Below, piece after piece: positions 1-64,000 of a stretch of 64,000 nucleotides of DNA; within the stretch, counting starts at the first letter, position 1; each line of letters opens with the position of its first letter. Made by a program: the position numbers and the translations under genes. Under the pieces are notes generated by a model. The model had not been told where the DNA came from. It did not search any database and was given only the letters and a program-made list of their open reading frames with translations. Source of the stretch: Thalassolituus hydrocarboniclasticus (lineage in GTDB: Bacteria; Pseudomonadota; Gammaproteobacteria; Pseudomonadales; Oceanobacteraceae); assembly GCF_025345565.1 (NCBI RefSeq), contig NZ_CP054475.1, positions 3,124,006-3,188,005 on the forward strand. Reading direction: 5' to 3'.

Positions 1-2312
1 CTCCAGACATCGGCAGCAATGCCCTTGCCTTCCAGCCACTGCGCCGCCTGTTCAACCTGGCGTAAAATAGAGCCGCTGCCCAGCAGCTGAATACGCGCCG
101 GCTTCTTGTTTTTCGCGCCTTTAATTGCCGATTTTTTCAGGCGATACAGCCCGCGTTTAATCCCCTCTTCCACCCCTTCCGGCATCGGCGGATGAACGTA
201 GTTTTCATTCAGGCTGGTGATGTAATAGAAGACTTTTTCTTTCTTCTCATACATGCGCTTCAGGCCATCCTGAATAATAACGGCCAGCTCATAAGCATAA
301 GTCGGATCGTAGCTGACACAGTTGGGAATGGTGGATGCCAGGATATGACTGTGACCATCCTGATGCTGTAAACCTTCACCATTCAGGGTTGTCCGCCCTG
401 AAGTTGCACCAATCAGAAATCCCTGACACTGCATATCGCCAGCTGCCCAGGCCAGATCACCGATGCGCTGGAAGCCAAACATCGAGTAATAAATATAAAA
501 CGGAATCATCGCCAGACCGTTGGTACTGTACGAACTGCCCGCTGACATCCAGGCGGCAAAAGCACCGGCTTCGTTAATACCTTCTTCCAGAATGCGGCCT
601 TTTTTATCCTCGCGGTAATACATCACCTGGCCCTGATCAACCGGTTCGTATAACTGACCTTCGGATGAATAAATACCCAACTGGCGGAATAAACCTTCCA
701 TACCAAAGGTACGCGCTTCATCCGGCACGATTGGTACCACGCGGTCGCCCATGATTTTATCTTTCACCAGCTGCGACATAATGCGCACAAAGGCCATGGT
801 GGTGGATATTTCACGTTCACCGCTGCCTTCGGTCTGGGCTTTAAAAAACTCCAGATCCGGTGCGGTTAATGCCGTCCAGTTTTCTGTACGCTGCGGTAAA
901 TAGCCGCCAAGTTTTTCCCGCTGTTTACGCATATAGGTCAGCTCCGGACTGTCTGCCGGTGGCCGGTAAAAGGGCATATGCGGAAGATCTTCATCACGTA
1001 CCGGAATATCAAAACGGTCGCGGAACGCTTTAATGCTTTCTATATCGAGTTTTTTAACCGAATGCGCCTGATTCTGCCCTTCAGCTTCGGCCCCCATGCC
1101 GTAGCCTTTAATGGTATGAGCCAGAATAACCGTTGGCTGTCCTTTATGATTTACCGCCGCGTGATAGGCGGCATAAACTTTATAAGGATCATGGCCGCCA
1201 CGGTTCAGGCGGAAAATATCTTCATCGGATAAATCTTTAATTAATTCCGTCAGCTCCGGATATTTATCAAAGAAATGCTCGCGGGTGTATTTCCCACCTT
1301 TGGCTTTGTAATTCTGGTATTCACCGTCAACGGTTTCGTCCATGCGCTTCTGCAGCACGCCTTTACGGTCTTTCGCCAGCAGTGGGTCCCAGTGCCGCCC
1401 CCACACGACTTTAATCACATTCCAGCCGGCACCCCGGAACTGACTTTCAAGCTCCTGAATAATTTTGCCATTACCCCGCACAGGACCATCAAGGCGCTGC
1501 AGATTGCAGTTAACCACGAAGATTAAATTCTCTAATTTTTCCCGTCCGGCCAGACCAATAGCCCCCAGGGTTTCCGGCTCGTCACATTCGCCATCACCGA
1601 GGAAAGCCCAGACCTTACGGCCTTTGCGCGGCACCAGTCCGCGCGCGGACATATAACGCATAAAATGCGCCTGATAAATCGCCTGCAGTGGACCAAGGCC
1701 CATAGACACCGTCGGGAACTGCCAGTAATCCGGCATCAGTTTCGGGTGAGGGTAAGAGGATAACCCCGGAGCCAAAGCTTCACGGCGAAAGCGCTCCAGA
1801 TCAGATTCCTGAAAACGCCCTTCCAGATAAGAACGGGCATAAATACCCGGCGCCACATGGCCCTGATAATAAATCAGGTCGCCCAGTGGTGATTCGTCAC
1901 TGTTGGCATTAGGCGCACGGAAAAAATGGTTAAAGGCCACATCATAGAGTGTGGCACTGGAAGCAAAACTGGAGATATGGCCACCTAAATCGCCCGCGCC
2001 TTCTTTGTTGGCGCGCAGAACCATGGCCAGCGCATTCCAGCGCACCAGCGAGCGGATGCGACGCTCCATAAACAGATCACCAGGCATCGGCGCTTCATTT
2101 TCCGGAGCGATGGTATTGCGGTAAGGCGTATTCAGCGCATAAGGCAGCGGCATGCCATCACGGGTGGCACGTTCGGCGATACGTTCGATCAGAAAATGGG
2201 CGCGTTCGACCCCTTCGGCACGGATCACAGAGTGAATGGCATCGACCCACTCTTTGGTTTCCTGCGGATCAGGATCGACCGTAACATCCTGATTTAACTT
2301 GCGTTCATCCAT
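1..2312 (-). CDS. aceE: Pyruvate dehydrogenase E1 component, partial (3' end outside window)
   Basis: This is the E1 (decarboxylating) subunit of the pyruvate dehydrogenase complex. It converts pyruvate to acetyl groups on lipoyl-E2 with thiamine diphosphate. The reading frame is open from an ATG at 2312 to the window edge, about 770 of the usual 885 to 890 codons. The translation starts MDERKLNQDV and continues in the homodimeric AceE style of gammaproteobacteria, not the alpha/beta type. The thiamine diphosphate motif GDGECDEPE, followed by a conserved NCNLQRLDGP segment, is visible near residues 230 to 265. A GGGA ribosome site precedes the start. The E2 gene aceF would be expected beyond the left edge, downstream of aceE, but cannot be seen. 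The missing C-terminus is only the window boundary, not a truncation. Confidence 0.96.
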   Translation of the reverse strand, partial: MDERKLNQDVTVDPDPQETKEWVDAIHSVIRAEGVERAHFLIERIAERATRDGMPLPYALNTPYRNTIAPENEAPMPGDLFMERRIRSLVRWNALAMVLRANKEGAGDLGGHISSFASSATLYDVAFNHFFRAPNANSDESPLGDLIYYQGHVAPGIYARSYLEGRFQESDLERFRREALAPGLSSYPHPKLMPDYWQFPTVSMGLGPLQAIYQAHFMRYMSARGLVPRKGRKVWAFLGDGECDEPETLGAIGLAGREKLENLIFVVNCNLQRLDGPVRGNGKIIQELESQFRGAGWNVIKVVWGRHWDPLLAKDRKGVLQKRMDETVDGEYQNYKAKGGKYTREHFFDKYPELTELIKDLSDEDIFRLNRGGHDPYKVYAAYHAAVNHKGQPTVILAHTIKGYGMGAEAEGQNQAHSVKKLDIESIKAFRDRFDIPVRDEDLPHMPFYRPPADSPELTYMRKQREKLGGYLPQRTENWTALTAPDLEFFKAQTEGSGEREISTTMAFVRIMSQLVKDKIMGDRVVPIVPDEARTFGMEGLFRQLGIYSSEGQLYEPVDQGQVMYYREDKKGRILEEGINEAGAFAAWMSAGSSYSTNGLAMIPFYIYYSMFGFQRIGDLAWAAGDMQCQGFLIGATSGRTTLNGEGLQHQDGHSHILASTIPNCVSYDPTYAYELAVIIQDGLKRMYEKKEKVFYYITSLNENYVHPPMPEGVEEGIKRGLYRLKKSAIKGAKNKKPARIQLLGSGSILRQVEQAAQWLEGKGIAADVW

Positions 2313-2393
2313 TGTGCATTCCCGGTTCAGGCGATGGTTGTAATCCAGTATAGTTAAGGACTCAGTGAACACCCGTTAGCCAGCGGAAATCCC

Positions 2394-3032
2394 ATGTTTC
2401 AGGAATCACAAAAAAGTATGAGTAACAGCGAGCAAACAGCCAATACCGATCGCCACCAGCAGAAAATGCAGAAGCATAAAGAGAAGGTCGATGCCGCCAT
2501 CGCCCGTGCTCAGGAAGAACGCGGCGTTATCATCGTGCTCACCGGAAATGGTAAAGGGAAAAGCAGCTCCGGCTTCGGCACCGTTATCCGCACGCTGGGG
2601 CATGGCTATAAGGCTGGGCTGGTGCAGTTTATTAAAGGCACCTGGGACTGCGGCGAAGCCAAAATTCTCGCCACCCTGCCGGGTCTTACCCATGAAGTAA
2701 TGGGCTCGGGCTTTACCTGGGAAACACAGAATAAAGAGCAGGATCAGCGCGCCTTTGATGCGGTCTGGCCAAAGGCCAAAGCCATGCTCAGCGATCCTGA
2801 ACTACGCACCGTGATGCTGGATGAAATCACCTATATGCTGGCGTACGATCTGCTGGATTTTGACGAACTAAAAACCGCGCTGGAAAACCGCCCGCCGGAG
2901 CAGAATGTGATTCTGACCGGCCGTGGTGCGCCAACGGCTCTGCGCGATCTGGCCGATACCGTCACCGATATGAAAATGGAAAAACACGCCTTTAAAGCCG
3001 GAGTGAAAGCTCAGGCCGGTATTGAGTGGTAA
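2394..3032 (+). CDS. cobO: Cob(I)yrinic acid a,c-diamide adenosyltransferase
   Basis: A CobA/CobO/BtuR-type corrinoid adenosyltransferase, which transfers adenosyl from ATP to cob(I)alamin or its precursors in the cytoplasm. At 212 residues it has the family length. The P-loop GNGKGKSS lies at residues 51 to 58, in the unusual CobA form, and the N-terminal HQQKMQKHKE helix is typical. The C-terminal MKMEKHAFKAGVKAQAGIEW ending matches the family. It stands alone next to aceE, with no cobalamin biosynthesis genes nearby except a small CbiX at 18 kb, so a salvage role is likely. Two starts are possible: ATG 2394, with a GGAAA at reasonable spacing, or ATG 2418, which begins MSNSEQ and fits homologues equally well. 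I report the longer. Confidence 0.93.
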   Translation: MFQESQKSMSNSEQTANTDRHQQKMQKHKEKVDAAIARAQEERGVIIVLTGNGKGKSSSGFGTVIRTLGHGYKAGLVQFIKGTWDCGEAKILATLPGLTHEVMGSGFTWETQNKEQDQRAFDAVWPKAKAMLSDPELRTVMLDEITYMLAYDLLDFDELKTALENRPPEQNVILTGRGAPTALRDLADTVTDMKMEKHAFKAGVKAQAGIEW

Positions 3033-3040
3033 TTCCGCAA

Positions 3041-3715
3041 TCAGGCCTCGCGGATCATCACCAGCGCAAAACCGCTTTCCGCCATCAGGCTCAGTGACTG
3101 TCCGCTGAGCCTGAACAAATCCCCGCGCTGTAAACGCTGCCCATCAGCACTGATGGCTGCGCCACGGAATACATAACCCAGCGCATCGTCTTCAAGCGCC
3201 CACTCATCGCCTGCCGCCAGTTGCAGCACATCCACCCGGGTTGAAGCCGCAAACAATTCGCCACCGTACACACAGGTCAGGCCGGACGGATTGAGCTCAA
3301 TAACCTGATAACCCGCCTCGCCTTCGTGGCTCTGCGGCACCAGCCAGATCTGCACCATAGCCGGATAATCCGCGCCCGGATTCTGCTCGTTATGGCGAAA
3401 GCCTTTGATGCCACTGCGCTGTAACTGCACCTGACCGGCCTGCAGCACTTCACCATCGCCGATACTGCCCTGATGATGCAGCTCACCACGGGTCATCACA
3501 CTGACGATATCAATCTGCTCATGGCTGTGCAGTCCGGTCGAACCTCCGGGTAAAAACCAGGCATTGGCTAAATAAACACAGGCGCCAAAACCGGGCCAGC
3601 ATTCCTCGCGTACATGATGACCAAACTGGCGCGGGTCCATTACCAGCACCCGTTCGCGGATGCCGCCAAAACCGGAAATCTCAACCTGCTCTTCTGCCAG
3701 CAGCTCTAATGCCAC
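3041..3715 (-). CDS. Pirin family bicupin protein (YhaK-like)
   Basis: A two-domain cupin of the pirin family, about 224 residues. The N-terminal cupin carries the metal-binding pattern LHSHEQIDIVSV followed by RGELHHQGS, which corresponds to the HxH...E...H set of YhaK-like pirins. The C-terminal cupin (about 135 to 224) has the usual short strands and no obvious metal site. Bacterial pirins include quercetin 2,3-dioxygenases and redox sensors; the substrate here is unknown. I place the start at GTG 3715 (MALELLAEEQ) because a GGAG lies eight bases upstream. A longer frame to GTG 3739 has no ribosome site. It converges on cobO with only eight bases between the stop codons. Confidence 0.85.
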   Translation of the reverse strand: MALELLAEEQVEISGFGGIRERVLVMDPRQFGHHVREECWPGFGACVYLANAWFLPGGSTGLHSHEQIDIVSVMTRGELHHQGSIGDGEVLQAGQVQLQRSGIKGFRHNEQNPGADYPAMVQIWLVPQSHEGEAGYQVIELNPSGLTCVYGGELFAASTRVDVLQLAAGDEWALEDDALGYVFRGAAISADGQRLQRGDLFRLSGQSLSLMAESGFALVMIREA

Positions 3716-3874
3716 GTTCTTTTCTCCGTTCTGCACCACGACATAGCAACGCTACGTTGCGCTACGACATTACAGCGCTGCGTTGCACCGTCAGGGACTG
3801 TTTACACCACTTACGCCAGCCATGCGAACAATCGGGCCAAGGTGATAGAACGTAAGTACCAAAGTTTCAAAAAA

Positions 3875-3908
3875 CTGTCACCGCGCTGACACAGAGCCTG
3901 CCTAGACT
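3875..3908 (+). promoter_or_regulatory. Pho box and -10 for phoD
   Basis: CTGTCAC at 3875-3881 and CTGACAC at 3886-3892 are separated by four bases. This is the 7-4-7 direct-repeat layout of a PhoB site (consensus CTGTCAT twice), with 6/7 and 5/7 matches. TAGACT at 3903-3908 follows ten bases later, where a PhoB-dependent promoter has its -10, and there is no good -35. The phosphatase start is 78 bases further on. It implies induction under phosphate limitation. Confidence 0.75.
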
Positions 3909-3986
3909 CGCGCATTCTTTAGCACGCACCACACTCACCCGTCGCGTGGATTGTATGCCGATCCACCTATAAAAAAGGAGTCCGAC

Positions 3987-5579
3987 ATGGATATCAGCCG
4001 CCGTAAATTTCTATCCCGCACCGGCGCCGGCGTTGCCGGTATGGGTGCCCTGAGTCAGTCCGGTCTGAGCATGGCGATGAGCAGCCCGTCGCCAATTGAA
4101 GCCAATGATCCCGGCCATTTTAACTACGGCGTTGCCAGTGGCGACCCGCGCGCCGACCGCGTCATTCTCTGGACTCACTTTCTGCCGGAAGTGAATATGC
4201 CCCTGACCGTCAGCTGGAAAGTCGCACTGGATGAAGGCATGACTCAGGTGGTACGCAGCGGCGACTTCCGCACCGACGCCAGCCGCGACTTCACCGTTAA
4301 AGTTGATGCCGACGGCCTGCAGCCCGGCACCACCTATTTCTACCAGTTCAGTGCCCTGGGCAAAAATTCCGAAATCGGCCGCACCCGCACCGCTCCGGAA
4401 GGCGATATCGACAGCGCCCGTTTTGCCGTGGTGTCCTGCTCCAGCTACCCGCACGGTTACTTTAACGTGTACCGCGCGCTGGCCAACCGCAACGATCTGG
4501 ATGCCGTCATCCACCTCGGTGACTACATCTACGAATACGCTCAGGACGAATACGGCGAACTGCTGCTGCGTGAGAAACGCGCACTGGCACCGGCCCACGA
4601 AATTGTCAGCCTGTCGGACTACCGCCGCCGCCACGCCATGTACAAACTGGATGAAGATTTAAAAGCCGCTCACCAGCGTCATCCGTTTATCACCGTCTGG
4701 GATGACCACGAGTTTGCCAACGATGCTAATGTCTACGGTGCCGAAAACCACAACGATGGCGAAGGTGACTGGAACGAACGCAAAGCAGCGGCCAAACAGG
4801 CTTATTTTGAGTGGATGCCGATCCGCGAAAACAGCAACGGCAGCATCAGCCGCAATCTGCGTTATGGCGATCTGCTCGACCTGCTGATGCTCGATACCCG
4901 TATTGAAGGCCGTGACGAAGCACCATCCGGCACCGACAAGCAGCGCGAAGCCAAAGACGAAAACCGCACCCTGCTTGGTTTTGAACAGGAAGCCTGGCTG
5001 CACCAGCAGTTACAGAGCAGCAGCGCACGCTGGAAGATCGTAGGTCAGCAGGTAATGATGGCGCAGCGCTACTTTATTGACCTGCCAGATCATTTTGGCG
5101 GTGGTGCCTCTCTCTGGCTCGACAGCTGGGACGGCTACAGCGCTACCCGCGACCGTTTGCTGGCGCTGCTGCGCAACGAGCAGATTGATAACGTGGTGAT
5201 TCTCACCGGCGACGTACACAGCTCCTTTGCTGCTGACCTGAGCGACAACCCTTACGACCGCAATAACTACAACCGCTACAGCGGTGAAGGCTCTCTGGCG
5301 GTGGAATTTGTCTGCCCATCGGTCACCTCTCCGGGTTTCCCGCCGGTGATTGCCGAAGCCGGAGCACAGACCATTATGGATGCCAGCCCGCACATCAAGT
5401 TTGCCGAACTGCGCCAGCACGGGTTTATCCTGCTCAGCGCTGACCGCGAACAGGTTCAGGCCGACTGGTACTACGTGCCACAGATCCTTAAGCGTTCTGC
5501 CGACACTTACCATGCCCGCAGTTACCGCACCCTGAGTGGCGATAACCGCCTGCAACGGGTAGCCGGGCCTCTGCCCTGA
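3987..5579 (+). CDS. phoD: PhoD-family alkaline phosphatase/phosphodiesterase, Tat-exported
   Basis: A secreted Ca/Fe-type alkaline phosphatase that releases phosphate from organic phosphoesters. The start is the ATG at 3987, directly behind AAGGAG; a longer frame to 3951 has no ribosome site. The product is about 530 residues. The twin-arginine motif SRRKFL sits at residues 4 to 9 and is followed by a hydrophobic stretch, so export is folded through Tat. The PhoD N-terminal domain (YGVASGDPRADRVILWTHFL) leads into the metallophosphatase core with VIHLGDYIYEY, VWDDHEFANDANVYG and ILTGDVHSSFAADL, which hold the metal-binding Asp, His and Asn residues. A PhoB box lies upstream. The last codons run into an 8-bp tandem array, and a hairpin terminator follows. 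Confidence 0.95.
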   Translation: MDISRRKFLSRTGAGVAGMGALSQSGLSMAMSSPSPIEANDPGHFNYGVASGDPRADRVILWTHFLPEVNMPLTVSWKVALDEGMTQVVRSGDFRTDASRDFTVKVDADGLQPGTTYFYQFSALGKNSEIGRTRTAPEGDIDSARFAVVSCSSYPHGYFNVYRALANRNDLDAVIHLGDYIYEYAQDEYGELLLREKRALAPAHEIVSLSDYRRRHAMYKLDEDLKAAHQRHPFITVWDDHEFANDANVYGAENHNDGEGDWNERKAAAKQAYFEWMPIRENSNGSISRNLRYGDLLDLLMLDTRIEGRDEAPSGTDKQREAKDENRTLLGFEQEAWLHQQLQSSSARWKIVGQQVMMAQRYFIDLPDHFGGGASLWLDSWDGYSATRDRLLALLRNEQIDNVVILTGDVHSSFAADLSDNPYDRNNYNRYSGEGSLAVEFVCPSVTSPGFPPVIAEAGAQTIMDASPHIKFAELRQHGFILLSADREQVQADWYYVPQILKRSADTYHARSYRTLSGDNRLQRVAGPLP

Positions 5580-5619
5580 TGCCCTGATGCCCTGATGCCC
5601 TGATGCCCTGATGCCCTGA
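5572..5619 (+). repeat. Six perfect tandem copies of TGCCCTGA
   Basis: The octamer TGCCCTGA is repeated six times without error. The first copy contains the phoD stop codon (TGA 5577-5579), so changes in copy number would not alter the protein. The array is bracketed by an inverted repeat, GCCTCTG at 5567-5573 and CAGAGGC at 5622-5628. This suggests the octamer expanded inside the loop of an older hairpin. Confidence 0.95.
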
Positions 5620-5637
5620 ATCAGAGGCATGTAACTG

Positions 5638-5673
5638 AAAACGCCGCAATGGTTCCCCACTGCGGCGTTTTTT
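5638..5673 (+). terminator. Rho-independent terminator of phoD
   Basis: AAAACGCCGCA (5638-5648) pairs with TGCGGCGTTTT (5661-5671) around a 12-base loop, followed by further T residues. This ends the phoD transcript. Confidence 0.9.
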
Positions 5674-5826
5674 ATTGCCGGCAAACTGTGACCGGAATCA
5701 CATCACTGTCACAAATATTGAAACTAATCCTAAAGTACCAGTTTTTATATGTAACCATACACATGAGAATTATTAACATTTCTAACATTAATACCCATCC
5801 ACACCATCACGACAAGAGAGAGCACT

Positions 5827-8742
5827 ATGGTCCGTACCCGGACAATTACGGTTTTGGCCCTGGCGTTATTACTGAGCGCCTGTGGCGGTGATAACATATT
5901 TTTGAAGGGCCTCAATGGTTCCGGTCAGGGTGAGCCTGACCAGTATCCTGGCAGCAACACTCAGGCCAGTATGAATGCACAGCTGCAATCTCTGATCAGT
6001 GCACTGCCGACAGCCTTCACCGGTCTGCCATATGAAAGCCCTGCCATCAGCAATACCCTCTCTGGCCCGGTACAGTACAGCGCCACTAACCTGCCAGCCT
6101 GGGCAAGTCTGGATACAAACAGCGGAGTCATCAGCGGAACGCCCGCCCTGAATGATGCCCGCGCAGCGGTTAGCTTTACCCTCAGCCTGAACTTCAGCGG
6201 CCTCAGCGTCAGCCAACCTGCGACTCTGTCCGTACATCATGGGGCAGAATACAAAACAGCGGCCCCCATCGATTTTTACGCCGAACAGTTTGGCGGTGGC
6301 GAGCGTCCTCTGCGTAACGATCTGAGCGGTAATCTGCAGGGTGAAGTGCAGTTTATTCAATCGCACAGCGTACGCCCGGCCAATAACTATGTACGTGACA
6401 GCGGTGATGAAACCAACAGCATCTACAGCCCACGCCTGATTGCCCTGCGCGATGCCTTACTGGTGTTTATCCCAACCAACGTTAACAGCGCCGACATCGT
6501 CACTGTCGATGCCGAAATCAGCTTCAATGGCGAAGTGCAGCAGCGCCTGTCACTGAACCACCCCAACGACCTTCCCGCCGCAGATTATAACGGTAGCAGT
6601 GAGGTCACCTTTTCCCGCCGCGCCTGGAATGCCGTATTGCCATGGCAGCAGGTGCGCAACGGCCTGTCTGTGCGTTTTATCATCAATGCCGGTGCCGCCA
6701 GCGAACGTGATGGCCTGCTGAGCGCCAGCGCGATTGATATTGGTGACGCCAGCCAGATTGTATTCCAGAGCCTGCGTCTGGGGATGCTCACCCATTTCGA
6801 TAACAGCAACGGTCACTTCACTCTGAACAATCCGCTGCTGGCCGCCACCGATTATTTCCAGACACTGCCAGTCTCACGTCTTGTGATGGGCTCTTATGCC
6901 GATATGCAGCTCGATAAAGTCATTATCGGCAGCGGCGTTATCTATGACGATGTCAGCGCCACTGACGGCGGTTACTACAATGGTGATATGCGCGGTGACG
7001 TAGCCAAAGCTCAGGTCAGCACCGGGATCAACCTCGCCAACTATGGTATTTCCAGCTACAACATGAACCAGAGTTACCCGCATCTGTTTAAACAGATCAC
7101 CAACCACCACGCCTGGGGTAATTATAAGAATGGCCGCCAACCACATGGCCTGAGTGGCGGTAACGGCATCGGCACACTGGTCGACAGCCGTGGCAACGAA
7201 GCCAGTCATGAATGGGGTCATGCTTATGGTCTGGGCCATTATCCGGGCCAGAATCTGACCGAAGACGGTCGTTTTCAGCGCCATCATGCCGACAGTGGCT
7301 GGGGCTATATTGCCTACCGCAAGCGTCTGCGCGACAGCCTGAACGACAACAGCGAAGCCGCCGAAGAGCAGCCCCGCAGCTTTCATCTGAATGGGCGTAT
7401 TCCCTATGGCCGCGACTCCATGTCCGGTGGCAGCCCGAACTCACAATTCTCTTCTTATACCCATTACACCGCCTATTCTGCCCGTATTATCCAGAACGAT
7501 CTGGCAAAGTTCCCGCTGCCCGACAGCCGCTTTGCCAGTGGCTATAAAAAATGGGACACCAGCCTTGGCGCCTATGCCGAATACAACTTCCCGGAAGCCG
7601 ATAAGCGCCTGCCGCCGCAACAGGTTGGCGTGGCCGTAGCCACCATTCTGGGCGGCTACGACCCGCAGGGCAGCAGCGCCCTGATTTATCCGGTATTCCA
7701 CGGCAATTACGGTAATGTATTCGATCTGCCAGCCCCGGATCTGAACGACAACCGCGACCAGTGCTGGGTCAGCGTCAGTAACGCTGCCGGTGCCGAACGT
7801 AAAATCGCTCTGGCCGCCAGCCGCTATGACAACAACCGCGTTAACCAGCTGCACTTCAATCTGGAAGCAGAATTCCGCCCGACCCTCGCCGTGCTGAGCT
7901 GCCGCCGTGCCGGTGTCGATACTGAGCTGACGCGTACCACCTTCGATGGCCAGATTCCGGAGTTACCACCACTCGCTATCGTCGGTCAGGAAGAAGGATT
8001 CAGCAGGCTGCGTGCCGTGGAAATGGAAACCCTGAGTACGGTATTGGCCGACCAGCAGGAGGTTGCGCTGCCGGTGCTGAACAACCAGCAGCAGGTGATG
8101 CTCGACAGCTACAGCGACAGCCAGCTGCGCAATGACCTGAGCGCGCCCGCCCTGCCTGTGTATCAACGCCTGAGCAGCATCCGTTTTCATATCAGTCAGG
8201 TGGAACTTATGCTGAATAAACTGGATGCTGACAAGGTCAGTCCTGCAGAACAGCGCCGGATTATCCGGCAGTTACTGGATGACACCGGCCTGCTGAGCAG
8301 CAGTGAGGCCCTGCCCGCCAATGGCAATCTGATTCAGGGACCAAAAACCTTCAGCAGCGCCGGCATGGATACCGACGGCTACGTCAGCGCGGTCAACAGT
8401 GCGGCAGAAGGCAGCCGCTGGCTGATCAGCGCAACCGGCAAGATTCATGCGGCCGAGAAGCCCTGGTTATGCCTGACGCCAGCCAGTGGTCGCCTGACGC
8501 TGAGCAGCTGCCGTAATAGTCAGAGTAACCAGCTGTGGCTGCACACCGCTCAGAGCACGCTGAAAAATCAGGGCACTGGCCAGTGTGTGGATTACGCCAG
8601 CCATAACGGTACGCTGATTACCTATGGTTGCCATAACGGCTGGAACCAGCAATGGAGCGCACCGCTGAGCAGCGACAATCAATTACTGGCCCTGCTGGAC
8701 GGCAATACCCTGCAGCGCCTGTATGAACTGCTGGCTGAATAA
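5827..8742 (+). CDS. M66-type (StcE/TagA-like) metalloprotease lipoprotein with C-terminal ricin-like lectin segment
   Basis: A large (971 residue) surface or periplasmic lipoprotein. The N-terminus MVRTRTITVL... ends in a lipobox LSAC with the acylated Cys at residue 19. Residues about 55 to 130 resemble a putative Ig-like (He_PIG) domain (LPAWASLDTNSGVISGTP). The central part carries HEWGHAYGLGH at residues 461 to 471, the HExxHxxGxxH zinc site. The surrounding NEASHEWGHAYGLGHYPG is very like the M66 family of StcE and Vibrio TagA, which cleave mucin-type glycoproteins. The tail (about 880 to 955) has two blocks, PWLCLTPASGRLTLSSC and CVDYASHNGTLITYGCHNGWNQQW, of a ricin-type beta-trefoil. 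A degradative role on glycoproteins is inferred. It is monocistronic, with its own promoter region (5675-5826) and terminator. Confidence 0.85.
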   Translation: MVRTRTITVLALALLLSACGGDNIFLKGLNGSGQGEPDQYPGSNTQASMNAQLQSLISALPTAFTGLPYESPAISNTLSGPVQYSATNLPAWASLDTNSGVISGTPALNDARAAVSFTLSLNFSGLSVSQPATLSVHHGAEYKTAAPIDFYAEQFGGGERPLRNDLSGNLQGEVQFIQSHSVRPANNYVRDSGDETNSIYSPRLIALRDALLVFIPTNVNSADIVTVDAEISFNGEVQQRLSLNHPNDLPAADYNGSSEVTFSRRAWNAVLPWQQVRNGLSVRFIINAGAASERDGLLSASAIDIGDASQIVFQSLRLGMLTHFDNSNGHFTLNNPLLAATDYFQTLPVSRLVMGSYADMQLDKVIIGSGVIYDDVSATDGGYYNGDMRGDVAKAQVSTGINLANYGISSYNMNQSYPHLFKQITNHHAWGNYKNGRQPHGLSGGNGIGTLVDSRGNEASHEWGHAYGLGHYPGQNLTEDGRFQRHHADSGWGYIAYRKRLRDSLNDNSEAAEEQPRSFHLNGRIPYGRDSMSGGSPNSQFSSYTHYTAYSARIIQNDLAKFPLPDSRFASGYKKWDTSLGAYAEYNFPEADKRLPPQQVGVAVATILGGYDPQGSSALIYPVFHGNYGNVFDLPAPDLNDNRDQCWVSVSNAAGAERKIALAASRYDNNRVNQLHFNLEAEFRPTLAVLSCRRAGVDTELTRTTFDGQIPELPPLAIVGQEEGFSRLRAVEMETLSTVLADQQEVALPVLNNQQQVMLDSYSDSQLRNDLSAPALPVYQRLSSIRFHISQVELMLNKLDADKVSPAEQRRIIRQLLDDTGLLSSSEALPANGNLIQGPKTFSSAGMDTDGYVSAVNSAAEGSRWLISATGKIHAAEKPWLCLTPASGRLTLSSCRNSQSNQLWLHTAQSTLKNQGTGQCVDYASHNGTLITYGCHNGWNQQWSAPLSSDNQLLALLDGNTLQRLYELLAE

Positions 8743-8765
8743 GCCGCATAACAGCACCTGCTGAT

Positions 8766-8802
8766 AAAAACGCCGCTGTGGTTTGCCGCAGCGGCGTTTT
8801 TT
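8766..8802. terminator. Bidirectional terminator between the M66 lipoprotein gene and modC
   Basis: AAAAACGCCGCTG (8766-8778) pairs with CAGCGGCGTTTTT (8789-8801). T runs flank it on both strands and it lies between convergent genes, so it can stop both transcripts. Confidence 0.9.
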
Positions 8803-8814
8803 ATGGAGCACAAT

Positions 8815-9897
8815 TTAACCGGCCAGCGCCACCGATTTCACCTGCGCCCAGACGGACATGCCCGCCTGCAAACCCAGCTGAGTCACCGAACGCTGCGTCA
8901 GCCGGGCACGCAGTAATTCACCGTCCGGCAAGCGCAGATTCAGCAGTACCGAGACGCCACTCTGACTGAGGCTTTCAACCCTGACCGGCAGAATATTGAG
9001 GATACTGCTGTCGTCTGCACGGCTGAGGCTGATACTCACATCCCGCGCCAGCACCCGCGCACGTAAGTGATCACCCACAAGCGCCTGAGGCGCACTCAGT
9101 AACAGCTCTGCGCTGCCAGCGGCTGTTCCGTCTGCCGTCAGAGCCAGCCGCGCCAGCCCGTCCGCCTCCTGGGCAACCACGGTACCTTCGAGCACCACGC
9201 CGGTTTCATCGCCCAGACTGAGCCTTGCCAGTACATCGGCCAGCCTGCCCTGATCTTTCAGCGTACCCTTTTCCAGCACCAGCAGCTGATCGGCCAGTTG
9301 CACCACCTCTTCCAGCGCATGGCTGACATAGAGTATCGGCCCCTGATAGACCTGATGCAGGCGGCGCAAATAGGGCAACACCTCCTGCTTACGTGCGCTG
9401 TCCAGTGCCGACAGCGGCTCATCAAGCAGCAACAAACGTGGATTAATCAGCAGTGCCCGCGCCAGCGCCACGCGCTGCTGCTCGCCACCTGACAAACGCT
9501 GCACCGGACGCTGCAGCAGTGGCAGCAGGTCGAGCAGTTCCAGCACCTGCCGGGCCTGCTTTGCGGGTAATGGTGTCAGCCCGCGCTTACCTGCACGCTT
9601 AACGCCATAATCAAGATTGCCCTGCACATTCAGATGACGCAGCAGACCGGCATCCTGAAACACCAGCGCCAGCGGACGCCGATGCGCCGGCAGGCTTTGC
9701 CGCGCACTGCTCCAGATTTCATCCCCAAGACGAATCTCACCGCCCTGCTCCAGTCCGGCAATGCAGCGCAGCAGCGTGGTTTTACCACAACCGGAGGGGC
9801 CAAATACCGCCGTCACGCCCTGCCCGGCCAGTGCCGTATTGAGCTGCAGGCGAAAGTCGCCACGGCGGAGATCAAGATTCAGGTGCAGATCGGTCAT
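8815..9897 (-). CDS. modC: Molybdate ABC transporter ATP-binding protein
   Basis: The ATPase that powers molybdate import. Its 360 residues contain Walker A GPSGCGKT (33-40), the signature LSGGEQQR (135-142) and Walker B LLLLDE (155-160). A C-terminal region (about 225 to 360) has the TOBE/mop-type fold that binds molybdate in ModC, including the [16 protein letters not shown] segment typical of this protein. The start ATG at 9897 overlaps the modB stop in an ATGA junction, so translation is coupled. It is the last gene of modABC. Molybdenum cofactor genes are not in the window. Confidence 0.95.
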
Positions 9898-10589
9898 GGG
9901 CGGCTCAGGGAAAAATTCAGGCGACTGTGGCGGTTCAGGCTGTACATCAGCAGCAGCACCACAAACGAAAACAGCAGCATCATCAGCGACAGGCTGTGCG
10001 CCTGAGCGTAACTCAGGGCCTCAACATGGTCGTAAATCTGCACCGAAATCACCCGCGTTTCACCGGGAATATTGCCGCCAATCATCAGCACCACGCCAAA
10101 CTCGCCGACAGTATGGGCAAAGCCGAGCACTGCCGCAGTAAGCAGACCCGGTTTGGCCTGCGGCAGAACCACGGTAAAGAAGCGATCCCAGGGCCCGGCG
10201 CCCAGTGTCGCAGCGACTTCCAGCGGCCGCTCGCCCATGGCTTCAATGGCGTTTTGTACCGGCTGCACCACAAAGGGCAGCGAATACAGCAGCGAGGCCA
10301 GCACCAGTCCGCTGAAGCTGAACGGCAGCAGCCCCAGCCCAAGTGTCTGCATCAGCTGGCCGAGCGGACCGTTTGGTCCCAGCGCCAGCAACAGATAAAA
10401 CCCCAGCACGGTCGGCGGCAGAACCAGCGGCAAGGCCACCAGTGCCGATACCGGGCCGCGCCAGACAGAGCGGGTACGCGCCAGCCACCACGCCAGCGGC
10501 GTGCCGATTAACAACAGCAACATCGTGACCAGTGTCGCCAGCTTCAGCGTCAGCCAGACCGCCTGCCAGTCTGCTGCAGTTAACAACAT
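9894..10589 (-). CDS. modB: Molybdate ABC transporter permease
   Basis: Inner-membrane permease of the molybdate importer, 231 residues with five to six hydrophobic segments. The EAA-like loop near residues 135 to 165 ([20 protein letters not shown]) contacts ModC. The following [29 protein letters not shown] stretch is characteristic of ModB. It begins four bases after the modA stop and overlaps modC. Confidence 0.95.
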
Positions 10590-10592
10590 GCG

Positions 10593-11366
10593 TTACTCCC
10601 GGTGATAACCATAACCACGGATCAGCTCCGTTACTTCCGCCGATTGCAGAAAAGCCAGAAATGCTCTGGCCGCCGGGTTCGGTTCGCCTTTCTTCAGTAG
10701 TACTGCATCCTGACGGATCGGCTGATACAGATTGTCGGGCACAATCCAGGCACTGCCGTTATTGATATGGCCGCCACTCATCACCTGCGACAGCGCCACA
10801 AAACCAAGCTGGGCATTGCCGCTGGAAACAAACTGCCAGGTCTGGGCGATGTTTTCCCCCATCACCTGGCGGGTCGCCACGCTGTCGGTCAGTGCCAGGG
10901 CTGCCAGCGTCTGCTGTGCCGCGGTACCGTAAGGCGCCAGGCGCGGATTAGCCAGCGCCAGTTTACGGAACTGGCCGCTGTGCAGCTGCGCGCACACATC
11001 CACATCGGGTGTGGTTGTCCACAGGGCCAGACGCCCCAGAGCATAGGTGAAACGGCTGTCGGCGCTGGCAAAACCGGCACGGATCAGGGCTTCGGGCTTG
11101 ACCTGATCCGCCGACAGGAATACCTCAAAGGGCGCGCCATTGTGAATCTGGGCGGTGAATTTTCCGGATGAGCCAAAGGCCATTATCAGGGTATGGCCGC
11201 TGTGCTGCTGAAAGCGTGCGGCGATGTCTTTCATCGGTGCGGTAAAGTTGGAAGCCACCGCCACCATAACCTCGCCGGCGATGGCCTGTGCCGGTACGAG
11301 AAAAGAAAAAAACAGCAGACCGATAAACGCCAGCGAAGCTATGCCATGCCGGTGGAGTCTGAACAT
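10593..11366 (-). CDS. modA: Molybdate-binding periplasmic protein
   Basis: Solute-binding protein that captures molybdate or tungstate in the periplasm. Its 257 residues include a signal peptide (about 1 to 30, ending PAQAIAGE). The mature N-terminus VMVAVASNFTAPMKDIAARF, the FGSSGKFTAQIHNGAPFEVFLSAD block and the later GSAWIVPDNLY segment belong to ModA. A GAGG ribosome site lies seven bases before ATG 11366. First gene of modABC. I could not find a convincing ModE site upstream; a 12-bp palindrome AACAGCGCTGTT sits at 11399-11410. Confidence 0.94.
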   Translation of the reverse strand: MFRLHRHGIASLAFIGLLFFSFLVPAQAIAGEVMVAVASNFTAPMKDIAARFQQHSGHTLIMAFGSSGKFTAQIHNGAPFEVFLSADQVKPEALIRAGFASADSRFTYALGRLALWTTTPDVDVCAQLHSGQFRKLALANPRLAPYGTAAQQTLAALALTDSVATRQVMGENIAQTWQFVSSGNAQLGFVALSQVMSGGHINNGSAWIVPDNLYQPIRQDAVLLKKGEPNPAARAFLAFLQSAEVTELIRGYGYHRE

Positions 11367-11671
11367 TCGGGAACCTCTTCAGTGCTGCTGTTGTATTTAA
11401 CAGCGCTGTTTATACCTGATTCTATGCACTGGGGCATCTTTGCCCTCTTTTCAGGTGCTGTTTTCAGATCCTACCTGCAGCCCAAAAAGCCGATAGGATT
11501 ATTACCATACCGCTTTGTCTGAGATAACGAAGGTGACACATGACAGAACCGTGTTAAAGCCAGTGCGGGGCAGAAACGGAATCAGGTTTACAGTAATGAA
11601 AGGGATGAATTAACGCGGCGTTGCTATTGGACTACCGGGCCTGCCAGCAGTTATCCGGCAGGCCCTGAGTA
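11367..11671. other. Intergenic region: modABC promoter area and a hairpin
   Basis: About 300 bases without a convincing gene. Near modA it holds the perfect palindrome AACAGCGCTGTT (11399-11410), a possible operator. At the other end GGGCCTGCC (11637-11645) pairs with GGCAGGCCC (11657-11665), just beyond the stop of the next minus-strand gene. No T run follows it, so it is a weak terminator candidate. I see no RNA gene here. Confidence 0.6.
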
Positions 11672-13201
11672 TTATTCGTCTTCAAATACCGGTTCGGTTC
11701 CCGGATGGAACTGATCACTGCCGTACAGTTCCGACAGTAATTTTGCCTCACCATTCGGCTGTACCATACGCGCATGATGGCGGGTTAATTTACGCGGCTC
11801 ATCCACTCCGCAGGAGTGGGCAATAATACCGACTTCCTGATTCAGGGTTTCAACAAAATGGGCAACACGGGCGGCTTTATCCGTCGGCACCAGACCACGC
11901 TGCAAACGCGGGTTATGGGTAGTAATGCCGGTCGGGCAGGTATTTTTATTACACTGCAACGCCTGAATACAGCCCAGGGCAAACATAAAACCACGCGCAC
12001 TGGTAACAAAATCGGCACCCACGCACAGCGCCCAGGCGACGCGGTCGGGGGTAATTAATTTGCCCGAAGCGACAATGCGGATGCGCGGCCGTAATTTATA
12101 TTCATCCAGCACATCCACCAGCATCGGCAATGCCTGTGCCAGCGGCAGGCCCATGTAATCCATTAACGATTGTGGTGCAGCACCGGTACCGCCTTCGGCA
12201 CCATCAAGGGTAATAAAATCCGGTGCCGACTCTGCGCCACGCACATGAATCGCACGGCATAAATCGCGAATCCAGCCAATGTCTCCCAGCACCGCTTTAA
12301 AGCCGACCGGTTTACCGGTGATGGCTCTTACCTGAGCAATCATATCCAGCAGATCATCTACCGAGCGGACTTCCGGATGACCATTAGGTGAGATCGAATC
12401 TTCTCCGGCTTTAATATGACGGATCGCGGCAATTTCAGCCGTTACTTTTTCGCCGGGTAAAATCCCGCCTTTACCGGGTTTGGCGCCCTGACTGAGTTTA
12501 ATTTCAAACATACGTACCTGTTCATGAGCGGCAATCGTACGTAATTTTTCCTCATCCAGCTCACCGAACTCATTGCGTACTCCGTATTTGGCCGTGCCAA
12601 TCTGGAAGACGATGTCCGCCCCGCCTTCAAGGTGATAGGGCGACAAGCCACCTTCGCCGGTATTCATCCAGCAACCGGCCAGACTGGCACCCTTGGATAA
12701 GGCCAAAACCGCCGGACGGGAAATAGCCCCGAAACTCATACCGGAAATATTAATCAGCGAAGAAGTGGTGTACGGCGTGCGGCAATGCTCACCCAGAGTG
12801 ATCGGGCCGGTATCGGCAAAATCGTGTTTCAGAGCCGGAAATGCGCTGTTTACAAATAGGATAGTGCCGGGAACATCCAGCCGGCGGGTCGAGCCAAAGG
12901 CGATGGTGGTATTTTCTTTTTTCGCGGCGCGGTAAACCCAGGCCCGCTCGGCGCGGTTAAACGGCAGCTCTTCGCGGTCCTGCGCAAAAAAGTACTGGCG
13001 GAAAAACTCACCCAGATGCTCAAAGAAATAGCGGAAGCGGCCAATCACCGGAAAGTTACGGCGCACGGTATGGCGGGTCTGGGTTATATCCACCACATAG
13101 GCCACCAGTATCCAGCCTGTAACCGCCAGCGCCACCAGCCCCAGCAAGCCGACCAAAACAATGACGCCATAAGCGGCAATCAGGAATACTTCATCAGACA
13201 T
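11672..13201 (-). CDS. Membrane-anchored FMN-binding glutamate synthase-like protein
   Basis: About 509 residues. One or two N-terminal hydrophobic helices (about 5 to 40) anchor a cytoplasmic domain homologous to the FMN/Fe-S synthase domain of GltB. The FMN-barrel part includes ISGMSFGAISRPAVLALSKG, AKPGKGGILPGEKV and DGAEGGTGAAP. The cysteine set CIQALQCNKNTCPTGI corresponds to the 3Fe-4S site of glutamate synthases. The amidotransferase domain and the GltD partner are missing, so it cannot be an ordinary glutamate synthase; the reaction of these stand-alone proteins is not settled. I choose ATG 13201 because GGAG lies seven bases upstream; a longer frame to 13240 lacks a site. Its 5' flank contains a hairpin that probably ends the preceding gene. 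Confidence 0.85.
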   Translation of the reverse strand: MSDEVFLIAAYGVIVLVGLLGLVALAVTGWILVAYVVDITQTRHTVRRNFPVIGRFRYFFEHLGEFFRQYFFAQDREELPFNRAERAWVYRAAKKENTTIAFGSTRRLDVPGTILFVNSAFPALKHDFADTGPITLGEHCRTPYTTSSLINISGMSFGAISRPAVLALSKGASLAGCWMNTGEGGLSPYHLEGGADIVFQIGTAKYGVRNEFGELDEEKLRTIAAHEQVRMFEIKLSQGAKPGKGGILPGEKVTAEIAAIRHIKAGEDSISPNGHPEVRSVDDLLDMIAQVRAITGKPVGFKAVLGDIGWIRDLCRAIHVRGAESAPDFITLDGAEGGTGAAPQSLMDYMGLPLAQALPMLVDVLDEYKLRPRIRIVASGKLITPDRVAWALCVGADFVTSARGFMFALGCIQALQCNKNTCPTGITTHNPRLQRGLVPTDKAARVAHFVETLNQEVGIIAHSCGVDEPRKLTRHHARMVQPNGEAKLLSELYGSDQFHPGTEPVFEDE

Positions 13202-13343
13202 TATCCATCTCCGGCAATTGAACTGAGCAGACGAGGTCACAGCTTAGAGGCTGGAGGTTTAACTGTCATTACTGACAAAGAAAACGCTGTGATGCAGATC
13301 AGGATGCAGTCGCTTCAGCTCAGAAGCTGTGCGGATGGCAGGC

Positions 13344-13390
13344 AAAAAAAGAGCAGTCAGGGCCTGTTAATACCAGTTAAACAGGCCCTG
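13344..13390 (-). terminator. Hairpin with distal T run, minus strand
   Basis: CAGGGCCTGTT (13358-13368) pairs perfectly with AACAGGCCCTG (13380-13390), an 11-bp stem with an 11-base loop. On the minus strand seven T residues follow, seven bases after the stem (13350-13344). It probably ends the transcript of the small gene at 13.5-13.8 kb before the next gene starts at 13201. Confidence 0.6.
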
Positions 13391-13502
13391 GGCTGCTTGG
13401 AGAACGAAGTCTGATCGGGTGCTGTGATCAATGAACATCGGGTGCTGATTTAGTGCCAGGACGTTCTGCCCGTCTCCTGGCTGACGGTATTCGCACCGCC
13501 TG

Positions 13503-13832
13503 TCAGGCAGTCGGGGTAATGTTTTTTACATTCTTGGCGGTGAAGTAAGAGAACCCACCTTCGATATCGCCCACTTCTACCCGGTTAGGCGACAGCGGAG
13601 AGCTTTTGATTGCCGCGATATACAGACCATGGCAGGCAATCAGGTTCTTATCGACATCGTTAAAATGCGGTTGCGAGAAGGCAAACGTCTTACGTTCACA
13701 GCCACGTTCCAGTGTGAGAATAAGCTGGGCATCGGTCAGTTCGTTAGCGCGTGAATAGTTCACATAGGTGACACGGTATGCCTGATCGAATTCGTACAAA
13801 TATTGATCGAGTGTTTGGCGGCTGATGCTCAT
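13503..13832 (-). CDS. Small conserved-looking protein of unknown function
   Basis: A 109-residue soluble protein that I do not recognise. It has no signal peptide or membrane helix. It starts MSISRQTLDQYLYEFDQAYR, is mixed in charge, has two Cys residues (one in ERGCERKTF, one in LIACHGLYI) and ends in KNVKNITPTA. Codon use resembles that of neighbouring genes. It stands alone, with about 300 bases on the downstream side before the next gene and 270 bases of AT-rich DNA upstream (13833-14104). It could be a real orphan gene; a chance frame is unlikely given the isolated position and the hairpin that follows. Confidence 0.6.
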   Translation of the reverse strand: MSISRQTLDQYLYEFDQAYRVTYVNYSRANELTDAQLILTLERGCERKTFAFSQPHFNDVDKNLIACHGLYIAAIKSSPLSPNRVEVGDIEGGFSYFTAKNVKNITPTA

Positions 13833-14104
13833 GGATAAATAAACCTGTATCGGTGATTACCCTTAGGTTTAGTCGCGGCAGTGAGCCATCGCAATGCGGA
13901 ATAACACAAATCTACAGATATTTTGTAAGCGTCATTTTTCAGTTAAAAATCGGGGGAGATTGTCTGCAGATGGAGAGCATTGATAGGAAAGTCAGGCGTC
14001 AATCTTTTGTTGTGTTACAGGATATAAACAGGATTTTACAAAGAAGATAAACAGCTGTTTTTTTGCTGTATTTACCTTCAGTGTAAAACCCTGATCAGCC
14101 GCCG

Positions 14105-15028
14105 CTACCAGTGGCGGGCAATATCTTTTAAGGCGTCACGAATGTCTGCAAAGTCATAGCTGAAGCCCAGCTCCTGCAACCGCTGCGGACGGACATCCTG
14201 CCCTTTCAGCAACAACTCGCTCATTTCTCCAAACAGCCACTTTGCCACCATCTCCGGCATGGGTAATAACGCCGGGCGCTGCAGCTCGCGCGCCAGATCC
14301 CGGGTAAAGTCGTGATTGGTCACAGGCTGCGGTGCCGTCATATTGATGACGCCATTAACAGTGTTATCAGCATCAAGACTGAGCAAAAAATCAACAGCCC
14401 GGCAATAATCCTGTAAATGAATCCAGGACAGGTTCTGACGGCCATCACCAATCATGCCGCCAAACCCCAGACTGAACGGCAGCCATAAACGCTTCAGCAT
14501 GCCGCCATGTGTTCCCAGCACCACGCCGGTACGCAGGATCAGCAGACGCTCAGTCAGCGGTTGCAGGGGTTCCGCCGCCGCTTCCCAGTCCGCACAAAGC
14601 TGTGCCGCAAAATCCTTTCCCTGAGCATCCTGTTCGTTATGCGGTCGGTCATCCACACCACGATAACTGCCGTAGTAACCGATGGCTGAACCACTCAGCA
14701 CCACTCGAAAGCGCTGACCGGTACGGCTGGCCCAGGCGGCCAGATTGCGGGTAAGAGTAATGCGGCTGTCCTGTAATACCTGCTTGCGGCCACGACTCCA
14801 GCGTTTATCAGCAATCCCTTCACCCGCCAGGTTTACCAGTACATCAAACTGGCCACCAAGCTGTTCAAAACCTGCTGCGGCTTTCACCATTCCGCCCCAG
14901 CGCCGGGCAACCCAGGCCGGACGGCGACTGAGCACTGTGATGTCAGCGCCCTGAGCCAGCCAGCGGCTGACCAGGGCCTGACCAATAAAGCCGGTACCAC
15001 CGGTAATCAGAATGCGTTGTTCTGTCAT
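14105..15028 (-). CDS. TIGR01777 family NAD(P)-dependent epimerase (YfcH-like)
   Basis: A 307-residue extended short-chain dehydrogenase of the YfcH/SulA-homologue group. The N-terminal nucleotide fold begins RILITGGTGFIGQALVSRWL. The family blocks LVNLAGEGIADKRWSRGRKQ, SGSAIGYYG, LRTGVVLG and the C-terminal DUF1731-like end RPQRLQELGFSYDF are present. The substrate of this family is unknown. AAGGAG precedes the ATG. It sits 34 bases downstream of the acyl-CoA dehydrogenase on the same strand, so the two may be co-transcribed. Confidence 0.88.
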   Translation of the reverse strand: MTEQRILITGGTGFIGQALVSRWLAQGADITVLSRRPAWVARRWGGMVKAAAGFEQLGGQFDVLVNLAGEGIADKRWSRGRKQVLQDSRITLTRNLAAWASRTGQRFRVVLSGSAIGYYGSYRGVDDRPHNEQDAQGKDFAAQLCADWEAAAEPLQPLTERLLILRTGVVLGTHGGMLKRLWLPFSLGFGGMIGDGRQNLSWIHLQDYCRAVDFLLSLDADNTVNGVINMTAPQPVTNHDFTRDLARELQRPALLPMPEMVAKWLFGEMSELLLKGQDVRPQRLQELGFSYDFADIRDALKDIARHW

Positions 15029-15062
15029 CGTGTTCTCCTTACCGGTGGTTTGCCTGATCGAC

Positions 15063-16832
15063 TCAGAACTGACCGACGGCCATTTCCATCAGGCTGTCTT
15101 TACCGGCTTCAATTTCTGTCAGCAGAGCTTCGGTTTGTGGCAGCAATTTGTCCATAAAGAAACGGGCACTGTGCACTTTTGCCTGATAGAAGTCGGTTTC
15201 GGTTGAACCGGCATCCAGCTGCTGCTGTGCAACCTGGGCCATACGGCTCCAGAAATACGCAACGGCGGTCAGGGCGAACAAACGCAGATATGGCGTTGCA
15301 GCTGCGCCGGCCTGCTCACGGTCACTCATGCCATTCTGCATCAGCCACATCGTCGCTTTCTGCAGACGGCCAATCGCCGCTTTCAGTTGGGACAGATGCG
15401 GAGCATCAGGATTATCGTTGATAAAACCGTCGAGCATGGCAAAGAAACGCTTCAGCGCCCGTCCGCCATTCATGCCGATTTTACGGCCCACCAGATCCAG
15501 CGCCTGAATACCGTTGGTACCTTCGTAAATACGGGTAATACGGGCATCACGCACCAGCTGCTCCAGCGGCCAGTCCTGAGTAAAGCCGGAGCCGCCCATT
15601 AACTGCAGACCATCGTTGGCACAGAAAAATCCTTCATCGGTAAGGAAGGCTTTTACCACCGGCGTCAGCAGCTGCACCATATCATCGGCGTGTTCACGCT
15701 CGGCCGGATCTTCTGCGGTGTGGGCGATATCCAGATTCAGTGCGGTGAAGTATGCCAGCGCACGGCTGCCTTCAATGGTGGCTTTCTGACGCAGCAGCAT
15801 ACGGCGTACATCCGGGTGCACGATGATCGGATCGGCTGGTTTATCCGGTGCCTGCGGACCCGCCAGTGAGCGGCTCTGCAGACGGTCTTTGGCGAAGCCC
15901 AGAGATACCTGATAAGCCGCTTCAGCAATGCCCAGCCCCTGCAGGCCAACCATCAGACGCGCACTGTTCATCATCACGAACATTGCCTGCAGACCTTTGT
16001 GCGGCTCGCCAATCAGCCAGCCTTTGGCTTCTTCGAAGTTCATCACACAGGTTGCCGAACCCTTAATACCCATTTTGTGTTCCAGACCGCCACAAAATGC
16101 CGGGTTACGGCTGCCGTCTTCCAGTACTTTAGGCACCAGGAACAGGGAAATACCCTTAGAGCCCGCCGGCGCATCCGGTAATTTGGCCAGCACCAGATGG
16201 ATGATGTTATCGACCAGATCATGCTCGCCACCGGTAATCCAGATTTTGGTGCCAGAGATCGCATAAGAGCCATCCGCCTGCGGCTCCGCTTTGGTGCGGA
16301 TCAGACCCAGATCGGTACCACAATGCGGCTCGGTCAGACACATGGTGCCGGTCCACTCACCGCTGATCAGGCGTGGCAGGAAGTAATCTTTCTGTTCGTT
16401 GGTGCCATAGCCAATCAGCGCATTCACCGCACCGTGGGTCAGGCCCGGATACATACCCAGCGACAGGTTGGCCGAGCACATCATTTCTTCGGCCAGCGTA
16501 TTCAGCGTATGCGGCATACCCTGACCGCCGTATTCCACCGGCGCAGACAACGCCGTCCAGCCTGCTTCAGCAAACTGCTTGTAAGCTTCTTTAAAGCCAT
16601 CCGGTGTAGTGACGCTTTTGCTTTCCGGATCGTAATGACAACCCTGACGGTCGCCGTTGGTGTTGGTAGGCGCAATAACGTTCTGCGCCAGCTTCGCACC
16701 CTCGGTCAGCATGGCGTCCATGATGTCGCGGGTTGCGTCCTCATAACCTGGCAATGCCGGTAAAATTTCATCACCTTTCAGCAGTTCATACAGCACAAAT
16801 TGCATGTCACGCAGGGGAGCCTGATAACTCAT
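15063..16832 (-). CDS. Acyl-CoA dehydrogenase (C-terminal extended type)
   Basis: A 589-residue flavoprotein that oxidises acyl-CoA to enoyl-CoA in fatty-acid or related beta-oxidation. The N-terminal ADH extension (MSYQAPLRDMQFVLYELLK) and the extra C-terminal domain place it with the long bacterial acyl-CoA dehydrogenases rather than the 380-residue type. Motifs include CLTEPHCGTDLGLIRTKAEP, KIWITGGEHDL, LMGGSGFTQDWPLEQLVRDARITRIYEGTNGIQALDLVGRK and the catalytic-region Glu of IYEGTNG. Conserved GAGG ribosome site. Its promoter shares the 163-base gap with the divergent flavoprotein gene at 16996. Confidence 0.93.
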   Translation of the reverse strand: MSYQAPLRDMQFVLYELLKGDEILPALPGYEDATRDIMDAMLTEGAKLAQNVIAPTNTNGDRQGCHYDPESKSVTTPDGFKEAYKQFAEAGWTALSAPVEYGGQGMPHTLNTLAEEMMCSANLSLGMYPGLTHGAVNALIGYGTNEQKDYFLPRLISGEWTGTMCLTEPHCGTDLGLIRTKAEPQADGSYAISGTKIWITGGEHDLVDNIIHLVLAKLPDAPAGSKGISLFLVPKVLEDGSRNPAFCGGLEHKMGIKGSATCVMNFEEAKGWLIGEPHKGLQAMFVMMNSARLMVGLQGLGIAEAAYQVSLGFAKDRLQSRSLAGPQAPDKPADPIIVHPDVRRMLLRQKATIEGSRALAYFTALNLDIAHTAEDPAEREHADDMVQLLTPVVKAFLTDEGFFCANDGLQLMGGSGFTQDWPLEQLVRDARITRIYEGTNGIQALDLVGRKIGMNGGRALKRFFAMLDGFINDNPDAPHLSQLKAAIGRLQKATMWLMQNGMSDREQAGAAATPYLRLFALTAVAYFWSRMAQVAQQQLDAGSTETDFYQAKVHSARFFMDKLLPQTEALLTEIEAGKDSLMEMAVGQF

Positions 16833-16933
16833 GGGATTTCCTCATCATTCACTGGCCGATAACGGCAATTAACGTTCACCAAGCCGGGTGTTGCAAAAAA
16901 ACTGTGCAAAGCAACCACAAAGCTATGCAATAG

Positions 16934-16976
16934 TTATACATCACATAGAAAAACGCTACAATGGAAAACTTATACA
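16934..16976 (+). promoter_or_regulatory. Promoter with two TTATACA motifs before the renalase-like gene
   Basis: TTATACA occurs at 16934-16940 and again at 16970-16976, in the gap between divergent genes. TATACA at 16935-16940 can act as a -35-like element, with TACAAT at 16957-16962 as the -10 (16-base spacer). The first motif would then overlap the -35 and the second would lie near the transcription start. The same heptamer is clustered before the photolyase operon, so shared control by its MerR-like regulator is inferred. Confidence 0.45.
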
Positions 16977-16995
16977 ACGCCAATAAGGATTTTAT

Positions 16996-18003
16996 ATGGC
17001 CAGCATCGCAATCATTGGCGCCGGCATCGCCGGCCTGAGCGCACTGCAACTTCTTGCCGCACAGGGTCACGAGGTGACGGTATTCGATAAGAGCCGCGGC
17101 TCCGGAGGCCGCATGGCCACGAAAAAGGTTGACGACGCCAGCTGGGATATGGGGGCGCAGTTTATCCGTGCCCACAGCGCTGCCTTTACCGCCCAGCTGC
17201 AGCAATGGCAGCAATATGGCTGGGTTGAACAATGGAACATCACCCCCTGGATTGCCGATGCCAAAGGTCTGCACCCTTCGCCGGATACTGTGCTGCGCTT
17301 CGTCGGTACACCACGCATGACCGGCCTCAGCCGATCTCTGCTAAGCCCGGCCGCCGTATTTTGTGCCGCCACCCGCATTACCAAGGCGCAGCGCGAAAAT
17401 GGCCGGCACTGGTGGCTGGACAGCGATGAAGGCAAAACCTTCGGCCCCTTTGACGCTCTGCTGATCAGCACTCCGCCACAGCAAGCCGTACCACTGCTGA
17501 GCGCGGCGCCAATACTGGCGGCGCAATGTGAACAGGTCGGGATGCTGCCCTGCTGGACACTGCTGCTGACATTGCCGGAAGCAATAAGCAGCGCTCCGGA
17601 TGCTGTTTTTGTTAAACAGGGCCCACTGGGCTGGATCGCCCGCAATAACAGCAAGCCCGGACGGGATAAAAAAGAGGCCTGGGTGATTCAGGCCAGTCAT
17701 GAGTGGAGCCGCGAACATGCCGATGCCCCACGTGAACAGGTGCAGCAGGAGTTGCTGCACGCTTTCTTTGCCACCCTGCAGCAGCCACCACAACAACCCG
17801 ATACGCTGTGGCTGCACCGCTGGCTGTACGCAATACCGGCAAATAGCCTTACACTGGGTGCTTTAACCGATACCAGGCAGCAACTCGCCGTTTGCGGTGA
17901 CTGGTGCCACAGCCCTAGCCTTGAAGGCGCCTGGCTCAGCGGCCAACAGGCGGCACAGGCATTACTGACCACACTCCCGGACATGGCTGAACAACCACTA
18001 TGA
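16996..18003 (+). CDS. Renalase-like FAD-dependent oxidoreductase
   Basis: A 335-residue flavoprotein of the amine-oxidase fold, closest in pattern to bacterial renalase-like NAD(P)/FAD oxidoreductases. The dinucleotide motif GAGIAGL is at residues 8 to 14, followed by a VFDKSRGSGGRMATKK FAD-binding block and DMGAQFIRAHS. The C-terminal GDWCHSPSLEGAWLSGQQAA is the second FAD contact. Renalases oxidise isomeric forms of NAD(P)H; this exact activity is inferred, not proven. An AAGGA precedes ATG 16996. It overlaps cbiX by four bases (ATGA), so the two are translationally coupled. Confidence 0.85.
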   Translation: MASIAIIGAGIAGLSALQLLAAQGHEVTVFDKSRGSGGRMATKKVDDASWDMGAQFIRAHSAAFTAQLQQWQQYGWVEQWNITPWIADAKGLHPSPDTVLRFVGTPRMTGLSRSLLSPAAVFCAATRITKAQRENGRHWWLDSDEGKTFGPFDALLISTPPQQAVPLLSAAPILAAQCEQVGMLPCWTLLLTLPEAISSAPDAVFVKQGPLGWIARNNSKPGRDKKEAWVIQASHEWSREHADAPREQVQQELLHAFFATLQQPPQQPDTLWLHRWLYAIPANSLTLGALTDTRQQLAVCGDWCHSPSLEGAWLSGQQAAQALLTTLPDMAEQPL

Positions 18004-18392
18004 CTGTAAAAAATGCATCCATTCTGCTTGCTCACGGCAGCAGCGATCCGCACTGGCTGGCACCGTTTGAACAATTGCTGGAACGTATCCGCACGCGACT
18101 GGACAATCCTCAGGCCCGGGCCGAGCTGGCTTATATGGAACTGGCGGAACCCTCACTGCAAAGCCAGGTACGCAGCCTGGCCGACGAGGGCTATGGTCAT
18201 ATTGATGTATTACCGCTGTTCTTTGCTGCCGGGCGCCACCTGCGCAAAGACGTACCGGCAATGCTGGACAACCTGCAACGCCAGCTGCAACAGGAAGGCA
18301 GAGATATCAGCATTACGCTGCATCCTCCGGTCGGACTTGAACCCGAAGTGGCCGATGCCATCAGTCAGGTTGTGGTAAGACAGCTGCAGTAA
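18000..18392 (+). CDS. cbiX: CbiX-type sirohydrochlorin chelatase
   Basis: A 130-residue single-domain chelatase of the CbiX-small type, which inserts Co or Fe/Ni into sirohydrochlorin in siroheme or cobalamin synthesis. The start region ASILLAHGSSDPHWLAPFE contains the metal-binding His of the HGS motif. The second site is in IDVLPLFFAAGRHLRKDVP (GxHxxxD). It works as a homodimer. It overlaps the preceding flavoprotein gene. No other siroheme or anaerobic B12 genes are near, so pathway assignment is open. Confidence 0.88.
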   Translation: MTVKNASILLAHGSSDPHWLAPFEQLLERIRTRLDNPQARAELAYMELAEPSLQSQVRSLADEGYGHIDVLPLFFAAGRHLRKDVPAMLDNLQRQLQQEGRDISITLHPPVGLEPEVADAISQVVVRQLQ

Positions 18393-18405
18393 TCACTGAG
18401 CAAAC

Positions 18406-18445
18406 AGTGCCGGTACTTGCGGTTCCGGCACTCTTTTCCTTTATT
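18406..18445 (+). terminator. Terminator after cbiX
   Basis: AGTGCCGG (18406-18413) pairs with CCGGCACT (18425-18432), followed by a T-rich tail CTTTTCCTTTATT. It ends the flavoprotein-cbiX transcript. A pyrimidine-rich stretch continues to about 18505. Confidence 0.8.
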
Positions 18446-18634
18446 CCGCCTCTTCTCCTTCCCTGGCTCGCCCCTTTCTTTTCTTCTCCTCTCCCTTGCG
18501 CCTGTCAGCTGCTTCATCGTCGCAGAGACCCGTTCACTTTCAGCTTCCCTGCGCTGGGCTATGGTGACATATCCGGCGTTTATCAGTGAGCTGCGTCCGC
18601 AGCAACAATAAAAGACTTCTTTAAAATCATAATC
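18446..18634. other. Gene-free stretch with a polypyrimidine tract
   Basis: No coding signal is convincing. From about 18431 to 18505 the plus strand is almost entirely C and T, broken by only a few purines. The rest, up to 18634, becomes AT-rich towards the operon promoter. I see no RNA gene. Confidence 0.5.
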
Positions 18635-18733
18635 TTATACATAAACAAGAAAATATTATACAAAGGTGATTGACTTGTAGAACCTGATGGCGCCAGAATC
18701 ATCCTATACACAGAACGATGCAAAGGTTATACA
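18635..18733 (+). promoter_or_regulatory. Clustered TTATACA motifs and promoter of the photolyase/lipid operon
   Basis: Within 99 bases there are TTATACA at 18635-18641, 18656-18662 and 18727-18733, plus CTATACA at 18704-18710. The first two are 21 bases apart and the last two 23 bases apart, about two helical turns. After the second copy, TGTAGAA at 18676-18682 makes a near-palindrome with a 13-base spacer. TTGACT (18670-18675) and CAGAAT (18694-18699), 18 bases apart, are a plausible promoter inside this cluster. The last copy lies between the ribosome site and the start codon at 18736. Binding by the operon's own MerR-like regulator is inferred. Confidence 0.55.
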
Positions 18734-18735
18734 TT

Positions 18736-19731
18736 ATGGCTCAGCAGCATCCGGTAAAAATCTCAGATAACAGCACCCGCATCCCGGTTGGCATCAGTGC
18801 CTGCCTTATGGGGCAGGCGGTACGCTTTAATGGCTCACACAAACGCTCCCGTTTCTGCACCGACACCCTGAGTCAGTACTTTGACTTTGTATCCATCTGT
18901 CCCGAAGTCGCCATTGGTATGGGCACACCCCGTGAGCCTATCCGTCTGGTCAGCGAACATGCCGCCGACAGCAACGTCCGCGCCGTCGGAGTGACTGACA
19001 GCAGCATCGATGTTACCGATGCACTGGCGCAATACGGTGCCCGCCAGGCGCAGCAACAGCAGCATCTGTGCGGCTATATCTTTATGCAGAAGAGCCCAAG
19101 CTGTGGCTTGTTTGGTGTCAAACGCTATCTGGCCAATGGTCACCCGGAAGGCAGTGTGCGGGGGATCTACGCCGACGCATTCTGCAAAGCACATCCGTTA
19201 TTGCCAGTGGAAGAAGCAGGCCGCCTTAATGATGCAGTGCTGCGCGAAAATTTTATGACCCGCGTCTTCGCTTACCACGACTGGCAACAGTTTCAGGCTG
19301 CGGGAATTACCCGCAAAGGTCTGATTAATTTCCACTCGCGTTATAAATATCTGGTCATGGCTCACAGCCTGCTGCATTACAAAAGCATGGGCCGGCTGCT
19401 GGCCAATTTACGCGATGGCAATCTGCATATGCTGGCGCAGGACTATTTTGTGCAGTTAATGACGGCACTGGCCAAGCCAGCCAGCCGTAAAATGCACACC
19501 AATACCCTGATGCATTTACAGGGTTACCTGAAGCAACTGATTTCTGCCAGTGATAAAGCCGAACTCAGTGAGATCATTAACCAGTACCGTCAGGGGATTA
19601 TTCCGCTGGTCGTGCCGCTGACATTACTTAAGCATCACCTGAACCGCCACGGAGATATCAATAAATACGCCTGCCAGCAGGTGTATCTGAATCCTCATCC
19701 TTATGAACTCGGCTTACGGAATGCTTTATGA
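18736..19731 (+). CDS. DUF523-DUF1722 fusion protein (YbgA/TudS-like)
   Basis: The N-terminal half (about 1 to 160) is DUF523, the family of the Fe-S thiouracil desulfidase TudS. Three Cys in the expected places, GISACLMGQ, SICPEVAIGMGTPREP and KSPSCGLFG, could hold a 4Fe-4S cluster. The C-terminal half (about 190 to 325) is DUF1722, with NFMTRVFAYHDWQQF and FHSRYKYLVMAHS. This two-domain form is often found next to photolyase and MerR genes. Its role in the operon is unknown; thio-base or sulfur chemistry on nucleic acid is possible. I start at ATG 18736, nine bases after AAAGG; an in-frame ATG at 18718 has no site. It overlaps the regulator gene by four bases. Confidence 0.88.
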   Translation: MAQQHPVKISDNSTRIPVGISACLMGQAVRFNGSHKRSRFCTDTLSQYFDFVSICPEVAIGMGTPREPIRLVSEHAADSNVRAVGVTDSSIDVTDALAQYGARQAQQQQHLCGYIFMQKSPSCGLFGVKRYLANGHPEGSVRGIYADAFCKAHPLLPVEEAGRLNDAVLRENFMTRVFAYHDWQQFQAAGITRKGLINFHSRYKYLVMAHSLLHYKSMGRLLANLRDGNLHMLAQDYFVQLMTALAKPASRKMHTNTLMHLQGYLKQLISASDKAELSEIINQYRQGIIPLVVPLTLLKHHLNRHGDINKYACQQVYLNPHPYELGLRNAL

Positions 19732-20645
19732 GCCGCATGGATGAACGCGGTACCTATCCTATCCGGGAATTTGCCCGCCTTACCGGAGTTAATCCGGTAA
19801 CTTTGCGTGCATGGGAGCGGCGCTACGGCATTATTCGCCCGGAACGTACAGAAAAAGGTCACCGCTTTTACACCGATGAGCATATTCAGCATGTACGCCA
19901 TATTCTTTACTGGCTCGATCAGGGTTATCCGATCCGTCAGGTAAAGCTGCTGCTGAAAGAAGGTCCGGAACATGCAGAACATAACGACGACTGGTCAAAC
20001 CAGCAGCAACAGATAATCCGTGCTGCACAACACCTGAATACGCAGCATCTGGATGAATTATGGAATGCCGGGTTTTCCAGCTACCCGCTGGCGGTGTATT
20101 ACGAACGCTGCCTGTCTCCGGTGCTGCACTTCATGCGCAGCAGTAACACCCCCCATGTTGTTACCCACGCATTTGAACATCTTTTAAAGCGAAAATTCGG
20201 AGCCATGCTGCTGCAGCAACAACGTCACAACAGAGGGCCGGTTTTACTGCTTGCCACAAACCATGAGCATGCAGAAATTGAAACCCTTGCCTGTGCCTGC
20301 GCCCTCGGTGCTGCAGAATTCCGGGTTGAATATTTTGGCCCGCATCCGACACCTGCCGAACTCGATATGGTGCTGACAATGACTCCGGCTGATAACGTCT
20401 GGATTCACTTCCACCCATTAATTCCTGCGCAGCAAAAACAGTGGCAGCAATATCTTGCAGCCTGTCAGCTGCCGCATTTTCTTTCGGGTGCCATGCCTGA
20501 TACCAGCGTTAACGAAAATCACGCCCAGACATTAATCAGACTGCCAGAGCAGCTGTCGCGTCAGGTAAGACGCTTTATCACCGACAGCGCCTCACGCAGC
20601 AGAGTTTACGCAGAAAATAACACCCATAGCGGAGGTTTCCATTGA
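19728..20645 (+). CDS. MerR-family regulator of the LitR/CarH type with degenerate cobalamin domain
   Basis: A 305-residue transcription factor. Residues 10 to 79 are a MerR winged helix (YPIREFARLTGVNPVTLRAW, then RRYGIIRPER). The rest resembles the helical cap and Rossmann-type B12 domain of CarH/LitR light sensors. EH at 150-151 matches the cap EH pair, but the Trp expected ten residues earlier is absent. In the stretch NHEHAEIE (178-185) the usual HEIG-like corrin-ligand pattern reads as AEIE when EI is aligned, so axial ligation is doubtful. This fits cobalamin-independent (class II) LitR proteins, which respond to light with a partner. Its position inside the photolyase operon and the TTATACA cluster upstream suggest autoregulation. 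It overlaps both neighbours. Confidence 0.87.
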   Translation: MSRMDERGTYPIREFARLTGVNPVTLRAWERRYGIIRPERTEKGHRFYTDEHIQHVRHILYWLDQGYPIRQVKLLLKEGPEHAEHNDDWSNQQQQIIRAAQHLNTQHLDELWNAGFSSYPLAVYYERCLSPVLHFMRSSNTPHVVTHAFEHLLKRKFGAMLLQQQRHNRGPVLLLATNHEHAEIETLACACALGAAEFRVEYFGPHPTPAELDMVLTMTPADNVWIHFHPLIPAQQKQWQQYLAACQLPHFLSGAMPDTSVNENHAQTLIRLPEQLSRQVRRFITDSASRSRVYAENNTHSGGFH

Positions 20646-22108
20646 CTCAGTTAGTATGGTTCCGCAGTGATTTACGCACACGGGATAACCCTGCGCTCTG
20701 GCATGCCTGCAAGCATATTGAAGAAGGCGTGGTCGGCGTGGTCTTTGTTACCCGTCAGCAATGGCTGCAGCACGGATTGGGGGAGCGGAAAATACAGCTG
20801 CTGGAAAATGCGATGCTGGCATTAAAGTCAGAGCTGGCGTCTCTCAATATTCCTTTGCTGATTCTTCCGGCCAACACCTTTGCAGATTGCAATCAGACTC
20901 TGCAGCGGCTCATTATTCAGCTCGATATCCGTTCCGTTTCCTTCAATATTGAATACGAAGTAAACGAGCGTCGCCGCGATATAGAATTCGGCCGCTGGTG
21001 CCGTGAACAACAGGTTGAACTGTACAAGTTTCATGACCAGTGCGTTGTTCCTCCGGGAGAAGTTCGGACCAAACAGGGTCAGCCCTTTAAAGTTTTCACA
21101 CCATTCAAGCGCGCCTGGATTCAGCAGGCGGAAGACATCATGGCCGCCCCTCTGCCACAGCCCGGGCCATGCGAAAAAAATATTCAGGCCCCTCTGATTG
21201 CCCTGATTAACGCTCAGGCCAGCCTGTCTCTCAATACAGACCCGATAACCGCCAGCGCCGATCCGCTCTGGCCGGTAAGCGAAGAAGAAGCCCACCTGCG
21301 GCTGAATAACTTTGCTTATGAACGTGGTATTGACTACAAAAAACTACGGGATTTTCCTGCTGAAGATATGACCAGCCGGCTGTCTGTGTACCTGTCGCTT
21401 GGCCTTATTTCTGCACGCCAATGTCTGCATGTGGCACTTGACCGGAATAATGGCCTTTTCAGCGGTGGAAAACCGGGATTTGACTGCTGGATCAGCGAAT
21501 TAATATGGCGTGAGTTCTATCGCCACCTGCTGGTTGCGTTTCCGCAATTGTGTAAACACAAAGCATTTAAACCCGAAACTGAGCAGGTCTGCTGGCGCGA
21601 CAGCGAGGCAGATTTTCAGGCCTGGTGTGAAGGGCGCACCGGCTATCCCATTGTCGACGCTGCGCAGAAACAACTGCTGCAGGAAGGCTGGATGCATAAC
21701 CGTCTGCGCATGATCAGCGCGATGTTTTTAACCAAACATCTGCTTATTGACTGGCGTAAAGGTGAGGCCTTTTTCAATAAATGGCTGCTGGATGCAGACC
21801 TGGCCTCCAATAATGGCGGCTGGCAATGGAGCGCATCAACCGGTGCCGATGGTGTTCCCTATTTCCGCATTTTTAATCCGACAACACAATCACAACGCTT
21901 TGATGCAGAAGGGCAATTTATTGTCCGTTATTTGCCGGAGCTGACACCTCTTCCTGCAGCGGCACGCCATCAGCCCGATAGCCTGCAGCGTCAACGCTGT
22001 GGTTATCCGCAAGCTGTTGTAGAACATAAATTTGCCCGCCAACGGGCACTGGATGCTTTTAAACAGACACTAACCGCGGCCGACGCCGGAGATAACAATG
22101 ACGAATAA
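20642..22108 (+). CDS. phrB: Deoxyribodipyrimidine photolyase (CPD class I)
   Basis: A 488-residue flavoprotein that splits cyclobutane pyrimidine dimers with blue light. The N-terminal antenna domain starts TQLVWFRSDLRTRDNPALWH. The FAD domain has SELIWREFYRHLL, GRTGYPIVDAAQKQLLQEG, MHNRLRMISAMFLTKHLLIDW and the signature NGGWQWSASTGADGVPYFRI, with the electron-transfer Trp residues. Length and motifs fit E. coli PhrB-type enzymes rather than cryptochrome-DASH. The start is TTG at 20642, six bases after GGAGG, and overlaps the stop of the regulator gene. The end overlaps the desaturase gene by 11 bases. Confidence 0.95.
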   Translation: MTQLVWFRSDLRTRDNPALWHACKHIEEGVVGVVFVTRQQWLQHGLGERKIQLLENAMLALKSELASLNIPLLILPANTFADCNQTLQRLIIQLDIRSVSFNIEYEVNERRRDIEFGRWCREQQVELYKFHDQCVVPPGEVRTKQGQPFKVFTPFKRAWIQQAEDIMAAPLPQPGPCEKNIQAPLIALINAQASLSLNTDPITASADPLWPVSEEEAHLRLNNFAYERGIDYKKLRDFPAEDMTSRLSVYLSLGLISARQCLHVALDRNNGLFSGGKPGFDCWISELIWREFYRHLLVAFPQLCKHKAFKPETEQVCWRDSEADFQAWCEGRTGYPIVDAAQKQLLQEGWMHNRLRMISAMFLTKHLLIDWRKGEAFFNKWLLDADLASNNGGWQWSASTGADGVPYFRIFNPTTQSQRFDAEGQFIVRYLPELTPLPAAARHQPDSLQRQRCGYPQAVVEHKFARQRALDAFKQTLTAADAGDNNDE

Positions 22109-23090
22109 GGACGCATCAGGCTCAGAGCAGCTCCCTAACAGGAGTGCCTTGCGCACGAATATTATTCGCTGGTTTGATTCTGAGATCAGCAGTAACGAAG
22201 ACATGAGCAGTACAGAATTCAACTGGTTGCGTGTCATGCCTTTTATCATTCTTCATCTGCTCTGTTTGCTGGCATTTTTTCTGCCGGTCAGCACCACCGC
22301 GATTACTTTCTGCTTTGTTTTATACTGGCTGCGCCTTTTTGCTATTACCGCATTTTATCATCGCTATTTTTCTCATCGCGCATACAAAACCAACCGCTTC
22401 TGGCAGTTTATCTTTGCCCTGCTGGGCAATATGGCGGCACAACGCGGTCCGCTGTGGTGGGCGGCTCATCACCGCGCACACCATCAGCATGCCGACACTG
22501 ATGAAGACCTGCACTCACCGGTTAAACGCGGGTTCTGGTGGAGTCATCTGGGCTGGTTCACCTGTGACGCTTCTTTCCGTACCCAGCACCACCGCATTAA
22601 AGACTTTTCGCGTTTTCCGGAACTGCGCTGGCTGAACAGATACGACAGCTTTGCACCATTACTGCTTATTGCCTTGCTGTTTATTGCCGGAGAATGGCTG
22701 GCTGCTGCGGCTCCGGAATTAAATACCAACGGCTTGCAACTGGTTGTCTGGGGATTCTTTATCTCCACAGTATTACTGTTTCACTCTACCGTCACCATTA
22801 ATTCGCTGGGACATATATGGGGTAAAAAGCGTTTTCAGACCAAAGATGAAAGTCGTAACAACGCCTTTCTGGCACTGCTCACACTCGGCGAAGGCTGGCA
22901 CAACAATCATCACCGCTGGGCGGTATCAGCCCGTCAGGGTTTCTATTGGTGGGAGCTGGATATTACCTATCTGATTCTGAAAATGATGAGCTGGGTTGGC
23001 ATTGTTCATGATCTGAATCCAGTACCTGCCCATGTACTGGCCGAAGGTCGTTTTCCTGCTCAGCACAAGACTGCGGAGAAATCATCTTGA
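22098..23090 (+). CDS. Membrane fatty-acid desaturase (acyl-CoA/acyl-lipid delta-9 type)
   Basis: A 330-residue membrane di-iron desaturase. The three histidine boxes are H88RYFSH93, H125RAHH129 and H268NNHH272, in the order and spacing of stearoyl-CoA-type desaturases. Hydrophobic segments lie at about 45 to 90, 102 to 115, 185 to 205 and 215 to 235. It would introduce a double bond into membrane acyl chains. In this operon it could supply the unsaturated substrate for the Cfa-type methyltransferase. Start ATG 22098 has GGAG upstream and lies inside the end of phrB; the stop overlaps the next start. Confidence 0.92.
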   Translation: MTNKDASGSEQLPNRSALRTNIIRWFDSEISSNEDMSSTEFNWLRVMPFIILHLLCLLAFFLPVSTTAITFCFVLYWLRLFAITAFYHRYFSHRAYKTNRFWQFIFALLGNMAAQRGPLWWAAHHRAHHQHADTDEDLHSPVKRGFWWSHLGWFTCDASFRTQHHRIKDFSRFPELRWLNRYDSFAPLLLIALLFIAGEWLAAAAPELNTNGLQLVVWGFFISTVLLFHSTVTINSLGHIWGKKRFQTKDESRNNAFLALLTLGEGWHNNHHRWAVSARQGFYWWELDITYLILKMMSWVGIVHDLNPVPAHVLAEGRFPAQHKTAEKSS

Positions 23091-23536
23091 ACACCCAGAA
23101 AAGTCTGTTACAGAGCAGTGAGACTGAACGCTTTCAGAATCTGTATCACGTCCTTAACCGTGATACCGTTTCTGCTGATCTGCTTAAAACCTGTTATGCC
23201 GACAGCATTATGTTTTGCGATCCGTTTCATGAAATACAAGGTATCGATGCGCTTACTGACTATTTCACGGCGATGTACAGCAATGTTAATCATATCGACT
23301 TTATTTTTACCAACTGCTGGCATCAGACAGAACGCAGCATGTTGCGCTGGACAATGAATTTCCGTCATCCGCGTTTGCGCCACGGCGACCTTATCAGTGT
23401 CGAAGGCTGCAGTGAGCTGCGCTGGGAAAATGACCGTATTGTTTACCATCGTGATTTCTTCGATGCCGGGGCAATGCTGTATGAAAACATTCCCTTATTT
23501 GGCTGGGCGATCCGCAAGCTGAAGGAGCGTATGTAA
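23087..23536 (+). CDS. SnoaL-like (NTF2 fold) protein
   Basis: A 149-residue protein of the nuclear transport factor 2/SnoaL-like type, with the helix-rich start RFQNLYHVLN, then CYADSIMFCDPFHEIQGIDALTDYFTAMY and later beta strands (ISVEGCSELRWENDRIVYHRDFFDAG). Members are small enzymes or binding proteins with a conical pocket. In photolyase/lipid clusters a protein of this type is a common companion, function unknown. The start is TTG 23087 behind GGAG at eight bases, overlapping the desaturase stop. The SDR start overlaps its stop. Confidence 0.82.
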   Translation: MNTQKSLLQSSETERFQNLYHVLNRDTVSADLLKTCYADSIMFCDPFHEIQGIDALTDYFTAMYSNVNHIDFIFTNCWHQTERSMLRWTMNFRHPRLRHGDLISVEGCSELRWENDRIVYHRDFFDAGAMLYENIPLFGWAIRKLKERM

Positions 23537-24357
23537 TGAATAACAGGAAACTTTCAGCGGCCGATAATTCACTGCCCTTGTCCGCACAGATCATCTGGCT
23601 GACCGGCGCATCCAGTGGTATCGGTGAGGCTCTGGTGCATGCACTTCAGGCGCAATGCCAGCAGCTGATTATCAGTGCACGCAATGCTGAAGCGTTGCAG
23701 CGGCTGGCTGATCAATACAGTAACGTCAGCATCCAGGCTGCAGATATAACCGATGCCGGACAAATGTTGTCAGCTGCTGAAGCCATCGGCGATCAGTTTG
23801 GCCGTATCGACACATTAATAGCCAATGCCGGGACCTGTGAATATGTCGACGTCGACAACTTTGACAGCGCGTTAATCCGGCGTGTACTTGAGACCAACTT
23901 CTTTGGATTGGTTAATACCGTTCAGGCAGCATTGCCATTACTGGAAAAAAGCCAGCGCGGCCTGATTGCCGGCATGAGCAGCAGCGTTACCTGGCTGGCC
24001 ATGCCCCGCGCCCAGGCGTACGGCGCCAGCAAAGCCGCCGTGCGTCATTTCCTCGAATGCATGCAGGCTGATCTGAAACACAAAGGCATCGATGTCAGTA
24101 TCATTTCTCCGGGATTCGTCCAGACACCACTGACTGACCGTAATGATTTCCCTATGCCGGGAAAAATAGATTCTTCCGAAGCGGCTGACATTATTGTTAA
24201 AGGGATACGCAAACGCAGCCTCGAAATACGCTTTCCGTTTATGTTCACACTTGTGCTCAGACTTATAGGATCACTTCCTGCATCCCTGCGTCTGAAAGTC
24301 ACCAGCGCCATGGCACGTAACGAAAAATCAGAAAAAACCGGAGATCAGCAGAAATGA
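23536..24357 (+). CDS. Short-chain dehydrogenase/reductase
   Basis: A 273-residue classical SDR. The NAD(P) motif is ITWL-like IIWLTGASSGIGEALVHAL (TGASSGIG), with NAG in TLIANAGTCEY. The catalytic residues are S (in GMSSSVTWLAM) and Y-x-x-x-K (AYGASKAAV). The C-terminal LVLRLIGSLPASLRLKVTSA may bind lipid or membrane. The substrate is unknown; an acyl or carbonyl intermediate of the lipid pathway is inferred from context. AAGGAG precedes the start, which overlaps the previous stop (TAATG). The next gene overlaps by four bases. Confidence 0.9.
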   Translation: MNNRKLSAADNSLPLSAQIIWLTGASSGIGEALVHALQAQCQQLIISARNAEALQRLADQYSNVSIQAADITDAGQMLSAAEAIGDQFGRIDTLIANAGTCEYVDVDNFDSALIRRVLETNFFGLVNTVQAALPLLEKSQRGLIAGMSSSVTWLAMPRAQAYGASKAAVRHFLECMQADLKHKGIDVSIISPGFVQTPLTDRNDFPMPGKIDSSEAADIIVKGIRKRSLEIRFPFMFTLVLRLIGSLPASLRLKVTSAMARNEKSEKTGDQQK

Positions 24358-25613
24358 AAGAACGTATCGCAGTTATTGGCTCCGGAATTTCCGGCCTTAC
24401 ATGTGCCTGGCTTTTACGTGAAAAGTACGACATTCATCTTTATGAAGCTGGTGATTATCTTGGTGGTCATACACAAACCAACGATATTGAGGTTGAGGGT
24501 AAAACATACCCGGTTAACAGCGGATTTATTGTTTTTAACGACTGGACTTATCCCAACTTCATTCGTTTGATGGACCGCTTGGGAGTTGCATCAGAAAACT
24601 CCGATATGAGTTTCAGTGTAAAATGTGAGCGCTCGAACATGGAATATAATGGTCACTCTCTTGATTCTTTGTTTGCCCAGCGCAGTAATATTTTCAACCT
24701 GCGTTTCCTGTGGATGATCCGCGATATTCTGAAGTTCAACAAAGAAACCCGGGCTGAACTGGCGTCCGGTGAAATAAGCGATAGTGAAACGCTGGGTGAG
24801 TACCTGCAGCGAAAAGGCTACAGCGATTATTTCCGCCGTTATTACATCATCCCCATGGGCGCCGCGATCTGGTCCGCCAGCGAAGCGATGATGATGGATT
24901 TTCCTCTGTATTTCTTCCTGCGCTTTTTCAATAACCACGGCATGCTCAGCGTTGATGACCGTCCACAGTGGAAAGTGATCAGTAATGGCTCTCAGAGTTA
25001 TGTTCGCCGCATCGAGCAGGATCTCAGCGCCGACCAGATTTACCTGAATACGGAAGTTACCCGTGTAGAACGCGATGATCAGGGTGCTACGATTTATTCT
25101 TGCCGTGGTGCAGAGCGTTACTCACAGGTCATTTTTGCCTGCCACAGCGATCAGGCGCTGAAAATGCTTTCTGCACCGACACCACAGGAACAGGAAATTC
25201 TCGCAGCCATCCCTTATAAAATGAATGATGTGGTACTGCATACCGACAGCAGCATCCTGCCTGAAAGTAAAAAAGCCTGGGCGGCATGGAATTACCATAT
25301 TGGCTACAAAGCACAGGATACCGTTGCCGTTACTTATTACATGAACCGGCTGCAGAACTTCGATGATGCTCCGGTCGATTTTTGTGTAACGCTGAATAAA
25401 ACCGCTGATATTGATCCGAAAAAGATACTGCGCTCCTTCCGCTATGCTCATCCGGTATTCACTCTGGAAGGGATGGCGGCACAAAAACGCCATGCGGAAA
25501 TCAGTGGGCATAATAACAGCCACTTCTGTGGCGCTTACTGGTTCAATGGTTTTCACGAAGATGGTGTCAAAAGTGCTCTGCGTGTCACTGAAGCCCTCGG
25601 AGTCTCCCTGTGA
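24354..25613 (+). CDS. COG2907-type FAD-dependent amine oxidase-like protein
   Basis: A 419-residue flavoprotein of the amine-oxidase/desaturase fold. The FAD motif GSGISGLTCAWLL is at residues 9 to 21, then DYLGGHTQT and YPVNSGFIVFNDWTYPNF. These are signature blocks of the COG2907 group that is nearly always linked to DUF1365 and a Cfa-type methyltransferase. As I recall, such flavoproteins take part in furan and methyl-branched unsaturated fatty-acid synthesis in Rhodobacter; transfer of that role here is inference. Translation is coupled to the SDR gene (ATGA). Confidence 0.88.
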   Translation: MKERIAVIGSGISGLTCAWLLREKYDIHLYEAGDYLGGHTQTNDIEVEGKTYPVNSGFIVFNDWTYPNFIRLMDRLGVASENSDMSFSVKCERSNMEYNGHSLDSLFAQRSNIFNLRFLWMIRDILKFNKETRAELASGEISDSETLGEYLQRKGYSDYFRRYYIIPMGAAIWSASEAMMMDFPLYFFLRFFNNHGMLSVDDRPQWKVISNGSQSYVRRIEQDLSADQIYLNTEVTRVERDDQGATIYSCRGAERYSQVIFACHSDQALKMLSAPTPQEQEILAAIPYKMNDVVLHTDSSILPESKKAWAAWNYHIGYKAQDTVAVTYYMNRLQNFDDAPVDFCVTLNKTADIDPKKILRSFRYAHPVFTLEGMAAQKRHAEISGHNNSHFCGAYWFNGFHEDGVKSALRVTEALGVSL

Positions 25614-25659
25614 AATCAGCTTATGAAGATTCATCAGAATCAGTCCGGGGGATAAAGCC

Positions 25660-26574
25660 ATGATCCGGAACAGCGCCATATATACCGGCTGGGTGCGTCA
25701 TCGTCGCTTCACCTTTGTGGACAACATGCTGCGCTATAACGTTTTTATGGTCATGATCGATCTCGACGAGATTGATCAGGTTATGGATCTTCACCCTCTG
25801 TGGAAATCAGGAAAAAAAGGGGCGGCTCTGGTTCGCTTCTGCCGTGAGGATTACTTTGCCGCAGAGCAAAAAATATCCGATCAGGCATCTGACCTTAAAC
25901 GCCTTCTGGTCAATGCATTTTATCAGGAGTCTGGTGAGCGCGTAGAACGTATCAGCATGCTCACTAACCTGCGCACCTTCGGCTATCTGATTAATCCGGT
26001 CACTTTCTATTTTGGTTACCGGGCCGATGGCAGTCTTGCCGGAATCCTTGCTGAAATCACTAACACCCCCTGGGGAGAACGGTTTCATTACACATTAACA
26101 ACGGCAACGACAGCAACAGATACGTCTTTACCCTATCAGCAGAAAGCCATTGCACCACTGCGTCAGCTGAGCAGCCATACAGCCACAGGATTCAATGGCT
26201 ACGAATACCGCTTCAATAAAGATTTTCATGTATCGCCTTTTAATCCGATGTCAATGGAATACCGCTGGGTTATCCAAACTCCGGGAGAAGAGCTGCTGAT
26301 TCATATGGACACTTTTAATAAGGCGAACCAGGGCGACAAAGACTTTGATGCCACGATGAAACTGACGAGACATGATTTTTCCACAGCCATGATGTCGTCT
26401 GTTCTGTGGAAATTTCCCTTCATGACACTCAGGGTTTTGACCGGAATTTACTGGAATGCACTTAAGCTGTGGATCCGGCGATCACCATTTTATGATCATC
26501 CGGGAACCACCTCACCTGACGATATTTTTAATAATAAATCTGAGGCCAGATCTGGCCAGGAGAAAACACGATGA
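25660..26574 (+). CDS. DUF1365 family protein
   Basis: A 304-residue DUF1365 (COG3496) protein. The start [20 protein letters not shown] and the block [20 protein letters not shown] are the family hallmarks, with [18 protein letters not shown] further on. No signal peptide; a C-terminal amphipathic or membrane-touching helix is possible. Its activity is unproven, but it is always paired with the COG2907 flavoprotein and the Cfa-like methyltransferase. A GGGGGA lies before ATG 25660, after a 46-base gap, the longest in the operon. It overlaps the next gene by four bases. Confidence 0.88.
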
Positions 26575-27827
26575 AATCTCTGACGCTGAATCCGGAAAAG
26601 ATGCACTGGCTGGATCGCTTATGCCGCAATGCACTGCTGCGCACACTTAATAACCTCCATACCGGTAGCATCCGCCTTAAGGAAGGTGACCAGCAGCACA
26701 TTTTTGGTAATCCGGATGACAGCGGTTTCAGTGCTGTTATTGAAATTCTGGATTATGAGGCATACCGCAACATCGCCCTGAATGGCAGTGTTGGAGCCGG
26801 TGAGTCTTATATGACCGGAGACTGGATCAGCGATGACTTACCGATGCTGATCCGTATTCTGGCCCGTAATAAAGATGTGGTGGACAACATCGACAGTGGC
26901 CTTGCTAATTTCGGTAAGTTACTGCTGAAAGGCTTTCATTACCTCAATCGCAATACTGAAAAAGGGTCTCGCCGTAATATTGCTGCTCACTATGATCTTG
27001 GCAATGATATGTTTGAACTCTTCCTTGACCCTACCATGATGTACTCAAGCGGTATTTTTCCGTCAGAAAGTGCAAGCATGGAAGAAGCTTCCATTTATAA
27101 ACTCGATCGTATCTGTCAGAAACTGCAGTTAACTGAAAATGACCATCTGATCGAAATCGGCACAGGCTGGGGCAGCATGGCAATTCATGCCGCCAAACAC
27201 TACGGCTGCAAAGTAACCACTACCACCATTTCTGAAGAGCAGTATGCCTGGGCTGAACGGCGTGTACGCGAAGAAGGACTTGAGGATAAAATTACCCTGC
27301 TGAAAAAGGACTATCGTGCGCTTGAAGGCCAGTATGACAAACTGGTCTCAATTGAGATGATTGAAGCCGTTGGGCACCAGTTCCTGAATACCTATATAGA
27401 AACCTGCAGCCGCTTGCTGAAAGATGATGGCATCGCCCTGATTCAGGCGATCACCATTGACGACCAGCGTTATGAGCAGGCGAAGAATGAAGTCGACTTT
27501 ATTAAACGCTATATTTTTCCGGGAAGCTTTATTCCCTGTGTCACAGCCATATCCCAGGCAGTCAGCCGCGCCAGTGATATGAAAATGATTCACATGGAAG
27601 ATATCACTCCGCATTATGCCCGTACCCTGGATGCCTGGCGCAAACGCTTCCTCAGTAATCGTGAACAGATTATGAACCTTGGCTACGATGAAACCTTTAT
27701 CCGGTTATGGGACTTCTACTTTGCCTACTGCGAAGGTGGCTTTGCCGAACGGGTAATCGGTGATGTCCAGTTGGTATTTGCCAAACCGCTGAACCGCCGT
27801 ACGCCATTACTGGGAAAACTTAACTGA
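26571..27827 (+). CDS. Cyclopropane-fatty-acyl-phospholipid synthase family methyltransferase
   Basis: A 418-residue SAM-dependent enzyme acting on double bonds of phospholipid acyl chains. The N-terminal lipid-binding region leads to [28 protein letters not shown], then the SAM motif EIGTGWG (195-201) and [10 protein letters not shown]. The C-terminal YCEGGF Cys lies where E. coli Cfa has its catalytic Cys. In this operon the product may be a methyl-branched rather than a cyclopropane chain, because such paralogues cluster with COG2907 and DUF1365. AGGAG precedes ATG 26571. Confidence 0.93.
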
Positions 27828-27828
27828 T

Positions 27829-28338
27829 ATGAACGCTCTGCAGAAACATATTTCAGCAGGGACAAAAACAGCACAGTTGATCAATATTATCGGTTTTCAA
27901 CTGTGCTGGGCCGCCTGTGTTATTGGTGGAAATATTTGGGCTCTTCTTTGCGTTTTCCTGTTTATGTTGTGGCACTGGACACAGAGAAAACCAGGCGAAT
28001 TAAAACTGATTATTCTCCTGACTCTGACAGGCACATTGTTTGACAGTATATTGATGCATCTGGGAGTTCTTTTATTTCCTTCGCACGGCGGGGTTGTTAT
28101 TCCCTTGTGGCTGATTCTTCTGTGGTGTTCTTTCGCTGCGACACTTCGCCACTCGCTGGCCTGGCTACTGCAGAGGCCACTGCTAGCATCGGTGCTTGCT
28201 GCCATTTCGGCCCCATGGAGTTATTACGCAGGATCATTATTTGATGCCGTTTCCCTTACATATCCGGCATTACCTGTCATCGCTGTGGCCTGGGCTGTAT
28301 TGCTGGGGTTTATATCCGTTAATAGCCGGGGGAAATAG
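27829..28338 (+). CDS. DUF2878 membrane protein
   Basis: A 169-residue inner-membrane protein with about five hydrophobic helices (about 17 to 45, 57 to 75, 80 to 100, 108 to 130 and 140 to 165). The LGVLLFPSHGGVVIPLWLILLWCSFAATLRHSL stretch is typical of DUF2878. Function unknown; the family is usually found beside Cfa-like methyltransferase, COG2907 and DUF1365 genes, so a membrane-lipid role is inferred. It starts one base after the cfa stop. Confidence 0.82.
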   Translation: MNALQKHISAGTKTAQLINIIGFQLCWAACVIGGNIWALLCVFLFMLWHWTQRKPGELKLIILLTLTGTLFDSILMHLGVLLFPSHGGVVIPLWLILLWCSFAATLRHSLAWLLQRPLLASVLAAISAPWSYYAGSLFDAVSLTYPALPVIAVAWAVLLGFISVNSRGK

Positions 28339-28341
28339 TCC

Positions 28342-29097
28342 ATGTTAGCAACCGTCATTAAATCGGTATTTTTATTTATAGCCGGGCCAGTGATCAGTGT
28401 TCATGCCAGTGAGGTGATTACCTACTCTGGCAAAGCCTATTCTATGGATGACTCCCGCACGTTACTTTACTGCGAAGAGCATCAGCTGAAGCTCCTTAAT
28501 GATGAGCCATACAAACGGCAAGTCAGATACTTTGATAGCAATAACAATCTGATTGCCGAAAAAGAGAACAACTACTTCAGTAATCCTGCTGCACCTGAAT
28601 TCAGCTTTCACGATAAGCGCCACAATTATTATGAGCAGGCCAGATATAACGATGACGGCAGTCTGACCCTGATTCTGAAAGAAGATAACGATAGTCAAAG
28701 CCAGAAAATACCGGTTAAAGATTTACAGAATAATCTGATCATCGATGCCGGATTTGACGAATTTGTAAGGCGTCACTGGCAGTCCCTGTTATCCGGCCAG
28801 ACGGTCAGTTTCAGCTTTGCTTCTGTTGCGCGTCTGGACCTTATCAGTTTCCGCCTGAAAAAAATTGCTGATGATGACCAGAAACTGGTTCTCAGCATGC
28901 GTTTAGAATCACGTCTGCTGGCCTGGTTACTGGATCCTATAGAGCTGACCTACGACCGGAACAGCCGGAATCTCCTGCGTTATCGCGGCCTGAGTAACAT
29001 AATGGATACTAATGGTGAAACATACAGTGCCGATATACGTTACGACTATTCGTCCGGCTGCCAGAGCTCCCCGTCATCTGCGACCGGCAGTTCCTGA
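28342..29097 (+). CDS. Secreted protein of unknown function, last gene of the lipid operon
   Basis: A 251-residue protein that I do not recognise. Residues 1 to 23 are a Sec signal peptide (MLATVIKSVFLFIAGPVISVHA), so it is periplasmic or outer-membrane. The mature part is beta-rich and charged, with SMDDSRTLLYCEEHQLKL near the start and LAWLLDPIELTYDRNSRNLLRYRGLSN near the end, a pattern reminiscent of beta-sheet lipid-binding proteins. That resemblance is weak. GGGGGAAA precedes ATG 28342, three bases after the DUF2878 stop. It ends with an imperfect inverted repeat (TGACGTC 29095-29101 and GACGTCA 29129-29135). Confidence 0.75.
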   Translation: MLATVIKSVFLFIAGPVISVHASEVITYSGKAYSMDDSRTLLYCEEHQLKLLNDEPYKRQVRYFDSNNNLIAEKENNYFSNPAAPEFSFHDKRHNYYEQARYNDDGSLTLILKEDNDSQSQKIPVKDLQNNLIIDAGFDEFVRRHWQSLLSGQTVSFSFASVARLDLISFRLKKIADDDQKLVLSMRLESRLLAWLLDPIELTYDRNSRNLLRYRGLSNIMDTNGETYSADIRYDYSSGCQSSPSSATGSS

Positions 29098-29246
29098 CGT
29101 CGCATATTATCTGCCTTCAGCATCCACAGACGTCATACTTGAATGTACAGGTTGAATACTTATGGTTCACTCTGTGTTCATATTTAGCTGCTAGAATCTG
29201 CGCTAATCTGATTATATCTGTGAGTTATCAACAGGGAACCCGTACG

Positions 29247-31337
29247 ATGAAATCACCGATGAGCCTGGCCATCAGCCCTCTTTCGGCTGGCCGAAAAAAA
29301 CTGCTGCTGTCTTTTATTCCTGCACTTATTCCGGCACTGGCCCTGAGCGTTCAGGTCAGTGCTGAAGAGACAGAATCTGTTGAGCTGGACACCGTGCAGA
29401 TCAGTGGCCAGGAAGAAAAGCTGAGTGAAATTTCCACCGAAAAACTGCTGAAAATTCCCGGTTCCGGTAATGATCCGCTCCGGGCTATTGAAAGCCTGCC
29501 CGGTGTAACCTTTGCCGGCGGCAGAACATCCGCACCGGCCGTGCGTGGTTCATCACCGGATGATAACGCCTATATTATTGACTTTATTCCCGTTGGCTAT
29601 ATTTTTCATACCGATTCATCGAGTATTTTAAGCGATAACGTTGTTGAAGATTTTACGCTGGAAACCGCTGCATTTCCGCCCCAGTACAACAATGCAACCG
29701 GCGCCGTCATCGATGCCACATCACGCTCCCCCTATTATGACCGCAGCCAGTTTATTATTGATGCCAGCCTGCTGAAGGCCGGTATTTTTATCGAACAACC
29801 GCTCAGCGAAAATCAGAGTTTTTATATTGCTGCACGCCAGAGTCTGTTTCAGTACTACATCGAGAACTTTCTCGATGACGAAGACTTCGAGTTCACAACC
29901 GTACCGGAATATTACGATTATCAGGGAAAATATGAGTACCGCATCAGCGCTACGGAGACCCTGTCATTCCAGGCTATTGGTTCCCGCGACAAAGCCGGAC
30001 TGGTCTTTGCTGAAGACTCCGACACACTGCTGCAGGACCCGGGCTTATCCGGCGGACTGGCTTTTGAAGCCTTCTTTAACAGTCAGGGGCTGGTCTGGGA
30101 AAAGCTGTATAACAGTGGTATGACCCATAAGATCGGCCTGTCGCAAATGGAGCAAAAACTTGGCTTCCGTATCGGTCCGGATAACAAAATTGATGTCAAA
30201 GTAAATGACTATAACCTGCGCAGCCAGTTCAGCTATCCGTTAAATTACCAGCATGAATTGCGCTGGGGTGTGGAATTAACGGAAAGCCAGATCAGCTATA
30301 AAGGCCGTTTTGAAGCTCCGCCCTGTGATGAATTTACGCCGGATTGCCGCATTGTTGATGGCACAGAAATATTGGAAGGCGATGGTAAGCCAACCATTTA
30401 TCATTACGATGCGCACCTTGCCGACGTCTGGGATATTACCCCCGACTGGACCCTGACGCCGGGTATTGCATTGTCCTATGACGATTACACCGAACAGTAT
30501 TTCACCGAGCCGCGTCTGCAAAGCCGCTGGCAATTCACTAATAACTGGTGGTTTACCAGCGCCTACGGCCGTCACCATATTCTGCCGGATAATTTTGGTG
30601 ATTATGTAGCACCCTTCGGTAACCCGGATCTGAAACAACCAACCGCGACGCACTACGAATTGGGCATTGAAAATCAGCTGGCCAATGACATGCTATGGAA
30701 AGTCGAGGTTTATTATAAGGATCTGGACAATATTATTATCAGCCGTCCGGATAAGACTTATTACAGCGGTCTTACCGATGAAGAGTACGGCGACCTGCCC
30801 CTCTATACCAACGATGCCAGCGGTAAAGCCTGGGGGATGGAATTTTTCCTGAATAAAAACCTGACTGAACACTGGTATGGCTGGGTATCGGTAGCGTACT
30901 CACGCACCTTCCGTACCAATAATTTAACCGGAGATGACTTCAGTTATAACTACGACCAGCCGGTTATTATTAACAGTGTGGCGAATTACAAACTGAATAA
31001 AGACTGGCAGGTCGGCTTTAAATGGCGCTACCAGAGCGGCCAGCTGATTACGCCATTGGAAGATGCTGTTCAGGATGCTGATGATCCGGCCCTGTATAAT
31101 CCGATTTACGGCAATCTGAATTCCGAACGTTTACCGGCCTATCACAAACTGGATGTACGCGCCGACCGCACCTATCGCTTCAGTGGCTGGGAGATGGATT
31201 TCTATGCTGAAATTCTTAACCTGTATGGACGCGACAATGTCACCGGCTACGAATACAAAGGCGCGGATTACAGCGAGAAAGAAGAAGTCACCGATTTACC
31301 GACCATTATCTCGTTCGGTATTAAAGCCAAAATCTGA
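29247..31337 (+). CDS. TonB-dependent outer-membrane receptor
   Basis: About 696 residues. I use ATG 29247 (MKSPMSLAIS), which has a GGGAA before it; the frame is open to 29139 but without a site. A signal peptide ends near SVQVSAEE. A plug domain (about 45 to 155) carries LDTVQISG, a possible TonB box, and SLPGVTFAGGRTSAPAVRGSSPDDN. The remainder is a 22-strand-type barrel ending FGIKAKI, shorter in length than siderophore receptors. No Fur box is visible upstream. Substrate unknown. It follows the lipid operon by 149 bases on the same strand, so read-through is possible. Confidence 0.85.
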   Translation: MKSPMSLAISPLSAGRKKLLLSFIPALIPALALSVQVSAEETESVELDTVQISGQEEKLSEISTEKLLKIPGSGNDPLRAIESLPGVTFAGGRTSAPAVRGSSPDDNAYIIDFIPVGYIFHTDSSSILSDNVVEDFTLETAAFPPQYNNATGAVIDATSRSPYYDRSQFIIDASLLKAGIFIEQPLSENQSFYIAARQSLFQYYIENFLDDEDFEFTTVPEYYDYQGKYEYRISATETLSFQAIGSRDKAGLVFAEDSDTLLQDPGLSGGLAFEAFFNSQGLVWEKLYNSGMTHKIGLSQMEQKLGFRIGPDNKIDVKVNDYNLRSQFSYPLNYQHELRWGVELTESQISYKGRFEAPPCDEFTPDCRIVDGTEILEGDGKPTIYHYDAHLADVWDITPDWTLTPGIALSYDDYTEQYFTEPRLQSRWQFTNNWWFTSAYGRHHILPDNFGDYVAPFGNPDLKQPTATHYELGIENQLANDMLWKVEVYYKDLDNIIISRPDKTYYSGLTDEEYGDLPLYTNDASGKAWGMEFFLNKNLTEHWYGWVSVAYSRTFRTNNLTGDDFSYNYDQPVIINSVANYKLNKDWQVGFKWRYQSGQLITPLEDAVQDADDPALYNPIYGNLNSERLPAYHKLDVRADRTYRFSGWEMDFYAEILNLYGRDNVTGYEYKGADYSEKEEVTDLPTIISFGIKAKI

Positions 31338-31350
31338 GAACGACAACCAG

Positions 31351-31376
31351 AAAAGCCCATCAACCGATGGGCTTTT
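31351..31376. terminator. Bidirectional terminator
   Basis: AAAAGCCCATC (31351-31361) pairs with GATGGGCTTTT (31366-31376) around AACC. It lies between the convergent TonB receptor and GNAT genes and includes the last base pairs of the GNAT stop. Confidence 0.9.
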
Positions 31377-31986
31377 CCATATATTCATGGCTGCCAACAC
31401 CGCCGAAAGCGGACTGAAAGCCCCCATGACGGATGACCCGCGGCTTAAAGCCCAAACGCAGATATAACGCCCGCGCCCGCGGATTATTATCGGCAACATC
31501 CAGAGCAACATGGGTCAGAGCCAGAGTCTGCGCCCGCAGAATCAGTTGCTGCACCAGCTGCTCACCAATACCACGACCACGCATCTGCGGTTTTACCCCT
31601 AACTGGTAAATTAAGCCCCGGTTGGCCTGTGGCGGACGGATTACCCGCTCAGTGCGCAGTCCGCGGTAAATAACACCCGGTATCTGGGCGGCAGCGTAAA
31701 AACTGCCGATATCCCGCAACGCTGCAAGCATGAAGCCTGCACTTTCAGGCTGGGTTCGTAATGCCCCAACGCCCACAACTTCGCCATCCAGAACGGCAGC
31801 CAGATGCTGCTGAAAACCAAACTCCGAACGGCCATTAATAAACGCCTGCTGCAGAAAATCCTGCGCTTCGCGCGCATGGCGACTACAGAATACATAGTCA
31901 AAAGCACCGGGACCGGAGCTGTAAATTAATGGCACAGCAGTGCTGACATCGTTGGCAACACAGGGACGGAAGCTCAGATCACGCAT
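31360..31986 (-). CDS. GNAT-family N-acetyltransferase
   Basis: A 208-residue acetyltransferase. The acetyl-CoA motif is QLGVKPQMRGRGIGEQLV (R/QxxGxG/A form), followed by ALDVADNNPRARALYLRLGFKP. The N-terminal half is longer than the minimal GNAT fold. Substrate unknown. Divergently transcribed from the LysR gene with a 194-base gap, so the regulator may control it. Confidence 0.85.
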   Translation of the reverse strand: MRDLSFRPCVANDVSTAVPLIYSSGPGAFDYVFCSRHAREAQDFLQQAFINGRSEFGFQQHLAAVLDGEVVGVGALRTQPESAGFMLAALRDIGSFYAAAQIPGVIYRGLRTERVIRPPQANRGLIYQLGVKPQMRGRGIGEQLVQQLILRAQTLALTHVALDVADNNPRARALYLRLGFKPRVIRHGGFQSAFGGVGSHEYMEKPIG

Positions 31987-32180
31987 ACCACAGCCTTTAC
32001 TCTTATTATTCTGGTACCAAGGTACATTTTTCGATCAGGATCGTCCAGAGGGCTGTGATGCCGCTAAAGACAGTAAGATTTTAAGCCAATCATGTTTTAT
32101 TTATAGCTATTGTTCCAAAAATACCTTTAAAATTCCTGAAAAGCCCCAATACTGAGTCCATTCGCAAGAGGAAATGTCCT

Positions 32181-33170
32181 ATGTTGATTGGTAAGCGTGA
32201 AGAATTTGACCTGAACGAGATGGCTATTTTCGTTCATGTTGTAGAAGCCGGCAGCTTTACCGGAGCCGCCAAAAACCTCGGTTTGCCCAAGTCCACGGTC
32301 AGCCGCAAGATTACCCAGCTGGAAGAGCGCCTCGGTGTGCGACTGATTCAGCGTACCACCCGCAGTCTGCGCCTGACCGATACCGGCAACGCTTACTACA
32401 ACCACTGTGCGCGTATTCTCAGCGAAATTGAAGAAGCCAATATCGCCGTTACCCAGATGCAGAGCACGCCAACGGGAACCCTGCGTATCACCGCACCGGT
32501 CCTGTTCGGCTCGACCGTATTGTCGAGCCTGGTGGCTGAATTTATGGAGCAGCACCCACAGGTAATGGTTGATCTGGTCTTATCTGATCAGCGTCTGGAC
32601 CTGGTGCAGGAAGGGATCGACGTCGCATTCCGTATTGGCCAGCTGGAAGACTCCTCGCTGATTGGCCGCTATCTCGGTGATGTCCGCGCCATTCTGTGCG
32701 CAAGCCCGGAATACCTTGAGCGTCATGGCATGCCTGAACATCCTGAACAGCTGCATGAGCACCGCCTGCTGACCGGCTCACAATGGCTGCAGTGGCCAAT
32801 GAGCGGCCCGCAGGAAGAACAATACACCGTGCAGGTTAAGCCAAGATTGCAGGTTAATGATTTTGCCAGCCTGTATGCCCTGACATTATCCGGAGCCGGC
32901 ATTTCCCCGGTACCGATGCTGATTGCCGCGCCGGCCATCCGCGCCGGTAATCTGGTGCCTGTTCTCTGTGACTGGCCGTTTGAAGCCAGCCCGATTCATG
33001 CCCTGTACCCGAGCAACCGTCACCTGTCTGCCAAAGTACGCAGCTTCGTCGACTTTGTGATCGACAGCATTCGTCCGAATCCGCCCTGGGAAGTTGAACT
33101 GCTGGATAGTGCCTGCCCCAGAACAGACAAGGGTAAAAACATTACCGGGGATAAACCAGCCGTACACTGA
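32181..33170 (+). CDS. LysR-family transcriptional regulator
   Basis: A 329-residue LysR regulator. The winged helix is at about residues 10 to 70 (FVHVVEAGSFTGAAKNLGLPKSTVSRKITQLEERLGV). The effector domain includes PTGTLRITAPVLFGS and DLVQEGIDVAFRIGQL, close to the CrgA/DmlR subgroup. AGAGGAAA precedes the ATG. A short palindrome ATGCCTT-A-AAGGCAT lies just after the stop (33195-33209). Target unknown; the divergent acetyltransferase is the likely one. Confidence 0.92.
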   Translation: MLIGKREEFDLNEMAIFVHVVEAGSFTGAAKNLGLPKSTVSRKITQLEERLGVRLIQRTTRSLRLTDTGNAYYNHCARILSEIEEANIAVTQMQSTPTGTLRITAPVLFGSTVLSSLVAEFMEQHPQVMVDLVLSDQRLDLVQEGIDVAFRIGQLEDSSLIGRYLGDVRAILCASPEYLERHGMPEHPEQLHEHRLLTGSQWLQWPMSGPQEEQYTVQVKPRLQVNDFASLYALTLSGAGISPVPMLIAAPAIRAGNLVPVLCDWPFEASPIHALYPSNRHLSAKVRSFVDFVIDSIRPNPPWEVELLDSACPRTDKGKNITGDKPAVH

Positions 33171-33288
33171 CGATTAGCGGCCAGCGCATGGCTCATGCCT
33201 TAAAGGCATATCATTGGTGAGTACAGGGGACTGAACCCGGTTCCCTCCCTTGCCGGAATCGACAAAATGCGGGCAGGTGCCGGAGTAA

Positions 33289-34458
33289 TTAACTGTTTTT
33301 CGGCATCATATCCAGCAATGCCTGAACTTCCTGCGGATCAACGTGATCATCGGCAAACACCCGGTCAATTTTCTGCAGGAAAACTTTCAGCCCTTCATCA
33401 ACCCGGATACCTTCATTAAATACGCGGTTGGTTTCAACGATCCCTGTTTCCATAATATTTTGCAGCGCTGATTCCTGACGCTCATCCATGCCCAGAAACT
33501 GCAGACTCTGCTCCACACCGTCAGCCATGTTTTCAACCACATCGGCAATATCCCGCATCACTCCCTGATAAGACACATCCACCGCCGACATCATGGAGCT
33601 CATCTGGCCACTGAGGCGCTTTACCAGCTGGCTCTCCAGAGCCAGCGATTGCAGGTTATCCAGCGCCTGAATCCGTGCATCACAGCCCTGCAGCAGCGAA
33701 AACACATTATCTTTAATGGCGCCGTATTTTTTCTCATCATCCACCGGCATATTTTTAACCAGCAACGATACGCCACCGTAATTCATAATCGAGCGGCGGC
33801 CGAAATCGACATAACGGCCCTTATCTTTGCATTCGCTCATCAGCACAGATTCCATATCCTTGGCCATGCCGTTGGCTTCCATATTCTTTACGCCATAGCG
33901 GCTGCGCATCTGCAGGCTGCAATTGATACCGTAACTCTGCAACGCCTGAAATAAGCGCATGCCCAGCTCATCAATATTGTTGCAGCGGTTTACGTCGAGC
34001 AGAAACTGAATATTCACCCCGAGATCGGAGGTATCGGACATCGCAATAAAGGCCATTTCGTTGGCCTGTTTCAGCTGCATTTTCAGCTGATCATTGGCAA
34101 TTTTATTGAACAGTACCCGGTCAATACGGGCCTTCAGTTCGAACATCATGGACGGTGACAGATAATCATCACAACCGGCGTCATAAGCGTCTAATTTATG
34201 CTGCAGCGTTTCTTCGTGTCCCAGCACAACCACCGGCAGTTCGCTGTTATCTTTCAGCTCCCGGCAAATTCCGATGACATCATCATCAGCAATGCTGTTG
34301 CCATCAATCAGAATCAGCTTCAGGTCATGTTCCTGTGCCAGCTGCAATGTTTGTACGGGGCTGTCCGCCTGCAGTAAGTGGTACTTTTCATCCAGCAGAT
34401 CTCCTAACTGCTCATCAGATGTTTTGCTGAGTACCACGGCCTTATATCGCGTTGTCAT
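33289..34458 (-). CDS. Pseudo-receiver domain protein of unknown output
   Basis: About 389 residues from ATG 34458, with a TTG at 34488 as an alternative. Residues 1 to 120 have the receiver fold. D52 (LILIDGNS) is at the phospho-acceptor position, but the acidic pair at the start (AVVLSKTSDEQ) is missing. The conserved Lys is also lost (DDYLSPSM in place of DDYLTKP). It is probably a non-phosphorylated pseudo-receiver. The rest has no HTH, GGDEF, EAL or HD-GYP motif that I can find; it is mixed helical with a long central region (about 120 to 370) ending in VDPQEVQALLDMMPKNS. Role unknown. Confidence 0.6.
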   Translation of the reverse strand: MTTRYKAVVLSKTSDEQLGDLLDEKYHLLQADSPVQTLQLAQEHDLKLILIDGNSIADDDVIGICRELKDNSELPVVVLGHEETLQHKLDAYDAGCDDYLSPSMMFELKARIDRVLFNKIANDQLKMQLKQANEMAFIAMSDTSDLGVNIQFLLDVNRCNNIDELGMRLFQALQSYGINCSLQMRSRYGVKNMEANGMAKDMESVLMSECKDKGRYVDFGRRSIMNYGGVSLLVKNMPVDDEKKYGAIKDNVFSLLQGCDARIQALDNLQSLALESQLVKRLSGQMSSMMSAVDVSYQGVMRDIADVVENMADGVEQSLQFLGMDERQESALQNIMETGIVETNRVFNEGIRVDEGLKVFLQKIDRVFADDHVDPQEVQALLDMMPKNS

Positions 34459-34597
34459 AGTAGATCCATCAAAGTCAGTCCTTCTCAATGTTTAGTTCAC
34501 GAAGGCTTATCCTGCCAGCCATCAGGCTGATCTGAGGCAATATCAGGTACATAACAGGAGTGTTGACTGATAACCGGGCAGATACGGAATCAGCCTG

Positions 34598-34619
34598 CGG
34601 ACATGGATCGGCATGTCCG
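34598..34619. other. Hairpin between the MalT-like and pseudo-receiver genes
   Basis: CGGACATG (34598-34605) and CATGTCCG (34612-34619) form an 8-bp stem with a six-base loop. It lies after the stop of the MalT-like gene, without a T run, so its job is uncertain. Confidence 0.5.
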
Positions 34620-34651
34620 GGCTGATCACCGGATAAAGACGGAAAGAAGAT

Positions 34652-37279
34652 TCAGATAAGGCGTAATTCTTGCGCGCGATGAATGGCCTGAGTACGGCTC
34701 TTGGCGGCGAGCTTAACGTTAATTTTACGGGCGTGGGTTTTCACCGTATGCAGGGAAATAAACAGCTGATCGGCAATTTCCTGATTGGACAACCCCTGGG
34801 CAATCTTGCGCAGCACTTCCAGCTCACGCTCACTGAGGCCCGAGCTGATCTCCGGTGCTTCACTTTCCTGAGGCTGCGGCAGAGAATCACTGAGATTCGG
34901 TACCCAGCTGAATAGATCGAGGCCAATCCCTTCGCGCTGCAGCACGCGTCCGGACTGCAGAAAAATCTGCTGGCTTTCGGAGTGCTGATTCTGGGCACGC
35001 AGTGCTGCGCCACGCAGTAACTGCAGCAGCATGACACTCAGGTTGCTGTTGCGTAAGCGCAGCCAGCCATCAATTTCACTCAGACAGTCCGCAGACTTAC
35101 CGGCCAGCAGATATAACCGCGCCTGAGTCGCAACGGCCAGTGCAGGCAGCATGGGGAACAGTTCCGGACGGGGCAGCTGCGCACAGCTCTGCCCCTGTAA
35201 CAACTGTTCCAGACAATCCTGAGCCCGGCTGAGCTTGCCCTGCGAGATCCACACATTGGCTTTAACCGCCATCAGCCACTGATAGCTGTCGGCTTCCACC
35301 TGCCAGCGCTGCATCAGGCGTTCGGCACTGGCCAGGGCATTCAGTGCCGCCGCATAGTCACCGGCCGTGGTGTAACGCAACGCCATAATGGCGTAGCCAT
35401 AACACACAGAAACATCATGCACCTGAGTGCTGGCGGCGATACCCTGCTGCAGGGTTTCATCCAGAAGGGCATCATCAGCGCCTCCCAGCCAACGCAAAAC
35501 GCCGCGATACAGCAGCAGGCGGCCACGCGGCAGCAAGCCTCCGTGTTCGCTATAGTCACCCAGCAATGCAAGGCCGCGCTCAACAATTTCGCGGCTGTGA
35601 GCAATATGCCCCCGGTTCAGCTCAATACGGGCATAATCAAACAACGCCAGTGCTTCCATCGCCGGAGCATTATTCTGCCGCGCCAGATCCTGCGCCAGAC
35701 GGTTCCAGATACGCGCACCATCGGCATCGTTCTGCGCCAGACGCAGCTGCGCCAGTGTTGAACTCATCAGAATGCGCAAGGTAAAACGTGCCGACGGCAG
35801 ATTTTCCAGTGCCTGCTTACACAAAGGTTCGGCCTGATTCAGCAGCCCTTTCAGACGCGCCAGATAGCCCTGCAACGCCGCCTCTTCGAAATCCGCCAGA
35901 CACTGGCGCTGCAGCAGGCGATTAATCATCGCTTCCGCTTTTTCGCGCTGATGGGTCAGCAGCCACGACCAGGCAGCAATGGCCATCAGACGCGGTGATG
36001 AATACAGCAGCTCGTCACCCAGTAACTCAAACCAGGACAGCAGACCGGCGATATCCAGATTCCCCAGGATCGCCTCGGACTCACGCTCTACCCAGCCCTG
36101 AACCTCACGACTGAGACCCGCCGCACGGGCATGATGTAATGCGGTTACCGGCTGACGCTGTTCACTCAGCCAGTTATAAGCCAGATGATGCAGACGGCTG
36201 CGCTCCTGCTGCGGCAACTGCCGCGCCAGCAGCTCAGCCATCACCGGATGCATGCGGAACCAGCCGGGGCGGTTCAGCTGTGGCTCAATAAACAGATTCA
36301 GCCGCAGCGCCTGCTGCAGTGGCTGGTGATATTCCGCCGAGCCGGTGCAGTGCTGCAGCAGCTCTTCATTAAAACTGCCCAGCACCGCCGCCTGCTGCAC
36401 AAATTGCTGCAGATCGGCCGGTAAACGATGCAATGTTTCACCCAGCAGATAATCACTCAGTTCCTGCTGCGCCAACTGGACTGCCGGCTCCAGCGGCCGC
36501 CCGGCAGCGCGGTAACAGGCCAGCCATATCGCCAGACCAGCGGGCCAGCCGGCCAGTCGCTGAATCAGCTGCTGCACCTGCTGCGGACTGATATCCACAC
36601 CATGCAGTAACAACAGTTGCTGAGTCTCATCATCACTGAAAGAAAGCTCACTGATACCAAGCCAGCCCAGCGCCGGGTTCAGCCGTAAACGGCCAAGATG
36701 ATTAGGGATATAACGCGAAGCCAGCACCATACTGACGCCAGCAGGCAGCTGTTCAACAATCAGGTTCAGCACCTGCCAGCTGTCGCTGTCCTGCAGACTG
36801 TGAACATCGTCAAAGCACAACAGCAGCGGGCGTTCGAAGCTGGCCAGCTCCTGCAACCAGAGCAGAAGCACCTGTTCGACATCAACGTGCCCGCGGCGGC
36901 CGGTCTCATACCAATGCGCTAATGCATCGGTAGCGACGCCGGGCAACTGGCGTTCAGCGGCTTCAAGAAAATGGCGCAGGAAAAAAGCATCAGGGGTATC
37001 ACGGCTGTCGAGGGTCAGCCAGATCACAGAGGTACCATCGCGCTCAGCCTGCCGTGCGGCATCGGCCAGCAAAGCTGTCTTACCGTAACCGGCGGGCGCA
37101 TTAACCCAGACAACCCGGGTTTGCTTCAGGGCATTAAGCAGAAGTGGCGCACGATCAAGGGCATGGACGGAAGCTTCCGGGCGGCGGCACTTAAGGGCGA
37201 CCCAGGCTGCGACGGCTTTCTGATCGAGGGATTCCAGCCAGGGCGACTGTGAGCTGTCGGGCTTTGCTGTAAACACCAT
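34652..37279 (-). CDS. MalT-like LuxR-family ATP-dependent transcription activator
   Basis: An 875-residue LAL-type regulator. Walker A APAGYGKTAL is at residues 61 to 70 and Walker B LLLCFDD follows near 150. TPR-like helical repeats occupy the middle (about 400 to 790). The C-terminus is a LuxR helix-turn-helix, LSERELEVLRKIAQGLSNQE, then LHTVKTHARKIN. Such activators bind ATP and an inducer and act on nearby metabolic genes. The only adjacent genes upstream on the same strand are the porin/FMN-bind/PepSY genes. The inducer is unknown. Confidence 0.9.
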   Translation of the reverse strand: MVFTAKPDSSQSPWLESLDQKAVAAWVALKCRRPEASVHALDRAPLLLNALKQTRVVWVNAPAGYGKTALLADAARQAERDGTSVIWLTLDSRDTPDAFFLRHFLEAAERQLPGVATDALAHWYETGRRGHVDVEQVLLLWLQELASFERPLLLCFDDVHSLQDSDSWQVLNLIVEQLPAGVSMVLASRYIPNHLGRLRLNPALGWLGISELSFSDDETQQLLLLHGVDISPQQVQQLIQRLAGWPAGLAIWLACYRAAGRPLEPAVQLAQQELSDYLLGETLHRLPADLQQFVQQAAVLGSFNEELLQHCTGSAEYHQPLQQALRLNLFIEPQLNRPGWFRMHPVMAELLARQLPQQERSRLHHLAYNWLSEQRQPVTALHHARAAGLSREVQGWVERESEAILGNLDIAGLLSWFELLGDELLYSSPRLMAIAAWSWLLTHQREKAEAMINRLLQRQCLADFEEAALQGYLARLKGLLNQAEPLCKQALENLPSARFTLRILMSSTLAQLRLAQNDADGARIWNRLAQDLARQNNAPAMEALALFDYARIELNRGHIAHSREIVERGLALLGDYSEHGGLLPRGRLLLYRGVLRWLGGADDALLDETLQQGIAASTQVHDVSVCYGYAIMALRYTTAGDYAAALNALASAERLMQRWQVEADSYQWLMAVKANVWISQGKLSRAQDCLEQLLQGQSCAQLPRPELFPMLPALAVATQARLYLLAGKSADCLSEIDGWLRLRNSNLSVMLLQLLRGAALRAQNQHSESQQIFLQSGRVLQREGIGLDLFSWVPNLSDSLPQPQESEAPEISSGLSERELEVLRKIAQGLSNQEIADQLFISLHTVKTHARKINVKLAAKSRTQAIHRAQELRLI

Positions 37280-37442
37280 GAAAACTGTCTGACTCGGCTA
37301 ACGGATCAAAAACCGCCGTCACAGGCTGATTGCGGCGACATAGCGGCGGCTAAGTTAAGCAGCATATTACACGAAGTGGCGCATCTGTACTCATCAGCGA
37401 TGGCGATGACCATTCTTTACGGATCAGCAGCAGGTCCGCCGC

Positions 37443-38171
37443 TCAGAACCCGCGTTTACGGCTGAACCAGATCCAGGCTCCGGATAATGCCAGAAACAGC
37501 AGAATCAGTGCGGCAGCATCAACCACCCAGACACCCCAGCTGCCAAACCAGCGACCGGAATGCAGATCGAGCAACACCCGCTGCCAGCTGATGGATTCAT
37601 TACGGGCCACTGCCAGTTGTAGCGGTAAAACCTGCAGGGGTTCAGCATTTGCAGCAGGTGCCGCAGCCGCCGTCAGCTGATAGCTGAGCAGGTCCAGTGC
37701 AAACCAGTTCTGGCCAATCTGCAGCAGATAGGCATCGCCCTGCCAGACCACCGCCGTGACCGGCTCTTCACTGAACAGCGAGGGTTCAAGCACTTCCAGC
37801 AGCTGATGATTGTTATCCAGCAACAGCCACTGGCTGCTGCAATCGACAAACTGTGAATCATCGCCGCGTGCATAGCCCTGTAACTGGCGACACCCGGTTA
37901 ACACCTGCTGATCGAGGCGTAACTGGCCATCGGCGCTCCACAACCAGTGAGCGTCTACGGCAAAGCCCTGTGGGCGACTGAGCGCATGCTGGTAAGGCGT
38001 AAGAATCAGTGAGTTCTGAGGATAAAGACGATCGAGGCCGGTGGCAGCAATATGATTCAGCAACAGCCCGGTCAGGGTGACCAGAATAACAATCAGCGCC
38101 GCCAGCAGGCCGGCACGGCGATGCCATTTGTGCAGCCAGAATCGGAGTTGGCGTCTAGTGGAGGTTTTCAT
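37443..38171 (-). CDS. PepSY-associated membrane protein
   Basis: About 242 residues. I use the start ATG 38171 (MKTSTRRQLRFWLHKWH); a longer frame lacks a site. It begins with a positively charged stretch and a membrane helix (LLAALIVILVTLTGLLLNHI), followed by a large periplasmic part, and ends with a second helix (WVVDAAALILLFLALSGAWIWF) and RKRGF. This is the architecture of PepSY-associated TM proteins linked to iron or flavin electron transfer. It overlaps the FMN-bind gene by 17 bases. Third gene of a porin-FMN-PepSY operon. Confidence 0.75.
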   Translation of the reverse strand: MKTSTRRQLRFWLHKWHRRAGLLAALIVILVTLTGLLLNHIAATGLDRLYPQNSLILTPYQHALSRPQGFAVDAHWLWSADGQLRLDQQVLTGCRQLQGYARGDDSQFVDCSSQWLLLDNNHQLLEVLEPSLFSEEPVTAVVWQGDAYLLQIGQNWFALDLLSYQLTAAAAPAANAEPLQVLPLQLAVARNESISWQRVLLDLHSGRWFGSWGVWVVDAAALILLFLALSGAWIWFSRKRGF

Positions 38172-38685
38172 CCGGCGTGGCTGTCCAGCGATCGAGAAGG
38201 AGCGCGAGTTTAGCAACTTTCTCCATGCTGCGCACCGAGTAGGTGGCGCCGGAAATACCGTCGATATTGCCACTCAGCTCACCATTATCGGTTAACTGCA
38301 GTCTGGCAAACTGGGCGGTAAAGGCCGGCAAACGGATCTCATCGCCGCGGATTTCGCGGAACACCATAACGTCAATCCGCTCGATCACACCCTTGTGGGT
38401 CAGCACCGCAAAGGTGATGGGTTTTTCTTTGCCGATTTCACTCAGCACCCATAAATTGTGGCCGTTATGCGTCCAGTATTTAACCCGCGCCTGGCGCAGG
38501 TCGTAACGGATATGCTCACGGGCCAGATCTTTCTGCTCAGTGGTGAGCCACAGTGTGCGCGCTTCCTGCCCTGCCGGAAACCAGTCGCTCAGCAACTGTG
38601 GCAGGGTCAGATAAGTGCCTTTACCCAGCGCAACAGCGCTGGACAGCAGCAATATCAGAGGCAGAACAACGCGCACAGACCGCAT
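38155..38685 (-). CDS. FMN-binding domain protein, likely ApbE-flavinylated
   Basis: A 176-residue secreted protein with a signal peptide (about 1 to 20, LILLLSSAVALG). The C-terminal FMN-bind domain contains DGISGATYS at residues 142 to 150. This is the flavinylation motif, with T148 as the expected attachment site for FMN by ApbE, as in NqrC and RnfG. A role as a periplasmic electron carrier is inferred. It starts one base after the porin stop and overlaps the PepSY gene. No ApbE gene is in the window. Confidence 0.85.
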   Translation of the reverse strand: MRSVRVVLPLILLLSSAVALGKGTYLTLPQLLSDWFPAGQEARTLWLTTEQKDLAREHIRYDLRQARVKYWTHNGHNLWVLSEIGKEKPITFAVLTHKGVIERIDVMVFREIRGDEIRLPAFTAQFARLQLTDNGELSGNIDGISGATYSVRSMEKVAKLALLLDRWTATPDENLH

Positions 38686-38686
38686 A

Positions 38687-39799
38687 TCAGAAGCTGTAAC
38701 CTACACCCAGGTTATAACCGGTGGCGGCCAGATCACCCGCTTCTTTCTGGCGGTAGTAATCGGCTTTGAATACCACGGTTTCGGCCAGCCAGTAATTCAC
38801 GCCCACATCGTGACGCTCGAACTTGGAGTCTGTACGGTCACCGGCATTGGTATCCCAGCCGCTGTTACGGTAGAACACACCGACATCGTTCATGCGATAA
38901 GAAGGCTCAACATAAAAACCGGTCTGCTTGGAAGCACCCGAAGTGACGGTGTTGATATCTTTATCCAGATCCCATTGCGCATAGAGTGTACGCAGTTCAA
39001 AACCGTTGTTCTGATAGATCGCATGGGTTTCGATCAGGCGCGCGCCGATTTCTTTTGGACCATTGCCCTGCAGCAGGTCGTCCTGATACTGCAGGGTTGC
39101 AGCCAGTTCCAGACCCGGTACCGCGGTGTATTTAACGCGCGCAGTGTAGGCGGCTTTATTGGCTTTTGCTTCGGCAACTTTCTGACGACCGCTGCGCAGA
39201 TTGCCATCCAGGCTTTCCAGGCCAGAGTGCATGGCCACATCGTAGCTCAGACCATCGGCGATTTTGCCGCTCAGACCTGCACCACCTTCCCACCAGGTGG
39301 TCGGAATGATTTTGTTCTCAACGCTGTTACGCTCAACACCGTAGAAGGTATCCGGTTCATGGGTTTCGTTGAGGATACCAACAGGAATCAGGAACAGACC
39401 GGCTTTAGCGCGGGTATTGGCGTTCAGGTCATATTCGATATAGGCCTGCTCCAGCTCCACTTCACCCGGTTTACCATCACCAGCCAGGCTGTGCTCCAGT
39501 TCAAACTCAGAGAAGAAGCGGGTGCGCTCGTTGAATTCTTTGCTGAAGAACAGCACAAAGCGGTGGTAATCAATTTCGTTGCCTTTACCATTCGCCAGAT
39601 TCAGGTGCATTTCACCGTAACCACCGATATTTACACCACTGTTCTGGCTGGCAGCACCCTGCTGTTCAACGGTATCAGCCAGACTGTTCAGCTGCGCTTT
39701 CAGCGCTTCAATTTCAGCCTTCAGCTGAGCGTTATCATCGGCCAGAGCCAGATTGGATGAAGTGATGGCAGCAGCCAGCAGCAGAGCACGGGTTTTCAT
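38687..39799 (-). CDS. Outer-membrane porin with N-terminal coiled coil
   Basis: About 370 residues. The start is ATG 39799 (MKTRALLLAA) behind AAGGA; a longer frame to 39865 is not supported. After the signal peptide (ending LALADD) comes a short coiled coil, LKAEIEALKAQLNSLADTVE, then a beta-barrel of the phosphate-selective/OprO-like or short-chain porin type ending in the aromatic YNLGVGYSF. Substrate unknown. It is the first gene of a three-gene operon with FMN-bind and PepSY proteins. The AT-rich upstream 100 bases have only a weak resemblance to a Fur site. Confidence 0.82.
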   Translation of the reverse strand: MKTRALLLAAAITSSNLALADDNAQLKAEIEALKAQLNSLADTVEQQGAASQNSGVNIGGYGEMHLNLANGKGNEIDYHRFVLFFSKEFNERTRFFSEFELEHSLAGDGKPGEVELEQAYIEYDLNANTRAKAGLFLIPVGILNETHEPDTFYGVERNSVENKIIPTTWWEGGAGLSGKIADGLSYDVAMHSGLESLDGNLRSGRQKVAEAKANKAAYTARVKYTAVPGLELAATLQYQDDLLQGNGPKEIGARLIETHAIYQNNGFELRTLYAQWDLDKDINTVTSGASKQTGFYVEPSYRMNDVGVFYRNSGWDTNAGDRTDSKFERHDVGVNYWLAETVVFKADYYRQKEAGDLAATGYNLGVGYSF

Positions 39800-39987
39800 A
39801 GCGTTAAATCCTTTGGGATAAATGGCAATAAAATCGGCGTGCAAGATAACATAAACAGGAATCACTTCAATATCTAAACGCTAATTATTGTTATTTATAA
39901 TTGTGAAATCAGTGCATTGATAACCGCCTGCTTTTACCCCTATATTTCACCCCTACGGCCTGTCGGGCTTACTTACCTTGCGGCCAT

Positions 39988-40013
39988 AAAAAAACCAGCC
40001 CGGAGGCTGGTTT
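39988..40013 (-). terminator. Terminator of grxD
   Basis: AAACCAGCC (39992-40000) pairs with GGCTGGTTT (40005-40013) around a four-base loop. On the minus strand a run of seven T residues follows. It sits just after the grxD stop. Confidence 0.9.
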
Positions 40014-40032
40014 CTTCATGCTGCGGAAGGGC

Positions 40033-40353
40033 TTATGCCTGTGGCGCCGCTTCTTCCAGCAAAGGCTTGAGTTCACCTTTGGCGTGCATCTCGGTGACGA
40101 TATCGCAACCACCGATCAGCTCACCTTTCACCCACAGCTGCGGGAAGGTTGGCCAGTTAGCGTAAACCGGCAGGTTGGTGCGGATTTCCGGATTGGAAAG
40201 AATATCCACATACGCAAACTTCTGACCACATTCCATAACCGCCTGCACAGTACGGGCAGAGAAACCGCACATTGGCTGGTTTGGTGAGCCTTTCATGTAC
40301 AGCAGAATGTCGTTGTTTTCGATCTGGTCTTTGATGACCTGCATGATATCCAT
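40033..40353 (-). CDS. grxD: Monothiol glutaredoxin (Grx4/GrxD)
   Basis: A 106-residue monothiol glutaredoxin that carries Fe-S clusters and supports iron homeostasis. The active site CGFS starts at Cys29 (SPNQPMCGFSARTVQ). The glutathione-binding blocks TFPQLWVKGELIGGCDIV are present. Cytoplasmic. Own terminator downstream; upstream lies oplAH, 82 bases away. Confidence 0.96.
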   Translation of the reverse strand: MDIMQVIKDQIENNDILLYMKGSPNQPMCGFSARTVQAVMECGQKFAYVDILSNPEIRTNLPVYANWPTFPQLWVKGELIGGCDIVTEMHAKGELKPLLEEAAPQA

Positions 40354-40435
40354 AGGTCTTCTCTCTCAAACGTTGAATGGAAATTGCGGCGATTCTAACA
40401 CAAAGCAGCGAAAGCCTGACAGCGCCGCTGGGGTA

Positions 40436-43400
40436 TCACCCCTCAGCGGCCGCACCAAAACCACCCCCACCCGGCGTATGAATACAGAACAGATCACCGG
40501 CTTCCAGCTCAACGCAGGCGCAGCCGGATAAGCGCTGCATCCGCCCCTGATGGCGCAGCACAAAGTTCACCCCGGGCTTGCCGTCACCGCCGCCCTGCAG
40601 GCCGTGCGGCGCAATCTGGCGATGGCCACTGATGATATTGGCGCGCATCGGCTGCAGAAAACGGATATGCCGCTCTACGCCATTACCGCCAGCATACTTC
40701 CCGGCTCCACCGGATTGCGGCCGCACGTGAAACCAGTCGAGCACCACCGGAAAACGCTGTTCCAGAATCTCGGGGTCTGTCAGGCGCGAATTGGTCATAT
40801 GGCTGTGCACCGCGCTGGCGCCGTCACCCTGCGCACTGGCACCGATACCGCCGCACAGGGTTTCGTAATACTGCAGCTGCTGATTACCGAAGGTGAAATT
40901 GTTATTGGTACCCTGACAGCCGGCCATTAAGCCCAGCGCCCCCATCACCACATCCACCAGATACTGGGCCGTCTCGACATTGCCCGATACCACCGCCGCC
41001 GGATATTGCGGCGCAATAATGGAAGCCTGTGGCACCTTAACCGTTAACGCGCGGAAAAAGCCGGCATTCAACGGCATAGGTTTGGCGACCAGTGCGCGGA
41101 AGCTGTACAGCACCGCCGCCATCACCACCGAAGTCGGTGCATTAAAATTGCCGGGATGTTGCTTCTGTTCTGCACGGTATTGCGTACCGGAAAAATCGAC
41201 CGTGGCATGGCGCTGCTGGCGGTCAACCTCAATGCGCACATTAAAGCAGGTACCATCATCCATCTGCGCGCTGAATTCACCGGACGGTAAATCCGCCAGA
41301 CACTCGCGCAACGTCTGCTCGGCGTTATCCATCACATGCTGCATATAGGCCGTCACCTGTGGCAAACCATAGGTCGTGCATAAGCGCTGTAATTCCACTG
41401 CACCTTTTTCGCAGGCGGCCAGCTGAGCCATTAAATCGGCAATATTCTGATCCGGATTACGCGCCGGATATGTGGCCGCCGCCAGAACCTTGCGGATCTC
41501 CTGCTCTTTAAGCTGGCCATCGCGCATTAAAATCAGGTTATCGAGCAGCACACCTTCTTCATCGATATGGGTACTTTCCGCCGGCATTGAGCCCGGTGTA
41601 ATACCGCCGATATCGGCATGATGACCGCGCGCGGCGACATAAAAATCGGCTTTATTACCCGCCGTAAATGGCCGGATAAAAACCGGCTTAACCACAGTAA
41701 CATCCGGTAAATGCGTGCCGCCGTTATAAGGGGTATTTAATACAAAAGCATCGTCAGGGCGCATATCCGTATGCCCCTGCATCACCACTTTAATGCTTTC
41801 GCTCATTGAGCCTAAATGCACCGGAATATGCGGCGCATTGGCGACCAGCTCACCATGGCCATCAAACAGCGCGCAGGAAAAATCCAGCCGCTCTTTAATA
41901 TTCACACTGCTGGCAGTTTTCTCCAGCACAAAGCCCATCTGTTCGGCGACCGACATAAACAGATTATTGAATATTTCCAGCGTGACCGGATCACGCTGGG
42001 CCAGACCACTGGCAGCCGCCGGAAGTTCTTCTCCCTGATCAGTCAGCAATAAAGCGCCACTGGTTAATACCTCAAGCTGCCAGCCGGGTTCCACCACAAT
42101 GGTGCTGTTGGCATCGGTTAATAACAGCGGGCCGGTAGCTGCAAAACCCGCTGCCAGTTGCGCACGTGCCAGCACCGGAACACTGTGCCATTGCCCGCCC
42201 AGATATAGTTGTGCATTTTCCTGTGCGGTTTGTTCGCCGCTGGCAAAAGGAATTGCCGGAGCACTGTTTCCGGCGGCTACCAACTCCAGCTGTACCGCAT
42301 CCAGGCGCAGGGATTTATGAGCACTGATAAAACCAAATAATTGCTGGTGATGCTGCTCAAATTCAGCACGCATACCGGCGGCATCGGCAAAGCTGACCAA
42401 CAACTGGGTATCGGACCCCTCATAACGCAGATAGGCACGGCGTAATTCCTGAACGGGCTTTTCTTTGTCCGGTGTAAAATCTGCCTGCTGCATTAACGCC
42501 GCGAATTTTTCTTCTGCGCAGGTCAGCGCCGCAGCATCGGTTAATGGTATTTCTACCGCGTCTTCGCCCAGCCAGCGCTGCTCAGCCAGACCAATCCCAA
42601 AGGCCGATAACACCCCCGCCAGCGGATGCAGATACACCTGTTTAATATTCAGCTCGGCCGCCACCAGACAGGCATGCTGGGCACCGGCACCACCAAACGC
42701 ATTAAGCACATAATCGCGGATATCATAACCGCGCTGCACCGATATTTTTTTCACCGCCGCCGCCATATTATTCACGGCAATACGCAGAAAACCGGCGGCT
42801 ATTTCTTCCGGCGAATATTCCTGACCGCTGTCGTTGCGGATCTGCATTGCAAGCTCGCTGAATTTCTGCCGCACAATACCGGCGTCCAGTGGCTGGTTCT
42901 GTTCAGGACCAAAGACATAAGGGAAATGCTGCGGCTGTAATTTACCCAGCAACACATTGCAGTCGGTAACGGTTAACGGACCGCCATTACGGTAACAGGC
43001 AGGGCCGGGATAACTGCCGGCGGATTCCGGCCCGACCTGAAAGCGGCCAGCAGAAAAATGCACCAGCGAACCGCCACCGGCGGCCACTGTGTGAATATTC
43101 ATCATCGGTACGCGTAATTTTACGCCGTTAACCTCGGTCAGGGTTTCACGTTCAAGATCGTTATTCAGCGTACCGTTAAAATGACTGACATCGGTCGAGG
43201 TTCCACCCATATCAAAACCGACAATGCGGTTAAAACCATCGGCCTGGGCAGTGCGAACCATACCGACCACACCGCCGGCCGGGCCGGATAAAATCGCATC
43301 CTTACCCTGAAAATTCTGCGCCGCACATAAACCACCATTGGATTGCATAAACTGCAGAGAGGTTGGTGGCAAAGCCTGCTCCACCTGATTAACATAACGG

Positions 43401-44104
43401 CGCAATACCGGCGACAAATACGCATCGGCCACCGTGGTATCACCACGCGGCACCAGTTTAATTAACGGACTGACGCGGTGACTTAACGAAATCTGTTTAA
43501 AGCCAAGCTGGCGGGCAATATCACCGATACGGATTTCATGCTGCGGATATTTATAAGCGTGCATCAGCACCACGGCGATGCTGTCGTAACCCAGTGAGCG
43601 CGCTTCAATTAACTGCACCAGCAGGGTTTCTTCATCCAGCGGATAATCCACCGTGCCGTCGGCCAGTATACGTTCCGGTACTTCGTACACGCGTTCGTAT
43701 AACGGTTCTGGCTGAGCAATATGAATGGCAAAAATATCCGGGCGGGTCTGATAACCGATGCGCAGCTGATCGCGCAGACCTTTACTGATGCACAGTAAAG
43801 TGCGCGCACCTTTACGTTCCAGCAACGCATTGGTGGCGACCGTCGTGCCCATTTTTACACTGGCGATGGCGCTGTCGTATTGCGGGTAACGGGCCTGCAG
43901 CTGACGGATGCCTTCAACCGCCGCATCGGCATAATGCTGCGGATTTTCCGACAGTAATTTATGGGTAATTAATTCACCGGCTGGGGTCAGCGCCACAATA
44001 TCGGTAAAGGTACCGCCGCGATCGACCCAGAATTGCCATTGCCCGGAGTGCGCAGAATCCGCAGCTGCGCAATCAACAGAGGAAAAAGAAGAAACTGAAG
44101 ACAT
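40436..44104 (-). CDS. oplAH: 5-Oxoprolinase (HyuA-HyuB fusion)
   Basis: A 1222-residue enzyme that hydrolyses 5-oxoproline to glutamate with ATP, the full single-chain form. The HyuA half (about 1 to 690) starts WVDRGGTFTDIVALTPAGEL with the nucleotide motif DRGGTFTD and has GPAGGVVGM and FDMGGTSTDVSHF. The HyuB half begins near residue 700 (RDPVTLEIFNNLFMSVAEQMG) with ARGHHADIGGITPGSMP and ends HTPGGGGFGAAAEG. Separate subunits OplA/OplB exist in some bacteria; here they are fused. A GGTGGA ribosome site precedes ATG 44104. It works in the cytoplasm on the by-product of glutathione and pyroglutamate turnover. Confidence 0.95.
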   Translation of the reverse strand: MSSVSSFSSVDCAAADSAHSGQWQFWVDRGGTFTDIVALTPAGELITHKLLSENPQHYADAAVEGIRQLQARYPQYDSAIASVKMGTTVATNALLERKGARTLLCISKGLRDQLRIGYQTRPDIFAIHIAQPEPLYERVYEVPERILADGTVDYPLDEETLLVQLIEARSLGYDSIAVVLMHAYKYPQHEIRIGDIARQLGFKQISLSHRVSPLIKLVPRGDTTVADAYLSPVLRRYVNQVEQALPPTSLQFMQSNGGLCAAQNFQGKDAILSGPAGGVVGMVRTAQADGFNRIVGFDMGGTSTDVSHFNGTLNNDLERETLTEVNGVKLRVPMMNIHTVAAGGGSLVHFSAGRFQVGPESAGSYPGPACYRNGGPLTVTDCNVLLGKLQPQHFPYVFGPEQNQPLDAGIVRQKFSELAMQIRNDSGQEYSPEEIAAGFLRIAVNNMAAAVKKISVQRGYDIRDYVLNAFGGAGAQHACLVAAELNIKQVYLHPLAGVLSAFGIGLAEQRWLGEDAVEIPLTDAAALTCAEEKFAALMQQADFTPDKEKPVQELRRAYLRYEGSDTQLLVSFADAAGMRAEFEQHHQQLFGFISAHKSLRLDAVQLELVAAGNSAPAIPFASGEQTAQENAQLYLGGQWHSVPVLARAQLAAGFAATGPLLLTDANSTIVVEPGWQLEVLTSGALLLTDQGEELPAAASGLAQRDPVTLEIFNNLFMSVAEQMGFVLEKTASSVNIKERLDFSCALFDGHGELVANAPHIPVHLGSMSESIKVVMQGHTDMRPDDAFVLNTPYNGGTHLPDVTVVKPVFIRPFTAGNKADFYVAARGHHADIGGITPGSMPAESTHIDEEGVLLDNLILMRDGQLKEQEIRKVLAAATYPARNPDQNIADLMAQLAACEKGAVELQRLCTTYGLPQVTAYMQHVMDNAEQTLRECLADLPSGEFSAQMDDGTCFNVRIEVDRQQRHATVDFSGTQYRAEQKQHPGNFNAPTSVVMAAVLYSFRALVAKPMPLNAGFFRALTVKVPQASIIAPQYPAAVVSGNVETAQYLVDVVMGALGLMAGCQGTNNNFTFGNQQLQYYETLCGGIGASAQGDGASAVHSHMTNSRLTDPEILEQRFPVVLDWFHVRPQSGGAGKYAGGNGVERHIRFLQPMRANIISGHRQIAPHGLQGGGDGKPGVNFVLRHQGRMQRLSGCACVELEAGDLFCIHTPGGGGFGAAAEG

Positions 44105-44157
44105 GATTCCACCCGTAATTTACTGCCAGCGATCATACCAGCAAACAGCGGGATTCT

Positions 44158-44421
44158 TCAGAAACTGAACAGCGCTGCCGCCACCGGAATCAGCAACAGC
44201 AGCAGTGCCCGCCCTAACCAGCGGCGGGCACTGAGCAACAACAGACGCAGGGCCTTTTCCTGCCCCAGCCGGCGTTTTTGTGCTTTATCTCCGGCCGCAG
44301 GCGGCTGGCGCAACAGCTGGCGTAATTGCCAGAACAGCACCACCGACCAGCTGCCATACAACACAAACAGGCAGATACCCAGCAGCATCAGCGCCAGAAT
44401 CAGTAACGGCAGTAAACTCAT
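44158..44421 (-). CDS. Small membrane protein of a TonB/PepSY module
   Basis: About 87 residues, ATG 44421. It overlaps the PepSY gene stop by four bases, which decides the start. Hydrophobic segments at about 3 to 30 (LLPLLILALMLLGICLFVLY) and near the C-terminus (ALLLLLIPVAAALFSF) flank a basic cytoplasmic-looking loop (QKRRLGQEKALRLL). Short DUF3649/DUF3325-like membrane proteins of this sort accompany siderophore PepSY genes. The exact family is uncertain. Confidence 0.65.
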   Translation of the reverse strand: MSLLPLLILALMLLGICLFVLYGSWSVVLFWQLRQLLRQPPAAGDKAQKRRLGQEKALRLLLLSARRWLGRALLLLLIPVAAALFSF

Positions 44422-45548
44422 GAGCGCCGCCTCTGCCACAGAACAATGCCACCCACCAGCAACAGACCGCCCGTCAGTAACAATGCCAGCGCCCACAGCA
44501 GCACGCCGGGCAGGCCGAACACAAAACCGGTGTGCAGACCGTATTGCAGAAAACGCAGACTGGTCAGCGCCTGTTCTCCGGCGCTTTGTGATGCCTGCGG
44601 CTCTGACGAGGGCGCCGGCCAGATATCCACCTGTTGCAACAGGCTCAGATCGGCCGGGTGCAGAAAGAGATAGTGTTGCGGCACCAGACTGAGGCCTTCG
44701 CGGGCAACCATACGCAACTGATAGTTAAAGGCCGGAGGCCGTGGCGTCACGATGCCGGTCAGCTGATAGCCCGGCAGCAACGCTTCTGCCCGGCTTTTTA
44801 ACGCCAGCAGATCGGGCACTGCCGCAACAGCATCCGCCGTCATGCCGGTTGCCACCGGACCGGCCATCACCGTTTTCAGCGCCGGCTGATCGAGTTGCCC
44901 GGCGCTGAGCAGGCTGTACAGCGGCGCACGCCAGGGCCAGCAGATACCGGTGATCACCATCACAATCAGCAGCGGCGTGATATACAGACCGCTCAGTGCA
45001 TGCCAGCGGCGCAGGCCATCGGCTTTGCCACTCAGTAAACGCTGCGGCAGCAAATGCTCGCGGCTGAGCTGAACCCGGTCACCACGCACCAGCCAGAGTA
45101 ACAGGCCAAGCAGACAACTGAGCGCCAGCAACACACTGCTGATCGCCACCAGCTGACGTCCGCCCTCACCCAGCAACAGCGTGCGGTGCAGTGACAGTAC
45201 CCAGTTGAAAAACCCGTCGCTCAGTACGCTGGCGCTGCCATCGGCGGCCAGCTCATAGGAGTGGAAGCCGTCGGCGCAGCGCAGATACAGACGCGGCTGA
45301 GCAATCAGAGGTGAAGAAAGCCCGAGATAACTGACCGCGCAGCCGGAATGCTCAGCCTGCAACACCTCCATGCGTTGCTGCAGCCTTTGCGCCGCTTCCG
45401 GACGAAGAGGCTCCGGCGCACGTAACCCCGTTTGTAATACCGGCTCCAGCAACAGCAGCAGTCCGCTGAGCAGAATAATCAGCAGCGGCAGGGCCAGCAC
45501 CAGGCTGAGCCACAGATGCAGGCGGCGAAACCAGTAATAAGCGGTCAT
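44418..45548 (-). CDS. PepSY-domain membrane protein, siderophore-module reductase type
   Basis: A 376-residue inner-membrane protein with four helices: about 10 to 35, 140 to 165, 190 to 215 and 340 to 370. The start WFRRLHLWLSLVLALPLLIILLSG is the PepSY_TM hallmark. It resembles the PiuB/FoxB group linked to reductive release of iron from siderophores. It starts 14 bases after the TonB receptor stop and overlaps the small membrane protein gene. Haem or flavin binding is not evident from the sequence alone. Confidence 0.82.
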   Translation of the reverse strand: MTAYYWFRRLHLWLSLVLALPLLIILLSGLLLLLEPVLQTGLRAPEPLRPEAAQRLQQRMEVLQAEHSGCAVSYLGLSSPLIAQPRLYLRCADGFHSYELAADGSASVLSDGFFNWVLSLHRTLLLGEGGRQLVAISSVLLALSCLLGLLLWLVRGDRVQLSREHLLPQRLLSGKADGLRRWHALSGLYITPLLIVMVITGICWPWRAPLYSLLSAGQLDQPALKTVMAGPVATGMTADAVAAVPDLLALKSRAEALLPGYQLTGIVTPRPPAFNYQLRMVAREGLSLVPQHYLFLHPADLSLLQQVDIWPAPSSEPQASQSAGEQALTSLRFLQYGLHTGFVFGLPGVLLWALALLLTGGLLLVGGIVLWQRRRS

Positions 45549-45562
45549 TCAGAAACTCTTTG

Positions 45563-47731
45563 TCAGAAGCTGTGCTCGTACGCCAGCATCAGACTGCGGC
45601 CACGACCTTTGTAATAGCGCGCAGTATTACCGAGATCGGAGGTCTGTGCGTAGTAATCAAAGTAATCGCGGTTCAGCAGGTTACCGAGCGACAGGCTGGT
45701 AGTGCTGTTATTGCCACGGTAGCTGACGCTCATATCCACCAGCGCATAGCCAGCAAAAGACTCGGCATTGGCGTTGGCCTGGCCGTGGAAGCTGCGGTCA
45801 AAGTAGTAAGTGCTGGCCAGACGCGCACTGGTGCGGCCATTCAGCTCGTAGCGGGCATAGGCCGAGAGTTTATCCGGGCTGATATTAGCCGCACCCAGGT
45901 CGCTGTCGAGACTGCCGTTCTTATCGGAGTCGACGCGGCCAAACAGCTTCGAGTAGTAACCACCGATTTCCAGATCGTAACCAAACAGATAGGCGGTCTG
46001 CAGTTCGTAACCGTGGGTGCGGGTTTTCTCGCGGATCACTTCGTAGCTGCCATCGCCATTGGTGTCGGCCAGACGCGAACCAAATGCCGAGGTCGAACGG
46101 AAGTAACTGGCTTTCAGACTCAGCGCTTCGCCCTGATAGTTGAAACCGGTTTCGTAGTTATCAGTAATGATCGGCTTGATACGCACCAGATCATCGACAT
46201 CCTGACCGTCGGTATTAATGCCGCGCAGCACCAGACCCACATCCGGCATATTGAAGCCTTCGCTGTAGGAGATATAAGCGTTCAGGCCATCACTGATGCG
46301 GTAGGTAAAGCCGAGGTTGGTCAGCAGTTCGGAGAATTCATCATCACCACCGGCCACATCGCGCGAGCCGTAGTTATACAGCGTGGTGAAATCATCCACC
46401 TGCAGTTTGGCGGTCTCGTAACGCGCACCACTGGTCAGTTGCAGGCGATCGGTCAGGGCGTAATCGAGCTGGGCAAAAGGCGCGTAGTTGTCGAACTTCA
46501 TTTCCGGCACCCAGGTACGGCCGGTCATCGCCAGGGTCTGTTTCGATTCATCACGCACCCAGTCAAAGCCCAGCACCCAGTCGAGTTCATTCAGCAGGAA
46601 ATCGTCACGGTTCCAGCTCAGGCGCACACCACTGCGCTGCACTTCAATCTGCGACTGGTCGTAGATGCTCTGCGTCAGCGCACCGCTGCCATCGTACTGG
46701 CTGCCGTAAGCCGGATCCTGAAAGGTTTTGGTCTGGGTTGCGCCGTACAGCGAGGTACGGTCGAGGTAATAGAACTTACCGCTGAAGTTACCACCGGCCA
46801 GATCACGGTCGCTGTAGCTCAGCGCGGCGGCGGTGGCTTTGTTGCGGTTCGGGTCGCCCACCTGCTTGCCTTTTTCGGTGGTGGCAGCAATGCCCTGATC
46901 GCGGTCACCGGGAATGTTGCGGTAATCACCGCTGTTTTCCAGATCGTAGCGGTTGAGCATCAGCTCCACACGGCGGGTCGCCGACAGATCCATCCCCAGT
47001 TTCAGCAGCAGATCGAGGGATTCAGAATCCATCAGATCGCCGTGGGTTTCGTTAACGGCAATTTTGTCGCCGTTGGCATCGTAGTACAGGCCGCTGTTCT
47101 GATACTGCGCCGAGGCCAGCACATCGTAAGCGCCCTGCTTGCGCTGCAGCGAGCCACCCAGGCGGTATTCAAAACCGTCACCGTCAAAATCGTTGCTGCT
47201 GGTCAGCGCGGTATTCAGACGGATTTCGTTATCGCCGTCGGCAGCGCTGCGGGTAATAAAGTTGATGATGCCGCCGGTTGCGCCCAGCCCCATGGAAGCG
47301 TTGGCACCGTGTACCACTTCAATCCGTTCAATCAGTGACGGGTCGATGGTAAAGCCATCACGCGAGCCATCGCGCAGCGGATTGGTCTGCGGAATACCAT
47401 CCACCAGAATCAGCGGCGAACGGCCACGGAAACTCTCAGAAGAGCCGGTCATTTTCTGACGCGACGGTGCAAAACTTGGCAGCAGGCGGCTCAGTGCGCT
47501 GGTCAGATCGCCGCTGGCACCGAGAGTGGCCTGCAGGGTTTCACGCTCGATGACCGTCACCATATGCGGGATGGTAGCGACATCACGCTCACCACGAACG
47601 GCGGAGATCGTCACCCGGTCCAGGGTTACTTTTTCCGCTGGCGCAGAAGCGTCAGCCGGAAGCTGTGTGTCTGCGGCATAAGCCACCGGAGCCAGCAGTG
47701 CTGGAATCATCGCCAAAACAGCAGTTTTCAT
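45563..47731 (-). CDS. TonB-dependent siderophore receptor, Fur-regulated
   Basis: About 722 residues. I choose ATG 47731 (MKTAVLAMIP), which has AGGA at seven bases; an ATG at 47737 and a longer frame to 47764 exist. Signal peptide to about AYAADT. The plug (about 40 to 150) has VTLDRVTISAVRG as a possible TonB box, FRGRSPLILVDGIPQ and VVHGANASMGLGATGGIINF. The barrel ends in GRSLMLAYEHSF with a terminal Phe. Iron-siderophore uptake is inferred from the Fur box upstream (47793-47807) and from the downstream PepSY genes. The exact ligand is unknown. Confidence 0.9.
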   Translation of the reverse strand: MKTAVLAMIPALLAPVAYAADTQLPADASAPAEKVTLDRVTISAVRGERDVATIPHMVTVIERETLQATLGASGDLTSALSRLLPSFAPSRQKMTGSSESFRGRSPLILVDGIPQTNPLRDGSRDGFTIDPSLIERIEVVHGANASMGLGATGGIINFITRSAADGDNEIRLNTALTSSNDFDGDGFEYRLGGSLQRKQGAYDVLASAQYQNSGLYYDANGDKIAVNETHGDLMDSESLDLLLKLGMDLSATRRVELMLNRYDLENSGDYRNIPGDRDQGIAATTEKGKQVGDPNRNKATAAALSYSDRDLAGGNFSGKFYYLDRTSLYGATQTKTFQDPAYGSQYDGSGALTQSIYDQSQIEVQRSGVRLSWNRDDFLLNELDWVLGFDWVRDESKQTLAMTGRTWVPEMKFDNYAPFAQLDYALTDRLQLTSGARYETAKLQVDDFTTLYNYGSRDVAGGDDEFSELLTNLGFTYRISDGLNAYISYSEGFNMPDVGLVLRGINTDGQDVDDLVRIKPIITDNYETGFNYQGEALSLKASYFRSTSAFGSRLADTNGDGSYEVIREKTRTHGYELQTAYLFGYDLEIGGYYSKLFGRVDSDKNGSLDSDLGAANISPDKLSAYARYELNGRTSARLASTYYFDRSFHGQANANAESFAGYALVDMSVSYRGNNSTTSLSLGNLLNRDYFDYYAQTSDLGNTARYYKGRGRSLMLAYEHSF

Positions 47732-47792
47732 GGGCATGTCCTGATACGGATTGATAATTAGCAATTTGGAAGGACGCGAATGCTACTGAGTC

Positions 47793-47807
47793 TGAGAATG
47801 ATTATCA
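47793..47807 (-). promoter_or_regulatory. Fur box for the TonB/PepSY operon
   Basis: TGAGAATGATTATCA on the plus strand reads TGATAATCATTCTCA on the minus strand. It differs at one position from the perfect Fur-type palindrome TGATAATCATTATCA. It lies about 60 bases before the receptor start, inside the gap behind the PLD gene. Iron-dependent repression is expected. Confidence 0.85.
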
Positions 47808-47854
47808 ACAAATAATAAGAAGAATTCCTGAATCCCTGCGACAGGTAGCGGCCG

Positions 47855-49441
47855 TCAGAGCTCCGCTTCGAGCGGCAGGACGCCGAGCAGCCAGGATTGC
47901 AGACGCCGCCACAGGCTGGCATGGGGTTCGTTATCGTAGTACTGCACTGCACCATTGGTGCGCATTTCCTGCCAGCGCACTTCTCCCTGATGTAGCTGCA
48001 GCTGATAACTTTCGAACGGCAGGTTTTGCTGCAGATCCCGGCTGGCTTGCTGACCCAGCTGCGCCTGCTCAAACAGCACACCCATTTCGGTATTCTCGCG
48101 AATGGAGCGCGGATCAAGATTCATCGAACCGACATAAAAGTAGCGCTGATCAATCACCAGCATTTTGGCATGCAGACTGGCGGAAGAAGAGCCGGTCCAG
48201 CGGCGGTTCTCACGCCCGGAGCTGGCATCCGGACGCAGCTCGAACAGCTCCACTCCGGCCCGCAGCAAAGCTGCACGGTAATGCTTATACGCCGAATGCA
48301 CCGCCGGAACATCCGTGCTGGCCAGAGAATTGGTCAGCACCTGCACTTTAACGCCGCGTGCCACCAGCGCCGCCAGAAAAGCAACGCCCTCATCGCCCGG
48401 CACAAAATACGGAGAAATCAGCAGCACTTCCTGCTGCGCATTATCCAGCAGGGTAATTAAATTACCGAATAACGGTGACTGGTAGGTGCGGCTGCGGATT
48501 TTATCCGGTGCATCGGCCACCACATAGGCTTTGCCCCAGAACAGGCGCTGCTCATAATGAGCGCTCAGGGTCTGATTACGGTTCTGTAAAGCCTGTACGT
48601 AAGGATGCTCCCGTTTCCCCTGCAACCACTCCTGTAATTGCTGACGTAAATTGTGCAGCGGCTGCTGGTCATGCGGATCGCCGTCATTCAGTACCTGCTC
48701 CACCGGTACCGCCAGAGCACTGTTCCAGTAGCGGTCAAACTCGGTTGAAGCATCATCAACCACCGGTCCCAGTGTCAGTACATCCAGATCACCGAATACC
48801 ACGGCATTACGCGCGGCATCAAAATATTCGTCACCGATATTGCGTCCGCCACTGATCGCCAGAGTGTTATCGGCAATCATGGTTTTGTTGTGCATGCGCC
48901 GGGTTGAAACCCCATAACGGGTAAGAAACTGCATATCGCGCGGGTAATCGCGCAGGAATGGGTTAAACAGGCGGATATCGATATTGGGATGACGGTTCAG
49001 CAGGCGCAGTTCGTTGTCTGCCCCACGGGTCGCCATATCGTCCAGCAACAGACGTACGCGCACACCGCGATCAGCCGCCTGCAGCAAAGCCCAGGTAAAG
49101 ACTTTGCCGGTCAGATCCTGATGGTAGAGATAATATTGCAGATCAAGACGGTCACTGGCATTGGCCGCCAGCAACAGGCGGGCAAGAAAGGCATCGGTGC
49201 CGGAGGCCAGTAATACCAGCCCGGCCTGATCGGGATGTTGCTGCAGAAGGGGTTCAGCCCAGCGGGCCAGCAGGCTGTGCGGCGAAGCCTGAGAATGCAG
49301 TTCAGTAACCGGTGGCGGAACATCCGGCAGACGGGCACAGGCTGACAACAGCGTCGCCGCCAGCAAGACCCGGCAGCCCTGCCAAAAACGGCAGCGCTGC
49401 AACCTAGTCTTATGGCATATGGGCAATATAGGCGGCCACAT
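47855..49441 (-). CDS. Phospholipase D-family lipoprotein (cardiolipin synthase-like)
   Basis: About 528 residues. Two HKD phosphodiesterase motifs are present: RMHNKTMIADNTLAISGGRN and SLHAKMLVIDQRYFYVGSMN. The N-terminus has a hydrophobic stretch ending LLAATLLSAC, a lipobox, so it is a lipoprotein facing the periplasm. It is larger than Cls enzymes and closest to the YmdC/ClsC-like group. The start is uncertain: ATG 49441 overlaps the cytochrome gene by 32 bases, while TTG 49402 would lie just past its stop and give a more usual signal peptide. The two genes are clearly co-transcribed. Confidence 0.82.
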   Translation of the reverse strand: MWPPILPICHKTRLQRCRFWQGCRVLLAATLLSACARLPDVPPPVTELHSQASPHSLLARWAEPLLQQHPDQAGLVLLASGTDAFLARLLLAANASDRLDLQYYLYHQDLTGKVFTWALLQAADRGVRVRLLLDDMATRGADNELRLLNRHPNIDIRLFNPFLRDYPRDMQFLTRYGVSTRRMHNKTMIADNTLAISGGRNIGDEYFDAARNAVVFGDLDVLTLGPVVDDASTEFDRYWNSALAVPVEQVLNDGDPHDQQPLHNLRQQLQEWLQGKREHPYVQALQNRNQTLSAHYEQRLFWGKAYVVADAPDKIRSRTYQSPLFGNLITLLDNAQQEVLLISPYFVPGDEGVAFLAALVARGVKVQVLTNSLASTDVPAVHSAYKHYRAALLRAGVELFELRPDASSGRENRRWTGSSSASLHAKMLVIDQRYFYVGSMNLDPRSIRENTEMGVLFEQAQLGQQASRDLQQNLPFESYQLQLHQGEVRWQEMRTNGAVQYYDNEPHASLWRRLQSWLLGVLPLEAEL

Positions 49442-50042
49442 CGCGCAGCTGCTGCTCATCCATATTCTGCACCACACCGATCATCGGTGAGTTTTTACGC
49501 TCCGGATCATTGTGCAGGAAACGCATCAGGGTTTTGGTCAGATATTCATACGGCTGACCGGCGATGCGCGGGTAAAGGCTGCTGCCGTGACCGGCGTTGC
49601 CGTGACAGACAAAACAGGTGGTTTTATAAATCTGTTCACCTTTGGCACTTGTGGGTACAGGTTGTTCGCGACTAACCACCGGCTTGTGAGCAAAATAAAG
49701 CGCAATATTAATGCGGTCTTCTTTACTCAGTGCGGTGGCCAGTTTGCTCATCACATAATCTTTGCGCACACCATCGGCAAAATGCTCAAACTGGGTAAAC
49801 AGATAGGCCGCATTCTGGCTGGCCAGATTCGGAATATAGTCGCGCTTGCTGTTACCGTCATCGCCATGACAGCGGAAACACAACTGCGCACGCTCAACAC
49901 CATCTTCAATGGCAGCCTGCAACAACGGCGTGTTTTTTTCGATGATGGCCATTTCCTGCAGCATGGACTCCACACTTTCGGCCTGCACCTGACTGCCCAG
50001 TAAGAGAAGCAATCCTGCCAACGTACTGCTGAATCTGTTCAT
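49410..50042 (-). CDS. Diheme cytochrome c (c4-like)
   Basis: A 210-residue periplasmic cytochrome with two haem sites, CFRCH (55-59) and CFVCH (143-147), and a cleavable signal peptide (about 1 to 21, LLLLLGSQVQA). Two similar halves with PNLASQNAAYLFTQFEHFADG and LYPRIAGQPYEYLTKTLMRF are the cytochrome c4 pattern. It would carry electrons to an oxidase. Distal Met ligands are likely (MSKLATALS, and MIGVVQNM). Expressed before the PLD-family gene. Confidence 0.9.
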   Translation of the reverse strand: MNRFSSTLAGLLLLLGSQVQAESVESMLQEMAIIEKNTPLLQAAIEDGVERAQLCFRCHGDDGNSKRDYIPNLASQNAAYLFTQFEHFADGVRKDYVMSKLATALSKEDRINIALYFAHKPVVSREQPVPTSAKGEQIYKTTCFVCHGNAGHGSSLYPRIAGQPYEYLTKTLMRFLHNDPERKNSPMIGVVQNMDEQQLRDVAAYIAHMP

Positions 50043-50382
50043 AGTATTACTTTCTTTTTTGCCATTATGGCGTTGCTTAAAAAGTTACCGCTCACTGTAT
50101 AACAGCAACAGCGAGCCCGGGAACCTTTGATCGACTTGTTATCAGGGAGTGAAACATACGCGCCTGTTTCCCTGAGGCCAAGGGCCAATCGCCTTTCGTA
50201 TTAGTCTTTTCTAAATAAAGGCTGACCTGTATCAAGCGCAAACCAGCGTCTGCTGATGATCAGACTGACAACACCGCTCACCACCGGCACACCAATGCCA
50301 GAGGAGATGGGGCTGTGCCCTGCACCCGCATTCAGGTACACTTCCTGCCTTTCTAACTGCGCTCAGATTCAGACCATACGCC
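50043..50382. other. Divergent promoter region between cytochrome c4-like and leuS genes
   Basis: About 340 bases, no convincing gene. It holds the promoters of both flanking genes. TGTATAA at 50096-50102 (TTATACA on the minus strand) may be a cytochrome promoter element. A small inverted repeat GTCTGctgatgatCAGAC lies near 50248-50264. No leader peptide or riboswitch is evident. Confidence 0.5.
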
Positions 50383-52959
50383 ATGATGCAAGAGACTTAT
50401 CAGCCCCATATTATCGAACCTTCCGTACAGACTCAGTGGGAAGAAAATCAGGTATTCAAAGCCGTTGTCGACAGCAATAAAGAGAAATTCTATTGCCTGT
50501 CCATGTTCCCGTATCCAAGCGGCCGGCTACATATGGGGCACGTGCGTAACTACACCATTGGTGACGTGGTTTCGCGCTACCAGCGCATGCAGGGCAAAAA
50601 CGTTATGCAGCCAATGGGCTGGGACGCCTTCGGTCTGCCGGCAGAAAACGCCGCCATCAAGCATCAGGTTGCGCCGGGTAAATGGACCAAAGAAAACATC
50701 GCCTACATGAAAGGTCAGCTGAAATCGCTGGGCTTCGGTTACGACTGGAACCGTGAACTGGCGACCTGCGACCCGGAATACTACCGCTGGGAACAGTGGT
50801 TCTTCACCAAGCTGATCGACAAGGGTCTGGCCTACAAAAAAGTATCCGCGGTTAACTGGTGTCCGAATGACCAGACCGTTCTGGCCAACGAACAGGTCAT
50901 CGACGGCTGCTGCTGGCGCTGTGACTCTGTGGTTGAGCGTAAAGAAATTCCACAGTGGTTTATCCGTATCACTGATTACGCCGAAGAACTGCTGAACGAC
51001 CTCGATCAGCTCGACGGCTGGCCGGATCAGGTAAAAGCCATGCAGCGCAACTGGATTGGTAAATCCCGTGGCGTGCAGATGCGCTTTGGCCTGAAAAACC
51101 GTGAAGACGCACTGGAAATCTACACCACCCGTCCGGATACCCTGATGGGCGTGAGCTATGTTGCAGTCGCTGCCGGTCACCCACTGGCGAAAGAAGCCGC
51201 TGCCAACAATCCGGCGCTGGCCGCATTCCTTGAAGAATGCTCCAAATCCGGTACCGCCGAAGCCGATCTGGCCACCGCCGAGAAAAAAGGCATGGCAACC
51301 GGCTTTACTGCCATCCACCCGATCTCCGGTAAAGAAGTACCGGTGTGGGTCGCCAATTTTGTGCTGATGGAATTCGGTACCGGTGCGGTCATGGCCGTTC
51401 CGGCACACGATCAGCGCGACTGGGAATTCGCGCAGAAATACGGCATTGAAATCCATCAGGTCATCGCCGCCAACGAAGGCGACGAGTGCGACCTGAGCAA
51501 AGCGGCCTATACCGAAAAAGGCACTCTGATTAACTCCGGCGAATTTGACGGCCTCGGTTTTGACGCCGCCTTCGACGCCATCGCCGCCAAACTGGCAGCA
51601 GAAGGCAAAGGCGAGATCAAAGTGAACTACCGCCTGCGCGACTGGGGTGTGAGCCGTCAGCGTTACTGGGGCGCACCGATTCCGGTGATCCGTACCGCCG
51701 ATGGTGACTCCATTGCTGCGCCGGAAAGCCTGCAGCCGGTGATTCTGCCAACCGAGGTTGTGATGGACGGTGTGAACTCACCGATCAAGAACAACCCGGA
51801 ATTCGAAAACATCGAATACAACGGTCAGCCGGCGTTCCGCGAAACCGATACCTTCGACACCTTTATGGAGTCGTCCTGGTACTACGCGCGTTACTGCTCA
51901 CCGCGCGACGATACGCAGATGCTGAACCCGGAAGAGGCCAATTACTGGCTGCCGGTCGATCAGTATATCGGCGGGATCGAGCACGCCATTCTGCACCTGC
52001 TGTATGCACGTTTCTTCCACAAGCTGCTGCGCGATGCCGGTCTGGTGAACAGCGATGAGCCGTTCAAAAACCTGCTGTGCCAGGGCATGGTGCTGGCCGA
52101 TGCGTTCTATTACACCAACGAACACGGCGCCAAAGAATGGGTTAATCCGACCGAAGTCAGCGTTGAGCGTGACGACAAAGGCCGCCTGACCGCTGCCAAA
52201 CGCAAGAGCGACGGCAAAGAACTGCAGTACTCCGGTATGAGCAAAATGTCGAAGTCGAAAAACAACGGTGTTGATCCGCAGGAAGCCATCGAACTGTACG
52301 GCGCCGATACCGTGCGTCTGTACACCATGTTCGCAGCGCCCCCGGAGCAAACTCTGGAATGGTCTGACTCCGGCGTACAGGGTGCCCAGCGCTTCCTGCA
52401 GCGCGTCTGGCGTTTAAGCTACGAACTGCTGCAACAGGCAGATCGTGGTGATGCGGCGAACCTGTCCAAAGATGAGAAAGACGCCCGCCGTAAGGTGCAC
52501 GAAACCATTCAGAAGGTGAGCGATGACGTGGGTCGCCGCTACAACTTCAACACCGGTATCGCCGCCATTATGGAACTGATGAACACCCTGCAGAAGGTTG
52601 ATCTGGCATCTGCCGGTGGCCGTGCGGTGGTGGCAGAAGGTCTGGATGCGGTGATTCGTATGCTGTCGCCGATTGCACCACACATTACCCAGGCTCTGTG
52701 GATTGCCTTTGGCAACGACGGTCTGGTGATTGATGCGCCATGGCCTGCGGTTGACGAAAGCGCGCTGGTGCGTGACTCCATCGAAGTGGTGGTACAGGTA
52801 AACGGTAAGCTGCGTGCCAAGATCGAAGTGGCGGCCAACGCCAGCAAAGACGATCTTGAAGCCGCCGCCAAAGAGGCCGTTGCCCAGCAGCTCGAAGGTG
52901 TGACCGTACGCAAGGTGATTGTGGTACCGGGTAAGCTGGTTAATATCGTCGCTAACTGA
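50383..52959 (+). CDS. leuS: Leucyl-tRNA synthetase
   Basis: An 858-residue class I synthetase that charges tRNA-Leu. HIGH appears as HMGH at residues 50 to 53 ([20 protein letters not shown]) and KMSKS at 621 to 625. The editing (CP1) domain is present, with [20 protein letters not shown] and [19 protein letters not shown]. Length is that of the E. coli enzyme. ATG 50386, the second codon, is an equally good start (MQETYQPH). First gene of a leuS-lptE-holA cluster as in E. coli. Confidence 0.97.
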
Positions 52960-52968
52960 TGCCCCCAT

Positions 52969-52996
52969 GTCCGGCGTCGGACGTCAGACGCCGGAC
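52969..52996 (+). other. Perfect hairpin in the leuS-lptE gap
   Basis: GTCCGGCGTC (52969-52978) and GACGCCGGAC (52987-52996) form a 10-bp stem with an eight-base loop. No T run follows. It could stabilise the leuS mRNA end or reduce read-through into lptE. Confidence 0.65.
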
Positions 52997-53017
52997 TAAA
53001 CAAACTGAGAACTCCGT

Positions 53018-53554
53018 ATGCGTCATGCACTTGTTGTCTGCTCTCTTATTCTGCTCAGCGCCTGCGGCTGGCATCTGCGTGGTGTCACGCCGCTGCCGCC
53101 AGAATACCGGGTGATGTATCTGCAGAGTCAGGCCAGCAACAGCTTTAACCAACAGTTAAAGCTGCAGCTGGAGTTCAACGATGTCGTGCTGACCGCCAGC
53201 GCCGAAGACGCCCCGGCCATTCTGCGTATTGAGCCGGTGGATATCGAACGGCGTACGCTGTCGGTCAGCAGCAGTGGCCAGGTGGGCGAGTTCGAACTGA
53301 ACGGCCGTCTGACCGCTCATATCCTGCATATTGGCCGCGACACCGATGTCGAAATTGAACTGAAAGCACGCCGCACCCTGACCAACGATGTGAACAACGT
53401 CGTCGGTACTGCCAGCGCCGAAAGCCAGCAACGGGCTGAACTGGAGCGCGAACTGGTCAACAAACTGCTGCGCCGCCTGCAAAGTCTCGGCAAGAGCAGC
53501 CAAAGCGCTGCCACAACCCAAAGTACTCCCGCAGCAACAGGCACCCAGCCGTGA
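53018..53554 (+). CDS. lptE: LPS-assembly lipoprotein LptE
   Basis: A 178-residue outer-membrane lipoprotein that plugs and stabilises LptD during lipopolysaccharide insertion. Lipobox LLSAC with Cys16 is followed by the typical CGWHLRG start. Core blocks RVMYLQSQASNSFNQQLKLQL and ARRTLTNDVNNVVGTASAE fit LptE. The C-terminus is rich in Ser, Thr, Ala and Gln (QSAATTQSTPAATGTQP). It overlaps holA by four bases. Confidence 0.93.
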   Translation: MRHALVVCSLILLSACGWHLRGVTPLPPEYRVMYLQSQASNSFNQQLKLQLEFNDVVLTASAEDAPAILRIEPVDIERRTLSVSSSGQVGEFELNGRLTAHILHIGRDTDVEIELKARRTLTNDVNNVVGTASAESQQRAELERELVNKLLRRLQSLGKSSQSAATTQSTPAATGTQP

Positions 53555-54555
53555 AAATCCGCCAGGACCAGCTCAGCGGCCTGCTGGCCAAAGGACTGGC
53601 ACCCTGCTATCTGGTGTCAGGTGACGACCCTTTACTGGTGATGGAAGCCTGCGACGAGATCCGTGCTGCTGCACGTAAGGCCGGTGTAGAAGATCGCGAA
53701 CTGTTCCACGCTGAAGCCGGCTTTGACTGGCGCCATTTGCTGGAAGAAGCCAACGCCATGTCGTTATTTGCCAGCCGCCGTATTCTTGAAGTACGGATTG
53801 GTAACGGCAAGCCTTCCGATAAAGGCGCGGCTATTCAGCAGATTCTTGATAATCCCAACCCGGATAACCTGCTGCTGATAATCTGCCCGCGTCTCGACAG
53901 CACCATTCAGCGCAGCGCCTGGTTTAAAGCCGTGGATAAAGCCGGTGTGTTTTTGCCAATCTGGCCGATTGAGCGCTCACAGTATCCGGGCTGGCTGAAA
54001 CGCCGCCTGCAGATTGCCGGCCTGCAGATTGAGCCGGCCGCCCTCGCCGCTCTGGCGCATCAGACCGAAGGTAACCTGCTCGCTGCTGTGCAGGAGATCG
54101 AGAAGCTGCGCCTGCTGGGCACGACCACCATCAACGAAGAGATGATTAACGAAGCCATTGGCGACAGCTCCCGCTTTGACGCCTTTGGTCTGGCCGATAC
54201 CTGCCTGCTCGGTAATCTGGCCGAAGCCAGCCGCATTCTGTCGCACTTAAAAGGTGAAGGCGTCGATGCCTTAATGATTCTCGGCGCCCTGACGCGCAAG
54301 ATCCGCCAGCTGATTGCCATGCAGGATCTCGGCGGACAACAGCTGAGTGAAGCCTTTAAGGCACAGAATATCTGGCCCAAACAACAACCTCCCTACAAAA
54401 AAGCCCTGCAGAATCTGCGCGCCCCACAACTCCATGCCGCCCTGCGCAAAGCCGAAAAAATCGATGCTGCCATCAAAGGCAGCGGTGATGACCCCTGGCT
54501 TCTGTTAAGTGAGTTAACTGTACTGTTAACAGGTGTAAGGCTGACGACTGGTTAA
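53551..54555 (+). CDS. holA: DNA polymerase III delta subunit
   Basis: A 334-residue clamp-loader subunit that opens the beta clamp. It starts GTG at 53551, overlapping the lptE stop (GTGA). Family blocks include KIRQDQLSGLLAKGLAPCYLVSGDDPLL and AVQEIEKLRLLG, and the RFDAFGLADTCLLGNLAEASRIL C-terminal collar region. It has the AAA+ fold but, as usual for delta, no Walker A. Its end runs through three GTTAAC sites (54513-54556). Confidence 0.95.
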   Translation: MKIRQDQLSGLLAKGLAPCYLVSGDDPLLVMEACDEIRAAARKAGVEDRELFHAEAGFDWRHLLEEANAMSLFASRRILEVRIGNGKPSDKGAAIQQILDNPNPDNLLLIICPRLDSTIQRSAWFKAVDKAGVFLPIWPIERSQYPGWLKRRLQIAGLQIEPAALAALAHQTEGNLLAAVQEIEKLRLLGTTTINEEMINEAIGDSSRFDAFGLADTCLLGNLAEASRILSHLKGEGVDALMILGALTRKIRQLIAMQDLGGQQLSEAFKAQNIWPKQQPPYKKALQNLRAPQLHAALRKAEKIDAAIKGSGDDPWLLLSELTVLLTGVRLTTG

Positions 54556-54640
54556 CAGTTTCAGCACCACAGCTGTCACAGAAACAATGTCATTTAACTG
54601 AGATACTGCAGAGGTAATGGCGGCAACTGTCGAAAGCAGA

Positions 54641-54705
54641 TGACAATTTTTGTCACATTATGACTTTTAACGTTAAGTACGGTGGTAAAAGCGTTAAAAT
54701 ATAAT
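54641..54705 (+). promoter_or_regulatory. Inverted repeat and -10 before an orphan gene
   Basis: TGACAA (54641-54646) and TTGTCA (54650-54655) form a perfect inverted repeat with three T between them, a possible operator. A TATAAT -10 lies at 54700-54705. The -35 is not clear. The orphan gene starts 51 bases further on. Confidence 0.5.
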
Positions 54706-54755
54706 AATATGACCTGATGCTAAGCTGAGTACGCAGACTAAAGAGGATGTTCATT

Positions 54756-55349
54756 ATGAGCGCCGTAAACCAACAACAAAATTCAGATCTGGTCTGGGAC
54801 CTGGAGAAAATCCACCAGCACCGGCGCGCCATGGATTTCGTTAAACAGTTTGAAAACCGCTTTTGTGTGTTTTCCGGCTCCGTACGTCAGCTGTACACCA
54901 ACTACAGTATCTTCTTCCCCGAAGAAGCCAACCGTCAGATGGTTATTCTGCCCGACCCTTACGCCTTTCACGATACCTTCAGTCATCTGAATCCGGATGC
55001 TGTGCAATCAACCGGTCTGCATGTTATTCCCGGCAATCTGATCGGCAAAACCGGACTGTATCTGGTGATTTCGCATAAAGATAAAAACGTGCGCTCGGTA
55101 CCGATTCCTTTTCAGGAGGGCATCCGCCAGATTCTGCGCCGTTCCAATACCGAAGATCCGTTCCTGCCGGTACTGATGAAAGGCGATCTGCGCGAATTCA
55201 ACGATCAGATGCCTTGCCTGCACCTGAACCGTCTGCGCCTGAAAGAGCTGACTTCGCTGTCAGGCCTTGAGCGCGAAAGTATCCGCACCATCATTACCGA
55301 CAAGCTGATGAAACTGTATCAGGAATCATCAGCCCTGAATCTGGCCTGA
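54756..55349 (+). CDS. Protein of unknown function, 197 residues
   Basis: I do not recognise this protein. From ATG 54756 (MSAVNQQQNSDLVWDLEKIH), which has AGAGG nine bases upstream, it is a soluble, mixed alpha/beta product without signal peptide or membrane helix. Notable blocks are AMDFVKQFENRFCVFSGSVRQLYTNYSIFFPEEANRQMVIL and GKTGLYLVISHKDKNVRSVPIPFQEG. The end LSGLERESIRTIITDKLMKLYQE is helical. Its own promoter region and isolated position suggest a real, separately regulated gene. It converges on the epimerase gene. Confidence 0.65.
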   Translation: MSAVNQQQNSDLVWDLEKIHQHRRAMDFVKQFENRFCVFSGSVRQLYTNYSIFFPEEANRQMVILPDPYAFHDTFSHLNPDAVQSTGLHVIPGNLIGKTGLYLVISHKDKNVRSVPIPFQEGIRQILRRSNTEDPFLPVLMKGDLREFNDQMPCLHLNRLRLKELTSLSGLERESIRTIITDKLMKLYQESSALNLA

Positions 55350-55395
55350 TAATCAGGCCGCTTCCGACTCTCAATATTATCTGTAAGCCTTCCTG

Positions 55396-56223
55396 CTAGC
55401 CCTCTGCACGGTAGTAGCGACGAATCAAACGGCTCAGCCCTTTGCGCCAGGCTTTTGGCTTGATGCCAAAGGTGTGAAACAGCCGGGTATTATCGGATAC
55501 CGGCGTCCATACTGCCGGCATTAAACCGCCTTCCTGTGACTTCAGCTCCACCCCACTCAGGTCTTCATACTGTCCGGCTTCAGCCAGCAGCGCCTCGGCA
55601 AACGCATAAGAAGAAATCGGTTCCACACCGCAGAAATGATAAGTGCCCCACAGGTCATCGCAGCAAGCCGCCTGTTTCAGCATCGCCAGAATCACGTCGG
55701 CAATATCATCAGCCGGTGTCGGGCTGAATTTACGCTGCATATCAAGACTGAGGGTATGCTCGTCACGGATAGCCGTCAGCAAACGATTGGCGAAGTCATC
55801 GGCCATCAGTGAAAAGCCCTGACCAATGCGCAGAATCAGATGACGGCGGTTATTGCGGGTCAGGGCCTCCAGCGCCAGTAAATCCAGCGCCAGCGGATGA
55901 TCGGCATACTCCTCTTCATCTTCCTTAAAGGCTACATCCTGGCGGGCACGGAAGATCGCCGTGGACGACAGTAATACCACCGGAACATCCTGCTCTTCTG
56001 CCTGCTCCAGCCAGAACGGGATATGGGCGTAATCATCGGGATGAAACAGTGATGGCACCAGAACAAAGAACGGCTTGCCAACGGCTGCCAGTGCCAGCCG
56101 CTCGCGGTTTTCCAGACCAATACCTTTGTACATCAGATCCTGAGAGGCCAGAAGACGGGTAAGAAAATGCCCGACCGGGCGGTTAGCGCCAATGATAAAG
56201 CTGTGAAAACTGCTGATTGCCAA
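55396..56223 (-). CDS. NAD-dependent epimerase/RmlD-like reductase family protein
   Basis: About 275 residues from TTG 56223, ten bases after GGAG; a frame extends to 56316 without support. It is an extended SDR of the NAD-dependent epimerase/dTDP-4-dehydrorhamnose reductase group. The N-terminal FHSFIIGANRPVGHFLTR is a degenerate dinucleotide motif (GANRPVG). It has VVLLSSTAIFRA, RIGQGFSLM and FSPTPADDIADVILAML, then a C-terminal lid. The usual YxxxK is not obvious, so catalysis is uncertain. Not linked to sugar-nucleotide genes here. Confidence 0.75.
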   Translation of the reverse strand: MAISSFHSFIIGANRPVGHFLTRLLASQDLMYKGIGLENRERLALAAVGKPFFVLVPSLFHPDDYAHIPFWLEQAEEQDVPVVLLSSTAIFRARQDVAFKEDEEEYADHPLALDLLALEALTRNNRRHLILRIGQGFSLMADDFANRLLTAIRDEHTLSLDMQRKFSPTPADDIADVILAMLKQAACCDDLWGTYHFCGVEPISSYAFAEALLAEAGQYEDLSGVELKSQEGGLMPAVWTPVSDNTRLFHTFGIKPKAWRKGLSRLIRRYYRAEG

Positions 56224-56342
56224 AATGCCGTGTCTCCTGTGTGCTGGCCAGCCTCTGCTGACATTACAGCCTGCATAATACCCTGCAGCCGGGCTAATCA
56301 CGACGTGCATTTGCACAGTCTGTCTATACTCAGAGGATATTA

Positions 56343-58184
56343 TTGTCTGTTGCGCTTATGTCTTTATCTTACCGGTTCATTGTTCTCACACTACTCCTCT
56401 CCTGTGCGGCCGCTGTCACAGCCAGCTATTCGTTCCATGAGCCTGACACTCAGGTTCAGCTGATGGCTCAGGTTTACCAGGCCTCAGAATTCTCCAGCCT
56501 GCAACAGGTTACGGGCATAAACGCCGATCTGTGGCAGGACATGCCGGCTGCCGGTATCAACCTTGGTTTCACCGATGAGCACATATGGGTGCGCATGCCA
56601 CTGAATCAGCTGCCCTTTAATTATCAGCAACACCCTTGGATTCTGGAGCTGGGATATCCGCTGCTCGACCATATCGAGCTTTATATTATGCATGGTGATG
56701 TTGTGCTGCTGCACACCGATGCCGGCAACAACCTGCCCTATTCCGCCCGCCCCCTCGCCGTTCCTGAATTTGCCTTCCCCGTGCCGCCGCTCAGTCAGGC
56801 ACAATGGCTGTATCTGTACGTGCATTCAGAATCATCGGTGCAGATCCCCATCCGCGCATTTACTGAACAGAGCTACTGGCAGCAACGGGTCGGCGAAGTT
56901 ACCTTTGACGCGGCATTTCACGCAATTCTGTTCAGTATGCTGGCTTATAACCTGCTGATTTTTTTACTGAGCCGTGATCTGATTTTCTTCCTTTATTCGC
57001 TCAGCATCGGTGCCTTTTCGATGATGATGGCCGCTCTGCATGGCTGGACTTATGCACTGCTGTGGCCAGAGTATCCACAGCTGAATGATCTGGCGATTTT
57101 GCTCAGCCTCGCTCTGTCTGAGGCTTTTCTTGCACTGTTCGGGGTGTCATTCCTGCGTCTGCGCAAACTGCATCCCCGTGCTTTCATGCTGTACAGCAGC
57201 TACGTGGTCAGTGCCCTTATCTTTGCCGTACTGGCTTTCTATCTGCCGTACCACACCATGATCCGTCTGCTTACAGGCCAGGCTGTACTGATGAGCCTGT
57301 CAGCGCTGGCTCTGGGCCAGCTGCTCTGGTGGCAAACCCGTTCACGGGATGTGTTTCTGTTTTTTCTTGCCGCCTTCTCACTTCTGGTCGGGCTCTTCCT
57401 GTATGCGATGCAAAAATTTGGCTTGATTCCGGTCAATGTGGTCACCGAGCATGCCGCCGAACTGGGCAGCATTATATTGGTTGTGCTGCTGGCACTGAGT
57501 ATGGCCGAGCGCCATAACCGCGAACGTCAGGCACGGTTAGCGGCTCAGGATGTCATCATCAATATGCAGCGCGAAGCCAATGCCGTGCTGGATCAGAAGG
57601 TTCGTGAACGTACAGAAGATCTGGAGCTGCTGAACCAGCGCCTTAGGGAAGAGTCCACCACCGACGCCCTGACCCGGGTGCGTAACCGGCGCTGCTTTGA
57701 TCAGCACTTTTATACCCTTTGCCAGGAAGCCTTTCGCCAACAGACCCCACTGGCTCTGTTACTGGTGGATATTGATCACTTCAAACAATTCAATGACAAC
57801 TATGGCCATCAGCTCGGTGATACCGTTCTGCACAATGTCGCCCAAACCATGCAGTCAACCGTAAAACGTCCACAGGATAGTGTTTACCGTTATGGTGGCG
57901 AAGAGTTTGCCATTCTGCTGCCCAATACAGCCGAAGCAGGGGCGATGATGATCGCCGAACAGATATGCCTGAAGATCCGCCAGCTGAGCATCGAACACGA
58001 AGGTGAGTCGTTAAGTGTTACGGTCAGTATTGGTCTTTGTGCAGCGATTCCCTTTGCCCGTGATCAGGAAAATGAACTGTACAAGCTGGCCGACACAGCA
58101 CTCTATCAGGCCAAAGAGCAAGGCCGGAACCGCTGCTGCGCCATGCCATTCCCACGACAACACAACCAGAAAAAAAATGGCTGA
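56343..58184 (+). CDS. 7TMR-DISM membrane diguanylate cyclase
   Basis: A 613-residue inner-membrane enzyme that makes cyclic di-GMP. The start is TTG 56343, with GAGG upstream; ATG 56358 has no site. A signal-anchor is followed by a periplasmic 7TMR-DISM sensor (about 35 to 165, LGFTDEHIWVRMPL), seven membrane helices (about 180 to 390), a coiled-coil linker and a GGDEF domain (about 440 to 605). The active motif is GGEEF (518-522), and the inhibitory I-site RPQD (509-512) stands five residues before it, so it should be active and product-inhibited. It ends in the first copy of a tandem repeat, where an eight-A run sets the stop. Confidence 0.9.
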   Translation: MSVALMSLSYRFIVLTLLLSCAAAVTASYSFHEPDTQVQLMAQVYQASEFSSLQQVTGINADLWQDMPAAGINLGFTDEHIWVRMPLNQLPFNYQQHPWILELGYPLLDHIELYIMHGDVVLLHTDAGNNLPYSARPLAVPEFAFPVPPLSQAQWLYLYVHSESSVQIPIRAFTEQSYWQQRVGEVTFDAAFHAILFSMLAYNLLIFLLSRDLIFFLYSLSIGAFSMMMAALHGWTYALLWPEYPQLNDLAILLSLALSEAFLALFGVSFLRLRKLHPRAFMLYSSYVVSALIFAVLAFYLPYHTMIRLLTGQAVLMSLSALALGQLLWWQTRSRDVFLFFLAAFSLLVGLFLYAMQKFGLIPVNVVTEHAAELGSIILVVLLALSMAERHNRERQARLAAQDVIINMQREANAVLDQKVRERTEDLELLNQRLREESTTDALTRVRNRRCFDQHFYTLCQEAFRQQTPLALLLVDIDHFKQFNDNYGHQLGDTVLHNVAQTMQSTVKRPQDSVYRYGGEEFAILLPNTAEAGAMMIAEQICLKIRQLSIEHEGESLSVTVSIGLCAAIPFARDQENELYKLADTALYQAKEQGRNRCCAMPFPRQHNQKKNG

Positions 58185-58380
58185 ATGGCGGGCCTTTCCT
58201 TCCTTATCACACAAACACAACCAGAAAAAAATGGCTGAATGGCGGGCCTTTCCTTCAGTATCACACAAACACAACCGGAAAAAATGGCTGAATAGCCAGG
58301 CCTTTCCTTCCGTTTCGCACACAGCGACAACCTGCACAAAAGCGGCTGAATTGTCTGGCTTTTCCTTCTGCTGCACCCGC
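58161..58380 (+). repeat. Four tandem copies of a unit of about 55 bp
   Basis: Copies begin near 58161, 58216, 58270 and 58326 (period 54 to 56). The core reads CACAACCAG, an A run, TGGCTGAATGGCGGGCCTTT and a pyrimidine tail. The first three copies are about 90% identical; the fourth is degenerate. The A run shortens from eight to seven to six. The first copy contains the stop of the diguanylate cyclase. Each unit has a weak hairpin (GGC...GCC followed by T-rich sequence), so the array may act as repeated terminators. Confidence 0.85.
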
Positions 58381-58470
58381 TAAACTCAATTTCAGTTTGG
58401 CAATCCCTCCTCATTTATGTACCTTAGTCCCGATATTAGGTGTTAATAAAAATACAGGATGGAGACCAAC

Positions 58471-59856
58471 ATGAAACGCCAACCCCTTGCCAAAACCATC
58501 GCGGCTGTCAGCGCCGGCCTGAGTGCCCTGCTGATCAACAGCCCGGTATCCGCCCAGGGTTACTATGTCGATGAACAATCTGCCCTGCGTCTGGGGGATG
58601 CTTTCTCCGGTGGTGCGGCCTCGGCCAGTGATGCTTCTGCCGCTTACTACAGCCCGGCGGCGATGCTGCTGGTGCGTGATGAGCTGGCCATTAACCTGGC
58701 CGCCATCTCTGTCCGCTCCGAACTGAACGGCAGCGCCGAGACCGGTGATGGCAGTGTTCCGATCAACGGTGACGACGCCGAAGCCGACAATTTCGACTTC
58801 CTGCCAACGCTGTATTTTGTCCGTAATCTGAGCGAAGGCTTTTCTGCCGGTGCTTTTATTAACGCGCCGTACGCCACCGGCACCGATTTTGGTGATGACT
58901 CCATCGCCCGTTATCAGACCACCGAGAGCGAGATCACCGGTATCGATGCCGGCCTGTCACTGGCTTTCCGGGTACACGAAAAAGTCAGCATTGGCGGCAG
59001 CATCATCGCCCAGTATATGAATGCCAAAACCGCGGTTGCGATAAATACGGCAGCACTGTGTTTAGGTGCTGAAGCAGCCGGTGATCTGGGTCCTTACACC
59101 TGCAGTGGCCTGGGCATTGACCCTGCAGAGCTGGGCAACAACACCTACGACGGCAGCTTCGTGATGGAAGGTCACAACACCGCCTTCGGTTTCAGTCTGG
59201 GTACGCTGGTTGAGTTCACCCCCAGCAGCCGTCTGGGCCTGAACTACCGCACCCGTATCGCCCATGAGCTGACCGGTAGTGCAACGGTGGAATTCCCGGC
59301 CGCCGCTTCAGGATTCACCGGTCTGGCAGGTCTTGATAACACCAAAGCCGATGGCCGTGTGCAGTTTGTCACGCCGGAAAGTGCCAATATCAGTTACTTC
59401 CATCAGCTCGGCGACCTGTCGCTGCAGGCGGATGCCTCCTGGACCAAATGGTCGCGCTTTGACAAGCTGCAGGTGGAAAGTAATAACAGCACCGTCGCTG
59501 CCCTGGCCGCTGAGCCACAGGTTTACGACTGGAGCGAGTCCCAGCGCTTTGCTCTGGGGGCGAACTACAAACTGAGCCCACAGCTGACACTGCGTGGTGG
59601 TTTTGCTCTGGACATGACGCCGATCGACAAAGACAAAACCAAGATCGACTTTGCCTTTGACGACTACAAAGCCATCTCTCTGGGTATGAGCTACGTACTG
59701 ACCGAAGCCATGACTCTGGATGTAGGCTATCAGCACACCATGACGCAGAAGCGTGATATTGATCAGAACGATCTGCTGACCGCCGGTGCCCGTCTGCACG
59801 GTGAGGTCACAACCGAAGTGAACTCCTTCGCTGCCGGTCTGCGCTGGGCACTGTAA
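58471..59856 (+). CDS. fadL: FadL-family outer-membrane long-chain fatty acid transporter
   Basis: About 461 residues from ATG 58471, seven bases after GGAG; an ATG at 58459 has no site. Signal peptide to about SPVSAQG. The mature start YYVDEQSALRLGDAFSGGAASASDASAAYYSPAAM is the FadL hatch region with the conserved Ser/Pro. The barrel ends in SFAAGLRWAL. It imports hydrophobic compounds such as fatty acids or alkanes; the narrow substrate is unknown. It is flanked by the repeat array and a strong terminator. Confidence 0.92.
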   Translation: MKRQPLAKTIAAVSAGLSALLINSPVSAQGYYVDEQSALRLGDAFSGGAASASDASAAYYSPAAMLLVRDELAINLAAISVRSELNGSAETGDGSVPINGDDAEADNFDFLPTLYFVRNLSEGFSAGAFINAPYATGTDFGDDSIARYQTTESEITGIDAGLSLAFRVHEKVSIGGSIIAQYMNAKTAVAINTAALCLGAEAAGDLGPYTCSGLGIDPAELGNNTYDGSFVMEGHNTAFGFSLGTLVEFTPSSRLGLNYRTRIAHELTGSATVEFPAAASGFTGLAGLDNTKADGRVQFVTPESANISYFHQLGDLSLQADASWTKWSRFDKLQVESNNSTVAALAAEPQVYDWSESQRFALGANYKLSPQLTLRGGFALDMTPIDKDKTKIDFAFDDYKAISLGMSYVLTEAMTLDVGYQHTMTQKRDIDQNDLLTAGARLHGEVTTEVNSFAAGLRWAL

Positions 59857-59876
59857 GCCTGAGCTGCTGCAATCTG

Positions 59877-59902
59877 AAACGGGCGCCTGGCGCCCGTTTT
59901 TT
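59877..59902 (+). terminator. Terminator of fadL
   Basis: AAACGGGCGC (59877-59886) pairs with GCGCCCGTTT (59890-59899) around CTG, followed by T residues. Confidence 0.92.
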
Positions 59903-59990
59903 ATGCCTGCCTGAACGTCACCCGCTTGGGCCGGACACCATCCTTGGTTATGCTGAGCCTTCATCACTACCCGCCGACAGCGAAACCATC

Positions 59991-60860
59991 ATGTCACTCC
60001 CTGCTCTGTTACACAGCCTGCTGCTGCAGCCCGTTGCCAATAACAATGGTCTGATCCTGCCCTTCCGCACCCGCATGCCACAAAGCCTGCGCCGGGTGCC
60101 TTTTGCCGAGCCTTGTCTGATGCTGATACTGCAGGGCGAAAAACAGCTGCAACCGGCTCCCGGCCAGCCGCTGAATCTGCCTGCCGGACAAATGCTGCTG
60201 ATTCCGGCTGGCTGTGAGCTTACCTTTACCAATCAGCCCGATGAGCATTGCCGGTATCTGGCCTGGGTGATCAGTCTGCCGGCGGATGACCTACTGCCAC
60301 TGGGACGCGGCCCGGTGCGCCGTGAATTGCAGCATTTCAGCTCAGACCCGCTGCTGCTGACCCTGATGCAACAGTGGCTGCAGATACAGCCGCAACTGTC
60401 GGACCCACAACAACTGCTGCAGGCGCGGCGGCGTGAAATCACTCTGCGTTTGCTTGAGCTGGGCTACAGCGCAGAACTGCGCAGTGGTCTGCAGCAACAT
60501 TTCAGCCGCCGCGTACAGGCGGTGGTCAGTGAAGACCTGAGCCACGACTGGCAAATAAGCGATGTGTGCCAGCGTCTGGCGGTCAGTGAATCGACCCTCA
60601 GACGTAAGCTGTCCGACGAGCAGCACAGCTTCCGCGACCTGCTCAGCCAGCTGCGGCTGGTGCAGGGCCTGAATCTGCTGCAAACCAGCAGCCTCAGTGT
60701 CCAGCAGGTCGCTGACGCCTGTGGCTACCGTTCAGCATCGCGTTTCAGTGAGCGTTTCCGTGAACGCTTTGGTACCAGCCCGGCCGAGTTGCGCCACAGC
60801 CAGACGGCTGACACTATAATCCGGCAAACGACGGTTTCAGGCTCAACCTTGACCGTTTGA
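59991..60860 (+). CDS. AraC-family transcriptional regulator
   Basis: A 289-residue regulator. The N-terminal half (about 1 to 170) is a cupin-like sensor with FRTRMPQSLRRVPFAEPCLMLILQGEKQL. The C-terminal double helix-turn-helix (about 180 to 275) has ISDVCQRLAVSESTLRRKLSDEQHSFRDLLSQLRL and ADACGYRSASRFSERFRERFGTSPAELR. Target unknown. It reads toward the YbhB-like gene, 66 bases downstream, which it may control. Confidence 0.92.
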   Translation: MSLPALLHSLLLQPVANNNGLILPFRTRMPQSLRRVPFAEPCLMLILQGEKQLQPAPGQPLNLPAGQMLLIPAGCELTFTNQPDEHCRYLAWVISLPADDLLPLGRGPVRRELQHFSSDPLLLTLMQQWLQIQPQLSDPQQLLQARRREITLRLLELGYSAELRSGLQQHFSRRVQAVVSEDLSHDWQISDVCQRLAVSESTLRRKLSDEQHSFRDLLSQLRLVQGLNLLQTSSLSVQQVADACGYRSASRFSERFRERFGTSPAELRHSQTADTIIRQTTVSGSTLTV

Positions 60861-60926
60861 GGCGAACCACAGCCTCACCTCTGACGTAAGCTGTGAAGCA
60901 TCCAAACAGACTCAAAGGAGATAACG

Positions 60927-61469
60927 ATGAAGCCGATATTAATACTGCTGTCCGCCGCCACCCTCTGGAGCCAGGGCGCTCTGGCCGAATTCCGGGTACA
61001 GAGCAGCGACATCAGCAACGGCAAGCCGATGCCCAAAGCACAGGAATTCAATGGTTTTGGCTGTGAAGGCAGCAATCTGTCACCACAGCTGAGCTGGAGC
61101 GGAGCCCCAGAGGGCACCAAAAGTTTTGCCATTACCGCCTATGATCCGGATGCCCCGACCGGCAGCGGCTGGTGGCACTGGCTGGCGTTTAATATTCCGG
61201 CGGATGTCACCAGTCTGAAAACCGGTGCCAGTGGCAATACCATGCCAGAAGGCAGCACCGAAAGCCGTACCGATTACGGCGTCCCTGGTTTTGGTGGAGC
61301 CTGCCCGCCCAAAGGCGATAAAGCTCACCGTTATCAATTTACCGTATTTGCTTTAAACACAGACAAGCTGGATCTGGCCCCGGACAGCTCCGGTGCACTG
61401 GTTGGTTATTACCTTAATGGCCATGCGCTGGCCAAGACCACGCTGGAAGCGCTGTACCAGCGTCCGTAA
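60927..61469 (+). CDS. YbhB/YbcL family PEBP-like secreted protein
   Basis: A 180-residue phosphatidylethanolamine-binding-like protein. The signal peptide is MKPILILLSAATLWSQGALA. The mature protein has LSPQLSWSGAPEGTKSFAITAYDPDAPTGSGWWHWLAFNIP and GVPGFGGACPPKGDKAHRYQFTVFALNTDKLDL, the anion-pocket blocks of the family. Periplasmic; function unclear. AAGGAG precedes the ATG. A hairpin follows the gene. Confidence 0.92.
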   Translation: MKPILILLSAATLWSQGALAEFRVQSSDISNGKPMPKAQEFNGFGCEGSNLSPQLSWSGAPEGTKSFAITAYDPDAPTGSGWWHWLAFNIPADVTSLKTGASGNTMPEGSTESRTDYGVPGFGGACPPKGDKAHRYQFTVFALNTDKLDLAPDSSGALVGYYLNGHALAKTTLEALYQRP

Positions 61470-61477
61470 GCGCACAC

Positions 61478-61503
61478 AACCTGCCGCTGAGCGGCGGCAG
61501 GTT
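61478..61503. terminator. Hairpin between convergent genes
   Basis: AACCTGCCGC (61478-61487) pairs with GCGGCAGGTT (61494-61503), a 10-bp stem with a six-base loop. No strong T run on either side, so it is a weak terminator candidate. Confidence 0.55.
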
Positions 61504-61514
61504 CACAGCTGTTT

Positions 61515-61886
61515 TCAATGAGCCAGCGATAAACGGGCGATTTCATTGCGGTTACGCAAAGCATCCTCTTTGCTGCTGAACAGCTGCACATCGTTCAGGG
61601 TAATTAACAGCACAAAGCCGCCCGCCAGCCCGACATAACCGGCACGGTATTCAAGCACGAACCGCCCTTCTTCTGACGGCAAACTCAATGGCAGCGCCAC
61701 GCTGGCAATCAGGCCATTACCCAGCGCATCACCGACCTGCTGCGGCGTACGGTACAAACTCAGGCAATCCGTGGCTATCACCAGAGCGGCGCCATTAATC
61801 AGGCTGATTACATCCACAGCAACAGCATTATTCAGCTGTGCGGGCACAACAGATGTGATCAGATCAGAGGAATTTTCTATCAGCAT
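61515..61886 (-). CDS. Unknown protein, 123 residues
   Basis: From ATG 61886 (MLIENSSDLITSVVPAQLNN), which has GAGGTAGG upstream. It is a soluble-looking protein with alternating hydrophobic strands (AVAVDVISLINGAALVIATDCLSLY, VGLAGGFVLLITLNDVQLFSS) and a charged end. I do not recognise the family. It converges on the YbhB-like gene and is divergent from the chemoreceptor gene, with which it shares a 139-base gap. Confidence 0.65.
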   Translation of the reverse strand: MLIENSSDLITSVVPAQLNNAVAVDVISLINGAALVIATDCLSLYRTPQQVGDALGNGLIASVALPLSLPSEEGRFVLEYRAGYVGLAGGFVLLITLNDVQLFSSKEDALRNRNEIARLSLAH

Positions 61887-62025
61887 GTAACCTACCTCGT
61901 TGCAGAGCCCGCAGTGTAACCCAGTCGGACTAAAGGATTGCAAAAAGAAACATTTCTAATCAGACGATTATCAGGCGCCGTCTATACTGCGCCTTATCCG
62001 ACTAAATTACTCAGGAAGCCTTTTA

Positions 62026-63648
62026 ATGCTGCGAAGTATCCGCATTGCCCGCCGTTCTGTACTCTTTTTCGGGCTGCTCGGCCTGATCACCCTGTTACTC
62101 GGTTTATTTGCCATCAGTCAGCTGAACAACCTGAATACCCGTGTAAACGAACTCGGAACCCAGCGTCTGCCGCAGGTTGCCACCATTGGCAATATGAACC
62201 GGGATTTTCTTTATACCCGTATGTATGCGCTCAGCTATGTTCTGGCCAGCGATCAGACCGGGCGCAATAACGCTGAAGCCGCACTGGAAAAAGTGACCCG
62301 TTCCTACAGTGAATCCCAGACTCATATGCAGCAGATTGCCGTTGCTGCCAAAGCCAAAGCTCTGCTGCAGGACATTGCCCAGGAGAAGTCTGAATATGAT
62401 CGCCTGATGCGTGAATGGCTTAACCTCTACGCCCGTAACGATATCAGTGCTGCCGAAGCACTGCGCGATAAGAAAGTTTCTCCTCTGGCCCTGAAAATCA
62501 CCCGCCAGCTGGACGAGCTGGCAACCTATGAAGGCAATGCCGCCAGACTCACCGTTACAGAAACAGAAGCAACCAGCAAACAGTCGGTTATCAGTATTGT
62601 GATTGCTATTGTCGTAGCCGTTGCCGCGGTAATCGGCCTCGCTGTTATTTTCAGCCGCAGCATTGTTATGCCACTGCAAAAAGCTGTTAGCGTTGCCCAG
62701 CGGGTAGCAACCGGCGATCTCAGCCAGCCAATTGAAGACCAGGGTAAAGACGAAGCCGCGGATATGATGGCGGCGCTGCACACAATGCAGCTGCAGCTGC
62801 GCGAAACCATTAACCGCATTGCGGACTCATCACAGCAACTGTCCACCACCTCGGAAGAACTCAGCGTGGTAACCAGTGAATCCAGTGAAATTGTCCATCA
62901 GCAAAGTGAGCAACTGGAACAGGCGGCAACAGCAGTCAACGAGCTGACTGTCGCCGTGGATGAAGTGGCCAACAGTGCCAGTACCACGTCATCCAATTCC
63001 GAACAGGTCAATGACAAGGCCCGCCAGGGTCAGAATAAACTGGACGAAACCATCCGCACTATCGACCAGCTGGCGGGTGAGATCAGCAATACCGCTGATG
63101 GCATTTCGGCACTGGCAGGTAACGTAAAAGACATTGGCCAGGTGATTGATGTTATCCGTGCCATCGCTGAACAGACTAATTTGCTGGCACTGAATGCCGC
63201 CATTGAAGCGGCCCGTGCCGGAGAGTCAGGCCGGGGCTTTGCTGTGGTCGCCGATGAAGTCCGGGCACTGGCACACCGTACCCAGGAGTCCACCAAAGAA
63301 ATTGAGCGCATGATCCAGACCGTTCAGACGGCCACCGATGGTGCGGTCGTTAATATGGAAAACAGCAACCGCTGGGCCATGAGCACTCTGAAAATGGCAA
63401 ATGAAGCAGGTACTGCACTGAGTGAAATTACCGGTCTGATCGGTCATATCAACGAGCAGAACCTGAACATCGCCAGTGCTGCCGAAGAACAGGCAATGGT
63501 TGCCCGTGAAGTGGATAAAAATCTGGTCGCCATTCGCGATCTGTCTTTCCAGACATCCGCCGGGGCTAACCAGACCAATGCATCCAGCCAGGAGCTGGCG
63601 CGGCTGGCCGAACAGCTGAACTCACTGCTGTTAAAATTCCGCCTGTAA
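62026..63648 (+). CDS. Methyl-accepting chemotaxis protein (4HB type)
   Basis: A 540-residue chemoreceptor. Membrane helix one is at about residues 10 to 30 and helix two at about 187 to 210 ([21 protein letters not shown]). They flank a four-helix-bundle periplasmic sensor. A HAMP domain (about 212 to 265) leads to the signalling domain with the hairpin tip [32 protein letters not shown]. No CheB/CheR pentapeptide is visible at the C-terminus. Ligand unknown. AGGAAG precedes ATG 62026. Confidence 0.94.
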
Positions 63649-63649
63649 A

Positions 63650-63895
63650 TCAGAACAACTCGATTTCGCCGCCAGGCTCGTTCTGGCGGTGACGATCATT
63701 TTCTTCTGCCAGCACCAGATCCTTCAGATCACGTAATTCATCATCATTCAGTTCGGTAATATCCAGCTTGCGGAAAGTGCGCTTCAGCACGTTATAAGCA
63801 TGGAAACACTGCTGATGAGCCGGCCCTTTGAGCGGAACCGTGAGGCCGCTATGGCCGAATACCGGCTTACTGCAAAATACACAATTGAGCGACAT
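63650..63895 (-). CDS. Small zinc-ribbon protein (DUF2175-like)
   Basis: An 81-residue protein with a Cys-x2-Cys pair (LNCVFCSKPVFG) and a His/Cys pair (GPAHQQCFHAY), likely one zinc site. The rest is a charged helix (LNDDELRDLKDLVLAEENDRHRQNEP). It resembles DUF2175/COG4847. Function unknown. AAGGAAA precedes the ATG. It converges on the chemoreceptor gene with one base between the stops. The TTATACA palindrome lies 38 bases upstream of its start. Confidence 0.75.
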   Translation of the reverse strand: MSLNCVFCSKPVFGHSGLTVPLKGPAHQQCFHAYNVLKRTFRKLDITELNDDELRDLKDLVLAEENDRHRQNEPGGEIELF

Positions 63896-63933
63896 AACAA
63901 TTTCCTTGATAGTGCGCTCTATTTTATTGAAAG

Positions 63934-63959
63934 TTATACATTAATCATCTTTTGTATAA
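63934..63959. promoter_or_regulatory. TTATACA-N12-TGTATAA palindrome
   Basis: TTATACA (63934-63940) and TGTATAA (63953-63959) are perfect inverted copies with a 12-base spacer. This is the form I recall for operators of LitR-type regulators, T(G/A)TACA-N12-TGTA. It lies in the gap upstream of the zinc-ribbon gene (minus) and of whatever begins at the right edge, where an ATG at 63981 opens MTKLSL and runs off the window. It matches the motif clustered near 16.9 and 18.7 kb. Confidence 0.5.
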
Positions 63960-64000
63960 GTTTTTTGACGATCAAACATTATGACTAAACTGTCTTTAAT

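Follow-up and report, generated by a model that had tools for sequence, protein, structure and literature searches.

Gene content and order of the locus

The window, a 64-kb stretch of the Thalassolituus hydrocarboniclasticus genome, contains eleven consecutive plus-strand genes between positions 18736 and 29097 (Table 1). All 11 open reading frames were confirmed, and the junction gaps from gene 1 to gene 11 are -4, -4, -11, -4, -1, -4, +46, -4, +1, and +3 bases. Genes 1–6 match 2-thiour_desulf plus DUF1722, MerR_1, CPD photolyase, the PF00487 desaturase family, SnoaL_2, and adh_short, and genes 7–10 match Amino_oxidase/NAD_binding_8, DUF1365, CMAS, and DUF2878, respectively. Hence reading frames, junctions, and profile matches all agree with the eleven-gene run and the family assignments of a first-pass annotation. 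A search of Pfam gave no match for gene 11, and a fold of the EipB (DUF1849)/LolA type, an unclosed beta-barrel, was found for its secreted product.

Table 1. Coordinates of genes and candidate regulatory sites in the window.
Feature	Position	Strand	Remarks
Two TATACA boxes before the FAD-oxidoreductase gene	16935-16940, 16971-16976	+
FAD/NAD(P)-binding amine-oxidase-like protein	16996..18003	+	possibly same regulon, separate transcript
CbiX-like chelatase	18000..18392	+	place conserved in 4/5 same-family genomes
TRTACA half-site array	18636..18733	+	at 18636, 18657, 18676 (TGTAGA, degenerate), 18705, 18728
Candidate rudS promoter	-35 TTGACT 18670-18675; -10-like CAGAAT 18694-18699	+
RudS, TudS (DUF523) + DUF1722 fusion	18736..19731	+	tRNA 4-thiouridine desulfidase by family
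LitR/CarH-family MerR regulator, class II type	19728..20645	+	B12-binding domain not found
PhrB, CPD photolyase	20642..22108	+	NF007955, 521.5 bits, cut-off 506
DesC/SCD-type membrane fatty-acid desaturase	22098..23090	+	histidine boxes kept; PF00487
SnoaL/NTF2-like protein	23087..23536	+	family match
Short-chain dehydrogenase/reductase (SDR)	23536..24357	+	family match
UfaD-like FAD protein	24354..25613	+	methyl-acyl desaturase by family
UfaO-like DUF1365 protein	25660..26574	+	furan-forming oxygenase by family
UfaM-like Cfa-family acyl methyltransferase	26571..27827	+
DUF2878 protein	27829..28338	+	family match
Secreted EipB/LolA-like beta-barrel protein	28342..29097	+
TonB-plug-type outer-membrane protein	29247..31337	+	probable twelfth gene
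Small CxxC protein	63650..63895	-	possible regulon member; sub-threshold DUF2175
Perfect LitR consensus site	63935..63958	.	39 bases before small CxxC gene

The domain fusion of RudS was confirmed (PF04463, E 1.5e-35; PF08349, E 2.7e-39), and its start at 18736, instead of an upstream ATG at 18718, agrees with a relative (L172). The operon MerR protein has MerR-type matches, one sub-threshold PSD4 match, and sub-threshold likeness to the MlrA and CarH models.

Gene content and order were compared across genomes, as the first-pass annotation had proposed. The full set recurs in the same order in four of the five same-family genomes, in one of which (L174) the ufaO frame is split, and hence the order is not due to chance. 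The fifth genome (L176) has no rudS, merR, cbiX, or outer-membrane match, and its sdr gene is displaced. In the four relatives that keep the full order, an outer-membrane-protein gene lies next downstream, separated by 62, 23, 23, and -4 bases; the corresponding distance in the window, counted from 29097, is 149 bases to the likely ATG and 41 to an upstream TTG. Judging from these distances, the operon probably extends further, with the outer-membrane-protein gene as its twelfth member. The first-pass annotation contained neither this gene nor the identity of RudS, nor the LOV pair described below, which lies outside the window. The FAD/NAD(P)-binding amine-oxidase-like gene adjoins merR on its upstream side in locus L089, and in Marinobacter-type loci it is oriented divergently to the operon with the desaturase.

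Predicted control by light

A second LitR gene and a short-LOV photoreceptor gene lie side by side about 13 kb beyond the window in the same genome. The LOV gene (L166:8402-8866) has the flavin-cysteine motif DCRFLQ and its best hit is 7r5n (E 5e-62); the protein is kin to PpSB-LOV, with CRFLQ retained. Its neighbor is a LitR paralog with MerR matches only and no B12-binding domain.

The region upstream of rudS contains four TRTACA half-sites in 98 bases, a density not seen in any of 200 Markov-generated copies of the window; this half-site view of the promoter was chosen after the sequence had been seen. The spacing of the half-sites is repeated in all four same-family genomes that have rudS. 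The N12 LitR consensus has no match in the rudS promoter of the window even at two mismatches, and its four matches in the window are at chance level; the best half-site pair has a 13-base spacing and includes the degenerate TGTAGA. TRTACA boxes also precede the two genes directly upstream of the operon (16996-18392), and before the FAD-oxidoreductase gene three or four boxes are present in four same-family genomes and none in the fifth. Two perfect LitR sites occur in the 4.07-Mb genome (0 in the reversed control), one of them ending 4 bases ahead of a DPRP/CryB-type gene; CryB belongs to the Pseudomonas light regulon (PMC9758184). Taken together, the TRTACA boxes, the LOV/LitR pair, and the perfect site before the cryB-like gene would constitute a new control circuit in this genome.

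Such boxes are not a general feature of these loci. A one-mismatch N12 scan of 221 loci yielded 25 matches, ten of them near operon gene starts against 3.4 expected; three of the ten fall in rudS promoters (L086 and L063), and others may be chance. The same scan of a 22-kb segment of the window gave no match. Half-site boxes were found in L086, L063, and L089, but they are absent before des in 16/16 Marinobacter-type loci and before the tested genes of L071, L176, L178, and L190.

The proposal that the run forms a single light-response operon, joining DNA repair to acyl-chain modification, draws indirect support from the LitR/short-LOV pair and the candidate LitR-type boxes in this genome and from the light induction of the Pseudomonas operon, where phrB and ufaM rise 25- to 33-fold (PMC9758184). 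Control by sigma-E/ChrR was rejected for this genome, the best ChrR match scoring 32.3 bits at a cut-off of 124.5. This result also bears on the reading that the regulator answers reactive oxygen and not LOV-sensed light, as proposed for Vibrio cholerae, where the MerR protein VCA0056 governs 63 blue-light genes and was modeled to respond to ROS (PMC5241685). Since no ChrR stands above the cut-off and a PpSB-type short LOV adjoins the LitR paralog, we regard control by oxidative stress as improbable, and as the least probable of the alternatives considered here.

The desaturase and its linkage to ufa genes

Furan fatty acids are antioxidants that occur in fish, plants, and microbes; in bacteria, three enzymes have been described for the mono-methyl pathway. 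In Rhodobacter, UfaM, UfaD, and UfaO, which act on phospholipid chains, are enough to convert vaccenate into the furan acid (PMC7380195). All three families are adjacent in the operon (CMAS, FAD protein, and DUF1365), the comparison being at the level of families and not with the Rhodobacter sequences RSP2144, RSP1091, and RSP1090.

The desaturase matches SCD1 (E 1.9e-30), and its histidines H88, H93, H124, H125, H128, H129, H239, H268, H271, and H272 are invariant in 20 sequences. Its close relatives beyond the linked group are cyanobacterial enzymes, one of them annotated as desC1, with 54–58% identity over 75–79% of the length. Cyanobacterial DesC introduces the first, delta-9 double bond, and does so on lipid-bound chains.

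In the order sample, a ufaO match adjoins the desaturase in 18/18 close homologs, and ufaD is present too in the 17 of these loci that were retrieved. In the class sample, linkage depends on score: it was observed at 24 of 29 places at ≥300 bits, 4 of 15 at 220–300 bits, and none of 27 under 150 bits, the last tier including the genome's own DesA-like gene. This count covers 71 of 72 desaturase places besides that of the window; the remaining place (G294:C9:2660, 124.2 bits) is on a contig without a DUF1365 match. The neighborhood count excludes a single genome of the class (G337, with a 3131-base contig). Both ufaD and ufaO are near the desaturase in 63 of 80 named loci, and ufaM as well in 60, while in ten no ufa gene is nearby; ufaD and ufaO are absent near the desaturase in all six Nitrospira loci. 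The 133 ufaO loci analyzed combine an even sample of the class with others picked for their desaturase, and the desaturase tree comprises 44 of 113 linked and 21/21 unlinked sequences. Distances between desaturases correlate with those between UfaD proteins (r 0.76, against ≤0.14 in 500 permutations; shared descent uncorrected). The recurrent linkage supports a role of the desaturase together with the ufa genes. That it is a stray housekeeping DesA was rejected, as the genome has a DesA-like gene elsewhere (32% identity) and matches under 150 bits were linked at none of the 27 places.

The linkage bears on a more general explanation, namely that the membrane is remodeled in light by a desaturase and a methyltransferase acting independently, for fluidity or for cyclopropane or methyl-branched chains, with no dedicated four-step pathway. 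The authors of the Stenotrophomonas maltophilia study read its homologous operon as a desaturase with cyclopropane synthases (PMC11832516), and Halomonas UfaM in E. coli gave the 11-methyl intermediate, with cyclopropane chains also detected there (PMC12089945). The ufaO match beside every close homolog of the order sample, with ufaD in the 17 retrieved loci, argues against independent action, as do the furan functions of UfaD and UfaO demonstrated in two alphaproteobacteria (PMC7380195), and we consider this explanation unlikely.

The genome of T. hydrocarboniclasticus encodes FabA (305.9 bits). As UfaM, UfaD, and UfaO suffice in Rhodobacter, a dedicated desaturase is in principle dispensable, and the presence of FabA argues against the desaturase being the sole source of unsaturated chains here, although FabA is rarer in desaturase-linked class genomes (12/29) than in unlinked ones (57/85; p 0.017, shared descent uncorrected). 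The same facts divide over whether the desaturase acts late, adding an extra double bond to the methylated or furan chain to yield an unsaturated furan or a polyunsaturated branched lipid. Monounsaturated chains already supplied by FabA, here and in the 12 linked genomes, and a plain furan acid made by UfaM, UfaD, and UfaO only (PMC7380195) would favor such a late step, whereas the lower frequency of FabA in linked genomes fits the supply of a first bond, as does the kinship with cyanobacterial DesC; on balance, late action appears unlikely. We suggest instead that the desaturase may be an unrecognized step of the furan-fatty-acid pathway. Its link to these genes is partly in print in the open-access literature, since the S. 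maltophilia operon has been published, although in the available text not as furan chemistry.

Proposed mechanism and comparison with known systems

We propose, at a probability of roughly 55%, that the locus is a light-derepressed damage-control operon whose desaturase provides UfaM with lipid-bound double bonds. The genes, their order and linkage, the boxes, and the LOV/LitR pair are read directly from the DNA, whereas the step of each enzyme is predicted from its family. By analogy with Pseudomonas, the LitR-type repressor, probably joined by the second LitR, would in darkness occupy the TRTACA boxes over the -35 element and the leader; blue light would switch the LOV protein, releasing LitR and allowing expression. 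RudS would then remove photosensitive 4-thiouridine from tRNA and PhrB would mend pyrimidine dimers, while the lipid genes would convert membrane acyl chains to furan fatty acids as oxidant scavengers. In this conversion the DesC-type desaturase would place a cis double bond in lipid-bound saturated chains, creating the UfaM substrate in place; UfaM would methylate the double bond, UfaD would form the conjugated diene, and UfaO would insert oxygen, closing the furan. The secreted EipB/LolA-like and outer-membrane proteins may handle or sense the modified lipid in the envelope. The least certain elements are the substrate of the desaturase and the roles of the SnoaL-like protein, the SDR, DUF2878, and the two envelope proteins. 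Several observations count against the mechanism: a LitR operon works without a desaturase in Pseudomonas (PMC9758184), the boxes are restricted in distribution, FabA is present, and the desaturase also occurs unlinked.

A broader generalization is conceivable but more doubtful than the mechanism itself. The DesC-type desaturase might be the general first enzyme of furan-fatty-acid synthesis, and a des-ufaD-ufaO-ufaM cassette spread over several phyla might act on membrane lipid, making new furan isomers (e.g., ring carbons 8–11 from delta-9 chains) whenever light or singlet oxygen calls for them, with a dedicated periplasmic EipB/LolA-like protein as carrier or sensor of the product. If the desaturase is a regular fourth partner, a four-gene cassette would allow direct tests of where the starting double bond comes from and of how many furan isomers can be made.

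Most of the operon has already been described in other bacteria; what is added here is the desaturase, the secreted protein, and the outer-membrane gene. In P. mendocina, a nine-gene light-induced unit controlled by LitR contains photolyase, SDR, FAD enzyme, and UfaM genes (PMC9758184). As far as that account describes them, the Pseudomonas operons of PplR1/PmlR1 resemble the present one in kinds of genes (their hypothetical proteins being matched by kind and not by sequence) and in a second LitR beside a short LOV elsewhere. They have LitR-type boxes over -35 and between the start site and the gene, for which the half-site array upstream of rudS is a candidate counterpart. Here, the desaturase stands between the photolyase and the SnoaL-like gene, the EipB-like and probably the outer-membrane gene are added, and the box spacing is 13, not 12. 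The nine-kind order rudS-litR-phrB-SnoaL-SDR-ufaD-ufaO-ufaM-DUF2878 is kept here, disregarding the extras, and also in an order-mate (G162). It is identical on a Salinivibrio proteolyticus plasmid (NZ_CP114585), with RudS, MerR, PhrB, NTF2-like, SDR, FAD, DUF1365, Cfa, and DUF2878 genes, but this operon lacks the desaturase and ends with a hypothetical gene and DUF3833. The first-pass annotation had viewed the desaturase, the SnoaL-like protein, and the SDR as extending the usual core; this holds for the desaturase, whereas the other two are not novel additions, as both occur in desaturase-free operons, including the Salinivibrio one. RudS has the domain fusion of the published TudS-DUF1722 protein and the same place beside LitR and photolyase, with no difference seen at the domain level from the description given there (PMC11417400).

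The UfaM-UfaD-UfaO pathway of R. sphaeroides and R. palustris (PMC7380195) shares all three families, contiguous here in the order ufaD-ufaO-ufaM; the present genome differs in having no detected sigma-E/ChrR and in the added desaturase. When ChrR is absent in S. maltophilia, the genes for a periplasmic protein, a desaturase, an FAD enzyme, and two Cfa proteins are jointly up-regulated, by 165- to 697-fold (PMC11832516). This sigma-Ec/ChrR operon (smlt2375-2367) likewise co-regulates a periplasmic protein, an acyl-CoA desaturase, an FAD oxidoreductase, and Cfa-type enzymes, equated with ours by position and not by sequence, but it has sigma-E, a second methyltransferase, and a lipocalin where the present operon has RudS, LitR, and photolyase. 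The order in S. rhizophila (L233) is sec-des-ufaD-ufaO-ufaM-DUF2878-second methyltransferase. The T. hydrocarboniclasticus locus unites two separately described regulons, the LitR/LOV light regulon and the sigma-E/ChrR lipid regulon, a pattern suggesting that one lipid module has come under the control of different light sensors.

Gene content and 3′ end of the operon

All eleven ORFs proposed by the first-pass annotation are present in the window and closely packed, as judged from the computed junctions; the genome comprises 4.07 Mb in one contig. Genes 1–4 encode a TudS-DUF1722 fusion (rudS), a MerR-type regulator (LitR), a CPD photolyase, and a PF00487 desaturase (des). They are followed by genes for SnoaL-like, SDR, FAD (ufaD), DUF1365 (ufaO), Cfa-type methyltransferase (ufaM), and DUF2878 proteins, and for a secreted protein (sec) that gave zero matches in a Pfam search. 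The name COG2907 for the FAD protein was that annotation's own, and extracts from PMC10012899 apply it to the FAD gene of a similar cluster.

The additions to the known operon are three, i.e., the desaturase, the secreted protein, and an outer-membrane protein encoded 3′ of the last gene originally included. The latter is weakly similar to TonB-plug/receptor proteins. Its likely ATG lies 149 bases past the sec stop, with one TGTACA box in this gap; the corresponding distances are 62, 23, 23, and −4 bases in L172–L175, four of the five same-family genomes fetched. In these four, des, sec, and the outer-membrane gene are all present in identical order, and FAD-oxidoreductase and CbiX genes stand upstream of the operon. 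The fifth genome (L176) retains the desaturase and secreted protein, and yielded no match for rudS, merR, cbiX, or the outer-membrane gene. In L174, the DUF1365 frame of ufaO (G496:C10:259435-260279) is split, perhaps by sequencing error or decay.

Features within and around the window (G000:C1, contig of this genome; L, fetched loci)
Feature	Position	Location	Remark
Amine-oxidase-like FAD protein and CbiX genes	16996-18392	Upstream of the operon	Own TRTACA boxes
Outer-membrane protein, TonB-plug type	29247-31337	After the secreted-protein gene	No good family match
Small CxxC protein gene	63650-63895		Sub-threshold DUF2175 similarity
Perfect LitR consensus site	63935-63958	39 bases 5′ of the small CxxC protein gene	
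Perfect LitR consensus site	G000:C1:3088801-3088824 (L170:1501-1524)	Ends 4 bases 5′ of a DPRP/CryB-type photolyase gene	
Short-LOV gene and second LitR gene, divergent	G000:C1:3200401-3202002 (L166:8402-10003)	~12–14 kb past the window	

Linkage and proposed role of the desaturase

Among 194 genomes of the order searched for the desaturase, 18, our own included, gave a match with E no higher than 1e-108. All 18 also have a DUF1365 match on that contig, no more than about 4 kb away; ufaD and ufaO were both seen at the 17 loci fetched. In the class sample (369 genomes, 114 with DUF1365), the desaturase occurred near DUF1365 in 28 of the 112 neighbourhoods fetched (without our genome and genome G337). 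Linkage, defined as at most 6 kb from DUF1365 and counted for 71 of the 72 desaturase places listed besides the window's own, was observed for 24/29 places at ≥300 bits, 4/15 at 220–300, and 0/27 below 150. The best 80 desaturase loci of named genomes among the matches listed belong, by record title, to Pseudomonadota, Verrucomicrobiota, Planctomycetota, Nitrospirota, Myxococcota, and others. Their 8.5-kb neighbourhoods contain ufaD, ufaO, and ufaM in 60 cases, ufaD with ufaO in 3, ufaD with ufaM in 1, a single ufa gene in 6, and none in 10, some misses being due to short contigs; ufaD or ufaO was found within 8.5 kb in 0/6 Nitrospira loci of this set. By desaturase, the nearest named loci among the matches listed are from Marinobacteraceae and uncultured gammaproteobacteria.

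With shared descent and locus sampling uncorrected in both analyses, the distance matrices of desaturase and UfaD (110 loci) correlate at r 0.76 (permutation maximum 0.14, n = 500), and desaturase presence on the UfaD tree (194 rows) takes 19 changes, at least 11 of them on starred branches. The link was thus repeatedly gained or lost. As a gene linkage, the association of the desaturase with the furan-type module is well supported by sequence.

On an Acinetobacter haemolyticus plasmid that was typed as mobilizable, lipocalin-desaturase-FAD-DUF1365-Cfa-DUF1295-methyltransferase genes (L272, CP085288.1 80914-87726) adjoin IS66 genes, and the furan-type module may pass from strain to strain. This desaturase type repeatedly co-occurs with an additional Cfa-like methyltransferase (L035, L202, L230, L272), which is often accompanied by a DUF1295 protein and may be a FufM-like second methylase.

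The desaturase retains the membrane-desaturase histidine boxes, matches stearoyl-CoA desaturase structures, and shares 54–58% identity over 75–79% of length with cyanobacterial acyl-CoA desaturases (so named by annotation, one as desC1). Of the desaturases placed in a quick tree (68 rows), 42 of 44 linked and 17 of 21 unlinked ones make up a starred group of 59, and the cyanobacterial pair falls outside it. DesC introduces a delta-9 bond into lipid-bound chains. Since furan synthesis acts on phospholipid-bound chains (extracts from PMC7380195), the simplest role of the desaturase would be to make its monounsaturated substrate in place, and we offer this step as a testable hypothesis. As FabA is present in this genome, the enzyme would be a dedicated supply rather than the cell's sole one. 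Among DUF1365 genomes of the class sample, FabA was found in 12/29 desaturase-linked versus 57/85 unlinked (Fisher p 0.017, uncorrected), which would follow if the desaturase can stand in for FabA. No paper tying the desaturase to furan acids was found in the open-access literature searched, which is less than the whole literature.

Proposed light control

The operon LitR has a paralogue (29% identity) about 13 kb past the window. The short-LOV protein, encoded divergently right beside this paralogue, has 154 residues and a DCRFLQ motif, its closest structures being of the PpSB-LOV kind. In Pseudomonas, such a protein binds the second LitR and relieves repression, and LitR-bound sites read T(G/A)TACA-N12-TGTA(C/T)A (extracts from PMC9758184).

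Perfect matches to this consensus number two in the whole genome and none in the reversed control. One precedes a gene of the CryB kind, also found in the Pseudomonas light regulon (PMC9758184, in part); the small CxxC protein gene at the other may be a new light-regulated gene. The strict consensus has no match at the window's rudS promoter. There, four TATACA and one TGTAGA occur in 98 bases around TTGACT (−35) and CAGAAT (−10). This half-site view was taken up only after the sequence had been seen; when 200 copies of the window were generated with a first-order Markov model, none had a four-box cluster (at most one box in 45, two in 147, three in 8). Five boxes occur at identical spacing upstream of rudS in L173–L175; in L172, four of these positions are occupied and an extra box lies upstream. 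The amine-oxidase-like FAD-oxidoreductase gene 5′ of the operon likewise has two to four boxes before it in the window and in L172–L175. In Marinobacter-type loci, this gene and the desaturase operon are divergently oriented.

Boxes are absent before the genes tested in L176 and three other fetched loci (L071, L178, L190), and from the region before des in 16/16 Marinobacter-type loci. Hence LitR-type control looks limited to some lineages, and elsewhere the lipid module must be under some other control. For the operon itself, the proposed LitR/LOV circuit is moderately supported by these sequence features.

Comparison with known operons

The furan chemistry of the operon is predicted by family: UfaM, UfaD, and UfaO (DUF1365) turn phospholipid-bound vaccenate into methyl-furan acid, three further genes of the Rhodobacter operon being dispensable for it (PMC7380195, in part). 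A counterpart of the desaturase link is already in print for Stenotrophomonas maltophilia (extracts from PMC11832516), where the nine genes smlt2375-smlt2367 encode a periplasmic protein, a desaturase, an FAD oxidoreductase, two Cfa synthases, hypothetical proteins, and a lipocalin. They rise 165- to 697-fold without ChrR and revert without sigma-Ec, and the operon is viewed there as one whose cyclopropane synthases modify membrane lipid. We equate this operon by position with the sec-des-ufaD-ufaO-ufaM-DUF2878-second methyltransferase locus of the related S. rhizophila (L233).

The Pseudomonas mendocina nine-gene unit PME6650 to PME6610 includes LitR, PhrB, SDR, FAD-oxidoreductase, and UfaM, and light raises phrB and ufaM 25- to 33-fold (PMC9758184, in part). 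A Salinivibrio plasmid carries RudS-MerR-PhrB-NTF2-SDR-FAD-DUF1365-Cfa-DUF2878 in the order of the window, the order-mate G162 (L086) has the same nine gene kinds in the same order, and an Aeromonas cluster holds NTF2, SDR, FAD, DUF1365, Cfa, and DUF2878 (extracts from PMC10012899). By these clusters, 9 of the 11 gene kinds constitute an already known operon. The SnoaL-like protein and SDR, initially taken to extend the core, belong to it in Salinivibrio, G162, and Aeromonas; of the "fuller pathway" proposed from these two and the desaturase, only the desaturase stands as extra. We read the operon as a previously undescribed version of a known light-induced one, in which the LitR/LOV photolyase unit is joined to a desaturase-bearing furan-type lipid module.
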